Positions 1-63,968 of a DNA stretch of 63,968 nucleotides are shown here, in pieces. The stretch is from a virus. Made by a program: the position numbers and the translations under genes. The notes under the pieces are model-generated. The model was given only the letters and a program-made list of their open reading frames with translations, had not been told where the DNA came from and searched no databases. Location: the IMG/VR virus record IMGVR_UViG_3300030380_005539, positions 63,060 to 127,027 of that record; one strand, given 5' to 3'. The stretch's first letter is position 1. The number at the start of each line of letters is the position of its first letter.

Positions 1-1064
1 TTTTCAGGTATTAAAATACCGTTACAATCATTAGTGTTAAAATTACCTCCTTTTTCATAAGCATTATTTATATCTATTTGATATGGTCCGAAATCCTGAC
101 CAATTAATGCTTTTCGATGAAATCCTGCCTCAATTACTTTTAATTGAGACTTTACTCTATTAAATTCACTCTCTTTTAATGGTGCTAAAGACACATCAAA
201 TAAATTGTAGTTGGATGCATATGTTGTTATAGGTTTAGTCCATATTCTTCTATAAGGTTCATTACTAACATTTTCATACTCACCCTTCTCAAACTTTAAT
301 AAAAAGTCTTTATATTCAGGACTAATAATTTTGTAATTATCAGTAAATATTTTTTCATATTTATACCATACACTTTCTTTTGGTTTAATAGGTCTTTGTT
401 TTTGTTTTCCTGTTTGTTTATCTATTACAGTCATAGTACCTCTTAAATCATATCCACATAATACAAATTGGACTTTATCTATTAATCCTGCAGATTTTAT
501 ATTACTTACTACACCATTTAAAATCTCTAAATCTTTTAAGTGTGAAGATCCACCTAACCAACCAATTCTAACTCTATCACTTTTTTCGCTATTACTTTGG
601 TATTGTTTTTCATTAGGGTTAATTGCATTAGGTAAAACAAATACATTTTCATTAAATTTACTTATTTCTTTTGCAAATATAGGTGTGGTAGTAGTTATAT
701 TTCTAGAAACTTTTAAATTATCAGCAATTTTTTTATTTAAGTTTTGTTGTTTTATAATCGCCCATGCGGGGTGATCGGGACCTGGTGACCAATGATCATC
801 AATATCCATAATAGTTGTAATCCCTAATTCGTCACATCTTTTTAAAACTGATTCTATTTCTTCATACGAACCTAAAGTTCTATGATAGTGAATTAAATCG
901 TATTGTTTTAAAAATTCATCATTTTTTAAATCTGGTGTATAATCTATATCGACATAAAAATCGTTAGGATAATATTCTTGTAATTTTATGTGTGGAATTG
1001 TAGAACGATAATAAGATACACCTGTTCTATCACTGGGTACTACTAATACTTTAATTTTTGACAT
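1..1064 (-). CDS. Glycosyltransferase (GT4-like), C-terminus cut by window edge
   Basis: The minus strand is open from an ATG at 1064 to the window edge, giving 354 visible codons; the C-terminus lies outside. The N-terminus reads MSKIKVLVVPSDRTGVSYYR, a Rossmann-like beta strand followed by a V-S-Y-Y-R element typical of GT-B glycosyltransferases. Further on are HYHRTL, DIDDHW, a domain-linking TTTTPIFAKEI, then VLPNAI and IGWLGGSSHLKDL, which opens the second Rossmann domain. Near the visible end come SLAPLKESEFNRVKSQLKVI and EAGFHRKALI, the usual sugar-nucleotide-binding region of GT4 enzymes. It probably transfers a sugar to phage DNA, a virion protein or a host surface polymer; the acceptor cannot be read from the sequence. 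It is divergent from the next gene. Confidence 0.8.
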   Translation of the reverse strand, partial: MSKIKVLVVPSDRTGVSYYRSTIPHIKLQEYYPNDFYVDIDYTPDLKNDEFLKQYDLIHYHRTLGSYEEIESVLKRCDELGITTIMDIDDHWSPGPDHPAWAIIKQQNLNKKIADNLKVSRNITTTTPIFAKEISKFNENVFVLPNAINPNEKQYQSNSEKSDRVRIGWLGGSSHLKDLEILNGVVSNIKSAGLIDKVQFVLCGYDLRGTMTVIDKQTGKQKQRPIKPKESVWYKYEKIFTDNYKIISPEYKDFLLKFEKGEYENVSNEPYRRIWTKPITTYASNYNLFDVSLAPLKESEFNRVKSQLKVIEAGFHRKALIGQDFGPYQIDINNAYEKGGNFNTNDCNGILIPE

Positions 1065-1128
1065 GTTTTTAAATTTTATTAAAATATAATCAATAAAACT
1101 AATAAACTAAAGTTTTTTTTTAAGAAAT

Positions 1129-1160
1129 TTTGGTAGTTTAAAAAATTTTTTGTACTTTAG
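1129..1160 (+). promoter_or_regulatory. Bacteroidota-type promoter
   Basis: TTTG at 1129-1132 is followed after 20 bases by TACTTTAG at 1153-1160, 21 bases before the start codon at 1182. This matches the -33/-7 layout (TTTG, then TAnnTTTG) of Bacteroidota housekeeping promoters, with the last bases of the -7 box imperfect. Confidence 0.6.
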
Positions 1161-1181
1161 TATTATAAAAATTAAACAACT

Positions 1182-1466
1182 ATGAAATATTTTAATAGAC
1201 ATGAATGTATGAGTAAAGAAACCCTAAGAAGTATTGGTGAGGCAACAACAGAACTATTCGGTATAGATGGTGTTAGTCCTTTTGGTGGTGTAGGTAATAT
1301 GTTATACGGTTTGTATGACGGTTTTGACTACTCAGATAAAATTCGTTCACACAAAGATATGGAAACCATTAAAAGTCAAAAAATGGGTTTATATGAAAAG
1401 ATTTTAAATATCTGTAAAGATATAGATACATATCCTAAACACGAGCATGATGTAACCGTACATTAA
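1182..1466 (+). CDS. Small hypothetical protein (94 aa)
   Basis: I do not recognise this 94-residue protein. It has no signal peptide or membrane segment. The middle is glycine- and aromatic-rich (GIDGVSPFGGVGNMLYGLYDGF) and the C-terminal half is charged and probably helical, ending in a His-rich KHEHDVTVH tail. The ATG at 1182 is favoured because it sits 21 bases after a good host-type promoter; a second in-frame ATG lies nine codons in. Its promoter is almost a copy of that of the next gene, so both are probably early genes read by unmodified host RNA polymerase and not part of the virion programme. Confidence 0.6.
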   Translation: MKYFNRHECMSKETLRSIGEATTELFGIDGVSPFGGVGNMLYGLYDGFDYSDKIRSHKDMETIKSQKMGLYEKILNICKDIDTYPKHEHDVTVH

Positions 1467-1484
1467 AAAAAAACTTATAAAAAG

Positions 1485-1515
1485 TTTGGCAGTTTAAAAA
1501 TTTTTTGTATCTTTA
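1485..1515 (+). promoter_or_regulatory. Bacteroidota-type promoter
   Basis: TTTG at 1485-1488 and TATCTTTA at 1508-1515 are separated by 19 bases and lie 20 bases before the ATG at 1536. The spacer is nearly identical to that of the promoter at 1129-1160 (both contain AGTTTAAAAA then a T run), so the two promoters look like duplicates. Confidence 0.6.
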
Positions 1516-1535
1516 CAATATCAAATCAAATAACT

Positions 1536-2102
1536 ATGGGAAATTCAGAAATAACAATCAGAGTACAAAATTACAACGGTAATAACGGATTTATTAATTC
1601 ACTACAGAATGGATTAAAAAAGTATGGGTCATTGACAGAAAGACAACTTTATGCGGCGGGTAAGTTTTTTACTAAACTTAATAACCCAACTCAAACACAA
1701 CAACCTAAAGAGGTTAATGTGGACATTAAAATCACTAACTTTATCGCTAAGAGAGTTGCGGAAGAGAATGAATTAGAGTTTAGACCTTTTTTAATGACTA
1801 TTAGTAAGGTTTTGAAAGAGACTGAAAGAGCGTATCAAGTAGTTGGTAAACTAACTGTTTCAGATGTTTCATCTTGTAGAGTGTGTGGTAGAGATTTAAC
1901 GGATTGGAGATCACAGGCGACTGGTGTAGGACCAGTTTGTTCCAAAACATTAGGTATACCATATGTAAAGAATGAATTAGATGTTGCAGTTTATAAGAAA
2001 CTACTTAAAATGAAAATTGATAAAATTGGAGATTTAACTTTTTGGTTGGCAAAATCACAAATTGTCGAAGGAAAAGAAGATTTAGAAAATAGTTTAAAAT
2101 AA
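1536..2102 (+). CDS. Zinc-finger protein of the DUF6011 type
   Basis: This is a 188-residue protein. Residues 112-140 contain C-x2-C (C114, C117), then R-D-L-T-D, a Ser, and GVGPVC (C135). This is the pattern C-x-x-C-G-R-x-L ... G-[IV]-G-P-x-C of small zinc-binding domains found in phage and actinobacterial proteins (DUF6011). I see three cysteines clearly; the fourth ligand is not obvious. The N-terminal 90 residues are helical and contain LTERQLYAAGKFF, similar to linkers in proteins annotated as phage nucleic-acid-associated. The role is unknown; binding of nucleic acid or protein is likely. It has its own host-type promoter and ends in a strong shared terminator. Confidence 0.65.
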   Translation: MGNSEITIRVQNYNGNNGFINSLQNGLKKYGSLTERQLYAAGKFFTKLNNPTQTQQPKEVNVDIKITNFIAKRVAEENELEFRPFLMTISKVLKETERAYQVVGKLTVSDVSSCRVCGRDLTDWRSQATGVGPVCSKTLGIPYVKNELDVAVYKKLLKMKIDKIGDLTFWLAKSQIVEGKEDLENSLK

Positions 2103-2104
2103 AA

Positions 2105-2124
2105 AAACCCTCTTCGGAGGGTTT
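2105..2124. terminator. Bidirectional intrinsic terminator
   Basis: The stem AAACCCTC / GAGGGTTT closes a TTCG tetraloop, with T-rich sequence on the right and an A run on the left. It lies between the convergent gene ends at 2102 and 2129, so it can stop transcription from both sides. Confidence 0.85.
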
Positions 2125-2128
2125 CTTT

Positions 2129-2689
2129 TTATACTCTTTTTTTCTTTTTTGTTGGTAGTGGTTTTAATTTACCACCGAATATTGTATCACCTATTTTGAT
2201 TTTAATATCTTCAGTTACTAAAGATTTATCTAAATACTCTTCTACAACCTCTCTAACTACATCCCCTATCTCTTCTCTAACTATTTGTCTAATATCATTA
2301 GTTTCATAGTTAGGTGTAGGTGTTGGTAATGGTTGTTGTGTAGGTACACTTTCATTTACTAAATCTTGTACATCTGCCAATTCAAAAGTATGATTAGGAG
2401 ACTCAGGAATCTCTATTGGGTTGTTTACCATTGCATCTAATACTTCTTTAGGCATCTTAGAGGTTTTTAAATTTCTATATTGTCCCCCTTGTGGTGCTAC
2501 TGATCTCGTACTACTTTTAGAATGTCTACTAATATAATTTTCTGTTAAGTTAGGCATTTCTTTTTCTTCACCAGAAAAAGAGTTATTACTTTGTGTGTTT
2601 CTAATAGTAGTTCCGTGATTTTCATCGGTTTTTTGCATTACCGCTTTAGATCTACTTAATATATCTACCAATTTGTTAGCGCTACTCAT
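2129..2689 (-). CDS. Hypothetical protein, last gene of a minus-strand operon
   Basis: This 186-residue protein is not recognised. The first 60 residues are polar and Ser/Asn-rich and look disordered, the middle has a Pro/Thr linker (QQPLPTPTPNYE), and residues 130-155 (DIRQIVREEIGDVVREVVEE) predict a strong amphipathic helix, possibly a coiled coil. A short beta-like IKIKIGDTIFGGKL segment and a basic tail (PTKKKKRV) follow. That final layout recurs in marine T4-like structural or scaffold-associated proteins as far as I recall, but I cannot assign a function. It sits nine bases after the preceding gene and ends at the shared terminator. Confidence 0.55.
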   Translation of the reverse strand: MSSANKLVDILSRSKAVMQKTDENHGTTIRNTQSNNSFSGEEKEMPNLTENYISRHSKSSTRSVAPQGGQYRNLKTSKMPKEVLDAMVNNPIEIPESPNHTFELADVQDLVNESVPTQQPLPTPTPNYETNDIRQIVREEIGDVVREVVEEYLDKSLVTEDIKIKIGDTIFGGKLKPLPTKKKKRV

Positions 2690-2698
2690 AATATTTTT

Positions 2699-3067
2699 TT
2701 ATTCAAATTTTGTTATATAATATATGTTTGTCATATCTTTATCTCCTGTTGGGTTAAATAGTGGTTTAGCTTCGTTAAATGTTCCCCCTAATGTTCTCAT
2801 ATTTTCCATCCTATCAGTTCTAAATAATTTCCATCCTGGTTGTATTGTTTTAGTGTCTCCACCTACTTGATACACCCTAATTACTTCATTTCCCGCTTTA
2901 GATACGCCATAACAATATATTTGTATCCATCTTTTTCCTTTTCCACCTGGATCTTCTTCATCGTCATAGTTTAATTCAATAATCCTACGTTTACGCATAG
3001 CATTCATTATGTCACCCTTAGCGGCAACTTCTAATATAAGACTTTCTGCTAAATTGTAAAGTTTCAT
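2699..3067 (-). CDS. WYL-like domain protein with cleavable-leader-like N-terminus
   Basis: The protein has 122 residues. Residues 1-13 (MKLYNLAESLILE) resemble the capsid-targeting leaders of T4 internal proteins, with I-L-E at 11-13 matching the [I/L]-x-E prohead-protease site. Residues 25-105 look like a small WYL/Sm-like beta-barrel: RRIIELNYDD, a turn, WIQIYCYGVSKAGNEVIRVY (the 'G-N-x-V-x-R-x-Y' hallmark), then QPGWKLFRTDRMENM. WYL domains are ligand- or nucleic-acid-sensing modules in regulators and phage-defence proteins. I infer a virion-packaged WYL-like protein. The domain call rests on pattern memory only. Confidence 0.55.
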   Translation of the reverse strand: MKLYNLAESLILEVAAKGDIMNAMRKRRIIELNYDDEEDPGGKGKRWIQIYCYGVSKAGNEVIRVYQVGGDTKTIQPGWKLFRTDRMENMRTLGGTFNEAKPLFNPTGDKDMTNIYYITKFE

Positions 3068-3073
3068 TATGAT

Positions 3074-3388
3074 TTAAGTAGCTTTAAATTGATTTTTATT
3101 ATCATCTGTTGATGGTGTCTCATATGGTTTTTCTGCACTATACTTATTTTTTGCAATATTCGCAATTCTACCAGAACCTGGTTCGTTAGATGAACCTATT
3201 TCATCACTTAATGAACCACCATTATATGTATCTAAAAAATTGCCTGTACCTTTACCTTTATTATCCCCATCTGATTTAGCATTAGGGTGTTTAGCTCCAT
3301 ATTGGTTTCCTTCACCATTCTGATAAGTATTTTTGATTATATTGTCTGTTCTGAATTGTTTACCTAATTCTTCTAATTTACTTGCCAT
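3074..3388 (-). CDS. Hypothetical Gly/Asn-rich protein (104 aa)
   Basis: No family is recognised. After a short helical start (SKLEELGKQFRTDNII) the chain is low-complexity, rich in Asn, Gly, Asp and Lys (GAKHPNAKSDGDNKGKGTGN), with little hydrophobic content, so it is probably disordered. It is spaced six bases from the next gene and four from the previous one, so it is clearly part of the 4737-to-2129 minus-strand operon. It could be a virion decoration or scaffold-associated protein; nothing in the sequence proves it. Confidence 0.5.
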   Translation of the reverse strand: MASKLEELGKQFRTDNIIKNTYQNGEGNQYGAKHPNAKSDGDNKGKGTGNFLDTYNGGSLSDEIGSSNEPGSGRIANIAKNKYSAEKPYETPSTDDNKNQFKAT

Positions 3389-3392
3389 TTTT

Positions 3393-3929
3393 TTATTTTT
3401 TATACTTATACGTTATTAATTTTTTTATTTTTTTTACTTCTTCATAAACTGGTTTACCTCTTGAAATTTGTCCACTTATATCTTTGTGTATTTTAGGTAA
3501 CTTTATTTTTAAAGTTTCCCTATTAACTTTATTAACATCTTTATTATGAGACTTAATAAATTGATTGGTTATTCCTGTTTCCATTTTTATTTTTTTAGGT
3601 GCTTTAATAGCTTCAGTTTCTTTGTTTAATGTAGAATCAACCCAATTATGCATTGTTTTACCACCATTCAATCTATATTCCATATCATCATTACTACCTT
3701 CAAAAGAATCGAACCAGTTTTTAATTCTTTTCATTTGTGAATATTCTATAAGATTATTTTGTAATATTCCTTTAGCTCTTTTATAACCTTCAGTAGTTTT
3801 ACCCCCTTTATTTAAAGATTCATATCTATCTACTGCAGTACTGAGTGCATTAGTAACATATTCAGGACATGACCAATGTTTACCACGTAACTCACTGTTA
3901 CCACCTTTATTATCCTTCCTGTTCGCCAT
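3393..3929 (-). CDS. Hypothetical basic protein (178 aa)
   Basis: This is a Lys-rich protein with the segments RLNGGKTMHNWVDSTLNKE and GITNQFIKSHNKD around residues 85-130, and a basic C-terminus (KKIKKLITYKYKK). The segments look like conserved phage protein motifs but I cannot name the family. It has no signal peptide or membrane segment. Its ATG lies inside the 3' end of the upstream gene (20-base overlap), which suggests translational coupling. The basic composition would suit a nucleic-acid-contacting or head-associated role; this is inference. Confidence 0.5.
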   Translation of the reverse strand: MANRKDNKGGNSELRGKHWSCPEYVTNALSTAVDRYESLNKGGKTTEGYKRAKGILQNNLIEYSQMKRIKNWFDSFEGSNDDMEYRLNGGKTMHNWVDSTLNKETEAIKAPKKIKMETGITNQFIKSHNKDVNKVNRETLKIKLPKIHKDISGQISRGKPVYEEVKKIKKLITYKYKK

Positions 3930-4737
3930 ATTTAATCTTATCCCCTAAAATTTCTCTATGTTTTTCACTAATTTCTTCTACCTCAACATTTTTAATTAGG
4001 TGGTTGAGAAGTATTGCTAATTCTTCACCATTTAACTCTTCTTTTTCTACTAATTTAAGTAAATGGTTTAATTTATGAATAACCATAGGTTTTTCAAAAG
4101 TTTTTTTTAATTCACTAATATCTGCGATTTCTAATTTATCACCAACTAGATCTTGTTCATTAGTTTTTTTAATTATACCTTTATCTGTTTTTTTAGATAA
4201 AAACATTTCATCTACTAAACCTTTCATTTTATTTTCTTCTAAAAAATCAAAATTAAATTCGGTATCATAAGGTATTTGATAATTTGCCCAATCTTCAGAA
4301 GGATCTAAATCATATCCCGGTGCTTTTGGTTTATGGTAGTGTTTACTAATATCTTTTTTAGCAATTTTTCTACCTATTTCTCTTTCATCTCTACTATATT
4401 TTTTCTTTGTATTATGAAACGCATCTAAATCTTGTAATGCTTCATGAGAAATATTTTCATCTATATTTTCTTCTTCATTTACAACATAACTATAATTAAT
4501 CCCATAATACGGACCACCATAAATAAAATATGCTTCTGGACCTTGTGTAGCCGCTCTAGCAAAATCATCACTAGTTTTTTTAGATTTTATAACTGAAGGT
4601 GTTACTTTATAGTTATCATCTTTATTTATTAATGCACCAGCAGTATCAACTAATTCATTAACTTCTTCCTCTTCAACCACATTTTTCTTTTCCTCAATAT
4701 ATTTATGTATATCGGACTTTTTATATGTTTTATTCAT
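3910..4737 (-). CDS. Hypothetical acidic protein, first gene of minus-strand operon
   Basis: The 275-residue protein is strongly charged, with an acidic N-terminal patch (EEKKNVVEEEEVNELVD), a Tyr/Gly segment (YFIYGGPYYGINYSYVV) near residue 75, and a C-terminal helical region rich in Glu, Leu and Lys (LNHLLKLVEKEELNGEELAIL). I do not recognise a fold. The gene is the promoter-proximal member of a five-gene unit; the ATATTTAT element on the minus strand lies 16 bases upstream of its ATG. In T4-like phages such small acidic proteins near structural genes are often scaffold or assembly factors, but that is a guess. Confidence 0.5.
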   Translation of the reverse strand: MNKTYKKSDIHKYIEEKKNVVEEEEVNELVDTAGALINKDDNYKVTPSVIKSKKTSDDFARAATQGPEAYFIYGGPYYGINYSYVVNEEENIDENISHEALQDLDAFHNTKKKYSRDEREIGRKIAKKDISKHYHKPKAPGYDLDPSEDWANYQIPYDTEFNFDFLEENKMKGLVDEMFLSKKTDKGIIKKTNEQDLVGDKLEIADISELKKTFEKPMVIHKLNHLLKLVEKEELNGEELAILLNHLIKNVEVEEISEKHREILGDKIKYGEQEG

Positions 4738-4753
4738 GTTTAAAGTTTTTTAT

Positions 4754-4761
4754 ATAAATAT
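4754..4761 (-). promoter_or_regulatory. ATATTTAT upstream element (minus strand)
   Basis: The octamer reads on the minus strand 16 bases before the ATG at 4737 and is followed by ATAAAA, as at the plus-strand copies. Together with the copy at 4775 it makes a divergent control region. Confidence 0.5.
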
Positions 4762-4774
4762 AACAGAAAACTAA

Positions 4775-4782
4775 ATATTTAT
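4775..4782 (+). promoter_or_regulatory. ATATTTAT upstream element
   Basis: This copy lies 16 bases before the ATG at 4799, the first gene of the fibre cluster. It belongs to the recurring element found before most structural transcription units. Confidence 0.5.
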
Positions 4783-4798
4783 TATTAAAGGTAAAAAT

Positions 4799-6469
4799 AT
4801 GTCGGATTGTGAAAAGAAATTAATAACCCAAGTAGACTTAGCGAGACAAGCAACTATATTAACAGGTAATACTGCTTGTTTCGATGGTAAAATACAGGCT
4901 GGTATACCATTTAGTGGTTATCCTACGGGTGTAGATGTAGATAGTATTGTATTATTAAATCCTAATGATGGTGATTTACAAACTGCAATTTTTAGTGGAA
5001 ATTCGTTATTTTCTAATTATAATGTTACTGATCCTACATCTCCTAACTTTATCCCATCTTATTTAAGTGGTATAACAACAGATGAAATTCCATATAGTTC
5101 TTTGACTTGGACTAACCCACTTTATACAACAACGGCTATTCAGATACCTGTTGGAATTACCCCAAATACAAGTAGTTTAGGGGGGGACGGAGATCCATTT
5201 ATTACTGGTATAACTACTTTTCTTGATAGTACTATAACTGTAGGGCCGTTTTGGGATATTACATTATCAGGTACTAATGGTACTCATAATATAGCATTAG
5301 AATATAGTGGTTATAGTATTGAATATAATTTTAATGTTGATACTGCTAATGCCAGTGGTGCAACTTTAGATCCGTTGGATATTAGTGGTGATGGAACAGT
5401 GGGGGTATTAAATGGTGTAGCTCTTAGTGCACAAACTTTTACTGCGAACACAGGATTCTTAAGTGCAACTTACTTAGAATTTTCTGCTAAATCTTTAGAT
5501 TATACAGGGCCTTTAGATTATTTAAGAAGTAGGGAAGATGCCACAATAGATAATAAATTAACGACTGATAAAATAAGAATAAGAGATGGTGCATCTTTAG
5601 GAACTATTGGTTATGTATTAACACAAGACGAAGAAGATGGTACTGGTGTATGGGCACCAGCGGCAGGTGGATCTGGTGGTACAATACCTAATTATATTAA
5701 TACTGCTTCTACTACAGAAACGGTAGGTGGTATACTTGCAGGAAATACATTTCCACCACCAGGTAGAACAATGCAACAAATGTGGGATCAATTATTATAT
5801 CCTTACCAACCACCTTCATTTACCAGTTTTAATAGGGCAGACCTTAAAAGTGTTTACGAAGTAGGTGAAACAATAACTACAGGAAGTAAGAATTTTACTT
5901 GGAGTACATCTAATAGTGTTAATGTAGAATCTGGAATTGCAGGTAGTATAGAAATAAAAGAACTTGATCCATCTCTTACTATTGCAAATTCTGAAGATAA
6001 CGATGGTTCACAAACTGTTACTACTACTGCAGCAATGGGTAGGACAACAGTGGGTAGTAAAAATTTATATCAAATATTTGGTATAAACACACAAGGTGGA
6101 ACTTTTAATAGAACAATAAGTAGAACTTGGAAAATACGATGGTATTTTGGTAAAAATGTCAGTGCTACTTTAAATGCAACACAAATGCAATCCTTAGCGG
6201 GTGGAGGTTTAGTTAGTAGTGTCGTAAATAGTTATGTAACCCAACCAGCAACTGCTGGTGGTGAATATATGTATTGGTGTATTCCAAATACTCTTGGGCA
6301 ACCATCAGATATTAGAGATTCTGTTGCGGGATGTTTTGGTAATAATATACCTTTTATTGAATTACCAACTATAACAATAATAAATCCGTTTACTGTATCG
6401 GTGACTTATAGAATTTATAGGTCGGTTAACCAAACGGCTGCAGCATTTACCACATGGTTATGTAATTAA
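4799..6469 (+). CDS. Tail-fibre/adhesin-type structural protein
   Basis: The 556-residue protein is Gly/Ser/Thr/Asn-rich with alternating beta-strand patterns. A module at about residues 255-300 (DKIRIRDGASLGTIGYVLT ... DGTGVWAPA) is the 'new frame-of-reference' linker common in phage fibres. Residues 290-556 form a domain starting NYINTASTTETVGGI and TMQQMWDQLLYPYQPP that recurs in the next gene, so the two are domain paralogues. There is no S74 chaperone at the end. The product is probably a virion surface fibre or an accessory domain carrier. A cell-envelope receptor is likely but cannot be read. It is the first gene of the 27 kb fibre cluster, with an ATATTTAT element upstream. Confidence 0.65.
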   Translation: MSDCEKKLITQVDLARQATILTGNTACFDGKIQAGIPFSGYPTGVDVDSIVLLNPNDGDLQTAIFSGNSLFSNYNVTDPTSPNFIPSYLSGITTDEIPYSSLTWTNPLYTTTAIQIPVGITPNTSSLGGDGDPFITGITTFLDSTITVGPFWDITLSGTNGTHNIALEYSGYSIEYNFNVDTANASGATLDPLDISGDGTVGVLNGVALSAQTFTANTGFLSATYLEFSAKSLDYTGPLDYLRSREDATIDNKLTTDKIRIRDGASLGTIGYVLTQDEEDGTGVWAPAAGGSGGTIPNYINTASTTETVGGILAGNTFPPPGRTMQQMWDQLLYPYQPPSFTSFNRADLKSVYEVGETITTGSKNFTWSTSNSVNVESGIAGSIEIKELDPSLTIANSEDNDGSQTVTTTAAMGRTTVGSKNLYQIFGINTQGGTFNRTISRTWKIRWYFGKNVSATLNATQMQSLAGGGLVSSVVNSYVTQPATAGGEYMYWCIPNTLGQPSDIRDSVAGCFGNNIPFIELPTITIINPFTVSVTYRIYRSVNQTAAAFTTWLCN

Positions 6470-6496
6470 TAAAATGAAAAAAATAAATAAATAAAT

Positions 6497-7921
6497 ATGA
6501 GTGGTACTGATTATGGAGGTTTAGGAGGTGTTAAAATTACTGGATTTATATCACCAGGTAGTACTGATGATAAGTATGCAGTTATAGACACTCAATTAGG
6601 TATTGATGGATTAAGAAACTATAGTGGTACTACTACAGAGGTTCTAAGTGGTGAGACTATAACAGAATTGCGCCGTAGAGCTGGTATGATTGTAGGTGTT
6701 GAGGGTGGTGATAGATATTTTAAACTAAAAGATAAAGATCCTTGGGATTTTGATTTAACTGACTGGGAAGAGATTAATTTTGGTGGTGGATCTGGTTCTG
6801 CAATTACCGGTGGTACATATAGTGCTGGCACATTAACTTTAGTAAATGGTAGTGGTGATACTATTAATATTAGTGGTTTTACTATAGAAGATTCTTATAC
6901 TGATGGTGTAACTTTGGTAGGTAATGTATTACAATTTGATAATAACGTATTTGGTTCTAATTTTTACAATGTAGACTTATCCGCATTATCAGGTGGAACT
7001 GCGGATTCTTATACAGATGCGGCGACATTAGTTGGTACTACTTTACAATTCGATAATAATTTATATGGTGCCAATTTCTATAATGTTGATTTGTCTCCTT
7101 TATCTGGTGGTACAATACCTAATTATATAAATAGTGCTGCAACACCTACAACAGTAGGTGGTATAACCGCAGGAAGTTCATTTCCTGCACCAGGTAAGAC
7201 AATGCAAGAAATGTGGGACGATTTATTATACCCATATATCCCACCAACCTTTAATTCTTTTACTCGTAGTGATTTACTTAGTAGTTATGAAATAGGTCAG
7301 GAGACTACACCAGGTGTTCCGGTTTCTAAAGATTTTAGTTGGTCTACTACACAACCCGCAAATGTAGATGATTTAATACCTAATAGTGTGAAGGTTACTG
7401 ATTCTAGTGGTAATATATTATTAGATAGTCAACCTAAGGCAGGAACAACAGGTGCAACAATACAAGTATCTGACGTAAAAACAAGTGTAGGTTCAGAACC
7501 CTTATACACAGTACATGGAATTAATACTCAAGGGGCATCTTTTACTCGTAACATTTCCGCAACATGGAAATCCTATGTATATTTTGGTATGGGTGGATTA
7601 ACATTAACTGGTGGGCAAATGGTTACCTTATCAAATAGTCAGTTTGTAACGTCATTAGGTTTTGGTTCGGTTCTTACGGTTGCAAATTCGGGTAGTAATT
7701 ATTTATGGGTATGTGTACCAGATATACTAACTAATGTTGGTTCATGGACATCTGCAGGAGCACCTATTACTGATTTTGCTGGTGTAACACCAATACCAGG
7801 ATCTTTTCAAACAGATATTAGTATAACTAATAGTCAAGGTCTACCAGTAAATTATAAAGTGTGGAGACAAACATTTGCTCAAACAAGTAACCCATACAAA
7901 TTTCAATTAAACAATGTATAA
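6497..7921 (+). CDS. Tail-fibre-type protein, paralogue of both neighbours
   Basis: This 474-residue mosaic has two parts. Residues 1-115 carry GLGGVKITGFISPGSTDDK and a very conserved ITELRRRAGMIVGVE ... DRYFKLKDKDPWDFD segment that is nearly repeated at the start of the following gene. Residues 204-474 match the C-terminal domain of the preceding gene (NYINSAATPTTVGGI, TMQEMWDDLLYPYIPP). Between them two near-identical 35-residue units (DSYTD..TLVG..LQFDNN..G.NFYNVDLS) stand in tandem. It lies 27 bases after its neighbour with no ATATTTAT element, so it is probably co-transcribed. A surface fibre or baseplate decoration is inferred; no enzymatic motif is visible. Confidence 0.65.
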   Translation: MSGTDYGGLGGVKITGFISPGSTDDKYAVIDTQLGIDGLRNYSGTTTEVLSGETITELRRRAGMIVGVEGGDRYFKLKDKDPWDFDLTDWEEINFGGGSGSAITGGTYSAGTLTLVNGSGDTINISGFTIEDSYTDGVTLVGNVLQFDNNVFGSNFYNVDLSALSGGTADSYTDAATLVGTTLQFDNNLYGANFYNVDLSPLSGGTIPNYINSAATPTTVGGITAGSSFPAPGKTMQEMWDDLLYPYIPPTFNSFTRSDLLSSYEIGQETTPGVPVSKDFSWSTTQPANVDDLIPNSVKVTDSSGNILLDSQPKAGTTGATIQVSDVKTSVGSEPLYTVHGINTQGASFTRNISATWKSYVYFGMGGLTLTGGQMVTLSNSQFVTSLGFGSVLTVANSGSNYLWVCVPDILTNVGSWTSAGAPITDFAGVTPIPGSFQTDISITNSQGLPVNYKVWRQTFAQTSNPYKFQLNNV

Positions 7922-7933
7922 AAATATAGATAT

Positions 7934-10192
7934 ATGGCAAATTATGTAGACATAGGTGGTGTTCCAATATCAGGATTTATTTCTCCTGGTACAACTAGTG
8001 ATACTTTTCCCGTTATTGATACTACTTTAGGTATTGATGGTTTAAGAAATTACAGTGGAGGTACTGAAATATTTTCGGGAACTACCATAACAGAATTGCG
8101 CCGTAGAGCTGGTATGATTGTAGGTATCGAAAGTGGTAGTAGATATTTTAAACTAAAAGATAAAGATCCTTGGGATTTCGATGAAACTGATTGGGAGGAA
8201 GTTAATTTCGGTGGTGGATCTGGTTCTGCAATTACCGGTGGTACATTTAGTGCGGGTACATTAACATTAGTAAATGGTAGTGGTGATACTATAACAATAA
8301 CTGGATTTACTAGTGGTGGAGATAGTTATTGGATATCTGGTTCAACAGGTATCGGTTCAATTAAAACAATTTCTGGTGGTAATATATCACAAGGAGATTA
8401 CTCTATATCTCAAGGATTTAATAATAGTGTTGTTGTTTCACCTTTATCTACAACTATAGGTGGTTCTGGCAATACAGTGACTAAAACTTATTTGTCTTCT
8501 ATTATAGGTGGGTTGGATGATGAAATAGTTGCATCATCTGGTACTACAATTATTGGTGGTGCCACTAATCAAATTGCTGCGGGTAGTGATAACGGTATTT
8601 TTCAAGGTCAAAATAATCTTTTTAATAGTTCATATAATTCATTAATTTTAGGTGGTGACGATAATAGTATTACTAAAGTTACATACTATGGTACATTAAT
8701 TAATAGTATAGAAAGTGATATAATGGAATCTTTATCCTCTCAAATTTTAGGGGGTAATGGAAATTTAATATCAGACGGAAACCATTCATTTATAATAGGG
8801 GGTACTGGATTAACAATTACTAACGGACAATTTTCTACCATTATTAATGGTTTAGAAAATCAACTAATAGGTGCAGGTGGTAATAACATAGTTTATGAAA
8901 GTTCTATAATTGGGGGTAGTAATAATATAATGTCATCCGCACAAATAGGATCATCAATTATTGGTGGTAGTGGTAATACTATTAATGGGTATTATTCTGG
9001 TAGTCTTTTTGGTAAATACAACTCTATTATTGGTGGTGTTAGCAACCAAATAGGTATTGGGGTAGAGAGAAATGGTATAATAGGGGGTACTGATAATAGA
9101 ATTAACGGTGAAGGTGGTATTTCTAATGGTGTAATTGCCGGTGGAGATAACAATTTTATTGGGGAGGCGATGAATAATAAAAATTCGTTCATTGGTGGCG
9201 GTACAAATAATTCAATACTTTATGATTCCTCAGTCCCGCTTATTTCACCTAATTCCGCAATTATCGGTGGTAGTGGTAATACTATTGCTACATTAGGAGA
9301 AGAAATAGAGGGTAATACAGTAATTTTAGGTGGATATAATATTACTGCCACTACGGCAAATACAGTTTACGTACCTAAATTAAATATAAGAGATGTAGTT
9401 TCTGGTACTTCAATATATAATTTAGGTATAGATTCTAATGGTTTTGTGGTAACGGGTACAACTAATAATGGTGGTGGTAGTGGTACAACAATAAGTGCAT
9501 ATACGTATAATTCTACAAATAATACCTTTAGTATTGATATAAGCGGAAGTAGTTCATTTGACGCATCTTTTAATACAGTTTCTGGACTTACTGTAACTAA
9601 TGATTTAACAGTAAATAATGAATTAGAAGTTAATGGTTTTGCATATGTGAATGGACACTCAATTTTTAGTGGTGATACAGACACTTATTTATTTGGTCCA
9701 GTACTACAAATAGCAGGAACTGGTGACACAGAACCAATATTTGCAGTAGAAGGTTCGGTAGGAGAATTATTTACTGTTACTGATACATTAACTGGCGAAC
9801 TATTTGGGGTTAATAATGTATCTGGATTACCTATTTTAGAAGTTTATGATGATAATACGATAATGATGGGTAATCATTTGGCACCTTCGCTAAATACTAC
9901 AGTTATTATCAATCAAAATGTAGGACAGTCTATTCTTTATAGTATTCCCACTACGGCATATACTGGTGGGTTCTTTGAATATACTGTAAAAAACACTTCT
10001 GGTGTTAGAGCGGGATCTATAATGTCAGTTTTTAGTGGATCATCAATAGATTTTAATGAAACTACAACTAATGATATAGGGGATACTACTGATGTTACTT
10101 TTGATATGAATATAAGTGGTACATCTGCTAATTTATTAGTGGCAGCAACTAGCAATGGTTGGGAAATAAAAACAATAGTAAGAAGTATATAA
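7934..10192 (+). CDS. Fibre with YadA-like beta-roll repeats
   Basis: This protein has 752 residues. The first 115 repeat the ITELRRRAGMIVGIE module of the preceding gene. Residues 150-480 are made of many short imperfect repeats of the form S-x-I-I-G-G-x-x-N-x-I, as in SSIIGGSNNIM and GIIGGTDNRIN. This is the pattern of left-handed beta-roll heads of trimeric adhesins such as YadA, in which stacked turns form a sticky surface. A conserved exit module follows (VYVPKLNIRDV ... [14 protein letters not shown]), then fibre shaft sequences. The C-terminus lacks S74. A trimeric receptor-binding or glycan-binding fibre is the best reading; the target is unknown. Confidence 0.7.
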   Translation: MANYVDIGGVPISGFISPGTTSDTFPVIDTTLGIDGLRNYSGGTEIFSGTTITELRRRAGMIVGIESGSRYFKLKDKDPWDFDETDWEEVNFGGGSGSAITGGTFSAGTLTLVNGSGDTITITGFTSGGDSYWISGSTGIGSIKTISGGNISQGDYSISQGFNNSVVVSPLSTTIGGSGNTVTKTYLSSIIGGLDDEIVASSGTTIIGGATNQIAAGSDNGIFQGQNNLFNSSYNSLILGGDDNSITKVTYYGTLINSIESDIMESLSSQILGGNGNLISDGNHSFIIGGTGLTITNGQFSTIINGLENQLIGAGGNNIVYESSIIGGSNNIMSSAQIGSSIIGGSGNTINGYYSGSLFGKYNSIIGGVSNQIGIGVERNGIIGGTDNRINGEGGISNGVIAGGDNNFIGEAMNNKNSFIGGGTNNSILYDSSVPLISPNSAIIGGSGNTIATLGEEIEGNTVILGGYNITATTANTVYVPKLNIRDVVSGTSIYNLGIDSNGFVVTGTTNNGGGSGTTISAYTYNSTNNTFSIDISGSSSFDASFNTVSGLTVTNDLTVNNELEVNGFAYVNGHSIFSGDTDTYLFGPVLQIAGTGDTEPIFAVEGSVGELFTVTDTLTGELFGVNNVSGLPILEVYDDNTIMMGNHLAPSLNTTVIINQNVGQSILYSIPTTAYTGGFFEYTVKNTSGVRAGSIMSVFSGSSIDFNETTTNDIGDTTDVTFDMNISGTSANLLVAATSNGWEIKTIVRSI

Positions 10193-10193
10193 T

Positions 10194-11000
10194 ATGGCAA
10201 TTTTTCATTCACCCAAAATAGTAACTGACGGTTTAATATTTTATGTTGACGCACAAAATACTAATTCATACAATATAAATGATGGGGTAGTTAATAATCT
10301 TGGTAAAAAAGAAACAGGAACAAACTTTAGAAGATTAGAATTCGAAGAAAACACAGATCAAGGGCCTGGGGGAATACCACCATCTGCAACTACCTCACAA
10401 ATAGTAGTGACCACGGATAATAATATAAAATCTTTCTTTTTTGATGGTAGTGATTATTATTTTCAATCGATAGGAAAACCTATGGTAAATATGCCTTCAG
10501 AATTAACCTATACTACATGGATAAATCATAATAGAAGTGGTCCTTTAGGTTCTACAATATTTTGTCCGGGTACTGCTAATGGTGGAGGAAACATTAATAG
10601 GAGTTGGTTGTACATATTTAATAACACTATTCAAATGGCAATTACTGATGGTACACAACAAGGATATGGTACTTATACGGCATATACTGAAACTAATTAC
10701 CCCTTAGATTTTAATTATGTAGTTACTACATGTTCTGATAATGGTGATGGTACTAGTACAATTAAAATATATGTTAACGCTGATTTAGTAGAAACTAGAA
10801 GTGATGTGCCGGTGATATCGGGTAGAATTGCTGGTACAAATGAACCAGATGTTGCTAGGGGGGGTAGTTCTGGTGGACAAAGATTTAGTGGTAAAATTGC
10901 GTCAGCATCTATGTATAATATATGTTTAAATCAAGAGGAAATATTAAGAAATTATGTTGCAATGAGAAGTAGATTTAAACACCCATCTCGAATTTATTAA
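10194..11000 (+). CDS. LamG/concanavalin-A-like lectin-domain protein
   Basis: This 268-residue protein begins PKIVTDGLIFYVDAQNTNSY, the classic opening of phage and Bacteroidota LamG-like jelly-roll proteins ('GLxxYxDAxNxxSY'). Strand-like segments ELTYTTWINHN, WLYIFNNTIQMAI, NYVVTTCSDNGDGTSTIKIYVNADLV and a final FSGKIASASMYNICLNQEEI (the 'G-x-I-x-x-x-x-I/Y-N-x-x-L-x-x-x-E-I' end) complete the fold. Such domains usually bind polysaccharide. It follows the previous gene after one base, so it is co-translated with it. It may sit at the fibre tip or be a separate adhesin; binding specificity cannot be told. Confidence 0.75.
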   Translation: MAIFHSPKIVTDGLIFYVDAQNTNSYNINDGVVNNLGKKETGTNFRRLEFEENTDQGPGGIPPSATTSQIVVTTDNNIKSFFFDGSDYYFQSIGKPMVNMPSELTYTTWINHNRSGPLGSTIFCPGTANGGGNINRSWLYIFNNTIQMAITDGTQQGYGTYTAYTETNYPLDFNYVVTTCSDNGDGTSTIKIYVNADLVETRSDVPVISGRIAGTNEPDVARGGSSGGQRFSGKIASASMYNICLNQEEILRNYVAMRSRFKHPSRIY

Positions 11001-11024
11001 TATTTTAGTTTTATTAACTTTAAC

Positions 11025-11032
11025 ATATTTAT
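11025..11032 (+). promoter_or_regulatory. ATATTTAT upstream element
   Basis: The element, followed by ATATAAA, lies 46 bases before the ATG at 11079, in a 78-base gap that is otherwise A/T-rich. It marks a new transcription unit for the 2046-residue fibre. Confidence 0.5.
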
Positions 11033-11078
11033 ATATAAATAATAACATTTAATAACTGGAAAGGGAAAGTATTAAATA

Positions 11079-14000
11079 ATGGCACACGAATTTATAATAA
11101 AAAATGGGTTTGTATCTAAAGGTAATTCCTTAGTTGAGGGAAATCTTTCAGGGCAAACATTCAATATTATTAACACACCTGTTAATAATAACTCAGCAAC
11201 AGAAATTTTAGTAAGAAATACTACTAGTGGTAATGTAGAATATAGAGATTCTTCTACTTTAAGTGGTGCATCATCAACTGATGTTTTTGTTAATAGTGGT
11301 TCTGCAGATGTAACCACTCAACAATTAACATTCACAAATACAACTGGCGGAACATTTAATGTGACAAATGCGGCAGCTTTATTTACTGATAACGATATTA
11401 ATGTAACCGGTGGAACTTATGATGTAAACACTGGATGTGTTACGTTTGCTACAAATAGTGGTTCTACTTTTGATATATGTGGTTTTGTTACAGGATTAAC
11501 TAATACTTTTGTATCTGGTGGTACATATGATAGTAGTACATCCGAAATAACATTTACCAACACAACTGGAGGAACTTTTAATGTTGATTTATCATCATTA
11601 AGTGGTAAAACGTCATTCACAGTAGCCGGAGATAACGGTACACCTTTTACTATAACTTCTGGTGATACACTTACTTTTGAGGGTTCTACAGGTATTGACA
11701 TAGGGGTTGCTGCTACCGATAGAGTTTTAATCGCGGTAGACTATTCAGGTGCGGATTCAGTTATTATGGCGGCGACTAATGGAACTGGTATAACAGTAGA
11801 TGGTGCAAACGATAAATTACTTATATATGATAATGATACTGCAACAGTAAAATATATTAATGCTAACCAACTTCCTTCTAGTGGGGCGGCTAGCACACCT
11901 ATAACCGGATATTCTTATAATCCCGCTAGTAATACTTTTACTATAGGTTTAAGTGGTGGAACTTCTTTTGATTCACAAATTTTAGAAGTTAGTGGTTTAA
12001 CAGTAACTAATGATTTAATTGTTAGTGGTAGTACAGGAATAGGAACTGATACACCAACAGAAAAGTTACATATAAAATCCACTACAAATGCTAAAATTAA
12101 AATAGAAGCAGACATAAATGACGTAGATGATACGGATACTGCAGATATTTTACTATCACAAGATGGTGGTATTTCAACCTCTAATATTGGTATTTCACCT
12201 GATTCGATAAACGATTTAGTTATAGGTGTTAACTCAACTACCGATCCTAGTATTAAGTTTGCGACAAGAAATGATGGTACTACTTTTAGTACTACTGCAG
12301 ATACCAAAGTAACTATAACTAATAGTGGTAGTGTAGGTATTGGTACAATAGACCCAACGGAGAAATTACATGTTATGGGCGACTTCAAAATGGAAGAACC
12401 TGGTGGAACATTCGATTCAGACCTTAACAGTGGTAACGCACTTGTTAGATTAAGTGCGGGTACAACAAATCAACTTGCTAGAATAGCAGTTTCTAATCCG
12501 GGAGAGGGTGGTATTACATTTGGGGTTAGAGGTAGTACAGAGGCTAGTTTTCCTGGATATGGCGCACAAGGTGACGGTTATCTTTATTCTTCCATTGACC
12601 AAAACGGTTTAAATATTATTTCTGCACCTTCATCTCCTGCAGGTACATTACCAGATTATATTAGGATGTATGCAGGACAAGATGCAGATGGTGGTGTTCC
12701 TGATATACACATTCAAGGAAAAAATACCACAGATTCTTCAAGAGGTAATGTAGGAATCAATACCGATACACCCACAGAAACATTTCATGTTGATGGGACG
12801 GTAAGAATTGAAGATGGCACAGAACAACTTGGTTATGTATTAACTTGTGACGCAGATGGGGTAGCAAGTTGGCAACCTTCCTCTGGTAGTACAACTGGTG
12901 GTACAGTTTATTGGGATATAGAAAATGGTGGATTAAAAAGTATTAATCAAAATGCAGGAACAATCAATGGTACGTCAACCGGTTCAGTATTAGTGGGGGG
13001 TTACTTTAACACTAACGATATTTATGACAGTTTAACTTCAACTATAATAAATGGTAATAGTAATACAATTAGTGGTGGTACTACATCTGCTATAATATCT
13101 ACAAGTAATTCTAATATTAAAGGAACTATAGATTATGGTGTTATTATTGGTGGTAGTGATAATAATATTGAGGATACTGTAAGTGATTCTGAAAGGGCAT
13201 TAATTGCGGGTGGTGTTGGAAATGATATAAATAATTCATTTAATTCAGCAATGTTAAGTACTGTATCATCTACTATAAGTGGAGGTAGTTCAAATATTAT
13301 ATTGGGTGGTAATGAGTTAAATATTATTGAAGAAAGTGGTGGATCTTTAATGTATTCGTCTATTATTGGAGGTAATCAAAATACTATACAAGATACTACA
13401 AATGGTGGATCTCCTCAGCGTTCCACAATTATTGGTGGTAGATTTAACACATTGTCTGATAGTAGAGATTCTCTTATTTTATCATCTACAGGAAGTGAGA
13501 TTACTGGTAGTTGTACTAATTCATCGATATATAATGCTTCAAATTCCCTTATAAGTAATGCAACCGCTTCGTCAATTTTAGGTGGTTCTGTTAATATTAT
13601 TAGTGGTGGTACTGAGAATGCTATTATTGGTGGTTCACAACATAAAATAATTAATGGTACACAAAGATCTGTTATACTTGGGGGTAGGAAGATTAGTGGT
13701 GGTACAACTGACACAGTTTATGTACCTAATTTAAATATTGGAACTGTTGGTGCTGGCACACCATTAATTAATTTAGGATTAGATGCTAATGGATTTGTGG
13801 TTACTGGAACTACAGGTAGTGGTGGTGGAAATTCAGGTATTACAGGTTATACATACGATCCAACAGAAAATGAATTTGCAATAGGTATAAGTGGTAGTAC
13901 ACCTCAAACTGCAATCATAGATGAAATGAATGGGTTAACCATTAACGGTGAATTAAGAGTTACTGGAAATACTCAATTAGATAGTGATTTAATAGTAGAT

Positions 14001-17000
14001 GGTAACACAGGAATGGGTACAGATAACCCATTAGAAAAATTAGATGTTAGAGGTGATGTATTAATATCAAATCCAGTTGATAATGCTTCACTAACACTAA
14101 GTGCAGTTTCTACGAGTAACTCTGTAATTGATTTTGATAATGAGGGTGTATCTACACCTTTTGCTAGAATTGAAGGTACGACTTTCGGGGGTGGTGTATC
14201 AGGTAATTTACAATTTTATACTTATCCTACAGGTGGACCACTAAGTGAAGTAATGGTATTAACAAATAACCAAAGGGTTGGTATTGGGGATATTACAAAT
14301 AATGATGTAGATAAAACTCTACATGTTATGGGCGACTTCAAAATGGAAGAAACTGGGGCAATATTTGAGTCAGACCTTAACTTAAGTAGCGGTGCGAATG
14401 TTAAATTAAGTGCGATTACAACAGATCAACTTGCTAGAATGTCAGTTGCCACACCAGGAAATGGTGGTATTACATTCGGGATTAGAGGTAGTGCAGAGGC
14501 TAGTTTTCCGGGATATGGTGCACAAGGTGATGGTTATCTTTATTCTTCTATCGATCAAAATGGTTTAAATATTATTTCTGCACCTTCAAATCCCGCAAAT
14601 GCATTACCAGATTATATTAGGATGTATGCAGGACAAGATGCAGATGGCGGAATACCAGATATACATATACAAGGTAGAGACACCACAGATTCAACAAGAG
14701 GTTATGTAGGAATCAATACAGATACGCCCACAGAAACATTTCATGTTGATGGTACAGTAAGAATTGAAGACGGAACAGAGCAAAATGGTTATGTCTTAAC
14801 ATGTGACGCAGATGGGGTAGCAAGTTGGCAGCCCTCATCTGGTGGAACAGGAACAGGATTTTGGGCGGTAGAAAGTGGTGGATTAAAAAGTATTAACCAA
14901 AATTCTGGAACAATTAGTGGGACATCGACTGGGGCAATATTAGTAGGTGGTTATTTCACTAATAATGATATTACGGATGGTAGAGCTTCTACAATAATAA
15001 ATGGTGGGGCTAATATAATAAGTGGTGCATCGGCAGATGCAATTATTTCATCAACTAATTCAAGTATTATTGCAAATAATGGAAGTCTTCAGTATAGTGT
15101 GATTGTTGGTGGGTTAAATAATTTTATTCAAGGTGGATCAAGTGACACATTAATTGGGGGTGGTATAAACAACGAAATAGTAGATGGTGAAACCTCTTCA
15201 ATAATTGGTGGAAGAAATAACCTTATAGATGATAGTGATGAAGCAGGAATTTATACTTCTGAAGATTCTACATTAAATAAGGCTACAAAATCAGCCATTA
15301 TTGGTGGTAATGATCACTTTTTGGCTGCTGCAAGATCAGTTATAGTAGGTGGTAGTGATAATTATATGGATGGTGCATCTAGATCAGTTATTCTGGGTGG
15401 TAGTAATATTACTGCAGACACTTCAAATACCGTTTATGTTCCTCAATTAAATATTAGAGACGTACTTGATAATGAACCAGTAGGTACTTTAGGGTATGAC
15501 GCAAATGGTTTTGTTGTAGATAGTAATGTCTCAGATATTACAGGTGGAACACTTAATGGTGACGTATTAACATTAATAAATAATAATGGAAACAATATTA
15601 CCATATCCGGTTTCAGTAGTGGTTCGACTAGTGGATTTTGGGAAGAAGGTGGGGAAGGAAATTCTCTATATGACATTAAAGGTAGTCACATATTAACAGG
15701 ATCATCAAGATACTCAATGATTGCTGGGGGCGAGACTAATAGAATTACTGATCATGATTCTTCAGGTATCTTTGTAGGTAAAAATAATGTATTAACAGGG
15801 AGCTCAGTAGGATTTAGTGAATCACAAAATGCAATAATAGGTGGTGAAGATAATATTATATCTTCTAACTTAGGATATATGGATAATAACATTGTTTTAG
15901 GTGGTAATAATAACTCTATTAGTGATGGTAGGATAAGAAATAGTATCATAATAGGTGGGAAAAATCATAGTATAAATGATACTATTAATGATAGTGTAGT
16001 TATAGGTGGTAATGGTAATAAAGTAAAAAGTCAGAGAAGTGTTGTATTGGGTGGTGCTGGAATCACAGGAACAACAGATAATGATACAGTATATGTACCT
16101 AGATTAAATATTAGAGATGTTTCTAATGGAACACCTACAATGAATTTAGGTGTTGATGCTAACGGAGTGGTAGTGTCAGCAGCAACCGGTTCTAATTCAG
16201 GAAATTGTATAAGTGAATTATGGGTATCCAATATAGAATCATGCTCACCTTTAAATATTAATACGTATAATCAGGGTAATATCTATATAGGTACACAAGG
16301 TGGTTTACCATTAGTTACTATAGATATTACAACTCCAGACGAACCAGGAATTTTATTTGGTGAAGAAAGTTTTATAAAATATAATGAAAGCCAAAAGAAA
16401 TTAAAAGTTGGTGCAGACAGTGCTACTGGTTCTAAATTAGTATTAGAAACAGATGGTAGAGAAATAGTAGAAGTTAGTACTGGTACAACTAGAGTTATAA
16501 AAGGTGATTTAGAAGCAGAAGATGGTAATATAATAGTAAAATCAGGTAATAGTAAATCTTTAATTGTTGAGGATATTCCTGATGTTAGTGGTGCTAACTT
16601 AGGTACAGATTTAGATGGTAAAATAATTGACTTACCTTCTGATAGTAGGTGTAAATTTAATATTCTGGATATACCAAACGTTGTGGATCCTATATTGTTC
16701 TTAGACGCATTAGAGGGTTATCAATTCGAATTTCACCCTAGAACAAGAATTAGTAGTACCGGAAAAAAACATTATGGGTTTAAAGTAGATGATTTTAGAG
16801 ATAATTTATTTGATGGAAATGTTATATCTGCAGAACAAAGAAGGGTTAATAATATAGCAAAAACTTTTGTTAGAACATGTAAAACTCAGTATGATATAGA
16901 TGGATCTGGTAATAAAGCAACTGTAGATTCTATGAATTATGTTGATTTAATACCATTTATGGTAGAAGGTATTAAACAATTAAATACTAATATAAATAAT

Positions 17001-17218
17001 ATAACTGGTGGTGGTAAAAAATATGTGGAAACTAAGACATTAACTACAGGACAAAACACAATTACACATAGTTTAAAAGATGAAAATGTTATAGTACAAG
17101 TTGTTGAGATTTCAACAGGACAAATAATAATACCTGATCATATATCTAACTATCAAAATAATAGTGTAGATATTTATGTAGAAGAAGGTGGGGAATATAA
17201 AATTATAATTATTGGATA

Positions 17219-17219
<1 letters not shown>
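11079..17219 (+). CDS. Giant tail fibre with beta-roll heads and S74 intramolecular chaperone
   Basis: This is a 2046-residue mosaic. Residues 65-180 carry the [20 protein letters not shown] module shared with the gene at 25708. There are several shaft segments of the 'G-x-V-G-I-G-T-x-x-P-x-E-K-L-H-V' type and at least three beta-roll heads of SIIGG-N repeats (about 12960-13730, 14920-15440 and 15660-16090). A 170-residue block (GDFKMEE ... SWQPSSG) occurs twice. The peptidase-S74-type chaperone begins at S1854-D1855-S-R-C-K, followed by [21 protein letters not shown] and [14 protein letters not shown]. In this family the chaperone trimerises the fibre and cuts itself off just before Ser-Asp. 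Unusually, about 70 residues follow the chaperone and match the C-terminus of the next gene. It overlaps the next gene by one base (TAATG). Confidence 0.8.
12369..12888 (+). repeat. Internal duplication in giant fibre, copy 1
   Basis: This segment, starting CATGTTATGGGCGACTTCA, is repeated with synonymous and a few amino-acid differences at about 14322-14841 in the same reading frame. It encodes the GDFKMEE to SWQPSSG block. Confidence 0.75.
14322..14841 (+). repeat. Internal duplication in giant fibre, copy 2
   Basis: Second copy of the roughly 520-base block at 12369. Many third-position differences but a nearly unchanged protein indicate an old duplication kept by selection. Confidence 0.75.
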
Positions 17220-23614
<6,395 letters not shown>

Positions 23615-23639
23615 ATTAAAACTTAATTGTTATTTCTTA

Positions 23640-23647
23640 ATATTTAT
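23640..23647 (+). promoter_or_regulatory. ATATTTAT upstream element
   Basis: Followed by TAATAAA and located 15 bases before the ATG at 23663. Confidence 0.5.
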
Positions 23648-23662
23648 TAATAAACTATATTA

Positions 23663-25657
23663 ATGAGTAATATTAACCAAAATAATTTCAATAATTGTAT
23701 GAACTTACAATTAAGTAATTCCGATTATTGGGATTTATTTATTTGTAACGACTGTGGATGTAGTATAGATCATCAAGAAATTTTAGATGAATGTGTCATT
23801 ATTGATATAGACATTGATAATAATAAATGTGTTAGTGGTGATTCATTGTGTAGTTTAGTGGGTTGGACTGGTAATACATGTTTTGAGGAATTATCTTTAC
23901 CTACTTCAGCACTTACATTAAATGATATTGGGTTAACTGGTATTGATAATGGTTTTATTTCTTATGATTGTACAGGATCAACCACAGGATTAACATTTAT
24001 CGACACATATACTGGTTCGTCCCTTACAATAACATCTGCAGATACAAAATTTTGTTTTACTAGAGTTAGTGGGTGTACCTATACTTATCCCTATCAATTT
24101 ATTACTTCTGCAAATACTGTAGGTAGGTATGTAGAATTATGTGGTGGTTTTTATCAAGGATTTTTTAAATTATCAGATAGAACATTCTTTAAAGATATTT
24201 CAAACAATATGTTTGTTTGGCCGATGGAGTGGTTTAATTGTCCACCCCCTTGTGGAAGTGGATGTACTGGAACTACTTCTTGTGATTGTAATAATAATAA
24301 TGTTAATCCTATTTTTATTCCTGGTTCTACTAATTGTAATTGTGGAAATAATAATTGTCAATTATGTGGAACAGTTTATGAAGAAGAATACGTTGGTGGG
24401 TGTGGTCCTTGGTGTAAAAATGGTGGTGAATGTAAAGGTTGTCCTGACCCTAGAAAAGCATATAAATGCTATTTAGAGAAAAAACCAACTCCATGGAATT
24501 ACCAAATTTTACCAACTAGATATGAAAGTGGTTGGACTGCAGAATTTTGGATGAGAAGAAATAGTAAAGCCTGTACGGGAGATACGGGTACAACAATAAA
24601 CGCTTTATACCCTAATAATGAAGGATTATTTTATTATATGGGTACTAGATCAGAAAATAAATTTTGGGATGTGTTCAGTGGGGAAACAGGATATACTACC
24701 ACATCAGGTTATCCTTTACCACCACCTAAAATTACTAAAGAAGAATTATTAAATAACCCCTTTTTAGTTTACCAACCACAAGGTGATTGTTATTTTACTG
24801 GGGTAACTAAAGTTACTATTGACGAAAGAGATAAAAATGCAGATATAGTAGATAATGCATTAGGGTTTAGAATAAAAGAAGATGGTTCTATAGGGTATAG
24901 ATCTTTAGGTGTTAGTGGAGTTTGTTCTGCAGTAACTTCTACAACAGTTACAACTTCTTGTGATAATTGTAGTTCTTCATGTAATTGTAGTAATTGTCAA
25001 TTATGTGGAACAATATATGCAGAAGAAGGTGTTGGTGGTTGTGGTGATTGGTGTATAGATTGTGACACACCAACATGTAAAATAACTGGTACAACAGTAC
25101 AAGAAAAATATATTACCGGAGTAACAGTTAATGAAGAATATTCAGAAGCCGGTATAATACCTAATGATGAATGGTTTCAACTAGCTATAAGATTTTGTGC
25201 ATATGAAGAATACTTATTTGACGAAATGGATAATATACCTAGACGAAAAGGGAGGTTAGACTTTTTTGTTAATGGTTACCTTAAATATTCTATTGAGGAT
25301 TTTGACGAATTTTTATTTAAAGATTTATATGAATATAGAGAAAAACAAGAAGGTGTACCATTTAATTACTCTTTAGGTGGTGGTACGCAAGGGTTATTAG
25401 AAACTAATACTATTGGTGGACCTGACCCGTTAGATGAAAATTTAATTATACAACAAAATTTTGCTGGTAGTTTCTTTGGTGATATATCTAAATTTAGATT
25501 ATATGAATGTTGTTTAGATATAACAACAATTAGATATAGATTTAAAAAATACTGTTTAAATTATGGAATTTGTCCACAAGAATTGATAGAATATCTCTTA
25601 ACTGAGAATAGTAATATTATTTCTAGTGAAGACGGTGAAGATTTCTTAATAGTGTAA
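23663..25657 (+). CDS. Cysteine-rich LamG-like structural protein
   Basis: The protein has 664 residues. Two Cys-rich inserts of similar sequence (NCQLCGTVYEEEYVGGCGPWC at about 231-251 and NCQLCGTIYAEEGVGGCGDWC further on) interrupt a jelly-roll-like domain. Strand segments include ESGWTAEFWMRRN, NNEGLFYYMGTR, DEWFQLAIRFCAYEE, GRLDFFVNGYLKYSIED and GSFFGDISKFRLYECCLDI; the last is the usual 'G-x-I-x-x-F-R-x-Y-x-x-x-L' LamG end. So many cysteines are unusual for a phage protein assembled in the cytoplasm, and suggest metal binding or disulphides formed after release. It is probably a surface adhesin or baseplate-associated lectin. Confidence 0.65.
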   Translation: MSNINQNNFNNCMNLQLSNSDYWDLFICNDCGCSIDHQEILDECVIIDIDIDNNKCVSGDSLCSLVGWTGNTCFEELSLPTSALTLNDIGLTGIDNGFISYDCTGSTTGLTFIDTYTGSSLTITSADTKFCFTRVSGCTYTYPYQFITSANTVGRYVELCGGFYQGFFKLSDRTFFKDISNNMFVWPMEWFNCPPPCGSGCTGTTSCDCNNNNVNPIFIPGSTNCNCGNNNCQLCGTVYEEEYVGGCGPWCKNGGECKGCPDPRKAYKCYLEKKPTPWNYQILPTRYESGWTAEFWMRRNSKACTGDTGTTINALYPNNEGLFYYMGTRSENKFWDVFSGETGYTTTSGYPLPPPKITKEELLNNPFLVYQPQGDCYFTGVTKVTIDERDKNADIVDNALGFRIKEDGSIGYRSLGVSGVCSAVTSTTVTTSCDNCSSSCNCSNCQLCGTIYAEEGVGGCGDWCIDCDTPTCKITGTTVQEKYITGVTVNEEYSEAGIIPNDEWFQLAIRFCAYEEYLFDEMDNIPRRKGRLDFFVNGYLKYSIEDFDEFLFKDLYEYREKQEGVPFNYSLGGGTQGLLETNTIGGPDPLDENLIIQQNFAGSFFGDISKFRLYECCLDITTIRYRFKKYCLNYGICPQELIEYLLTENSNIISSEDGEDFLIV

Positions 25658-25680
25658 AATGAATAATAAAGAATATTAAC

Positions 25681-25688
25681 ATATTTAT
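25681..25688 (+). promoter_or_regulatory. ATATTTAT upstream element
   Basis: Followed by ATAAAAA, 19 bases before the ATG at 25708. Confidence 0.5.
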
Positions 25689-25707
25689 ATAAAAAAAGAA
25701 AATTAAG

Positions 25708-28700
25708 ATGGGATTTCCTAAAAAAATAAGTCAATTACCCTTAAATTTAAATTTAAAACCTGAAGATTTATTGGTAACTGTAAATGAAAATGATGTAACT
25801 TCTAAAATTGAGTTAACTCAAGTGATTAGTTTTTTAACTGGTAGTACAAATACTTTTGTTACTGGCGGTACATATAATGATATAACAAAAAACATAGATT
25901 TTATTGGTACGGATGGGTTTCCACCTTTTAGTGTTAGTTTAAGTGGAATAAGTGACACATTTGTTAGTGGTGCGACTTTGAGTGGTGCGACTTTAATATT
26001 AAGTAGAACAGATGATGATGAAATAAGTGTAGACTTAAGTTCTTTTACTGCAGATACAAATACTTTTATTACTGGTACAACTTTAATAGGTACTCAATAC
26101 ACTATAAATGAGAATAATGGGGCTTCCTACCCTACTGATTTTAATCCTATTGTTAGTGGTAAAGTAGATACTTCACTATTCGATACGTATAGTGCTAATA
26201 CTCAAACAGAAATTAATAATAAATTAGATACAACTGTTTTCAACACTTATAGTGGTAATACACAAACAGAGATTAATAATAAGTTAAATATTACTACTTT
26301 TGACACATATACGGCAAACACCGTAGATAACAATACTTTTATTACTGGTACAACGTTAGTTGGTACGGAGTATACTATTAACGAAAATAATGGATCTGCA
26401 TTTACTACCAATTTTGAAAGTATAGTTAGTGGTAAAGTAGACACTTCGCTATTTGATACGTATAGTGCTAATACTCAAACAGAAATTAACAATAAGTTAG
26501 ATACAACTGTTTTTAATACTTATTCTGGACTAACTCAAACTGAAATTAACAATAAATTAGATACTAGTATATTCGACACATATACGGCAAATACTGTAGA
26601 TAATAATACTTTTATTACTGGTACAACGTTAGTTGGTACGGAGTATACTATAAATCAAAATAATGGATCTGCGTTTACTACCAATTTTGAAAGTATAGTT
26701 AGTGGTAAAGTAGATACTTCACTATTCGATACTTATACTGGGGATACTCAAACTGAAATTAATAATAAATTAGATACTACTACCTTTAATAGTTATAGTG
26801 CTATTACTGATATGTTAATAGGTACTAAGTTAGATACAACTGTTTTTAATACTTATTCTGGACTAACTCAAACTGAAATTAACAACAAGTTAAATATTAC
26901 TACTTTTGATACTTATACCGCCAATACTTCGGATAATAATACTTTTATTACTGGAACTACTTTAATAGGAACTGAATACACTATAAATGAAAATAATGGA
27001 TCTGCATTTACTACCAATTTTGATAGTATAGTTAGTGGTAAAGTAGATACTTCACTATTCGATACTTATACGGCAAATACCGTAGATAACAATACGTTTG
27101 TTAATAGTGGTAGTGCCAATGCTGGAACACAACAATTAACATTTACAAATACAACTGGTGGTACATTTAATGTCACAAACGCCGCAGCCTTATTTACCGA
27201 TAACGATGTTAATGTAACTGGTGGTACATATGATAATAATACTGGATGTGTGACATTTAGAACTAATAGTGGATCAACGTTTCCTATTTGTGGATTTGTT
27301 ACAGGATTAACTGATACGTTTGTAACTGGAGGTACATTATCGGGAACTGATTTAATATTAGAAAAAAGTAACGGTATAGATGTAAATAGTATAGATTTAT
27401 CTACCCTAATAAGTGGTAAATTAGATACTACTTTATTCAATACATACAGTTCTACAACTCAAACAGAAATTAACAATAAATTAGATACTACCACATTCGA
27501 TACATATACGGCAAATACTTCGGATAATAATACTTTTATTACTGGTACAACTTTAATAGGAACTCAATATACCATCAATGAGAATAATGGATCTGCCTTT
27601 ACGACTAATTTTGAAAGTATAGTTAGTGGTAAAGTAGATACAACATTGTTTGACACATATAGTGGTAATACACAAACAGAAATTAACAATAAATTAGATA
27701 CTAGCACATTCGATACATATACGGCAAATACGGTAGATAATAATACTTTCATTACCGGCACAACCTTAGTTGGTACTCAATACACTATAAATGAGAATAA
27801 TGGATCTGCATTTACTACCAATTTTGAAAGTATAGTTAGTGGTAAAGTAGATACAACATTGTTTGATACATATAGTTCCACAACTCAAACAGAAATTAAC
27901 AATAAATTAGATACTACCACATTCGATACATATACTGCAAATACGGTAGATAATAATACTTTTATTACTGGAACTACTTTAATAGGAACTGAATACACTA
28001 TAAATGAAAATAATGGGTCTGCGTTTACGACTAATTTTGAAAGTATAGTTAGTGGTAAAGTAGATACTTCACTATTCGATACGTATAGTTCCACAACTCA
28101 AACTGAAATTAATAATAAGTTAGATACTACATTATTTGACACATATACGGCAAATACTGTAGATAATAATACTTTCATTACCGGCACAACTTTAATAGGG
28201 ACTGAATATACGATTAATGAAAATAATGGATCCGCCTTTACGACTAATTTTGATAGTATAGTTAGTGGTAAAGTAGATACAACATTGTTTGATACATATA
28301 CGGCAAATACTATAGATAATAATACATTTGTTACTGGCGGTACACTAAGTGGTGCTACTTTAGTATTAGATAGAACTGATGATGGTAAAGTAAGTGTAAA
28401 CTTAAGTGCATTATCAGGAGGAACTGGAGGTGGTGATATAAATACAGGTAATGTATTATGGGTAGATTCTATATTTGGTGATGATGCGACTGCACTTACT
28501 AATAGACAAGATAAACCTTATTTAACTATAGAACAAGCATTAAATGATTCAACAAATGGTGATACTGTAATAGTAAGACCAGGTGAATATGATGAAGAAG
28601 AATTAGTTGTACCACAAGGAGTTTCTTTAGTTAGTGAAGGTGGTTGGGAAGTGACAATAATTGGTAAAGCACCGGCAACCGCATCTAGAGACATTGTAGA

Positions 28701-31236
28701 ATTAAATCAAGATTCATTTATAGATGGGTTTAGTATTAATGTACCACAAGGAAGTTTAAATGGTATAATTGCATCCAATAGTAGTGGGACATCTACTGCA
28801 AACAATATTACATTCTATGGTAATGGTGGTGCAGGTAGTAGTGGTACTGGTTTATTTAAAACAGGTGGTGGTAAATTAATAGGTATCTCAATTAGAGTAG
28901 AAGGTGGGGGGATGTCTAATTGTTTAAAAGTAGATTCAGGTACTTTAGCATTAGAAGGAGTTCACGTACCACAATCTACTGGTGATATTGATAATGTGTT
29001 ATTGGTAACCACTTCGGGTGGTACTAATGCGGGTAGAGCACAAATGGTAGGGTTTAATTGTGGAAACACTAATGTAACTAACGCAATTAGAACTGAAGGT
29101 GGTAGTTCAGGAGTAATACCAGTGGCAAAAATATTTACACCTAATATAGCAAATTCAACTAACGCATTAAGTGCATCAGGAGATTATGAAGAAATTAATT
29201 TATTAGGGGGTTCATTAGAAAATGTAACTTATTCAGTAAAAGTAGATTTAACTGGTACAGGTATAGATGCATCATATAGAATAACATCTAATCACCAACC
29301 AAATTATATTTATCCACCGGCAGTAGCATATACTGCAGAGTTTGGTTTGGATTTTACACAAGAATCTACAGATGTATTCAATTCAAGTAAAAATTTATTT
29401 GGTTTAGATCAAATGAGTTTAGGGTTTGCTGAAAGAGGAACGGAAATGAATGTAGGTAGAGGTGCACCTTCTACTGTAGGTATGAAGATATTTACCACAG
29501 ATAATACTGCAAGTAGTGTTAGTGATGGAGGTAATTTTATTGATGTTACAGATGATGCAGAATCCAAAGAGGGTAGTACTATAACTTTTCAGAGTGGGGG
29601 GACTGGAACTACCATTTTATTTACTACACGAAGAGTTAGTAGTGATTTAACAACACCACTAAAATTTTATGGGTTAGATATAAATGTATTACAGAAAAAA
29701 GTTGGTGGTGATTACGTATTTGAATATTGGAATGGTACAGAATGGAAAAGGGATTTATGGCATATACACTCAGAAGATTTAGGTTATAGTTATGGTAATG
29801 ATTTATTTTTAAGAAGTCAGAGTAATGAAAATATTAGTTTTGAACTTAGTAAAGATTCAGCAAATTTAGAACCAAATAATGATCCTTGGTCAGCTAAGAC
29901 TATAAATGGTGTTAATGGTTATTGGATGAGATGTAGAATGATATCTACGGGAACAACTAAACCTACTATCGAACAAGTTAAAATAATTTATGACAGTAGT
30001 ACAATAAGTAAAGAAGGTGTATTATCATTTAATGGTAGATCACTACATAAAGAAGAAATAAATTTATTTATGGGCACATGGAGTGATCCAGCAGCAGACT
30101 TAGCAAATTTTAGTGTTACAGTTGGTGATGGAACAGGCGCAGAAACTTGGACACAACAGTTTTTAGAAGCACAATTTGCTACTAATGGTGACTTTGGTAC
30201 TTTCCTTATGAAAATACCACAAGGAATTAGTACTTCTCAAAGAGTTAAAGTAAAAATAACTTATATTTTATCGGGTACCGGTGATGAGGATACACCATCA
30301 GAAATGAGATTATCATTCTTACCTGTAGAGGTGGGTAATGTTCTTATTGCAGATTCAGATGGTGGTAAAACGCCTATACCTAGATCACCGCAAAATGTTA
30401 CACCATTTAATACTTATCCAGCGGAAATTGTGGAAATTGATACTGATTTTGGTGAAAATATAGTTTTACAGTCCACTGTTGGTACATTTGATATATCGAA
30501 TTATTATGAAGGCGATATAATTCTTTTTAGATTAGAACATATACAAGCCACAACTATTAATTTAATATCTTTTGATTTAGAAGTTTCTAAATGGAGTTTA
30601 GGTAAACAAGCACAACCTTTAGTGGTGGATACACAAATTCTATTAGAGGAAGATTGGAGTGATTTAGGTGTAGCGAATGGTTGGGTATTCAGACAACCAT
30701 CATCTACTGCAGGATCTCCACAAAATATATGGACAGTTAGTAGTGACACTTCTAGAACTGGTAGTAATTCAGCTTATATAAGTGATGAAACTTGGGCTGG
30801 TGGTGTACCACCGTATCAGTATGATGAAACTGGAGATGAAATAAATTCTTATATGTATGTAGATTTTGATGTCCCATCTAGTTGTATTGCATTAACAGTT
30901 AGCTTTTATTGGACATGTGTAGGTGAGTCTTCGTTTGATTATGGAATGGTTGGATTGGCACCTACAACATTTACACCACGTGACGATGGCGAAGAAGGTG
31001 ATTTTGAAGACTACGAAATGGGTGGTGGAACCGGTAATCGTTTAAATACTAGTTATGTGGCAGGTGCAACTGAGGGTAACTGGCAATTGGAGACAATATC
31101 AGTACCTACTACTTTATGGACTCCTGGTGAACAAGCTAGATTTATGTTAAGGTGGAGAAATGATGGTACTGTTGGATCTCAACCACCAATTGCAATAGAT
31201 GATATAACAATAACGTCACAATTTATCGTTACTTAA
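25708..31236 (+). CDS. Long fibre with tandem shaft repeats and beta-helix domain
   Basis: This protein has 1842 residues. After an N-terminal segment (PKKISQLPLNLNLKPEDLLV, typical of fibre attachment regions), residues about 110-900 consist of eight units opening NTFITGTTL, each followed by one or more KVDTSLFDTY / QTEINNKLDTT elements. These look like shaft repeats. [21 protein letters not shown] module at about 463-545 is shared with the fibre at 11079. From about residue 914 (VLWVDSIFGDDATALTN ... TIEQALNDSTNGDTVIVRPG) it reads like a right-handed pectate-lyase-type beta-helix, and the C-terminal third contains further beta-rich carbohydrate-binding-like domains. No lyase catalytic residues can be assigned. 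It is probably a side fibre or tailspike-like protein that contacts surface polysaccharide. Confidence 0.7.
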   Translation: MGFPKKISQLPLNLNLKPEDLLVTVNENDVTSKIELTQVISFLTGSTNTFVTGGTYNDITKNIDFIGTDGFPPFSVSLSGISDTFVSGATLSGATLILSRTDDDEISVDLSSFTADTNTFITGTTLIGTQYTINENNGASYPTDFNPIVSGKVDTSLFDTYSANTQTEINNKLDTTVFNTYSGNTQTEINNKLNITTFDTYTANTVDNNTFITGTTLVGTEYTINENNGSAFTTNFESIVSGKVDTSLFDTYSANTQTEINNKLDTTVFNTYSGLTQTEINNKLDTSIFDTYTANTVDNNTFITGTTLVGTEYTINQNNGSAFTTNFESIVSGKVDTSLFDTYTGDTQTEINNKLDTTTFNSYSAITDMLIGTKLDTTVFNTYSGLTQTEINNKLNITTFDTYTANTSDNNTFITGTTLIGTEYTINENNGSAFTTNFDSIVSGKVDTSLFDTYTANTVDNNTFVNSGSANAGTQQLTFTNTTGGTFNVTNAAALFTDNDVNVTGGTYDNNTGCVTFRTNSGSTFPICGFVTGLTDTFVTGGTLSGTDLILEKSNGIDVNSIDLSTLISGKLDTTLFNTYSSTTQTEINNKLDTTTFDTYTANTSDNNTFITGTTLIGTQYTINENNGSAFTTNFESIVSGKVDTTLFDTYSGNTQTEINNKLDTSTFDTYTANTVDNNTFITGTTLVGTQYTINENNGSAFTTNFESIVSGKVDTTLFDTYSSTTQTEINNKLDTTTFDTYTANTVDNNTFITGTTLIGTEYTINENNGSAFTTNFESIVSGKVDTSLFDTYSSTTQTEINNKLDTTLFDTYTANTVDNNTFITGTTLIGTEYTINENNGSAFTTNFDSIVSGKVDTTLFDTYTANTIDNNTFVTGGTLSGATLVLDRTDDGKVSVNLSALSGGTGGGDINTGNVLWVDSIFGDDATALTNRQDKPYLTIEQALNDSTNGDTVIVRPGEYDEEELVVPQGVSLVSEGGWEVTIIGKAPATASRDIVELNQDSFIDGFSINVPQGSLNGIIASNSSGTSTANNITFYGNGGAGSSGTGLFKTGGGKLIGISIRVEGGGMSNCLKVDSGTLALEGVHVPQSTGDIDNVLLVTTSGGTNAGRAQMVGFNCGNTNVTNAIRTEGGSSGVIPVAKIFTPNIANSTNALSASGDYEEINLLGGSLENVTYSVKVDLTGTGIDASYRITSNHQPNYIYPPAVAYTAEFGLDFTQESTDVFNSSKNLFGLDQMSLGFAERGTEMNVGRGAPSTVGMKIFTTDNTASSVSDGGNFIDVTDDAESKEGSTITFQSGGTGTTILFTTRRVSSDLTTPLKFYGLDINVLQKKVGGDYVFEYWNGTEWKRDLWHIHSEDLGYSYGNDLFLRSQSNENISFELSKDSANLEPNNDPWSAKTINGVNGYWMRCRMISTGTTKPTIEQVKIIYDSSTISKEGVLSFNGRSLHKEEINLFMGTWSDPAADLANFSVTVGDGTGAETWTQQFLEAQFATNGDFGTFLMKIPQGISTSQRVKVKITYILSGTGDEDTPSEMRLSFLPVEVGNVLIADSDGGKTPIPRSPQNVTPFNTYPAEIVEIDTDFGENIVLQSTVGTFDISNYYEGDIILFRLEHIQATTINLISFDLEVSKWSLGKQAQPLVVDTQILLEEDWSDLGVANGWVFRQPSSTAGSPQNIWTVSSDTSRTGSNSAYISDETWAGGVPPYQYDETGDEINSYMYVDFDVPSSCIALTVSFYWTCVGESSFDYGMVGLAPTTFTPRDDGEEGDFEDYEMGGGTGNRLNTSYVAGATEGNWQLETISVPTTLWTPGEQARFMLRWRNDGTVGSQPPIAIDDITITSQFIVT
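26060..28340 (+). repeat. In-frame tandem repeats encoding fibre shaft
   Basis: Eight copies of the NTFITGTTL ... NNGSAFTTNFESIVSGKVDT unit alternate with variable numbers of the shorter INNKLDTT unit. Unit lengths are multiples of three and differences are largely synonymous, so the repeats are protein-level. Confidence 0.85.
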
Positions 31237-31237
31237 T

Positions 31238-31606
31238 ATGGAATTTTTTATAAATCAAAATAGTACTTTACCACCACTAAAAATGGAATTAATAAATGAT
31301 GGTAGAAATGATTTCAAAAAGTTTTTTGAAAAAATACAAAATGCAACTATTAAATTTAATATGTATGATGTAGATAATAAAGTTAAAAGAATCGCCAATT
31401 CACCGGCAGATATTGAATTAAAATGTGAATCTTGTGATATAGGTGGAGATGAAAACGAATATTATATTGTATATAATTGGAGAAATAGGGATACTAAAAA
31501 AGTTGGTAAATTTAACGGTGAATTTATTATAGAATTTTTAGACGGTACGGGAACATTAATTGCACCAATTAGAGACAAATTATTTATTAATGTCTTAGAA
31601 GTTTGA
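31238..31606 (+). CDS. BppU-N-like small baseplate/fibre protein
   Basis: This 122-residue protein starts MEFFINQNSTLPPLKMEL, then has a strand-rich body with NATIKFNMYDVDNKVKR, YYIVYNWRNRDTKKVGKFNG and EFIIEF, and ends IAPIRDKLFINVLEV. This order resembles the N-terminal domain of lactococcal-phage BppU and related DUF2479 proteins ('qGDt...l.f.l....  Y.W...DT...G.y..eF....  P......v.I'), which anchor receptor-binding proteins. It begins two bases after the long fibre gene, so the two products probably act together. It is the last gene before the polymerase promoter. Confidence 0.55.
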   Translation: MEFFINQNSTLPPLKMELINDGRNDFKKFFEKIQNATIKFNMYDVDNKVKRIANSPADIELKCESCDIGGDENEYYIVYNWRNRDTKKVGKFNGEFIIEFLDGTGTLIAPIRDKLFINVLEV

Positions 31607-31632
31607 TAATTACATTTTTTTTCGTATATTTG
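31602..31632 (+). promoter_or_regulatory. Bacteroidota-type promoter for DNA polymerase
   Basis: TTTG at 31602-31605 and a perfect TATATTTG at 31625-31632, spaced by 19 bases, lie 24 bases before the ATG at 31657. The -33 box overlaps the stop codon of the upstream gene. It is the best match to the TAnnTTTG consensus in the window. Confidence 0.75.
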
Positions 31633-31656
31633 TAATAATAATTAATATTATATAAT

Positions 31657-34611
31657 ATGCCTGCAACTGTAAAAGAAATTGAAACATACTTAGAAGGATA
31701 TGACGATCAGAAATATATTGTAGGGGTTGAGTCTTCTTATAAGGAGAATAAAATAAGTCTAATAATTCACGACCCTGAAAACGGAAAACGTATTGAAAAA
31801 CATAGGTTAAAACCTTTTTTATGGATGAAGTCTCCTAATATGACTGTTTTTTATAAAGGTGATAGAAGGAAGATAAAAGATAAAATGAAAGAGTATAAAG
31901 TTAAGTTTATACCACTAAATATTAATGACGAAAATAATGAGGTAGTTGAGAGGTTAGAATTAGGTTATAAGTTTTTAGTAAGATGTAAGGGTACATATGG
32001 TGATTTATTAAAGTTTTTTCAAGAAGGTGGTACACCAGTATATAGTGAAGAACATAGAGATAATTTTTTAGCAATCAACCCAACAGAACAATTTCTTATA
32101 CAAACAGGTAAACGATTATTTAAAGGTTTTGAAAATTATGATGATATACATCGTTTATCCTTTGATATTGAGACTACTAGTTTAGATCCATCAGATGGTA
32201 GGATTTTTCAAATAGGTATAAAAGATAATAGAGGATTTCAACATGTATTATCTATAGAAGGTGGGACAAGAAGAGAATTAAGGGAAAGGGAAAGAGAAGC
32301 TATTATAACTTTTTTCAAAATTATAGATCACCTTAAACCAGCAATTATTGCGGGATATAACTCAGAAAATTTTGACTGGTATTATATAGTTAAAAGGGCA
32401 CAACTATTAAGATTAGAAATAGGACAAATTGCTAAAACATTAGGTAATATTCCTTTCTATAGAAAAAAACAGAGTTTAAAAATGGGTCCTGAGATGGAGT
32501 ATTATGAACAAACTGTTATGTGGGGTTATAATATAATGGATGTATATCATGCGGTTAGAAGGGCACAAGCAATTAATTCATCAATTAAACAAGCAAGTCT
32601 TAAATACATTACTAAGTATTCTAATGCGGCAAAACCTAATAGGGTTTATATTCCAGGCGATAAGATTAGTAAAGTATGGGAAGATGTAGATAATAAGTAT
32701 TGGTTTATAGAAGAAAATGGAGAGTGGGGTATAGTTAGTGGTGATTTACCAGATAATAGTAAACAAGTTACTGGTAAATATATTGTAGAAAGATATCTAA
32801 TAGATGATTTATGGGAAACCGAAAAGGTAGATAATATATTTAATCAAGCAACCTTTCTTTTATCGAAGATATTACCTACTTCATTTATGAGATCATCAAC
32901 TATGGGTACGGCAGCCACATGGAAACTATTAATGTTAGGGTGGTCTTACCATAATGGGTTAGGTATACCACATACTATGCCGACTAAAGGTTTTACTGGT
33001 GGATTATCTAGACTATTAGAGGTAGGGTTTACAGAAAATGTAGTGAAGTTTGACTTTGCATCTCTATACCCATCTATTCAATTAACACACAATGTTTTTA
33101 CTGAGTGTGATGTCACAGGAGCAATGAGAGGATTACTTCAATATAATTACGATTATCGTAATTTATATAAAGAGTTAAAATCTAAACACGCTAAATTAGG
33201 TGAAAAAGAAAAATCAGAATATTATGATAAAAAACAATTACCATTAAAAATATTAAATAATGGTATGTTCGGTTCTATATCTGCACCTAATGTATTTCCT
33301 TGGGGTGATAGTAATATGGGGGAAAAGATTACTTGTACTGGTAGACAATACTTAAGACATATGATAAGATTCTTTAATAAAAAAGGATTTAGACCTTTAG
33401 TAGGTGATACTGATGGATTTAACTTTTCTATACCACAGTATGTAGAAGATAATATATATACTTCTAATGGTAATCATAGATTTAATGAGACAGGTAAAAC
33501 GTATAGAGGGTTAGATGCCGTTGTGGCAGAATATAATGACAAGTATATGAAAGGGGTAATGGGATTAGATGTAGATGAAATATGTGAATCAACTATTAAT
33601 TTAGCTCGTAAAAATTATGCAGATTTAATCGATGGAAAAGTAAAATTAGTAGGTAACACTATTAAATCTAAAAAATTACCTACGTACATTGCGGAATTTA
33701 TAGATGTGGGTATTCACATGTTATTAAAAGGTAAGGGATACGAATTTGTTAATGAATATTATGACACAATAGAAAAGATATATAATCAAGAAGTACCACT
33801 TTCTAAAATTGCTAATAAATCAAGAGTTAGAATGTCGGTTAAAGATTATGAAAAAAGATCATTACAATTAAATGTTGCTGGTAACCCATTACCTAAACAA
33901 GCACATATGGAATTAATTATAAAAGAAGGATTAACTGTAGATTTAGGTGATACTATTTATTACGTTAATACTGGTACAAAAAAGTCACACGGTGACGTAC
34001 AAAAAGTTAATAAACCAAAGAAAGGGTGGAGTGAAAGTCAGATGGATATGTTTGCCAAAGAAGGTAAAAATTATGAAGAAAAAAAGAATACCCTTTTAAA
34101 AAATGGGTGGGAGATGTCATGGTCTGAAGATAATTGGGTTCGTAGTAATTCAAAAAATAAAGAAGCCAACACTGGTATATCAACTGATCAAGCATACGGA
34201 ACTCTTATGGGTGACTCTATAGTTAAACTTAATTGTAGATTAATACCTAATGATGTAATAGAAAATAATCCTGACGCTACAGGTGAATATAATATAGAAA
34301 GGTATATAGATGCATTTAACAAAAGAATAAAACCCTTATTAGTATGTTTCTCACCGGAAGTAAGAGACGATATTTTAATTACTACACCTTTAGATAGACA
34401 ATATTTCACTCAAAAACAATTAACTTTGACTTCTGGACAACCTATGAAAGAAGGTGATCAAGATACAATAGAGGATTTATTAACTATAACTAATGAAGAA
34501 AGGTTGTTTTGGGATTTAATAAACTTATCCCCAACATATATGTTCGAAGAATACAATATTGTAGATGAAAATTGTTTAGATAACAAACAGTCCGAGAGGT
34601 CTATATTGTAA
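31657..34611 (+). CDS. Family-B DNA polymerase with 3'-5' exonuclease
   Basis: The replicative polymerase has 984 residues, somewhat longer than T4 gp43. Exonuclease motif I is FDIETT (D170, E172) and motif II is AGYNSENFDWYY. Polymerase motif A is DFASLYPSI (D466), motif B is KILNNGMFGSISAPN, and motif C is GDTDGFNFS (D584, D586). A K-K-L-P-T-Y element follows. Motif C has Gly where most family-B enzymes have Ser (DTDS). All catalytic acids are present, so it should be active. It has its own host-type promoter although it lies inside the structural region. Its 3' end overlaps the convergent neck gene by 36 bases. Confidence 0.95.
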   Translation: MPATVKEIETYLEGYDDQKYIVGVESSYKENKISLIIHDPENGKRIEKHRLKPFLWMKSPNMTVFYKGDRRKIKDKMKEYKVKFIPLNINDENNEVVERLELGYKFLVRCKGTYGDLLKFFQEGGTPVYSEEHRDNFLAINPTEQFLIQTGKRLFKGFENYDDIHRLSFDIETTSLDPSDGRIFQIGIKDNRGFQHVLSIEGGTRRELREREREAIITFFKIIDHLKPAIIAGYNSENFDWYYIVKRAQLLRLEIGQIAKTLGNIPFYRKKQSLKMGPEMEYYEQTVMWGYNIMDVYHAVRRAQAINSSIKQASLKYITKYSNAAKPNRVYIPGDKISKVWEDVDNKYWFIEENGEWGIVSGDLPDNSKQVTGKYIVERYLIDDLWETEKVDNIFNQATFLLSKILPTSFMRSSTMGTAATWKLLMLGWSYHNGLGIPHTMPTKGFTGGLSRLLEVGFTENVVKFDFASLYPSIQLTHNVFTECDVTGAMRGLLQYNYDYRNLYKELKSKHAKLGEKEKSEYYDKKQLPLKILNNGMFGSISAPNVFPWGDSNMGEKITCTGRQYLRHMIRFFNKKGFRPLVGDTDGFNFSIPQYVEDNIYTSNGNHRFNETGKTYRGLDAVVAEYNDKYMKGVMGLDVDEICESTINLARKNYADLIDGKVKLVGNTIKSKKLPTYIAEFIDVGIHMLLKGKGYEFVNEYYDTIEKIYNQEVPLSKIANKSRVRMSVKDYEKRSLQLNVAGNPLPKQAHMELIIKEGLTVDLGDTIYYVNTGTKKSHGDVQKVNKPKKGWSESQMDMFAKEGKNYEEKKNTLLKNGWEMSWSEDNWVRSNSKNKEANTGISTDQAYGTLMGDSIVKLNCRLIPNDVIENNPDATGEYNIERYIDAFNKRIKPLLVCFSPEVRDDILITTPLDRQYFTQKQLTLTSGQPMKEGDQDTIEDLLTITNEERLFWDLINLSPTYMFEEYNIVDENCLDNKQSERSIL

Positions 34612-35628
34612 AGATTTATTTAAGTTTTCTGCCTCACCTGCTTTTAATTCTAATTGTTTAGCGTTACTTAATCTTTCTAATCTAGCATCCAAATCTTCTA
34701 ATAATTTAGTTTGTTCTTCTTTACCTTCACTCAATAAACTGTCATAATCCATTGTTAATTCAGCATCTGGTACTTTTAATGCACCACTAAATTTACCTCT
34801 CACTCTACCTAAGGCTTCTTTAAATAATGCCGTTAGATATCTTCTAACCCAAACTCTTGTTGGTTCATTTAAATCAGAATACATTAATTTAGATAGTGGA
34901 ACATCATTAGGTAATTTTATTATATCTTTATTCTCATTTAAACATAAATTTAATTCATCTTCGGACATACCATTAGTATCATAATAATAATACCACACTT
35001 TAGTTCCCGCTAAACCTATCTGATTACCTATTAAACCGGCAGCACTAAAAGATAGTCTACTTCCTGGTATTGGCATTAAATGTAGTAATCTAGTACCGTT
35101 AGGTCCTGCAGTAACCTTATGAGTTAATTCACTTCTCAATAACTTAGATTTTAAACTAAAATCAGAAGCTCTAAGTAATACGTCAAACGCAGGTGCAACA
35201 TAAAATCCACCGTTACCTAATCCTCCACCTTGACCCCAACCAGCGTAAGGTACTTGTCCGAAACCACCACCAAAACCATAGTCTCCAAAACCCGCAAATG
35301 AATATAATGCATGATCAGTACTGTTTGGTGTTATCCATAACACTTCGTTAACTTCTCTACCACCAGGTATTTGGTAAACTTGTTGTCCCGCAACTATAGT
35401 TACATAATCTTTTTTCATTTCCCACGGACCTCTATCTTGTAAACCTACTTGTTTAGAATATGCGTACGAAAACCTACTTTCAAAATCTAGTGAACGAGTG
35501 GTTAGTGCAAAAGCAATATCAATATTATCTGCTTCGTTACCTAGTAAAGATGACCATTGGTTTTCTATTAACCAATCTTGTACTCTTTGTGCATAGTCTT
35601 CAATTGCAGTTTCTAATAATGAACACAT
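34576..35628 (-). CDS. gp13-like neck (head completion) protein, main part
   Basis: This open frame of 350 codons covers most of a T4 gp13-like neck protein, which closes the filled head and joins it to the tail. The end (RVWVRRYLTALFKEALGRVR ... MDYDSLLSEGKEEQTKLLEDL) corresponds to the gp13 'RWVKDYATALAKE ... G...LIEEA..E...L' region. The start at 35628 is not convincing: the conserved gp13 N-terminus (RLGAPI..IEL..DQ) lies in the overlapping minus frame at 35613-35726. A single missing base near 35636 would join the two as KIELNDQMCSLLETA. The central Gly/Tyr-rich stretch (GFGDYGFGGGFGQVPYAGWG) is unusual but has a counterpart in T4. Either a sequencing indel or recoding is possible. Confidence 0.75.
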   Translation of the reverse strand: MCSLLETAIEDYAQRVQDWLIENQWSSLLGNEADNIDIAFALTTRSLDFESRFSYAYSKQVGLQDRGPWEMKKDYVTIVAGQQVYQIPGGREVNEVLWITPNSTDHALYSFAGFGDYGFGGGFGQVPYAGWGQGGGLGNGGFYVAPAFDVLLRASDFSLKSKLLRSELTHKVTAGPNGTRLLHLMPIPGSRLSFSAAGLIGNQIGLAGTKVWYYYYDTNGMSEDELNLCLNENKDIIKLPNDVPLSKLMYSDLNEPTRVWVRRYLTALFKEALGRVRGKFSGALKVPDAELTMDYDSLLSEGKEEQTKLLEDLDARLERLSNAKQLELKAGEAENLNKSLQYRPLGLFVI

Positions 35629-35726
35629 TTGATCATTAATTCAATTTTTCTAATAGGTGCACCTAATCTATGCTTTATTAATGTGAATAATTCATCTTTT
35701 AATTTATCATTTAATGCATTTGCCAT
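35613..35726 (-). CDS. N-terminal fragment of gp13-like neck protein (apparent frameshift)
   Basis: These 37 codons start MANALNDKLKDELFTLIKHR and continue LGAPIRKIEL before running into an unnatural IKCVHY stop. The segment matches the T4 gp13 N-terminus (KDVILRRLGAPIINVEL). It is spaced 18 bases from an ATATTTAT element on the minus strand, the normal distance, which supports the ATG at 35726 as the true start of the neck gene. The reading frame must move to join 35628 downward. Confidence 0.7.
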   Translation of the reverse strand: MANALNDKLKDELFTLIKHRLGAPIRKIELMIKCVHY

Positions 35727-35744
35727 AATTCTATGTATTTATTT

Positions 35745-35752
35745 ATAAATAT
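35745..35752 (-). promoter_or_regulatory. ATATTTAT upstream element (minus strand)
   Basis: Reads on the minus strand 18 bases before the ATG at 35726 of the neck gene. It is divergent from the plus-strand copy at 35757. Confidence 0.45.
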
Positions 35753-35756
35753 TAAG

Positions 35757-35764
35757 ATATTTAT
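35757..35764 (+). promoter_or_regulatory. ATATTTAT upstream element
   Basis: Ends only three bases before the ATG at 35768. If it were a -10 box, transcription would start inside the gene, so a different role or a leaderless start must be considered. Confidence 0.4.
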
Positions 35765-35767
35765 TAA

Positions 35768-36178
35768 ATGATGAAAAGAAACCTAATAAAAAAAATTTTA
35801 AGAGAAGAAACTACTTACGAAGTAGAAAAAAATCTTTTTCCTTATACTAAAACAGATACACATAGTTCTACTGATATTGCAGTAGGTTTAATGCATAAGG
35901 CAATGAATCATTTGGCTTCTGCACTTAGAGATATAGAATCTGCAATACAATTCGCCTATGAAGCGGACACCAATAATGAAGAACTTATTGAGGGATTAGA
36001 AGATATTAGAAAATCTTTACTTCATGGTAGTGGACAAGGTGCGGGATGGAATGGTACAGAAGAACATGATAATATAATTAATGAATTAGGTTCATTAATT
36101 GAAAAGTATAGTGACGGTAACGATAACTTTAATCTAAATGGTTCTCACGATCAGAAAGCTCCTGAAGGTACTCCTTAA
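35768..36178 (+). CDS. Putative internal virion protein with leader
   Basis: This 136-residue protein has no recognised domain. Residues 1-13 (MMKRNLIKKILRE) are basic and hydrophobic and end in L-R-E, fitting the [I/L]-x-E prohead-protease site; the mature part would begin at E14. The rest is helical (KAMNHLASALRDIESAIQFAYE) with an acidic, Gly-rich end. A second ATG is the next codon. It is a lone plus-strand gene between two minus-strand units, with its end overlapping the oxygenase gene tail to tail by 50 bases. By analogy with T4 internal proteins it may be packaged in the head; this is inference from the leader. Confidence 0.55.
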   Translation: MMKRNLIKKILREETTYEVEKNLFPYTKTDTHSSTDIAVGLMHKAMNHLASALRDIESAIQFAYEADTNNEELIEGLEDIRKSLLHGSGQGAGWNGTEEHDNIINELGSLIEKYSDGNDNFNLNGSHDQKAPEGTP

Positions 36179-37055
36179 TCATATTTACCCCATCATCAAT
36201 AGTTTTAAATGATTTATCAGGTAAAAATGCTTTTTTTCCTATAATTACTGCAGGTAAAAAATCACTACCAACTTTTTTTGAAAAGGATTCATATAATACT
36301 TCATTTTCTTTATCATCTGTATCTATCTCTTTAAATTCTATATTAGATTCTTTAAGTTGGTTTTTTAAATTGTCACAGTGTGGACAACCTTTCATACTGA
36401 ATACTATTGGTACTGTTTTCATAATTATTTTTTCTGTATCTTTTATTTCTTTATTATGGCGACGTTCATATTTGTTTATTATAGGTTCAATTGCGAATAA
36501 AATCAATAGTTTAAAAAAACTTTTTACCATTAAAAAAAAGTTTTTCTTTTTATTAAGTCTTACATTTATTGTATATCTAACACCACTTTTTAAAGGTAAT
36601 GCTCCATGCCAACTCTTTATTTTTCTACCTGAAAATAAAAGAGCGTTTCCCACACCAAATTCTGAAGCATGTGCAGTTTTTTTCAACAACGGAAATACAG
36701 TACCACTACCTTCATAATTATCATTAATAAAAATTAAAATGGTATAATCATCTCCATCGTAATGATGGGGCATAGAAGGCGCATCTTTAGTATATCTAAG
36801 ACCGGCAGATCTTGTTACGTTATAATCTTTTAATTTTGGTATTTTTTTAATCTTATTTACTATAAGTTTATGTATTTCAGGAAATGTATCATTTAATGTA
36901 GATTCATAAACTGAAAGTCTAAAACTTCCATGATTTACAGTTAGTCCGAATTGATGTAAATTAGTTTCGAATAAATTCTCTATTTTTTTTGCTTCTTCTT
37001 TAGAAAATATATTAATATTTTCCCATACCATTTTATTTTTCCACATCATTTTCAA
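36129..37055 (-). CDS. 2OG-Fe(II) oxygenase fused to membrane segment and glutaredoxin
   Basis: The 308-residue fusion has three parts. Residues 80-167 form a prolyl-4-hydroxylase-like 2OG-Fe(II) dioxygenase core with iron ligands H98-Y-D100 (MPHHYDGD) and H150 (SWHGA), and R160 (GVRYTINVRL) for 2-oxoglutarate. Residues 173-193 (FFLMVKSFFKLLILFAIE) are a probable membrane helix. Residues 213-295 form a glutaredoxin domain with C224-P-H-C227 and the substrate-loop proline at P268 (FLPAVIIG). ATGs at 37055, 37049, 37046 and 37031 are possible; 37031 would follow the helicase stop without overlap. The substrate is unknown: a protein, a nucleobase or a cell-envelope component. The membrane helix suggests action at the host inner membrane. 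Confidence 0.85.
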   Translation of the reverse strand: MKMMWKNKMVWENINIFSKEEAKKIENLFETNLHQFGLTVNHGSFRLSVYESTLNDTFPEIHKLIVNKIKKIPKLKDYNVTRSAGLRYTKDAPSMPHHYDGDDYTILIFINDNYEGSGTVFPLLKKTAHASEFGVGNALLFSGRKIKSWHGALPLKSGVRYTINVRLNKKKNFFLMVKSFFKLLILFAIEPIINKYERRHNKEIKDTEKIIMKTVPIVFSMKGCPHCDNLKNQLKESNIEFKEIDTDDKENEVLYESFSKKVGSDFLPAVIIGKKAFLPDKSFKTIDDGVNMIKEYLQELSDRENHLD

Positions 37056-38850
37056 TCTTTTTAATAAATTCTTCTATAATATTTTCTTCACCCATAATAG
37101 TTCCGATGATTTTCTTTTTTTCATTTAAAATATCCCACACTAATGTGTCTATTGTTTCATCTATTAACATATAATATATATTAACTGTTTTATTTTGACC
37201 TATCCTATATGCTCTATCTTCCGCTTGTTCATGATTTCCCGGTACCCAGTCTAATGAATTCATAATTACTATCTCTGCAGCAGTTAAGGTTAATCCTACA
37301 CCGGCAGCCTTTATTTGTCCTACGAAAACTTTACAATTATCATCTTCTTGAAATCTATCAACCGCCAATTGTTTTTGTTTATCTGACATTCCTCCCCTTA
37401 TACAAACACACTTATCTCCAAAATACCTAATAAACGCATCCATTTCGTCATTGAAGTTACAAAATATAATAGTTTTTTTATTTAGTTCTAATGCTTCTTC
37501 TACTTTTTCTATAGTATATGGAACAGTTTCCATAGCTATAAAAGTTCTTAACAATGTAGCTTCTACTAAATCTCTTGCGGGATTACCTTTTTTACCATCT
37601 ACTTTACGTTGTGCCAAATATTCTTCCCACACATTTTTATAACCGTCTACATTTTGTAATTCTAAATAAATTGGTGTTATAAGTTTATCTGGTAAATCTA
37701 ATACTTCTTCTTTTTTACGTCTTAAGATAGTTCTTTTAGTTTTTTGTGCTAATTCTTCTAAATTAGAAGCACCTTTAGTTACCCAAACAAACCTACCACC
37801 TTTTTTAAATCTTACTCCTTCACAATAAGTTCTAGCATAATGTACCCAATTATTTGCAACCCCACATTCTATTATGGATAAAAGATTATAATAGTCCATT
37901 GGTCTATTAGCGATGGGTGTACCTGTTAACAACCAACATCTTTTAGGAGAAAATCTTTTTGAAATATCTTTTAAAATTTTACCCCTTATACTTTTATGAT
38001 TTTTTACAAAGTGTGCTTCATCTAATATTATTAGATCTGGATTAAATTCAACTATTTCTCTTCTTAATTCCCAGTCTTCATATTTTTTACCTCTTTCTTC
38101 TATAGTATGAAAATTTTTTAATATATCATAATTTATAATAGTAAATCTATCTGGATCCCAATGTTTTCCCTTTATTATGGAGACATCTTCACAAAAGTTT
38201 TGTACTTCTCTCATCCAATTTATTTTTAAAGATGCTGGACAAACAATTAAAACTCTTTCTGCATTACATTCTAATGCAGCAACTATAGATTGATATGTTT
38301 TACCTAAACCCATATCATCCGCCAAAATACATTTTTTATTTTTTAATAAAAATTCTATACCTTCTTCTTGATGTTTAAATGCTCTCCAACCCCTTTTATC
38401 TAAATCTATGTACTTTTCAAAGTCTACTTCTACTTCTACTTCCTCATAGTGAATATCTTCAATTAATTGAGTTTTAGGTATCCATATTAATTTAACTTCT
38501 TTTTGATTTTTATAAAATTTACATATTGCGTGTATTGCTTTATCACTTTCTGCCAATATAGTTTCTACTAATATTTTATTAATTGGTGTAGTCAATTTAT
38601 ACTCTTCTTTTAATTGATTTGAAAAATATTCAGTGATTTCTACAATTTTATTAATATTTTTAGGTATGTAATTAAAATAATTAGTAATATATTTTGTTTG
38701 ACTATTAGTTAAAAAATATGATTTTTCGGTTTGATATTTTTTCTTTATATAATTAATATAGGGATTCTTACCATTATATGTAACTAATAGTTCTTCAATT
38801 TTCAATCCTTTAATGTCTTTTATATCTAACATATTTCTAATTATAATCAT
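37033..38850 (-). CDS. SNF2-family DNA helicase/translocase
   Basis: This superfamily-2 ATPase has 605 residues. Motif I ADDMGLGKT lies near residue 180, motif Ia is VLIVCPASL, motif II DEAHFVKN near 278, and motif III LLTGTPIANRP follows. The C-terminal half has VFVGQIKAAGVGLTLTAAE (motif V) and HEQAEDRAYRIGQ (motif VI), the hallmark of SNF2/SMARCAL1-type enzymes. It probably remodels replication forks or recombination intermediates, like T4 UvsW in role though not in family. The start at 38850 has ATATTTAT on its own strand 13 bases upstream; MLDIKD six codons later is an alternative start. Its end is next to or overlaps the oxygenase start, so the two are co-expressed. Confidence 0.9.
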   Translation of the reverse strand: MIIIRNMLDIKDIKGLKIEELLVTYNGKNPYINYIKKKYQTEKSYFLTNSQTKYITNYFNYIPKNINKIVEITEYFSNQLKEEYKLTTPINKILVETILAESDKAIHAICKFYKNQKEVKLIWIPKTQLIEDIHYEEVEVEVDFEKYIDLDKRGWRAFKHQEEGIEFLLKNKKCILADDMGLGKTYQSIVAALECNAERVLIVCPASLKINWMREVQNFCEDVSIIKGKHWDPDRFTIINYDILKNFHTIEERGKKYEDWELRREIVEFNPDLIILDEAHFVKNHKSIRGKILKDISKRFSPKRCWLLTGTPIANRPMDYYNLLSIIECGVANNWVHYARTYCEGVRFKKGGRFVWVTKGASNLEELAQKTKRTILRRKKEEVLDLPDKLITPIYLELQNVDGYKNVWEEYLAQRKVDGKKGNPARDLVEATLLRTFIAMETVPYTIEKVEEALELNKKTIIFCNFNDEMDAFIRYFGDKCVCIRGGMSDKQKQLAVDRFQEDDNCKVFVGQIKAAGVGLTLTAAEIVIMNSLDWVPGNHEQAEDRAYRIGQNKTVNIYYMLIDETIDTLVWDILNEKKKIIGTIMGEENIIEEFIKKIENDVEK

Positions 38851-38863
38851 TTTTTTGCAAAGT

Positions 38864-38875
38864 ATAAATATTTAT
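38864..38875. promoter_or_regulatory. Palindromic ATAAATATTTAT divergent element
   Basis: This 12-base perfect palindrome contains ATATTTAT on both strands, 13 bases from the minus-strand ATG at 38850 and 13 bases from the plus-strand ATG at 38889. One site can therefore serve both the helicase and the neck gene. Confidence 0.5.
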
Positions 38876-38888
38876 AGGTAAAAGATAC

Positions 38889-39410
38889 ATGAAAAATAAC
38901 AGAAAAGTCCCAATTACGAGAGTAAACAAGTTTTTTTCACAAGAAGATTTTAATTTAGAAGTAGATTTTGGTAGAGAATGGTTAGAGGGTGACATAAACA
39001 TTAAAGTAGTTCTTTTTCAAGTAGATCAAAGTAAATCATTAACTGATGATATATATGGAGAATCTGCACCTAATGAAATAAGATTTAAAACACCGGTTGA
39101 ATTGACTGTTAATTTCCAAATGGAATCTCCTAAAAATGAGGCTTGGAATCCTAATGGTAGTTTAAGACATTTAGAACATGGTAATCTAACTTTAGGCGTA
39201 TATCAGTCACATTTAGATGAATTAGGTGTTGAGATTAATTATGGGGATTATATAGGATATCATGAAACTGAAGATAAAATGACTTACTGGACAGTATCTA
39301 ATAATGGTATAATAACATCAGACAACGCACACACTATTGCAGGTTATAAAGGTTTTTACAGAACTGTGACATGTGTACCTACACCTGAAGATGAATTTAA
39401 AGGTATTTAA
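38889..39410 (+). CDS. Probable gp14-like neck protein
   Basis: This 173-residue protein lies directly before a clear gp15-like gene, where T4 has gene 14. Features in keeping with gp14 are IYGESAPNEIRFKTPVEL near residues 57-74, an aromatic beta-rich centre, and a GDYIGYHETEDKMTYWTVSN segment like the 'GDxIYFP....FEVxxV' region of gp14 homologues. It is shorter than T4 gp14 (256 aa), so the call is tentative. The expected role is completion of the neck after DNA packaging, bound to gp13. The next gene follows after five bases. Confidence 0.55.
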   Translation: MKNNRKVPITRVNKFFSQEDFNLEVDFGREWLEGDINIKVVLFQVDQSKSLTDDIYGESAPNEIRFKTPVELTVNFQMESPKNEAWNPNGSLRHLEHGNLTLGVYQSHLDELGVEINYGDYIGYHETEDKMTYWTVSNNGIITSDNAHTIAGYKGFYRTVTCVPTPEDEFKGI

Positions 39411-39415
39411 TTAAA

Positions 39416-40447
39416 ATGGGACTTCCTAAGAATTATAGAAAAAATTTAAAATTTACCCCTACTCCAGAGGGTTTTGAGGCTAGACAAAATATATTAAATG
39501 ATATTGCTAATCCTGGTACATATCTACCTAAAGGTATTTTACACGAAGATATGGATAGAGAGTTTGTTCAATATATGGAGGATGATATAAGTTTAGTTTT
39601 AAATGGTGAAAAAGTACCAGTTATTTTTTTAAGTATACAAAGATGGGCAGAATTTGCAAAAACTTGGCAATTTTCAGATGAATACAAAAATATTACAATG
39701 CCCTTTATTACCATAATAAGAAAACCAGATGCACAAACTGGTACTAATTATGCGGGAACTTTTAATGTGCCAGGAAAACCTACGTTTACATATATGAAAA
39801 TACCTACATGGGATGGTAATATAAAAAGTTTTGACATTTATAAAATACCACAACCTATTTCTGTAGATTTAAACTATGAAGTTAGATTATTCTGTACAAG
39901 AATGAGAGATTTAAATGTGTTAAATAGATTAATGTTAGACTCATTTTCTGCAGGTGAAAAATATATTAGGGTAAATGGTCACCCAATACCACTTATGATG
40001 GATAGTATAGGTGATGAAAGTTCTATACAAAATTTAGATGAGAAAAGATACTACGTACAATTATTCAGTATAAAAATGTTAGGTTATTTATTAGATCCAA
40101 AACAGTTTGAGGTGACACCAGCAATTAGTAGGGCAATTACTTTCTTTGAAATTGCAGAAAATGTTAATTTAGCTACCCACCAGATTAAAGAAAGAGAAGA
40201 AGACACATCAATCGAATTAAATATTCAATTTGCACCAGGTATTAATGTTTTCCAACTATCAATTGAAAACGACTCCATTTACAGTAGTGTTTCACAACAA
40301 AATATTAGTAACTTTACTGTTACAGTAAATGGTAACGTAAAAACATTACCTTTTGATGTTTCTTATGGAGATTCATTAGAAATTACAATAACAAAATTAG
40401 ATGTAGCAAATCCTGCATTTTTAACAGTAATAGGAAACGCAAAATGA
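39416..40447 (+). CDS. gp15-like tail completion / sheath stabiliser
   Basis: The 343-residue protein aligns by eye with T4 gp15 over its central part. KVPVIFLSIQRWAEFAKTW corresponds to VPITYASKEHFMMKLNKW, MPFITIIRKPD to LPRINLHLVDF, SVDLNYEVRLFCTRMRDLN to MIYELSIFTRYEDDM, and NLDEKRYYVQLFSIKMLGYLL to NLSRRRIEWSLTFEVNGWMYP. gp15 caps the tail tube and sheath and docks to the neck. About 70 extra C-terminal residues (from INVFQLSIENDS) look like a small beta domain absent from T4. The last four bases (ATGA) overlap the next gene, so the two are coupled. Confidence 0.8.
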   Translation: MGLPKNYRKNLKFTPTPEGFEARQNILNDIANPGTYLPKGILHEDMDREFVQYMEDDISLVLNGEKVPVIFLSIQRWAEFAKTWQFSDEYKNITMPFITIIRKPDAQTGTNYAGTFNVPGKPTFTYMKIPTWDGNIKSFDIYKIPQPISVDLNYEVRLFCTRMRDLNVLNRLMLDSFSAGEKYIRVNGHPIPLMMDSIGDESSIQNLDEKRYYVQLFSIKMLGYLLDPKQFEVTPAISRAITFFEIAENVNLATHQIKEREEDTSIELNIQFAPGINVFQLSIENDSIYSSVSQQNISNFTVTVNGNVKTLPFDVSYGDSLEITITKLDVANPAFLTVIGNAK

Positions 40448-40734
40448 AAAGGATAGTTAGAAATTATGTAGTAAGAGATCCTAAACCTATAATGGACGCA
40501 ATACTTAGGGGAGTAAGTAATTATAATGCAATTAGTATAAAACCTTCTATTAAAGGACAAACTATATTTGATGAAATTAAAGTTAACATTAATGATGTAG
40601 AAAAAACGGAATTATATGTTAACGGTTTAAGGTATGTCGTTAATACGGATTATAACATAGAAGATAATAAACTTATATGGTTAGGTGATTTTGAATTAAC
40701 TCCAGATTTTGATTTAGTTTTAATAGTGAGATAA
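40444..40734 (+). CDS. Small structural-region hypothetical protein (96 aa)
   Basis: No family is recognised. The protein is beta-rich (IKVNINDVEKTELYVNGLRY, NKLIWLGDFEL, FDLVLIVR) with a basic start (KRIVRNYVVRD). It is translationally coupled to the gp15-like gene (ATGA overlap), which implies matched expression and perhaps a role in the terminator or sheath ring. The C-terminal pattern is similar to the small beta domain at the end of the upstream protein, but the similarity is weak. Confidence 0.5.
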   Translation: MKRIVRNYVVRDPKPIMDAILRGVSNYNAISIKPSIKGQTIFDEIKVNINDVEKTELYVNGLRYVVNTDYNIEDNKLIWLGDFELTPDFDLVLIVR

Positions 40735-40735
40735 T

Positions 40736-40894
40736 TTATCTTACCACTTCACCGTACAAATCTTTTTTAGGGACACATTTTTCTTTTATTATTTTTTCTA
40801 CAAATGCAAACATTTTTAATCCATTTTCTTCACAATAAGTTTTTAACAATAAATGTGTTTTGGGTGTAATTTTAAGATTTTTAGTCCTTTTCAT
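40736..40894 (-). CDS. Ribbon-helix-helix small regulator (52 aa)
   Basis: This short minus-strand gene encodes a 52-residue protein: MKRTKNLKITPKTHLLLKTY, then CEENGLKMFAFVEKIIKEKC. A short beta strand followed by two helices with the G-x-K-x-x-x-F-V-E turn is the ribbon-helix-helix (Arc/MetJ/CopG) plan. Such proteins bind DNA as dimers through the strand. It is surrounded by plus-strand tail genes. A TACTTTTG -7-like box upstream (40918-40925 on the minus strand) overlaps three copies of AGTATGA, so it probably represses itself and perhaps the sheath gene beyond. The rest of the gap up to 41038 holds no other gene. Confidence 0.7.
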   Translation of the reverse strand: MKRTKNLKITPKTHLLLKTYCEENGLKMFAFVEKIIKEKCVPKKDLYGEVVR

Positions 40895-40910
40895 AGTTGT
40901 TTTTTATATA

Positions 40911-40941
40911 AGTATGACAAAAGTATGAAAAATATCATACT
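40911..40941. promoter_or_regulatory. Candidate operator of the ribbon-helix-helix regulator
   Basis: AGTATGA occurs at 40911-40917 and 40922-40928 (11 bases apart, about one helical turn), and its inverse TCATACT is at 40935-40941. Tandem and inverted half-sites at helical spacing are usual for ribbon-helix-helix operators. The second heptamer overlaps the minus-strand TACTTTTG box. Confidence 0.5.
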
Positions 40942-40988
40942 AAATATCTGAATATTAAAATAATTCACTTACTTTCAAAAATAATTGC

Positions 40989-40996
40989 ATATTTAT
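40989..40996 (+). promoter_or_regulatory. ATATTTAT upstream element
   Basis: Followed by AATAAAA, 42 bases before the sheath ATG at 41039; the leader between them is nearly all A and T. Confidence 0.5.
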
Positions 40997-41038
40997 AATA
41001 AAAACAAAATAATAAAAAAGATTAAAATAAAAAATTAA

Positions 41039-43864
41039 ATGGCTTCAACAAATAGAATTTTCGTTAGTCCAGGTGTTTTTACATCAGAAAAGGATTTAAC
41101 ATTCGTAACAAGACAAGTGGGGGTAACTACATTAGGTTTACTAGGGGAAACACCTAAAGGTCCTGCATTTGAACCAGTATTCATTTCTAATTATGATGAA
41201 TTCACATCATATTTTGGTAACCTAAACCCTGAAAAATATAAAGGTAATGGGTATCCAAAATATGAACTTAACTATATAGCTAGATCGTTTTTAACACAAA
41301 CAAATCAACTTTATGTTAGTAGAGTATTAGGATTATCAGGATATAAAGCAGGTAATGCTTGGTGTATTACATTGGATGCAGAGTTTGATCCATCAACAGA
41401 AGAAGTAATAGGTACTACTTCTTATCCTACATTATTAACTTATAGTGCGAGTACAGGTGGAACACCAGTTACAATGACATTTAGTGATCCTCTTTTACAA
41501 GAATTATATGATCAAGGGGAAATTAGTAATAGTTTTTCTGCAATAGGTTTAAGTGCAACTGGTGATACTATATCAATAACTTCACCTAAATATATAGAAG
41601 TGGGTAGTGACTTTTCTGGTGCTACTTTCTCAATGGAAGTTACTTCAACATCTGGTTCTACACCAGGTTTTGTAACAGGTGTTACTTCAGGTACAGTAGT
41701 AACTTATACTGCATCATCTTATGATATTGATGGTAGTGTGGTTGCCACTTTAAGATCTAGAGGTAATTATGGTGGAGATCAAATATTAGATTACACAGTA
41801 TCAGGTATAACAGATGTAAGTATGACAAATACATCCTCAATTGTAACTAACCCTTTTGGTAGTTTTACAATAAATGGTACAACAAGTAGTGGTGTTGACT
41901 TTGATTATAATGTGTCTTTAGATAAGACTAAAAAGAACTATTTACCTAATGTTTTTGGTGTTAGTTCACAAGATAAAGAAACAGAACTTTTTGTAGAAGA
42001 ATTGTTCATTAACAGTTTAGATGATTTAAATACTGCTGGTAAAGTAAGAGGTTTAAACATTGATTTTGTTAGAATAAGTGCAGATTCTACTTATAATTTA
42101 AGTAATTATGAAGAAAAATATCAGTCTGCAGCTTCCCCATACGTATTATCTGAATTAAGGGGTAATAAACTTCAGAGATTATTTAGATTTATTACAATAT
42201 CTGATGGTAATGCAGCTAACAGAGATATTAAATTTTCTATTATCAACATTAAACCAGATGATAAAACATTTGATTTAATAGTAAGAAGATATAATGATAA
42301 TGACGCCAATCTAAGTGTTTTAGAGAAATTTTCTAAACTTTCTTTAGACCCTACAGATAACGGATTTATTGGTAGAAAAATTGGTACGTCAGATGGTGAA
42401 TTCCCATTAAGAAGTAATTATATTATGGTAGATATGGCAACCGATTACCCAACTAATGGTGTACCTGCAGGTTTTGAGGGAGTACAAGTCAGAGACTATA
42501 TCGGTGATACTACGGCATTACCACCACAAATAGAGTATGGTACAAAATACCCTTCATTGAATAACTCACAAATAAGAAAATACTATTTAGGTCTTAATAC
42601 GACTATTGGTGTAGATCAAGATTTCTTCGATTACAAAGGATTAGACGCAGTAACTAAAGTAGCGTATACTGGTAAATCGGATGGTTTTCACTTAGACGTA
42701 AACGCAAAAGGGGCAGAAATATCAGCAGGTAATGATAGTTATTTTCCATCATTACAAGTAGGTATATCAGCATTTACTACTGAAGCATCTTTACAAAGTG
42801 GGCCATATGAAAAAGTAACTGCTAGGAAATTTACTTTCGCACCATACGGTGGTTTTGATGGTTGGGATGTGTATCGTTTAGACAGAACAAATACTGACTC
42901 ATATACCAAAACTGGTAGTAAGGGTAATGAAGGTTTACTTAATGGAACGTTTACAACTTATACTACTTCTGAAGGAGATGATGGTATAACTTCAGATTAC
43001 TTTGCATATTTAGAAGGAATATATACTTATAATAATCCAGAAGCAGTAAATATAAATGTTTTTGCAACACCAGGATTAGATTTAAGAGATCAACCTTCCT
43101 TAATTGATGCAGCGGTTGATATGGTTGAAAATGATAGAGCAGATTCATTGTATGTAATTACTACACCAGATACTAGTAGCGATGGAGAAACTGTTTTAAC
43201 ACCAGATGAAGCAACAGGAATATTAGATGATTCAGGAATAGATAGTAACTATTCTGCAACTTACTTCCCTTGGTTACAGATGAATGATACAGAAAATAAT
43301 CAATACATTTGGTTACCACCAACATTAGAAGTTGTTAGAAACATTGCATTAACGGATAACGTAGCGTTCCCTTGGTTCGCAGCAGCTGGTTTAAACAGAG
43401 GTACTACAAATGCAATTAAAGCGAGAACAAAATTAACTTTAGATCAAAGAGATGATTTATATGAAGGAAGAATTAATCCAATGGCAACATTCTCAGATGT
43501 AGGTGTTTGTATTTGGGGTAATAAAACCTTACAATCTAAAGATACGGCACTTAACAGAATTAATGTTAGAAGATTGTTATTACAAGCTAGAAAACTTATT
43601 TCGGCAGTATCTATTAGATTATTATTCGAACAGAATGATGATGTTGTAAGAAATCAATTCCTTTCATTAGTTAATCCAATATTGGATAATATTAGAAAAG
43701 AAAGAGGTTTAACTGACTTTAGAGTTGTATTAGATGATACACCAGAATCTATCGACAGAAATGAATTAAATGGTAGAATATTCATTAAACCGACAAGATC
43801 TTTAGAGTACATTAGTATTGAATTTAATATTACTAATACTGGAGCATCTTTTGATGATATCTAA
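41039..43864 (+). CDS. Tail sheath protein, gp18-like
   Basis: The 941-residue contractile sheath subunit is much longer than T4 gp18 (659 aa). The N-terminus (FVSPGVFTSEKDLTFVTRQ ... LGLLGETPKGPAFEP) and the region with AFPWFAAAGLNRGTTNAI, NPMATFSDVGVCIWGNKTL and INVRRLLLQARKLISA are diagnostic of sheath proteins. The C-terminus (ELNGRIFIKPTRSLEYISIE) is the strand that invades neighbouring subunits. The extra length lies mainly in inserted domains between about residues 110 and 330, which should face outward on the tail. The gene has its own ATATTTAT element and a strong terminator, as expected for a very abundant protein. Confidence 0.93.
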   Translation: MASTNRIFVSPGVFTSEKDLTFVTRQVGVTTLGLLGETPKGPAFEPVFISNYDEFTSYFGNLNPEKYKGNGYPKYELNYIARSFLTQTNQLYVSRVLGLSGYKAGNAWCITLDAEFDPSTEEVIGTTSYPTLLTYSASTGGTPVTMTFSDPLLQELYDQGEISNSFSAIGLSATGDTISITSPKYIEVGSDFSGATFSMEVTSTSGSTPGFVTGVTSGTVVTYTASSYDIDGSVVATLRSRGNYGGDQILDYTVSGITDVSMTNTSSIVTNPFGSFTINGTTSSGVDFDYNVSLDKTKKNYLPNVFGVSSQDKETELFVEELFINSLDDLNTAGKVRGLNIDFVRISADSTYNLSNYEEKYQSAASPYVLSELRGNKLQRLFRFITISDGNAANRDIKFSIINIKPDDKTFDLIVRRYNDNDANLSVLEKFSKLSLDPTDNGFIGRKIGTSDGEFPLRSNYIMVDMATDYPTNGVPAGFEGVQVRDYIGDTTALPPQIEYGTKYPSLNNSQIRKYYLGLNTTIGVDQDFFDYKGLDAVTKVAYTGKSDGFHLDVNAKGAEISAGNDSYFPSLQVGISAFTTEASLQSGPYEKVTARKFTFAPYGGFDGWDVYRLDRTNTDSYTKTGSKGNEGLLNGTFTTYTTSEGDDGITSDYFAYLEGIYTYNNPEAVNINVFATPGLDLRDQPSLIDAAVDMVENDRADSLYVITTPDTSSDGETVLTPDEATGILDDSGIDSNYSATYFPWLQMNDTENNQYIWLPPTLEVVRNIALTDNVAFPWFAAAGLNRGTTNAIKARTKLTLDQRDDLYEGRINPMATFSDVGVCIWGNKTLQSKDTALNRINVRRLLLQARKLISAVSIRLLFEQNDDVVRNQFLSLVNPILDNIRKERGLTDFRVVLDDTPESIDRNELNGRIFIKPTRSLEYISIEFNITNTGASFDDI

Positions 43865-43885
43865 AATAAATAAAATATAATTATA

Positions 43886-43912
43886 AGGTGGGATTATTCC
43901 CACCTTTTTTTT
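43886..43912 (+). terminator. Intrinsic terminator after the sheath gene
   Basis: The perfect 8-bp stem AGGTGGGA / TCCCACCT with a TTAT loop is followed by eight T residues. It lies 22 bases after the sheath stop and reaches almost to the start of the next gene. Confidence 0.9.
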
Positions 43913-43916
43913 GTCT

Positions 43917-44735
43917 ATGAAAATAAAATTAAGTCAATATCAAAAAAGTCTACTTTTGGAATTTAAAAAAAGAGCATATTCATTTGATTGGGACGATAAT
44001 ATTTTATTTATGCCCACTAAAATTTATTTAGAGAAAAAGGTAGGTGATGGATGGATACCTGTTTTAGTAGGTACTGAAGAATTTAGAGAAATTAGGAATA
44101 GAGTTGGTAAAGATTATAGATATGAAAAAGATGACTTATATTATGCGTTTAAAGATTTCAGAGATTATGACGCATTTATAAGAGACACAAAAGAAGCATT
44201 AAGAAAAAAATCTTTTGGTCCCAGTTTTGATAAATTTAAAGAAGCATTATTATATGGTAATGACTTCTCTATAATAACTGCTAGAGGAAACCCACCTAAA
44301 GCAATTAAAGATGGTATAAAAGTGATAATTGACACTCTTTTCACTGAAGAACAAAAAGAAAAAATGTTATCTAACTTACATGGTACATCTATAGAACAAT
44401 ATCTAAACTTACAGGACTACTATCCTGTGACTTCTGACGAGTTTGTAGAAGAATTTGATACTGATGTAAGTGTAACAAACCCAGAAGTCGGTAAAATGAT
44501 TGCATTAAAGACTTTTGTAGATAGAGTAGTTAGTGCAGTTAAAGAAATGAAAGATAATCCAGAATATAATGGTATGAGTATAGGTTTTAGTGATGATGAT
44601 TTAGGTAATATTGAGAGTGCGGAGAAGTACATTGAGGAGAAATTAAAAAAATTATATCCTGATGTTAAATTTTTAGTATATGATACATCTGATCCTGATA
44701 ACCCTAAAAAGAAACGAATAATAATTAAAAAATAG
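43917..44735 (+). CDS. HAD-phosphatase-like protein with packaged-protein leader
   Basis: The ATG at 43917 is preferred over an in-frame TTG two codons earlier, which lies in the terminator tail. The protein has 272 residues. Residues 1-15 (MKIKLSQYQKSLLLE) form a leader ending in L-L-E. The HAD-like core follows: motif I FDWDDN (D24, D26), motif II IITARG near residue 122, and motif IV GFSDDDLGNIESAEKYIEE near 223-241. HAD enzymes transfer phosphate through the first Asp. The usual Thr/Val after the DxD pair is replaced by Asn, but the set of acids is intact. I infer a phosphatase or nucleotidase that may be carried in the virion; the substrate is unknown. It lies between sheath and tube genes. 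Confidence 0.7.
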   Translation: MKIKLSQYQKSLLLEFKKRAYSFDWDDNILFMPTKIYLEKKVGDGWIPVLVGTEEFREIRNRVGKDYRYEKDDLYYAFKDFRDYDAFIRDTKEALRKKSFGPSFDKFKEALLYGNDFSIITARGNPPKAIKDGIKVIIDTLFTEEQKEKMLSNLHGTSIEQYLNLQDYYPVTSDEFVEEFDTDVSVTNPEVGKMIALKTFVDRVVSAVKEMKDNPEYNGMSIGFSDDDLGNIESAEKYIEEKLKKLYPDVKFLVYDTSDPDNPKKKRIIIKK

Positions 44736-44754
44736 AATTTTATTTAATTACTAA

Positions 44755-44762
44755 ATATTTAT
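44755..44762 (+). promoter_or_regulatory. ATATTTAT upstream element
   Basis: Followed by TAATAAA, 41 bases before the ATG at 44804. Confidence 0.5.
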
Positions 44763-44803
44763 TAATAAATGGTGAAATAAACCATATTTTAAAATACAAA
44801 GTA

Positions 44804-45214
44804 ATGAGAATTAAAAAAAACGATAAAGTAATTAAGTTAACTGAAAATGACTTAAAAAGAATTGTAAAAAGAGTATTAACAGAACAAAATTATGATTATG
44901 AATATATAGAAAATCTAGATGACGCAAAAAAACTATATAAATTAATACTAGATGCGATGGGAGTGTTTATGGATGATGAGGCGATTATTGAAGCTGCGTT
45001 TATGGCATTCGATAAAAATCCCGATTTATATTATGAAGCGAATGAAATCTTTAAAAATGATAATGATTATCTTGCTGGAGATAGTTTTAAAGGGTCAGTC
45101 ATGTTTGATGGAGCAGACAGTTTATTACATATGGTTAAATTAAAAATGGATACAAATAAAATATATCATAAAAAATCTATTGCGCGTATAGCTCATGAAA
45201 ATAATTTTAAATAA
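44804..45214 (+). CDS. Putative packaged protein with LTENDLKRIVKRVLTE leader
   Basis: This is a 136-residue protein. Residues 11-27 (KLTENDLKRIVKRVLTE) form a basic amphipathic helix ending in L-T-E before Gln28. From memory, near-copies of this leader (LTESDLxRIVKRVxxE) stand at the front of many unrelated proteins in marine phages. Cutting after E27 would leave an acidic helical body (LILDAMGVFMDDEAIIEAAF) of unknown function. It is followed after 11 bases by another leader-bearing gene with which it is probably co-transcribed. Confidence 0.6.
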   Translation: MRIKKNDKVIKLTENDLKRIVKRVLTEQNYDYEYIENLDDAKKLYKLILDAMGVFMDDEAIIEAAFMAFDKNPDLYYEANEIFKNDNDYLAGDSFKGSVMFDGADSLLHMVKLKMDTNKIYHKKSIARIAHENNFK

Positions 45215-45225
45215 AAAAGACTAAA

Positions 45226-45669
45226 ATGGAAAAGAATATAAATAACGAAATTGAAAGAATGAAATCATTATTTAATGAGGAAAGACTTTACGGTAATATA
45301 GAAAATGGTAAAGAAAATTTAAATGAAGGTTTAAAGTCTACATTAAAAGGTATTGGTGGAATGTTTAGAGGTACTGGATATAGTTATACTAAATATGCTT
45401 ATGAATTATCTGGTGCGTTAAAAGAACTTAATGAAGAATTAGAAGAAACTATTAATGAGGTTGAAAAAATAATAGATAAATCAAATGAATCTAAAATGAG
45501 TAATGACGCATATGATAGATTAACTCTTCATGTGGGAGATGCGATAGATACGTATAAAATGGCTATTGAGACTAATGAGATTATTATAGAAGATTTAGAT
45601 TTTTCTGTTAGTTCTAATAGAGAAGACGAAAGGGCACAAGATAACCCTACTTCACAATTAGAAAGATAA
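45226..45669 (+). CDS. Putative packaged coiled-coil protein with KSLFNEERLYGN leader
   Basis: This is a 147-residue protein. Residues 1-24 follow the pattern EKxINxEIERxKSLFxEERLYGN and are almost identical to the start of the unrelated 293-residue protein at 49450. L32-N-E34 before Gly35 is a possible prohead-protease site. The mature part (about 113 residues) predicts a long helical hairpin (LKELNEELEETINEVEKII). It has no enzyme motif. It has no ATATTTAT element of its own. It probably is an internal head protein, inferred only from the leader. Confidence 0.6.
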   Translation: MEKNINNEIERMKSLFNEERLYGNIENGKENLNEGLKSTLKGIGGMFRGTGYSYTKYAYELSGALKELNEELEETINEVEKIIDKSNESKMSNDAYDRLTLHVGDAIDTYKMAIETNEIIIEDLDFSVSSNREDERAQDNPTSQLER

Positions 45670-45707
45670 TAAAAAACATTAAAGATTTAGTTTTTTTTAA
45701 ATTTTAG

Positions 45708-45715
45708 ATATTTAT
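45708..45715 (+). promoter_or_regulatory. ATATTTAT upstream element
   Basis: Followed by TAATAAA, 38 bases before the tail-tube ATG at 45754. Confidence 0.5.
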
Positions 45716-45753
45716 TAATAAAGAATAAAAAACAACGATAAAAAAAAGAAATT

Positions 45754-46242
45754 ATGGCAGATTTATTAATGAGAATGCCGGTTCCTTATGAACCATTAAG
45801 AAAGAATAGATGGATTCTTAGATTTCCTGATGATTTAGGTATTCAAGAATGGTGGATTTCTACTGCAAGTAGACCTAAATACACTAGTGATGAAGTATCA
45901 ATACCATTTTTAAATACTGAGACGTATGTTATCGGTAGATTTAGATGGGAAACAATCTCTGTTACATTTAGAGATCCAATTGGTCCTTCTGCAACACAAG
46001 CATTAATGGAATGGGTAAGATTACACTCTGAATCTGTAACTGGTAGACAAGGATACGCAGCAGGATACAAAAAGAATGTAGAATTAGAAATGTTAGATCC
46101 AACAGGTGTAGTAGTACAAAAATGGATTTTAGAAGGTACTCAATTAAATGACGCTGATTTTGGTGGTTTAGATTATAGTTCTTCTGACTTAGCAGACATT
46201 ACATGTACATTAAGGTTTGATAGAGCAATTAACGTATTCTAA
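45754..46242 (+). CDS. Tail tube protein, gp19-like
   Basis: This 162-residue protein, the same size as T4 gp19 (163 aa), has the tube-protein pattern: RKNRWILRFPDDLGIQEWWI near the start, SIPFLNTETYVIGRFRWETI, then TVTFRDP-like ISVTFRDPIGPSATQALMEW, and a C-terminal ITCTLRFDRA strand. It polymerises as stacked hexamers inside the sheath and forms the DNA channel. It is separated from the sheath gene by three genes not found there in T4. It has its own ATATTTAT element and a strong terminator after it. Confidence 0.92.
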   Translation: MADLLMRMPVPYEPLRKNRWILRFPDDLGIQEWWISTASRPKYTSDEVSIPFLNTETYVIGRFRWETISVTFRDPIGPSATQALMEWVRLHSESVTGRQGYAAGYKKNVELEMLDPTGVVVQKWILEGTQLNDADFGGLDYSSSDLADITCTLRFDRAINVF

Positions 46243-46265
46243 ATCAAATTAACATATATAATATT

Positions 46266-46289
46266 AAAAGTCGCATAAAGCGACTTTTT
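46266..46289 (+). terminator. Intrinsic terminator after the tail-tube gene
   Basis: The 9-bp stem AAAAGTCGC / GCGACTTTT with loop ATAAA ends in a T run. It starts 24 bases after the tube stop codon. Confidence 0.88.
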
Positions 46290-46301
46290 CTATGCTTTTA
46301 A

Positions 46302-46309
46302 ATATTTAT
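46302..46309 (+). promoter_or_regulatory. ATATTTAT upstream element
   Basis: Located right after the terminator and 17 bases before the ATG at 46327; followed by ATAAAAA. Confidence 0.5.
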
Positions 46310-46326
46310 ATAAAAACTCTATTAGA

Positions 46327-49300
46327 ATGAAAATTATAATTTCCGAAACACAGTATAAAAAAGTTTTTGATAATGATTTTTTAATTATTAGTGAACAAGA
46401 AGTAGATGGAATATCTGGTGCGGCTATCTCAACTCCAAAGTTGGGAAGTGGATGGATTCAAAATAGTACTGCACCAGGAAAAATTAATTATGGTATTAAC
46501 GAGTTAAATACCTATGTCGCATGTAGACCAAAGGGGAATATAGTTGCAGGAATACCTGGTCCAGATTGGGACTGGTGTAAAGCTAGACAATATGGTGATC
46601 CTCATATGGGTGCAGTAACTTATGAATATAACGGAAAAATGGTAACCATTAAAGATTTTAATAGTAGAGCGGAAGATGATGGAAGATATTCTTATGATGT
46701 TGGGGGAAATATTCTTTCTTCTACATATGATGTACTATTAAACCCTAAAAGTGAAAAAAATATTATAAACAACGCTATTGGGACATATAATAGTGTTTAT
46801 AGTAGTTGGAATAGGTTACGAAAACTAGGTAATTGGGACGGTTTAGCATGTAATTTACTCACATTTAGTAATTCTAAAAGTAAATTAGAAGAAGTATTTA
46901 ATAATCCTTATAGTAGTGGAATAGGTATTGGTAATACCAATTTATTGTGGCCAGGTGACTTAATAAAAGAATATTTTAAATTAAAAACAGTTGTTGAAGA
47001 AGATATTTTGAGTATTTGGGGTCAAGAAGCATTTAAAAAGGAACAAATAGAATTAGGTGAAAGGTATAAATTATCCCTAAAAAGGTGGAAAGAAGATTAT
47101 AAAAAATGGAAACAACAATTCGGTGAGAAATATAATACCATACAAAACTCCATTAATGATATCATAAATAGTAAAAATAATGCTTTTGCAATAGAAGATT
47201 ATAGAAATAATTCATGGAGAGATCAAGACAGTAATGATCCATCTAAGTACAGACCTAATTATGTTAATAATTTACTAACTAACAATACTTACCAAAGTGA
47301 TTTAGAAAATGATCCTAAACCAGTTGATTGGTATGCATTACTTAAAGAATTAGAATCACAAATAGGTGAAATTAAATTACCTAGAAAGTTAACTAAAAAA
47401 GAACCTATACAGAAATTCCAAAATTGGTTAGACAAAAATTACCCAACTCAGTGGACTACAACAGGTAAACCTTTAAATAAAAAAACACCGGGTTATGGAA
47501 CATTTGGGCCACAAACTACTAAAGCGTGGAAAAAATATGGACCGGTTTATTATTATCAATTAAATGGTAAAATTAAACCGCCACCAGTAAAACCTAAAGA
47601 ACCAGAAATAAGAGATTTAGCACAAAGAAATATGGGTGAAAAAAGTAATTTAGAACAAATGATTGAAACTTATTTACATATTATAGACGCCTCAGCAAGT
47701 CATAATGAAAGGTTTGAGAGTCAAAGTGCGAGTAAATATAAAGAATATTGTAGTAAACCCGTAGGAGATTTTAGAAACCCATCAGATGGTAAAGTAAGAT
47801 GGAATCCAAATAGTAGGAACACCTGGAAAACGGACTGGTTTGATGAATATGGACGCCCAAAACAAGTGGTTGCCGAATCAAAAAAACATAAAATAGATGA
47901 ACAAATAATAGTAGTCCCACCTGTACCTTATTATGATGTTGAAAAATCATTCGATTATAAAGATAATGATAAAAATACTTTTAATCTTGTGTGTAGTCAA
48001 AAGAATCTAGGTGGTGTATGGTGGTACAGTGGAGGTAAAAATTTAGGAACTTGTGGTTGTGTTAATAACCCAACTAATTCATTTAAATTAAATGGATCAA
48101 CTATTAATATGTCTAAAATTGTTGAGTATAGTGCGGTAGAGAATGATGTACGAAGTTTATGGGAAAAAACTTCTGATTGGGCTAGTAAGTGTGTAGGTGA
48201 TTGGCATTGTATTGCAGATGTAGCATCTATTGCAGTATTATTTATACCCGTACCAGGATTAAATGTGGCATTATCTGCTGCGATTGATGGTGTGAGTGCT
48301 GCTGGGTATGTAATTGAACAAGATGAGGGTTGGGAATTAAATGCGGGATTAACTTTAGTAGGTGCATTGTTTAGTGGAGCAGAAGCGATGAAATTTACAA
48401 ATAAAGCATTAAAAGGTGGTTTAAAGAATGTAAAATGGACTAAAGCTTTAGGTGAAATAACAACGGAGTTAAATGATAAAGCATTTAAGAATACACTTGA
48501 GGGTATGACTAAATCAGAAGCGGCGGATGTATGGAGTAAAAAATTAAGAGATTTAGTTTCAGAATATTCATCTAAGGAAATAAAACAATTATCTGATGTG
48601 ATAGACGCTTTTCAAAAAATGCCAAATAAAGCGGTAGACGGTTTGGAAAAAATAATGAGAAGTATGAAAAACTTAACTCCAAAAGAAAAAGAAATTTTAC
48701 AACAGTTAACAAAAAAAGGAGTTAAAAAAGATAAACTTAAACCATTTCTAGATGATTTAATAAAGGTAGATTATGACATTAAAAAAGTTATAAAAAAATA
48801 TATACCTAAGTTTAGTAATAAAGAAGCTTTAATACAAGCAACTTTATTTGGGTTAGTACAAGGTTATGGAGAAGAAATTGGTAAGGCATTAAGTAAAGGT
48901 TTTGACGCATTAAAAAAGTTTACAGGTTACGATATAGATAATAAACTTACTTCTAAAGAAGATATTAATAAAAAAGACGCTTCTTCATTAGCGATAAAAC
49001 AAAAAATAGAAGATTTAGCTAGTTATTATTTATTAGCACATATGATAGATATTGAAACTAGAATAGGTGTAGGTAATTTACTAAGTAAATATGATATTAA
49101 AGTAGAAAAAAATGTAAGAGATATAGTATTTAATGGGATGGAAAGTATAATAGGTAAAGTTATTTTAGAAAAAACAGGTAAATGGTTGAGAGAAATAACA
49201 GATACTGCCACTCAAATGGAAAAGGAAGGTAAACCTACAGAAGAAATTAAAACTTTTATTATAACAAAATATGATGAAATATTAGAATTATTAGAAAATG

Positions 49301-49419
49301 CCCCCGAACAAGATAAATTAAAAGAGTTAGAAAAAAACTTAGAAATAGAAAATAATAAAAACGAAGAATTTAGTGAGGCAGATAAAGAAAATGCCAAACA
49401 TTGGGGTATTGAATTGTAA
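46327..49419 (+). CDS. Large putative ejected protein with peptidoglycan-binding-like domain
   Basis: This is a 1030-residue protein. Residues 1-23 form a leader ending I-S-E before Gln24. Residues 360-407 (IQKFQNWLDKNYP ... GYGTFGPQTTKAWKKYG) match the peptidoglycan-binding type 1 pattern with its F-G-P-x-T-x-x-A-W signature. Around 627-690 is a hydrophobic stretch (VASIAVLFIPVPGLNVALSA) that resembles membrane-active or pretoxin linkers. The C-terminal 300 residues are Lys/Glu-rich helices. A second I-D-E-Q near residue 527 could be another cut site. Its place between tube and chaperone genes, with leader, wall-binding-like and hydrophobic parts, suggests a protein carried into the cell envelope at infection. 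This role is inferred. Confidence 0.6.
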   Translation: MKIIISETQYKKVFDNDFLIISEQEVDGISGAAISTPKLGSGWIQNSTAPGKINYGINELNTYVACRPKGNIVAGIPGPDWDWCKARQYGDPHMGAVTYEYNGKMVTIKDFNSRAEDDGRYSYDVGGNILSSTYDVLLNPKSEKNIINNAIGTYNSVYSSWNRLRKLGNWDGLACNLLTFSNSKSKLEEVFNNPYSSGIGIGNTNLLWPGDLIKEYFKLKTVVEEDILSIWGQEAFKKEQIELGERYKLSLKRWKEDYKKWKQQFGEKYNTIQNSINDIINSKNNAFAIEDYRNNSWRDQDSNDPSKYRPNYVNNLLTNNTYQSDLENDPKPVDWYALLKELESQIGEIKLPRKLTKKEPIQKFQNWLDKNYPTQWTTTGKPLNKKTPGYGTFGPQTTKAWKKYGPVYYYQLNGKIKPPPVKPKEPEIRDLAQRNMGEKSNLEQMIETYLHIIDASASHNERFESQSASKYKEYCSKPVGDFRNPSDGKVRWNPNSRNTWKTDWFDEYGRPKQVVAESKKHKIDEQIIVVPPVPYYDVEKSFDYKDNDKNTFNLVCSQKNLGGVWWYSGGKNLGTCGCVNNPTNSFKLNGSTINMSKIVEYSAVENDVRSLWEKTSDWASKCVGDWHCIADVASIAVLFIPVPGLNVALSAAIDGVSAAGYVIEQDEGWELNAGLTLVGALFSGAEAMKFTNKALKGGLKNVKWTKALGEITTELNDKAFKNTLEGMTKSEAADVWSKKLRDLVSEYSSKEIKQLSDVIDAFQKMPNKAVDGLEKIMRSMKNLTPKEKEILQQLTKKGVKKDKLKPFLDDLIKVDYDIKKVIKKYIPKFSNKEALIQATLFGLVQGYGEEIGKALSKGFDALKKFTGYDIDNKLTSKEDINKKDASSLAIKQKIEDLASYYLLAHMIDIETRIGVGNLLSKYDIKVEKNVRDIVFNGMESIIGKVILEKTGKWLREITDTATQMEKEGKPTEEIKTFIITKYDEILELLENAPEQDKLKELEKNLEIENNKNEEFSEADKENAKHWGIEL

Positions 49420-49437
49420 ACATTATATAATATAGTT

Positions 49438-49445
49438 ATATTTAT
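49438..49445 (+). promoter_or_regulatory. ATATTTAT upstream element
   Basis: Followed by TAAT and ending four bases before the ATG at 49450, as close to the start codon as the copy at 35757. Confidence 0.4.
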
Positions 49446-49449
49446 TAAT

Positions 49450-50331
49450 ATGGAGAAAAAAATTAATGAGGAAATTGAACGAATTAAAAGTCTTTTTACT
49501 GAAGAGAGACTTTATGGTAATTTAGTTAAGGAACAAGTTACCAATCCCGATTCTAATGGTGATTTTGTAATAGATACCACAGAATTTACTGCATCTGGTA
49601 ATGACATAACTGCAGATGAGGCTAAATTATTCGTTAATGCCTATCATACCGCAAACCCAACTAGAAACACTGAAGTAGGACATTGTATTAATCAATCAGT
49701 AATTCAAATGATGATTAAAAAATTTCCTAGATTGGTGGAAAGTCCTATGAATTATGGAGTAACAAGTTTAGGGGGTAAATGTTACCTATACTCCAACAAT
49801 AGAGGTACAATTAGTTATCCAGCACAAATAACTAAATTAGAATTTTGGCAAAATGATTGGATTACTTTTTATGTAACTCTTAAGACACCTATTGATTTAT
49901 CAACTGAAGATAGTTATAAAAAAACATTCAATAAAAATTGGAGTAATACTAAAGCGGTAACTCCCGGCACAATAGAAATGAGGGTAAAACTCAATGAGAC
50001 TGCTAACCGAACAGAAAAGATAAAATATTTACAATATAAAGCACCTATAACTAACTTAGGTACTACTGCTACTACATCAACATACGGTCAAATAACTTTT
50101 ATGAATTTTTATGATGAAAGTGGTAACAAAAAAACTATTCAGTCATTAATTGATAAAATTGATGAATCAAGTGTATACGGTGGATGGATGGCCGGTGATG
50201 GTACAGGTAGTACATATCAATATGATCCTGATGGTGTAGATATGGATGGTTTATTACAAGATACAAATACTACAAATTTAACTGTTAGTGGAGGAGATAT
50301 TAAAGAAATGGTAGTTAACTTAATTAGATAA
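49450..50331 (+). CDS. Putative packaged protein with KSLFTEERLYGN leader
   Basis: This 293-residue protein shares 19 of its first 24 residues with the 147-residue protein at 45226, and nothing after. A cut after V26-K-E28, before Gln29, would remove the leader. The body is beta-rich, with a Cys near residue 79 (GHCINQSVIQMMIKKF) and an NYGVTSLGGKCYLYSNN segment; it ends in a Gly/Asp-rich stretch. No family is recognised. The next gene starts nine bases later. Confidence 0.58.
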   Translation: MEKKINEEIERIKSLFTEERLYGNLVKEQVTNPDSNGDFVIDTTEFTASGNDITADEAKLFVNAYHTANPTRNTEVGHCINQSVIQMMIKKFPRLVESPMNYGVTSLGGKCYLYSNNRGTISYPAQITKLEFWQNDWITFYVTLKTPIDLSTEDSYKKTFNKNWSNTKAVTPGTIEMRVKLNETANRTEKIKYLQYKAPITNLGTTATTSTYGQITFMNFYDESGNKKTIQSLIDKIDESSVYGGWMAGDGTGSTYQYDPDGVDMDGLLQDTNTTNLTVSGGDIKEMVVNLIR

Positions 50332-50340
50332 TAGAAAAAG

Positions 50341-52944
50341 ATGAAAAAAAAATTAATTTATTTAGATAAGAAAAAGTTTAACCTTATGTTAGAAAGGATG
50401 GATAATAGAGTTAATTATGACGAATCCATAAATTTGAAGAAAAAAATTTTAATTACTGAAGGTGAAGGTGGTATTGGAAAAATAATTAGAGGTTTCCTTA
50501 ATAGTGGTAAATTTGTTGCAGATGAAGTAGCGGTTGTTGCAAGAGCACTAAGTGGAGATGTTGACGAATTAAAAAAATTATTAAGAAGATTAGATGATGA
50601 CCCACAGGGTTTTAAGGTTAGTTTAAATAACTCATTAGTAGATTTAGGTGTTAGTGCAAGTGCATTAAAAGGATTAGAGAATTTTATAGATAATGTACGT
50701 ATAGTTGAGAAATCAAAACCTGAAGATGTTTATACAAATTTATTTTATAATTTATCTAAAGATGGTAAAACTGTAGATGAAGCAGTTAAAGAAATTGATA
50801 AGTTATGGGATGATATGCCAGAAGTTTTGAAAAGAAAAACAAATGATATTGATTTCCCATTACAAGCAACCGATGATATAAGAATAAATATAATAAAAAA
50901 TAGGGTTGGTATGAGTCCTAAATTACCAATGAATATTAGAATTAAGATTGGTGATGATATTGCTAAACAAGCAACAAAAGGTTTGAAAAAACTTCAATTA
51001 GATGAGATGCTAAAAGGTGTTGAACTTAAAAGCCCAATTAGTGAGTATGTGGTATTAACTAATAAAACTAGTGGTAATCATATAATAGTACATAAAAATA
51101 ATGTTGGTGGTTTTGTGAATAAGTTTGAAATTGTCGGAAGTAATAAGTTTGAGATAAGTGATGGTGTAAGTTTTAGAGGTAAAGATGGTGATACTATAGT
51201 AGTAATGGATGATCTTAACTTTAAATCAGGTTTAAGTGAGGAAGAGTTAGCCATATTAAAAAATGAGTTAAAAGGTGCTAATTCTATGGAGAAAACGGAA
51301 GAATTACTTGCAGAAATAATAAAGAATCAAAGATTAAATGAAAGAGCAATTGCAAAAGTTAAAAGAAATAAATATTGGGTTTATTCAATAGTAGGTATAG
51401 AATGGGCTTTAGAAGCATTGATACAAACTATTTCTTGTATAACTAAGGAAGATGGTGAATTAAGACGTGTAAGGAAAGATAAAATGGAACAATTTTTAGA
51501 TATGGAGTATGACATGGAAACAAATCCTAATACAAAATATACTGAAAAAGATTTACTTCAGTTTACTGAACCGGTGGATTTTTTGGATTGTTTTAGGACT
51601 TTTATGAATACAGATTTAGTTGATGTAACTGACAGATATGATCCTAAAGGTTATTTTGAACATTATTTCCCCTTACCTTTATGGGGTGTAGGATCTTCAA
51701 TTATAGATTATTTATTTACATTTAGTGTTGATTTACAGAGGTTACTAGGTGTGATTGATGCTAAACTGAAATCTACTATTAAACAACAAGTAAATAAACT
51801 ACTAAAAAATAAAAATTTGGTTGAGATATTAAATCACAAGTGCGAATATACTAAAGAAGAAGCTTTTAATCTGATTAAAAATGAGGGTGGGGATAATAAT
51901 GAATCAGTTAAGGATTTATCAAAAATTTTAAATGTTATAGGTGTAGATGGTGAGTTTAAAAATAATTTAGTACAAAATATACTTAGTGGAAATGAAGCGT
52001 TAGCATTAACAAAAAAGGAAGTTGATGATATGAAAGATGGTGCAACTAAGGATATTAATGTTAACGTAGATGTTTCAGGATGGGATGGAATAAAAAATGG
52101 AAAGGGTATTGATTTAGCTTCTAAATTAATAAGAAAATGTCAAGCCACAAAGGCAGAATTAATTATTACATTATTGAACGCGGCAGGAGAAAATGAAGTT
52201 GAGAGAAAATTAAATGATTTAATATTATTTACTGATGGTTCTGTATCTAAAGATGAAATAAAAACTATGGCTAAAGATATAGGTAAGGGTAAACAAATCG
52301 ATTTGGGAAGTAAATTTACAGTTTCAAATGGTAAGAAAAACACAGAAGAAGGTATTAATTTAATGGGTTTTGCAATGAATTACGGTACACAGAGAAAAAC
52401 AGATATTGAAGGACCTACTGTAGCAAGAAAATATTTTCAAGACGTAAATAAGTTGGCTAGTGATGAATTTATAGATAAACAATTTAATGCGTTAGTAGAT
52501 TATATGAAAAATGATGTGTCAGATGACAATGTAGATTCTACAACTACTCGAAATTTAGATTTAGGAGTTGTAATAAATTTTGATTTAACTTTACCTGATT
52601 ATAAATGGCAAAGTATCTTAAACAATAAAAGTGTAGAGGAGGGTTGTAATATTATGAAAGCAACTATGTATAATTTTGCTGCAAAAAGTAAATTTAAACC
52701 CTTTATTAGTATGTTAAGTCCCGATAATGAAGGTGAATTGTATACAAAACATGAAGATGTAAATGGTAATCCTTCATTTCAATTTATTATAACCGATGAA
52801 ACACTTACTGAATTAGCTAAATTACCTGTTAAAGGTTGGTGTGATAAAGTTACTGCTAATGGTGAAAGAAAAGGTAAGACAAAAAGTGACTGTACTTCCG
52901 AATTAATAGAATTCGCCAAAACTTTACCTTGCTACGTAGAGTAA
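50341..52944 (+). CDS. Large hypothetical protein with leader (867 aa)
   Basis: No known domain is recognised. The start is Lys-rich (MKKKLIYLDKKKFNLMLERM) and I38-T-E40 before Gly41 fits the leader cut site, giving a mature protein beginning GEGGIGKIIRGF. Residues 335-375 (KYWVYSIVGIEWALEALIQT) and about 445-475 (LWGVGSSIIDYLFTFSVDL) are moderately hydrophobic. The rest is helical and acidic. Four cysteines occur in the last third. Size, leader and place next to the 1030-residue protein suggest that the two form one packaged or ejected complex, like the internal core proteins of other phages; this is inference. Confidence 0.55.
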   Translation: MKKKLIYLDKKKFNLMLERMDNRVNYDESINLKKKILITEGEGGIGKIIRGFLNSGKFVADEVAVVARALSGDVDELKKLLRRLDDDPQGFKVSLNNSLVDLGVSASALKGLENFIDNVRIVEKSKPEDVYTNLFYNLSKDGKTVDEAVKEIDKLWDDMPEVLKRKTNDIDFPLQATDDIRINIIKNRVGMSPKLPMNIRIKIGDDIAKQATKGLKKLQLDEMLKGVELKSPISEYVVLTNKTSGNHIIVHKNNVGGFVNKFEIVGSNKFEISDGVSFRGKDGDTIVVMDDLNFKSGLSEEELAILKNELKGANSMEKTEELLAEIIKNQRLNERAIAKVKRNKYWVYSIVGIEWALEALIQTISCITKEDGELRRVRKDKMEQFLDMEYDMETNPNTKYTEKDLLQFTEPVDFLDCFRTFMNTDLVDVTDRYDPKGYFEHYFPLPLWGVGSSIIDYLFTFSVDLQRLLGVIDAKLKSTIKQQVNKLLKNKNLVEILNHKCEYTKEEAFNLIKNEGGDNNESVKDLSKILNVIGVDGEFKNNLVQNILSGNEALALTKKEVDDMKDGATKDINVNVDVSGWDGIKNGKGIDLASKLIRKCQATKAELIITLLNAAGENEVERKLNDLILFTDGSVSKDEIKTMAKDIGKGKQIDLGSKFTVSNGKKNTEEGINLMGFAMNYGTQRKTDIEGPTVARKYFQDVNKLASDEFIDKQFNALVDYMKNDVSDDNVDSTTTRNLDLGVVINFDLTLPDYKWQSILNNKSVEEGCNIMKATMYNFAAKSKFKPFISMLSPDNEGELYTKHEDVNGNPSFQFIITDETLTELAKLPVKGWCDKVTANGERKGKTKSDCTSELIEFAKTLPCYVE

Positions 52945-52960
52945 AAAAAATCAACATTTA

Positions 52961-52968
52961 ATATTTAT
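52961..52968 (+). promoter_or_regulatory. ATATTTAT upstream element
   Basis: Located 39 bases before the ATG at 53008; followed by TTAAT. Confidence 0.45.
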
Positions 52969-53007
52969 TTAATAGAATAATAGATTAAATTAATAAAAAA
53001 ATGTTTT

Positions 53008-53793
53008 ATGGAGCAAAATATACAAAATTCTTTAGATCCTAATTATGTACCTGAAGATTTAAGAACACCTTTCGATGTGTTAGATTTACCATCACAGGGA
53101 TTATTATACGATAATAAATTAAAACAAGTTAAAGTAGAATATTTAACTGCAATGGATGAAAATATTCTTAGTTCACCTAATTTGAGTGCAAAACCAGATG
53201 TGATGATTGATTTACTTATTAAAAGAAAGGTAAAAGATTTAAATATGGATGTTAGTGAATTGTTAGAAGGAGATAGAATGGCTATTCTAATATTTTTACG
53301 TTCTACCGCTTTTGGTGAGAAATATACCCAATTAGTTTGGGATGAAAATAGTGGTGATTATGTAGAAGGTGAGATAGATTTAAGTCAGTTAAAACAAAAA
53401 AAATTAATGATTAAACCAGATGTTAATGGTGAGATAGATTTTAAATTACCTAAATCTGGAAAATTAATTAAGTTTAAATTTTTAACATCTAAAGAAGAAC
53501 AAGAAATTGATATTGCAGACAAAAGTCAGATGAAAAGAAGTAAAGAAAAAGTTTCTCAAAAAATAACACTTAGGTTGGAGAAATGTGTTACCGAAATTGA
53601 TGGTGAGAGAGATAAAATAATAATTTCAAATATCTTAAAAAAGATACCACTTATTGATTCTAGATCATTACGAAAGTATATTGATGATAATGAACCAGGT
53701 ATTGATTTTAATACAAACGCACGGATTCAGGGGGGAGAATCCGTTAGTTGCTTTCTTAGATTCGGACCGAATTTTTTATGGCCTAAACTCTGA
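53008..53793 (+). CDS. gp26-like baseplate-hub / tail-assembly chaperone protein
   Basis: This 261-residue protein has an N-terminal PFDVLDLPSQGLLYDNKLKQ segment, then EYLTAMDENILSSPN and MIDLLIKRKV, the order of T4 gp26-type proteins ('LPSxGxxY ... V.v...T..EE'). KIPLIDSRSLRKYIDDNEPG and the end FGPNFLWPKL (family pattern F-F-W-P) complete it. The stop TGA at 53791-53793 follows CTC, and the +1 frame continues directly into a gp51-like tail (EYLLHLHKEISYLVKTG). This chaperone-plus-shifted-extension layout just before a tape-measure gene is common in tailed phages. It probably helps assemble the hub or tape measure. Confidence 0.75.
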   Translation: MEQNIQNSLDPNYVPEDLRTPFDVLDLPSQGLLYDNKLKQVKVEYLTAMDENILSSPNLSAKPDVMIDLLIKRKVKDLNMDVSELLEGDRMAILIFLRSTAFGEKYTQLVWDENSGDYVEGEIDLSQLKQKKLMIKPDVNGEIDFKLPKSGKLIKFKFLTSKEEQEIDIADKSQMKRSKEKVSQKITLRLEKCVTEIDGERDKIIISNILKKIPLIDSRSLRKYIDDNEPGIDFNTNARIQGGESVSCFLRFGPNFLWPKL

Positions 53794-53926
53794 ATACCTA
53801 CTACACTTACATAAAGAAATATCTTATTTAGTAAAAACAGGTCAGTTTTCATATAGTGATATAATGATAATGCCTACTTATAGTAGAAGAATATTTATTG
53901 GTAATCTTACTAAGAAAGAAGAATAA
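53654..53926 (+). CDS. gp51-like overlapping frame, probable +1 frameshift extension
   Basis: The +1 frame overlaps the end of the gp26-like gene by 140 bases and is open to 53926. Only the part from about 53780 looks like a real protein: SEYLLHLHKEISYLVKTGQF then SYSDIMIMPTYSRRIFIGNL, which follows the pattern 'E.IF.LvY.G.GgFt..dvy.MP.wlRr.Y' of small T4-like hub-assembly proteins. The ORF start (TTG 53654, or ATG 53684) gives an unnatural N-terminus, so independent initiation is less likely than a shift at CTC-TGA (53788-53793) or at the T run at 53772-53777. The true separate product, if any, remains open. Confidence 0.55.
   Translation: MILDHYESILMIMNQVLILIQTHGFRGENPLVAFLDSDRIFYGLNSEYLLHLHKEISYLVKTGQFSYSDIMIMPTYSRRIFIGNLTKKEE
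53788..53793 (+). other. Candidate +1 programmed frameshift site CTC-TGA
   Basis: The zero-frame stop TGA is preceded by CTC. Slipping one base forward gives GAA-TAC-CTA and a fused product ending in the conserved gp51-like tail. The layout is like the release-factor-2 shift site (CTT-TGA), though no Shine-Dalgarno-like stimulator is placed next to it. Confidence 0.45.
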
Positions 53927-53940
53927 TTTAATTTTTCTTA

Positions 53941-53948
53941 ATATTTAT
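53941..53948 (+). promoter_or_regulatory. ATATTTAT upstream element
   Basis: Followed by ATAAAAA, 14 bases before the ATG at 53963. Confidence 0.5.
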
Positions 53949-53962
53949 ATAAAAATCGCACT

Positions 53963-55168
53963 ATGAAAAATATTGAATATTTTAATAATATTATTAAAGA
54001 AGTTATTATTGATATAGATAACTTAATAGTTGAGCAGAGTGTTAGTGTTTCTGGTTATGATGCTTTAGGTGATAGAAGTGTTAGTGATGCTGATAAAATT
54101 CAAACTATTATAGATGTTCAAAATCAAAAACCACCACAAAATCCTATAAAAATAGAAGAAATTTATAAAGATATGTCTAATGGGAAATGGCCGGATGGGT
54201 TTCCTAGTCAATCTGAATTGGAACAACATTTTCAAAATACTACAAATACTACCTATACTATTGAAGATGGTAAATATAAAGGTAAACAACTTACTTCAGG
54301 TGTTTATGATGCTTTAAGAATCAGTAGAGGTATAAAAAGTGCTAAGTCTAGAGTAAGGTCAGGACAAAAAAAGAAAGGTAAAGGACATGCTTCTGTGTGT
54401 TATTGTGTTAGATTTGCCAGACAATTTTTAACTGATCCAGATGATCTTGTAGAGGAAGAGAATAAATGTCCACAAGGAAATAAAAGCGCATGTATGAAAA
54501 AATGGGAAGATGATTTAAACGCGTGGTTGCCAGCACAAAATGAATATACTAAAAATTTAACTGAAGAATATAGACTAGATTGTATTTCAAGATATAAAAA
54601 TGAAATGTTTGATTTAGATACTAGAAATTTATACGTTCATAATAATCCTAATATAACCAATACTCCTTATTGTGAAAAATGGGATAATGATATTAAAGAC
54701 CTTTTTGATGGTATAGAATCAGATCTTTCAGGTTTACTAAGTAAATTTTTTAGGGTAAAAAATCAAAAACAATTAAAAGTTAACGCTAATAAAGGTTCTG
54801 TTTCTGATAAATTAATAGTTTATAGTAATATAACAATAAAATATGAAAATAGACCTACGGATTATAATGATAGTGGTGCAGGAGTTCCTCCTAGAGAAAA
54901 TAACACCACTTTCCCTACTTGTGTAGCTAATTCAAGTAATATTAAAAAAGGTGATGAGGTTAAATATGAGGTAATGACTGCAAGTCCATTAAATAAAGGT
55001 AAAACCGTGCAATTAAAAGATCCTGATGGAAAATATTTATTAATTACTTTTTCTAGTACAGAAAGAGGTGAGAACCAAAATGGGAATTTAAAATTTTGCG
55101 ATTCCAATGGTAAACCCGTATGTTCACAAATAGGTTGGAATGGTAAGATAACAAGACTAGAAATGTAA
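53963..55168 (+). CDS. Putative packaged protein with leader (401 aa)
   Basis: Residues 1-24 (with EVIIDIDNLIVE at the end) form a hydrophobic/acidic leader ending I-V-E before Gln25, so the mature chain would begin QSVSVSGYDALG. The body has a basic stretch (RVRSGQKKKGKGHASVCYCV), a Cys-rich centre with charged helices, and a beta-rich C-terminus (GKTVQLKDPDGKYLLITFSS ... IGWNGKITRLEM). No enzyme motif is recognised. It is inserted between the chaperone pair and the tape measure, where other phages rarely carry a gene. A packaged role is inferred from the leader. Confidence 0.58.
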   Translation: MKNIEYFNNIIKEVIIDIDNLIVEQSVSVSGYDALGDRSVSDADKIQTIIDVQNQKPPQNPIKIEEIYKDMSNGKWPDGFPSQSELEQHFQNTTNTTYTIEDGKYKGKQLTSGVYDALRISRGIKSAKSRVRSGQKKKGKGHASVCYCVRFARQFLTDPDDLVEEENKCPQGNKSACMKKWEDDLNAWLPAQNEYTKNLTEEYRLDCISRYKNEMFDLDTRNLYVHNNPNITNTPYCEKWDNDIKDLFDGIESDLSGLLSKFFRVKNQKQLKVNANKGSVSDKLIVYSNITIKYENRPTDYNDSGAGVPPRENNTTFPTCVANSSNIKKGDEVKYEVMTASPLNKGKTVQLKDPDGKYLLITFSSTERGENQNGNLKFCDSNGKPVCSQIGWNGKITRLEM

Positions 55169-55174
55169 TGAACT

Positions 55175-57091
55175 ATGGCAGGAGAATTCACACCAGGTAG
55201 TGATGATTGGTTTAAAGAAAAACTAAAAAATCAAAAAGAATTAATTCGTGAAAGTAAAAATTGGCGAGACAGTTTAGATGGTATTAGTAGAGATGAACGT
55301 AAGGCAGAATTAGAGGGTATAAAACAAAAAAAGGAAGCTTTAAGTAAACTTACTCTTGAAACTGAGGAACAAAAAAAAAATGCAGAAGAACTACTTAAGA
55401 TTTATGAAAAACAAGAAAAAATATATAAATCTCAATACGAAGTTACTGGTAGAATTACACAAGAAGTTAAGGTTACGTATAGACAATTTCAAAACTTTTT
55501 AACCACTAGTGCCGATCAATATAATTACGCACAAAAAATTGCCAAAGAATATTTAATGGTTTCTAGAAATATTGGTGCAGGTGCAGCACATCAAGAAAGA
55601 TTAACTAGAACATTTAAAGATACTTTACCAGAAGTTGAACAAATGGGTGGTAGTATGGAAGATATTACTAATATGATGGAAACTATGGCAGATGAATCAG
55701 GTAGAATGAAAATTTTAGATAATGAAGATGTCATTAACATTGAAAAAATATCTAGAGGTGTTAATTTAAGTGCTTCTGAAACTGCAAAAATGGCAGAAAT
55801 GTTTGACTTAATGGGTATTTCTACAAACGCAATGACTAAAGGATTAGAAGATGTTTTTAAAGAATCTCAAAAATTAGGGTTAAATGCATCAAAAGTAGTA
55901 AAACAACTATCAAGTAATATGAAATCTATCCAATCATATTCATTTGCTAGTGGTGTAAGAGGTATGACTGAAATGGCTAAACAAGCGGTTAAAATGAGGA
56001 TTGATGTTTCTGATGTATTACAAATGGCAGATAAATTCTATCAACCAGAAGCGGCGATTGAAGCAGCAGCTAACTTACAGATGTTGGGTGGAGATATAGC
56101 AAAAGCATTTGGTGATCCTTTTGAGACTATGTATATGGCTCGTAATAAACCAGAAGAATTAGCGAATAAATTGGAAGACATGACTAAAAACATGTTACAA
56201 TTTAACGAAGAAAGTGGTAGATACGAATTACCCGCAGAAGCTAGAATGCAATTAAAAGCGGCAGGTGATCAATTGGGTATCAATACAGAGAAAATGGTTG
56301 AAATGGCTAGACAATCTAGTAAAATTAACGACCTTAAAATGAAGTTTACGGCTATTGGTGATAATGAAATGAAAGAAAACTTAGCATCTTTAGCTAAATT
56401 TTCAGAAGAAAAAGGAGAATTTGTTATCCAACACAACGGTGAAGAATTAGGATTAGATGAAGTTAACGAATCTATGGTTGATGAGATAATGGAAGCTAAT
56501 GCAAATGAAGGTAAAACAGATAGTGATTTATTTAAAAATATTGCAATAAACACTCAAACTATGAGTGAACAATTGCAGAGTTTAAAAGAAAGTGGTAAAG
56601 CTGCAATTGCAGGTGGTACAGATTTATATGAGATAACTGCAGAAAATATGAAAAAGACTTTAGTAACACCTATGAAAAATACTATGGATGTTGCCGTAAA
56701 ACAATTTCAAGAAGCGTTTAAACCAGGTGCTTTATTTGAATCAGATGAATGGACTAATGCTACTAATGAATTTGGAGAAACTATGGGTAAAATGGGTGAT
56801 GAATTAAATGATTTCATTAATAATTTACCAAAAATACCAACAAATACCGGTCCCGGTAACACCAACAATACAGGTGACCCTAATAGCGGTCCAGGTAATA
56901 CAGGAAATCCTACTGCGTCAGTAACTAAAAATCAAAATATTAATTTAGATGTTGCAATAAATGGGTCTGGAACATTTACACCTGCACAACTGCAAATGAT
57001 TCAGGATGAAATTACACGAAAAATTGTGAATGGGATAGAAATAAAAACAGATGGAACTGATATTGAGGTAGTAATTAATAATATAACTTAA
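55175..57091 (+). CDS. Tail tape-measure protein
   Basis: This is a 638-residue, almost wholly helical protein: a long coiled-coil N-terminus (ELEGIKQKKEALSKLTLETE), repeated amphipathic helices, and the segment DKFYQPEAAIEAAANLQMLG followed by GDIAKAFGDP, typical of tape-measure proteins of this phage group. The C-terminal region has a Pro/Gly/Asn/Thr linker and a short beta domain. At about 0.15 nm per residue it predicts a tail near 95 nm, close to T4 (gp29, 590 aa). It sets tail length and usually exits first at infection. It follows the chaperone genes, as expected. Confidence 0.85.
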   Translation: MAGEFTPGSDDWFKEKLKNQKELIRESKNWRDSLDGISRDERKAELEGIKQKKEALSKLTLETEEQKKNAEELLKIYEKQEKIYKSQYEVTGRITQEVKVTYRQFQNFLTTSADQYNYAQKIAKEYLMVSRNIGAGAAHQERLTRTFKDTLPEVEQMGGSMEDITNMMETMADESGRMKILDNEDVINIEKISRGVNLSASETAKMAEMFDLMGISTNAMTKGLEDVFKESQKLGLNASKVVKQLSSNMKSIQSYSFASGVRGMTEMAKQAVKMRIDVSDVLQMADKFYQPEAAIEAAANLQMLGGDIAKAFGDPFETMYMARNKPEELANKLEDMTKNMLQFNEESGRYELPAEARMQLKAAGDQLGINTEKMVEMARQSSKINDLKMKFTAIGDNEMKENLASLAKFSEEKGEFVIQHNGEELGLDEVNESMVDEIMEANANEGKTDSDLFKNIAINTQTMSEQLQSLKESGKAAIAGGTDLYEITAENMKKTLVTPMKNTMDVAVKQFQEAFKPGALFESDEWTNATNEFGETMGKMGDELNDFINNLPKIPTNTGPGNTNNTGDPNSGPGNTGNPTASVTKNQNINLDVAINGSGTFTPAQLQMIQDEITRKIVNGIEIKTDGTDIEVVINNIT

Positions 57092-57110
57092 AAAAAATTT
57101 GTTTCTACTA

Positions 57111-57141
57111 TTGACTTTTTAAAATTATTTTCTTATATTTG
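57111..57141 (+). promoter_or_regulatory. Bacteroidota-type promoter
   Basis: TTG at 57111-57113 and a perfect TATATTTG at 57134-57141 are spaced by 20 bases. It sits 149 bases before the next start codon (57290), so the transcript would carry a long, nearly pure A/T leader; an unannotated small RNA is an alternative. Confidence 0.6.
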
Positions 57142-57266
57142 ACCAGAAATAGACCTTAAAAATTATAAATAATTATTAAAACTAGAATAAATATAATAAA
57201 TAAACTAGTAATAATCTATTAATTATATATAATATATAATTTTATCTCCTGAAATTTAGCCTTTAA

Positions 57267-57274
57267 ATATTTAT
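57267..57274 (+). promoter_or_regulatory. ATATTTAT upstream element
   Basis: Located 15 bases before the ATG at 57290; followed by ATATAAA. Confidence 0.5.
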
Positions 57275-57289
57275 ATATAAAGAATATTT

Positions 57290-60200
57290 ATGTCAGGCAT
57301 TTTAAATCAAACATTATATACTACTAATTTTGGTGTGTTAAGCACTGAAGATTTACGAGATATATTATTAAGTAAAAATTTACCTCCACCAACTAATAGA
57401 ACTTTAGTTGAAGGGGGTTTAACCTCTAAACTTGATGATATAGGTAATATTGTAAAAGTACCTGTTAATGGTGTACAAAGTGAAAATACTGTTATTTCTT
57501 ATAACGAAGATGAAAATATCATTACGGAAGGAGAAAATTTCAGAGACACTCAAAACGTAAATAATAACAGATATATTCCGCCGACAGATGGTTATGAGGA
57601 ATTTAGTGTTGTAATACCTTCTGAACCTTATTTCGATTCTTCAGTGAAAGATAGAATTCCATACCCTTTATTTTCTAATACTGAAAGTTTTACTTTATTA
57701 AGTAGAGGAGATTCTCCTTATGTTACTTTTCCATTTGATGTTATAGACAAAATGTCAACACTAAATTATAACAATGAATCATCTTTAGGTATTATAGGTG
57801 CTGGAGAATTAAAAACTAACGTTATTAGTAAAGTTTCTCAAATACAAAATAAAATGTCTAGTGATTTAATTAAATTTGCTATAACATATTTTCAACCACC
57901 TGAAGATGAAGCAACTGATTTTGAAGATAGAATGAGAGGAGAACCTTCAAACGGAGGAATTCTACCTGATGAATCGATAGGTTGGCAAGAATATAATAGA
58001 CAATTAAAAAGTAATAAAGGGGGTAAGAGTAATGATAAAAATCAGAGTTCTCCTGTTATATCTACAGAACAAAGAAGTAATTCTTTAATTAGTAATACAG
58101 GTATCAATCAAACAACGTTTTTATTTAATGCTTTAGGTTTAAATTTATATGTACCAAATTATACAGACAGAAGATTATCATCAACATCTGATGGTGGTAC
58201 ATCTAGTAGATATTATATAGGTAGTGAAAGAACTACTAATAGAGGTAGTAAAATAATGACTACTTTTACTTCTGAAGATTTTAATGGTGCAGATGGTATT
58301 AATTCAGAACAAGTAGGACAGACTACAGTTGGTAGGAATTATTATTGGGAATTTAAAGATAGTAATAATTTTAATAATAAAACTTTATTATCGGAGACAC
58401 AAAATTTAGTAAATAACTTTTCTGATGATGTGTACATAGATCAAACTAAAAAGTTTTTTAAAGATAGAGTAAAAGGTAGATTAATTAGTAGAGGTAATGC
58501 TATAAGTAGTGAATCTTTTGAATCTGCAATTAAAAACGGTAAATTTTGTAGGGTATGGACACCAAATAATCCTTATAAATATAGTAATGCAATTAGAAAA
58601 AGTGGTTTATTTAGTTCAGATAGTAAAAATAAACCAGGTTTTTCTGTTACATCTGATAATGCATCTTTAAGTGTATTACAAAGTAACGGTTTTCCTAAGA
58701 CACATTCTACAGAAATAGATAGAACAACATCTTTTAAAAAGTATATGTTATCTATTGAAAATTTAGCGTGGGCAGATAATTTAGCAGATTTAACATTAGA
58801 TGAAATTGGACCTGGCGATCCATTAAGTAGAAATAAAGGTAGAATTATGTGGTTTCCTCCATATGATTTAGGATTTGATGAGAATATGAGTGCCAATTGG
58901 ACTAAAACAGATTTTATAGGTAGAGGTGAACCTGTATATACATATAATAATTCTACTCGTAGCGGACAGTTAAAATTTAAGGTATTGGTTGACCACCCTA
59001 AAGTAATAAATGCATATAGAGGTAGAAGAACAAATGAAATAGAAAGATTTTTTGCTGGTTGTATATCACCACAAGAGTTTTTAGATTTATTAGATAATAG
59101 CCAAGGTGTTAGTCAAAATACTAAAAACGAAATAGAAAAAAAATTAAATATACAAAAACAACAATCTACTGCGTCTAACTATAGTGCTAGTGAAAAATAC
59201 GTATTAAAATTTGATAAAAATAGTGACACAGGTGTAAGTATCGATGCGGCATCTATAACAGAATTTTTAAATATTCAAAAAAATAGTGATAAAACAGTAA
59301 AAATTAATATCAATGGTTTTGCATCTAAAGATGAAACTAATGCAACTACGTTGGCTAGTAAAAGGGCTACTGACATCAAAGCACAAGTAGAATCGGTAGT
59401 AAACTCAATAAGTAATGTAAATTCTACTACTGTTGTAAAATCTAGTGTTATTGACATAAGTGGTGATGAGAATAGTAGGAGAGTAGACATTAAAATAAGT
59501 TATGATGCGGTTAATGATAATACCGCACAACACCAACAAACTGATATGAATAGTAATTTAGTTTCTCTACCTTTAGATTCACAAATAGTAGATAATTTAA
59601 GAATTGATGAAACAAGATATTTTGATTTCATAGGGGAGGAATATCCTGAGTATTTTGAAACTATTTCAGAAAAAATTAAATATTTTCATCCAGGATTCCA
59701 CTCAACTACGCCAGAAGGTTTAAACACAAGATTAACATTTTTACAACAATGTTTAAGACAGGGACCTAGTATATATGATAAAGCTAACTCTACTGGTATA
59801 AAAGCGCAAAACTTAGCTTTTGGTAGACCACCTATATGTATTTTAAGAATAGGTGATTACATTAACACTAAAATCACAATTAATAGTTTAAGTATTACTT
59901 ATGCTACTGGTAATTCACCTCAGTGGGATTTAAATCCAGAAGGTATAGGTGTACAACCAATGATGGCAGATGTTACATTATCTATTGATATTATAGGTGG
60001 GCAATCCTTACAAGGACCTATTAGTAGATTACAAAACGCATTATCATTTAATTACTATGCAAATACAGAAATGTATGAAAGAAGAAGTGATAAATTAGAA
60101 GTTGAAGCATTTATAGGTGCTAGAATAATTGATGGTAGAAATAGTCTATTTAGCGAATTATTACCGGGTATTGCAAATATAGGTCAAAAAATAAAATTAA

Positions 60201-60754
60201 TAGGAGACTCACCTAATGCTAGTCTTAAACAAGAAGTACCTCTAAATCAGGCATCACAGAATACTGGTGAGTCACAACCTACAATACCATCTAATAGTAT
60301 TGAAATAAATATTAATCCTAATGGACAAAATGTAATAGTGGAAACACTTATAAATTCAATATTAACACCATTACCAAACCCCATAAATGTAGTTATAACT
60401 GATAGTGGTAGTGATATAGTACATATAGATGAAGTATTCACTAGTAAAAGTAATACTATAGAACTAAGTAACATACCAATATTTAGTATTGCTTTTAGTC
60501 AATCTCAAGATATTGTAGACTTTAATGGCGATATACTAGATTTACAAGCGGAATATGATTCATTATCAAACACAAGTGCATATAACATAAATAGAAAAAG
60601 TCAAATACAAACAGAGATACAAAATATAGAAAACAGTATAGATGAATTAAAAGAATCTATAATTAGTGTTAGTATAAGTGTATCATATGAAAACGATGGA
60701 GAAGAACTTCAACGTAATCAAACATTTACTATTTCAGATAATAAATTATTATAA
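57290..60754 (+). CDS. Baseplate/tail structural protein with OmpA-like domain
   Basis: This is a 1154-residue protein. Residues about 637-745 (YVLKFDKNSDTGVSIDAASI ... ININGFASKDETNATTLASKRATDIK) match the OmpA-like peptidoglycan-binding fold. After it comes a conserved-looking section with YFHPGFHSTTPEGLNTRLTF, QCLRQGPSIYD, RPPICILRIGDYINTKITIN, then WDLNPEGIGVQPMMADVTLS and GGQSLQGPISRLQNALSFNY, which I remember as a baseplate/tube-initiator type segment of Bacteroidota phages. The end carries a short coiled coil (RKSQIQTEIQNIENSIDELK). I infer a central baseplate protein that could touch the cell wall. A T4 counterpart (gp48/gp54 or hub) cannot be fixed. Confidence 0.7.
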   Translation: MSGILNQTLYTTNFGVLSTEDLRDILLSKNLPPPTNRTLVEGGLTSKLDDIGNIVKVPVNGVQSENTVISYNEDENIITEGENFRDTQNVNNNRYIPPTDGYEEFSVVIPSEPYFDSSVKDRIPYPLFSNTESFTLLSRGDSPYVTFPFDVIDKMSTLNYNNESSLGIIGAGELKTNVISKVSQIQNKMSSDLIKFAITYFQPPEDEATDFEDRMRGEPSNGGILPDESIGWQEYNRQLKSNKGGKSNDKNQSSPVISTEQRSNSLISNTGINQTTFLFNALGLNLYVPNYTDRRLSSTSDGGTSSRYYIGSERTTNRGSKIMTTFTSEDFNGADGINSEQVGQTTVGRNYYWEFKDSNNFNNKTLLSETQNLVNNFSDDVYIDQTKKFFKDRVKGRLISRGNAISSESFESAIKNGKFCRVWTPNNPYKYSNAIRKSGLFSSDSKNKPGFSVTSDNASLSVLQSNGFPKTHSTEIDRTTSFKKYMLSIENLAWADNLADLTLDEIGPGDPLSRNKGRIMWFPPYDLGFDENMSANWTKTDFIGRGEPVYTYNNSTRSGQLKFKVLVDHPKVINAYRGRRTNEIERFFAGCISPQEFLDLLDNSQGVSQNTKNEIEKKLNIQKQQSTASNYSASEKYVLKFDKNSDTGVSIDAASITEFLNIQKNSDKTVKININGFASKDETNATTLASKRATDIKAQVESVVNSISNVNSTTVVKSSVIDISGDENSRRVDIKISYDAVNDNTAQHQQTDMNSNLVSLPLDSQIVDNLRIDETRYFDFIGEEYPEYFETISEKIKYFHPGFHSTTPEGLNTRLTFLQQCLRQGPSIYDKANSTGIKAQNLAFGRPPICILRIGDYINTKITINSLSITYATGNSPQWDLNPEGIGVQPMMADVTLSIDIIGGQSLQGPISRLQNALSFNYYANTEMYERRSDKLEVEAFIGARIIDGRNSLFSELLPGIANIGQKIKLIGDSPNASLKQEVPLNQASQNTGESQPTIPSNSIEININPNGQNVIVETLINSILTPLPNPINVVITDSGSDIVHIDEVFTSKSNTIELSNIPIFSIAFSQSQDIVDFNGDILDLQAEYDSLSNTSAYNINRKSQIQTEIQNIENSIDELKESIISVSISVSYENDGEELQRNQTFTISDNKLL

Positions 60755-60759
60755 GTATT

Positions 60760-61086
60760 ATGAGTACAGAATATTATAACCGATATCAAAAATTCAACTT
60801 TAATGGTAAATACACACCGTTACCATTTATAAAAATAGAGCCTAAATCTAGTGATAAATCAGTTTTATATAGACAAACTCAAAGTAGAATGGACAAATTA
60901 AGTCAAGAATATTATGGAAACCCTTATCACGGTTGGTTAATTATGTTAGCTAATCCACAGTATGGGGGGGTAGAAGAGTCAATACCAAATAATGAAATAA
61001 TAAGAATACCTTTTCCGTTTAAAGACAGTTTACAACAATATATTTCTGAAGTACAAAAATATCAGAAATTAAACGGAACGGGTTAA
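60760..61086 (+). CDS. gp53-like baseplate wedge protein (LysM-like)
   Basis: This 108-residue protein contains SRMDKLSQEYYGNPYHGWLI, then MLANPQYGGV and a final IPNNEIIRIPFPF, the sequence plan of the LysM-like part of T4 gp53 ('RlDxLAxxyYGdpxlwWlIaxaN ... ipxGxxLrIP'). T4 gp53 (196 aa) joins wedges in the final baseplate; this version is half as long. It starts five bases after the previous gene and its stop is 10 bases before the next start, so the three are one unit. Confidence 0.75.
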   Translation: MSTEYYNRYQKFNFNGKYTPLPFIKIEPKSSDKSVLYRQTQSRMDKLSQEYYGNPYHGWLIMLANPQYGGVEESIPNNEIIRIPFPFKDSLQQYISEVQKYQKLNGTG

Positions 61087-61096
61087 ATTTTAAGTT

Positions 61097-63968
61097 ATGG
61101 GAGAAGAAGAAAAAGATGTTGAGGTTAAACAAGTTGGTGCGGGTTTAATGTTAGTAGATCCTAACCCTTCAGGTAGAAATGTTTTACCTGCAGAAGACAT
61201 GTTTATTTATATTAGTTTGACTGCGGAAGAACGTAATAGGGGGGTGGCAACTATTGGTGAAAATGAAAATGAGTTTGAAGAGAGTAGATTTGGTATTATT
61301 GAATTTGTATCAACAGAAGTAAAATACAATCAAGCTGGTGAACCACAAAAAAATATAATGGGAGATGTCAAATCTTATGCAACTACAAGTTATACTAATA
61401 TTGGGGGTATTCAAAACAGTTTAGGTAGTGGATTACTAGAAGGTTTCGGTATAACATCTATTAACATAAAATACAATACTAGTTTAATACCACAAGTAGA
61501 CATTGATTTTACAGATGTAAGGGGTAGTGGGCTATTTGATGTTATAGAACAAGATAATAGAAAATCACCATATAGTATATTTTTTAAAATGCCTTATCCT
61601 ATTTTTAATTTGACTGTAAAGGGATATTTTGGTAAACCTGTATCATATTGTTTAAATTTGGTTAACTGGACATCAAAATTCGATGCTGGAACTGGTAATT
61701 TTAATATTTCCGCAAATTTTTTAGGGTTTCAACAAGCATTTCTTGCAGATATTACAATAGGAGATATAATTGGTACACTTAATACAGAAATAGGATTAAA
61801 AAATTTAACTGAGTTACCACTCACAGTTGGGACAATTAAAAATGGAACAAGTGATGGAACTCAAACAATAGATACACCTTCATTAGATGATTTTGTGAAA
61901 CAATTAAGTAAATTACAGATAGACTTAGAAGAATTAAAAATAGAAAATACTAAATATAAAGAACTACAAATATTAAATACACAGGAGAAAAAAGTAGAAG
62001 AAATATTAAGCTTTATTGGTAGTCCAATACCAAAAGCAAACATCGATACTTATAAGGACAAAACTAGTGCACCACCTTACTTATCACAATTAAATTCACC
62101 AAATACAACAAATACAAGTGGAATTAAATCAGTAAATTTAACTTTAGGTGAAAATTATTTATCTATAAGAGATTTATTATTTGTTAAGTCTACAATGATT
62201 CCATCATTAAACTTATATATGAATGATTTAAATAATCTTATTACAGACTATGTTAATTTTTATGGTGAAAATAAAAGTAGTCTTAGTAATAATGATAATA
62301 TCGCTAAAGGAGTATTAGGTGGATCAGCAACGAAAAATACAGAGTACTGGAGATTTTCCGAAAATACAGATGGTGAAAACGTAAATTACGATGAGTTTAC
62401 ATTAAATTTTGGATCCGGTGCTGGTCAAAGTGGTTTCTTTTCTCCTTCAGAATTAAATAATATTAATAATCAAATTGATTTTTTTATAGATTTTGAAATT
62501 TCTAAAAAAGGACAATTAACTTTACTTGAATTTATTGATGAAATAAGGCGTGAAGATAGTATATTAACTAAAAATAATCCAAGCGAATATGATGAAGCTA
62601 ATAATAACTTTGATGTATCTCAAATTGTTATAAACGACTATTCTAAAGACACTAATAATAATGAGCCTGGTAACTTAAATAGTGGTTTTGGTAACGCTAC
62701 ACCTGGAATAATATTAGACTTTAGGGCAATCAGAATGATGGTGAATGATATGTTAATTAATATTCGTAAATCAAAAAAGAAAAAAGAGGAAAAATTAGTA
62801 GAAGAATTAAATAATTCTTTATCGGAAAGATTAGGGTATAAACCTACAATAGGTACAGTATTTCAGATACTATGTAATAATGCACAAGCTTTTTTAATGA
62901 CAATATTTGATATTGGTTATTCTGCAGAAAGGAAGAACAAAAAAAGACAAAAAGCATTAGAGTCTGCTGGTGTCACCAGTGATTTACAATTAAAAGAAGA
63001 ATTTGATTTTAAAAGTCAAACAATATATGCGTTTCCTTCTTTGTTTGTTAAACAAGATGGAGGTTTTGTAGAAAAATTTATAGGATCAAAAGAAATATTT
63101 AAACCTGAAGATACGGATGCTAGAACTGCTTTTCCTGAAATTAAATTTATTGAAAATTTAATTGAAGCTTTATTAAAAGAAGAAAAAAGTTTATTAGGTA
63201 TTACTAAACAAGTTAATAAAGCTAAGGGTAGTAGTAGTGGTAATGATACAGATAACTGGATACCAATAAATCCAATAGACTGTGAAAAAAATCCGTTTTA
63301 TTTGTTAAATGTTGCACAAACAAAAACCGCAGAAGGAAAAGATGTTTTATATGAAAAATTTATAAAAGCTTTAGTAGATAGATTTGTAATATTAAAATAT
63401 TATTCAACCGCAACAGGAGATTTTGGTACTATGAGTAAATATGCTACTTGGGATGGAATTTGGGCTAAAATATCCTTTATTGATAAAGAAAGTAAAGATA
63501 CTATTTACCAAATTTTAAATCAATTTTTAAAAGACAATCCATTAAATTTAACAGATAATACTAATAAAATAACTAAAATTGTTAACGAAAGAATAAAAGA
63601 ATTAAATAGTGTCGAATACCAACAAAGTAATGATGAGGACACCATTTATAAGATAGATAATCCAAAAATGAGTAAACTTATTTTAGGTAATAGTATCAAA
63701 GGTAAAAAAATAATTAGAAATAAGGTAAATTTAACGGAAGAACAAAATATTGAAAATGTTAAAGAAGTTTTTGATAAGTCAGTAATTGATAGTAGTGTTG
63801 TTAAATATACGCAATGGATTAATTATATTGCTAATCGTAATTTATCTTATACATGTTGGTTAGAAAAACAAAGTAAATTATTATTAAAAAAAGCAGGTAA
63901 AGAAGGTAGTCTAACTTTTTCACTAAAAAGTGATATTACATTAATTGATGGGGGAATCAATCCTGCAG
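61097..63968 (+). CDS. Large baseplate protein, 3' end beyond the window
   Basis: The ATG at 61097 opens a frame that I checked at intervals and that stays open to the last base (957 codons), so the C-terminus is missing. It has 'GEEEKDVEVKQVGAGLML' at the start, then a beta-rich section with GFGITSINIKYNTSLIPQVD, IDFTDVRGSGLFDVIEQ and FFKMPYPIFNLTVKGYFG, which reads like the phage baseplate-hub type that also contains FNISANFLGFQQAFLADI. A coiled coil (LSKLQIDLEELKIENTKYKE) and Lys-rich helices follow. It is probably a baseplate wedge or hub component; no lysozyme motif is seen in the visible part. Confidence 0.7.
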   Translation, partial: MGEEEKDVEVKQVGAGLMLVDPNPSGRNVLPAEDMFIYISLTAEERNRGVATIGENENEFEESRFGIIEFVSTEVKYNQAGEPQKNIMGDVKSYATTSYTNIGGIQNSLGSGLLEGFGITSINIKYNTSLIPQVDIDFTDVRGSGLFDVIEQDNRKSPYSIFFKMPYPIFNLTVKGYFGKPVSYCLNLVNWTSKFDAGTGNFNISANFLGFQQAFLADITIGDIIGTLNTEIGLKNLTELPLTVGTIKNGTSDGTQTIDTPSLDDFVKQLSKLQIDLEELKIENTKYKELQILNTQEKKVEEILSFIGSPIPKANIDTYKDKTSAPPYLSQLNSPNTTNTSGIKSVNLTLGENYLSIRDLLFVKSTMIPSLNLYMNDLNNLITDYVNFYGENKSSLSNNDNIAKGVLGGSATKNTEYWRFSENTDGENVNYDEFTLNFGSGAGQSGFFSPSELNNINNQIDFFIDFEISKKGQLTLLEFIDEIRREDSILTKNNPSEYDEANNNFDVSQIVINDYSKDTNNNEPGNLNSGFGNATPGIILDFRAIRMMVNDMLINIRKSKKKKEEKLVEELNNSLSERLGYKPTIGTVFQILCNNAQAFLMTIFDIGYSAERKNKKRQKALESAGVTSDLQLKEEFDFKSQTIYAFPSLFVKQDGGFVEKFIGSKEIFKPEDTDARTAFPEIKFIENLIEALLKEEKSLLGITKQVNKAKGSSSGNDTDNWIPINPIDCEKNPFYLLNVAQTKTAEGKDVLYEKFIKALVDRFVILKYYSTATGDFGTMSKYATWDGIWAKISFIDKESKDTIYQILNQFLKDNPLNLTDNTNKITKIVNERIKELNSVEYQQSNDEDTIYKIDNPKMSKLILGNSIKGKKIIRNKVNLTEEQNIENVKEVFDKSVIDSSVVKYTQWINYIANRNLSYTCWLEKQSKLLLKKAGKEGSLTFSLKSDITLIDGGINPA

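Follow-up and report, generated by a model that had tools for sequence, protein, structure and literature searches.

Where would a phage of the T4 type use a small protein that carries a WYL domain, the fold by which bacterial regulators sense nucleic acids and other signals, behind a short conserved leader, and is that leader removed on the way? The question is raised by an open reading frame (ORF) in the window (the whole stretch of DNA that we analysed, 63,968 nucleotides), which comprises bases 63060-127027 of the viral record IMGVR_UViG_3300030380_005539 (127,027 bases in all). The ATG start of this frame lies 6 bases past the stop of the preceding gene (Table 1). A later start at M21 was rejected, given the conservation of M1 and of the leader and the short distance from the end of the preceding gene to M1.

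Table 1. Position of the WYL gene, its parts, its conserved neighbours and its huge-phage homologues. Positions refer to the window, except for the last four lines, which refer to the stretches named.
Feature	Position	Strand	Basis
Precursor of 122 aa: leader, WYL domain and C-terminal family motif	2699..3067	-	ORF, relatives, fold, profiles
Leader, residues 1-13 (MKLYNLAESLILE), predicted cut after E13	3029..3067	-	entropy, [I/L]-x-E, pLDDT
WYL domain, residues 19-91	2795..3013	-	Pfam range, fold matches
Predicted ligand-groove strand, K80-L-F82-R83-T-D85-R86	2810..2830	-	invariance and spacing relative to CapW/PafB
C-terminal family motif, residues 97-112 (F..P.P.FNP.GDK.M)	2732..2779	-	outside Pfam WYL range
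Gene A, conserved neighbour	3910..4737	-	gene order, both clades
Gene B, conserved helical neighbour	3393..3929	-	gene order, fold
Gene C, conserved, before WYL	3074..3388	-	gene order, both clades
Gene D, conserved, after WYL	2129..2689	-	gene order, both clades
Huge-phage homologue, L053	5827-6729		
Huge-phage homologue, L054	5668-6924		
Huge-phage homologue, L059	7914-8879		
Huge-phage homologue, L060	8001-8882		

Relatives of the window protein were found in viral contigs. With the window protein as query we recovered 23 loci, and 25 contigs (these 23 included) yielded an alignment; a member of this first set used in turn as query revealed a second clade on 17 contigs, whose proteins are 37-41% identical to the window protein. 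Conservation was read from an alignment of 25 rows, made up of the window protein and 24 relatives that are 37-86% identical, with most near-identical loci omitted; counts for the first clade refer to a family set of 19 members. Five residues of the C-terminal motif (F97, N105, G108, D109 and M112) are invariant in all 25 aligned rows. A search for bacterial or prophage copies in GTDB genomes matched 16 pattern stretches, 0 of which were confirmed. PHROGs returned no family for the window WYL protein, and NCBIfam gave weak rows only, mainly a tRNA selenouridine synthase.

The leader is conserved like the domain and forms a unit separate from the variable linker: column entropy was 0.63 for residues 1-13, 1.51 for the linker (14-33), 0.53-0.62 for residues 34-92 and 0.80 for residues 93-122. 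M1, L3, Y4, I11, L12 and E13 are invariant in 19/19 first-clade members, and M1, L3 and E13 are retained in every row across both clades. Residue 11 is isoleucine in 24 rows and leucine in one, and residue 12 is free (L in 13, T in 9, N in 2 and V in 1), so that the triplets at positions 11-13 read ILE (13), ITE (9), IVE (1), INE (1) and LNE (1). According to section 2.5 of PMC9026906, the T4 protease gp21 cuts after L/I-X-E, and a fixed I/L at P3 and E at P1 with a varying P2 is as expected for the gp21 motif. The same paper describes N-terminal propeptides of 10-19 residues that direct T4 internal proteins into the prohead core before being cleaved off (PMC9026906). By its length and its L/I-X-E end the leader matches that pattern at the level of the motif, and its cleavage is predicted. 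The T4 internal proteins IPII and IPIII start with MKTYQEFIAEA in the T4 record, and IPI (MKTFKEF...) is less alike; since the IPII/IPIII start likewise has MK-x-Y followed by I-x-E, calling the leader T4-style, as the preliminary description had done on the basis of MKLYNLAESLILE, is fair, and the leader was quoted there correctly with its MK-x-Y start and I-x-E end.

Several properties of these 13 residues bear on how firmly they can be read as a propeptide. Tyrosine 4 is a targeting residue in T4 IPIII (PMC9026906, in excerpt), and in the phage family Y4 is kept in only 13/25 rows and not in the second clade. The AlphaFold model has pLDDT values under 50 for residues 1-8 and 10-12, and it places one helix over residues 3-25, which crosses the predicted cut site. 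Synonymous change was lower in the leader (0.18) than in the linker (0.45), the core (0.37) or the tail (0.26), so the conservation of the leader may partly reflect constraint on the DNA or mRNA around the translation start. A narrow leader pattern (M, one or two residues, Y, then [LI]xE), scanned with ATG starts only over a set of 715 distinct non-WYL ORFs, taken from the window and stretches L001-L060, gave four hits, none of them convincing, which argues that the leader is not a tag shared at the sequence level. Taking the evidence together, we consider that the leader is probably a cleaved head-targeting sequence.

The genes that such processing would call for are present in the same record. 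The portal protein gp20 (PF07230, E 3.2e-77) and the capsid protein gp23 (PF07068, E 2.2e-72) flank a gp21-type protease (Peptidase_S77, E 1.6e-25) as in T4, and comparison with the T4 record confirmed that gp20-gp21(S77)-gp23 is the T4 order; a 500-aa protein occupies the scaffold position of this head-gene cluster. The S77 protease exceeded the cut-off in 6/8 leader-bearing records, this one included, and the remaining two break off beside the capsid gene, where S77 would be. In the capsids of this phage and six relatives, the position that we take to be the maturation site was picked by eye, as the triplet ahead of a Ser/Gly-rich stretch and by analogy with T4. All seven T4-type records carry an [L/I]-x-E triplet there (LTE in 2, INE in 2, ISE in 1 and LNE in 2), at residues 58-60 in six and at the aligned place in the seventh, for which the ORF start had been predicted too late. 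Since the capsid N-termini contain further [LI]-x-E triplets, this position is a choice by eye; in the four huge-phage capsids that we read, the triplets lie elsewhere. The preliminary description had spoken of a packaging-type leader, and this agrees with the motif in 25/25 rows, with the S77 protease in 6/8 leader-bearing records and with the likely capsid positions.

Motifs of this kind were also counted at N-termini throughout the record. An [LI]xE triplet ending within residues 6-30 occurs in 49/93 of its proteins of at least 120 aa, compared with 27.4 ± 4.0 (maximum 41) for internal stretches and 30.6 ± 4.1 (maximum 43; 0/500 reached 49) for shuffled N-termini. Among the ATG-started ORFs of Flavobacterium phage immuto, the count was 45/119 versus 30.1 ± 4.3 for internal stretches and 27.0 ± 4.3 for shuffled N-termini; both N-terminal counts rest on mechanically called ORFs. 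As a separate observation, many unrelated proteins have short basic-hydrophobic leaders that end in [L/I]-x-E, such as KILRE/E, SLLLE/F, VLTE/Q and LIVE/Q (slash, end of the leader). They are found in the window at 35768-36178, 43911-44735, 44804-45214, 46327-49419 and 53963-55168 and in stretch L049 at 7011-14643, and it is possible that they are further internal or processed virion proteins.

Immuto was also the best-ranked named isolate for the capsid protein, with 37.7% identity across 70% of that protein; next came Microcystis phage Mel-JY01, with 42.1% identity across 56%. A Bacteroidetes host for the present phage is possible. Immuto carries T4-type head genes, and no WYL match was obtained among the ORFs of 150 of its 160 kb. 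A search for a paper on the immuto virion found none: PMC7077304, on Baltic Sea Flavobacterium phages, contains 0 mentions of immuto, and its passages gave no virion proteomics. A search for virion proteomics of the present phage group likewise found none.

We favor, with a probability of roughly 0.55, the reading that the protein is a T4-type internal head protein that is cut after E13 and whose WYL domain is carried with the genome into the host. This reading builds on the WYL fold (see below), the conserved [I/L]-x-E leader and the T4-type protease and capsid genes, all established by computation for the same phage. For the steps from packaging and cleavage to delivery, and for the ligand and an early role, we infer the following course. 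The precursor would be drawn into the prohead core through its first 13 residues, and a gp21-type protease would cut after E13 during capsid maturation. The freed domain of about 109 residues would stay beside the DNA inside the head and enter the host together with it; delivery into the host, argued from the analogy with T4 internal proteins, is in our estimate slightly better than an even bet. There the domain, which lacks DNA-binding and WCX parts, may use its predicted, conserved basic groove to bind a ligand that resembles nucleic acid, be it a short piece of ssDNA or RNA or an oligonucleotide, and may act in a core early step common to these phages.

The strongest competing explanation is that the protein stays in the infected cell as an uncut core factor, either a nucleic-acid-binding regulator or an assembly factor, encoded with its neighbours A-D. 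Residues 1-13 would then form a helix that docks onto a partner or onto the capsid core, and the [I/L]-x-E triplet would be coincidental or structural. The gene neighbourhood speaks for this explanation. The 25 first-clade loci show the order A-B-C-WYL-D over whatever part of it their stretches cover; gaps in the filtered ORF list concern L031, which is without C, and L034 and L035, whose WYL ORF (aligned as L011) was dropped by the overlap filter. Gene D of L043 and L045 gave no direct match, and that of L043 was recovered in two steps. In the second clade, B, C, WYL and D were recognized by profile in all 12 loci examined (of 17 contigs), and gene A was recognized in 4 of the 12; at its position the other eight have an ORF of 238-244 aa. 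In some loci the block is preceded by a DNA-polymerase-like gene (named by eye; a homologue of window 31657-34611), and glycosyltransferase-like, exonuclease-like and dUTPase-like genes, also named by eye, lie downstream. Over similar locus sets the WYL protein has a mean column identity of 77%, versus 50% for gene B and 45% for gene D. This fixed block, together with the high conservation, suggests a core function for the WYL gene rather than an arms-race accessory. The uncut factor is also consistent with the continuous helix predicted across the cut site and with huge-phage homologues that keep the WYL region and the C-terminal motif without the leader. It leaves unexplained, however, why P3 and P1 are constant when P2 can be L, T, V or N, and why the leader agrees with the likely capsid maturation motif, and we consider it somewhat unlikely.

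The neighbours themselves offer few clues to function. Neither Pfam nor PHROGs assigned genes A-D to a family with a known function, the weak PHROGs rows being nearly all of unknown function. The predicted fold of gene B is helical with no clear structural match, and tblastn of B and D against phages gave no match. By eye, A-D show no comparable conserved leader. A DUF6011 protein (window 1536-2102, E 1.5e-9) accompanies the WYL block in some first-clade loci. Elsewhere in the window, the protein at 36129-37055 joins a C-terminal glutaredoxin (E 2.6e-8) to an N-terminal region that weakly matched a 2OG-Fe(II) oxygenase (E 0.12) and gave a PHROGs row named 'DNA endonuclease' (E 2.5e-7), and the frame at 25708-31236 encodes a fibre-like protein of 1842 aa with many FDTYTANTVDNNTFITGTTLVGTEYTINENNGSAF-type repeats recognized by eye.

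The assignment of the cargo to the WYL fold draws on profiles, a structural model and conserved residues. Pfam WYL (PF13280) scored the window protein at 16.0 bits, under its cut-off of 21.8, and this is the only copy of the model in the record. The model was listed for 14/19 family members (best E 2e-4) and for 5/5 second-clade members tested, two of which exceeded the cut-off (L075 at 26.3 and L077 at 22.0 bits). The PADLOC WYL profile matched 19/19 family members (window protein E 4.1e-5, best 3.7e-8). As judged from such profiles, membership holds through the family and not through the window protein alone. A family sequence search of the PDB returned no WYL chain at E values up to 10 and two unrelated weak rows. 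The AlphaFold2 model of the 122-aa protein (mean pLDDT 81.4, pTM 0.74) is a predicted Sm-like SH3 barrel that is closest to WYL structures. With Foldseek against the PDB, the first nine rows were WYL regulators, with a best E value of only 7e-3. VIA-align rows 1-14 were all WYL regulators, with Z scores from 11.1 down to 8.3, led by BrxR (11.1), PafBC (10.7), DriD (10.3) and CapW (10.0); a CRISPR Cas-related protein (7.9), a chain of the Mnx complex (7.6) and Sm/Hfq barrels (at most 7.6) followed. The W-Y-L triplet itself is absent from the phage protein, and it is present in just a subset of the family according to the excerpted text of PMC11804915. The wHTH and WCX domains are likewise absent: of the 122 aa in total, 18 precede and 31 follow the WYL range, which leaves no space for them. 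We are highly confident of the WYL fold. The free-standing WYL domain postulated in the preliminary description is thus borne out by profile, fold and residues, and the structure prediction that it had called for revealed no other fold among the leading 14 VIA-align rows.

At the predicted ligand site, Y34, K80, F82, R83, D85 and R86 are invariant in 19/19 first-clade members; the second clade has K or R at positions 80 and 86 and keeps Y34, F82, R83 and D85. The last arginine is lost in the huge-phage protein of L060. The proposed ligand site of CapW includes Tyr145 together with Arg183, Phe185 and Arg189 (PMC9122588, in excerpt), and the phage strand has the same spacing as R183/F185/R189. 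For PafB, the excerpt of PMC11804915 reports that R211A/R214A abolished ssDNA binding and that the groove has at its entrance a basic patch made up of R181, R204 and R208. K80, R83 and R86 correspond to PafB R208, R211 and R214 by spacing alone, with no superposition, and Q76 falls at the place of R204; by spacing, no counterpart was placed for R181 or for the WYL tyrosine. YfjR of E. coli K-12, sought for residue mapping, had no PDB relative at E 0.01.

A groove of this kind could serve against the host as well. One form of head delivery, which we regard as quite unlikely, is that the domain sequesters the ssDNA or oligonucleotide that host WYL regulators need as a signal, whether damage sensors like PafBC and DriD or defence switches like BrxR and CapW, and so leaves the infection unregistered. 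The broader proposal of the preliminary description, a sensor or decoy directed against host WYL-controlled defence, found no positive evidence in the gene neighbourhood, a fixed block whose other genes gave no Pfam or PHROGs family with a known role. A decoy or ligand sponge, injected or expressed, that silences BrxR, CapW or similar systems would fit the nearest folds of the protein, which include those very regulators, and its putative ligand-site residues, kept although the output domains are missing; T4 IPI, moreover, is an internal anti-restriction protein (PMC9026906, in excerpt). The gene's fixed location and its conservation above that of B and D are nonetheless unlike the patchy, fast-changing distribution that we would expect of anti-defence genes, and we hold a decoy to be very unlikely. 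The weakest alternative, a Sm/SH3-like barrel unrelated to WYL with a structural role in the particle, could appeal to the window protein's score below the Pfam cut-off, to a best Foldseek E of just 7e-3 and to the Sm/Hfq chains that follow at Z up to 7.6, but the PADLOC matches throughout the family, the two second-clade members over the Pfam cut-off and the 14 leading VIA-align rows render it highly improbable.

If the internal head protein reading is true, WYL, the sensing fold of host regulators, joins the cargo delivered by T4-type heads, and a small phage-encoded binder would help in the search for ligands of phage-responsive WYL regulators. A rule is also suggested for finding internal proteins of uncultured large phages, namely a leader ending in [I/L]-x-E together with an S77 protease. 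Phage-encoded WYL domains as such are not new: a survey of jumbo phages places WYL domains in NAD-linked gene neighbourhoods (PMC7824862, in excerpt), and the BFVD neighbours of our protein include A0A8S5VTW8 (Ackermannviridae sp.), A0A6J5RNM4 ('WYL domain containing protein') and Gp296 of phage G; in the records consulted, none of these is described as a virion protein. Searches of the literature, mainly open-access, on WYL and phages, capsid targeting and internal proteins showed no virion WYL protein among the matches listed.

Larger homologues are encoded by huge phages (634-735 kb, from INPHARED). They matched the window protein at E 0.04 and 0.2 and the second clade at E 4e-4, matched one another better, and were found by the family profile in 3/4 cases (E 8e-7 to 2e-5, a small set). 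The Pfam WYL model has a copy in 4/5 of the relatives' records, all below the cut-off, and none in LR756501. The proteins of LR745206, LR756502, LR756504 and LR756501 share a homologous WYL region and a related C-terminal motif with the window protein; they differ in their length of about 300-418 aa, in extra N- and C-terminal regions and in being without the 13-residue leader in the four examined. The best S77-like matches in these four records reached 20-25 bits, below the cut-off. These weak matches sit in frames of 699-811 aa, versus 234-252 aa in the T4-type relatives.

Compared with the bacterial regulators BrxR, CapW, PafBC and DriD, the protein shares the WYL fold (Z 8.3-11.1) and, by spacing, has a similar predicted ligand strand of basic and aromatic residues, but it is phage-encoded, has only 122 aa and is without wHTH, WCX or the W-Y-L triplet. 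Like T4 IPI, IPII and IPIII, it combines a short leader ending in I-x-E (MKTYQEFIAE/A in IPII and IPIII) with a small cargo, and the portal, protease and capsid genes of the same phage are of T4 type. Unlike those internal proteins, its cargo is a WYL domain, Y4 is found in one clade only and packaging is predicted; and whereas T4 IP genes are not highly conserved (PMC9026906, in excerpt), the phage WYL gene sits in a fixed block.
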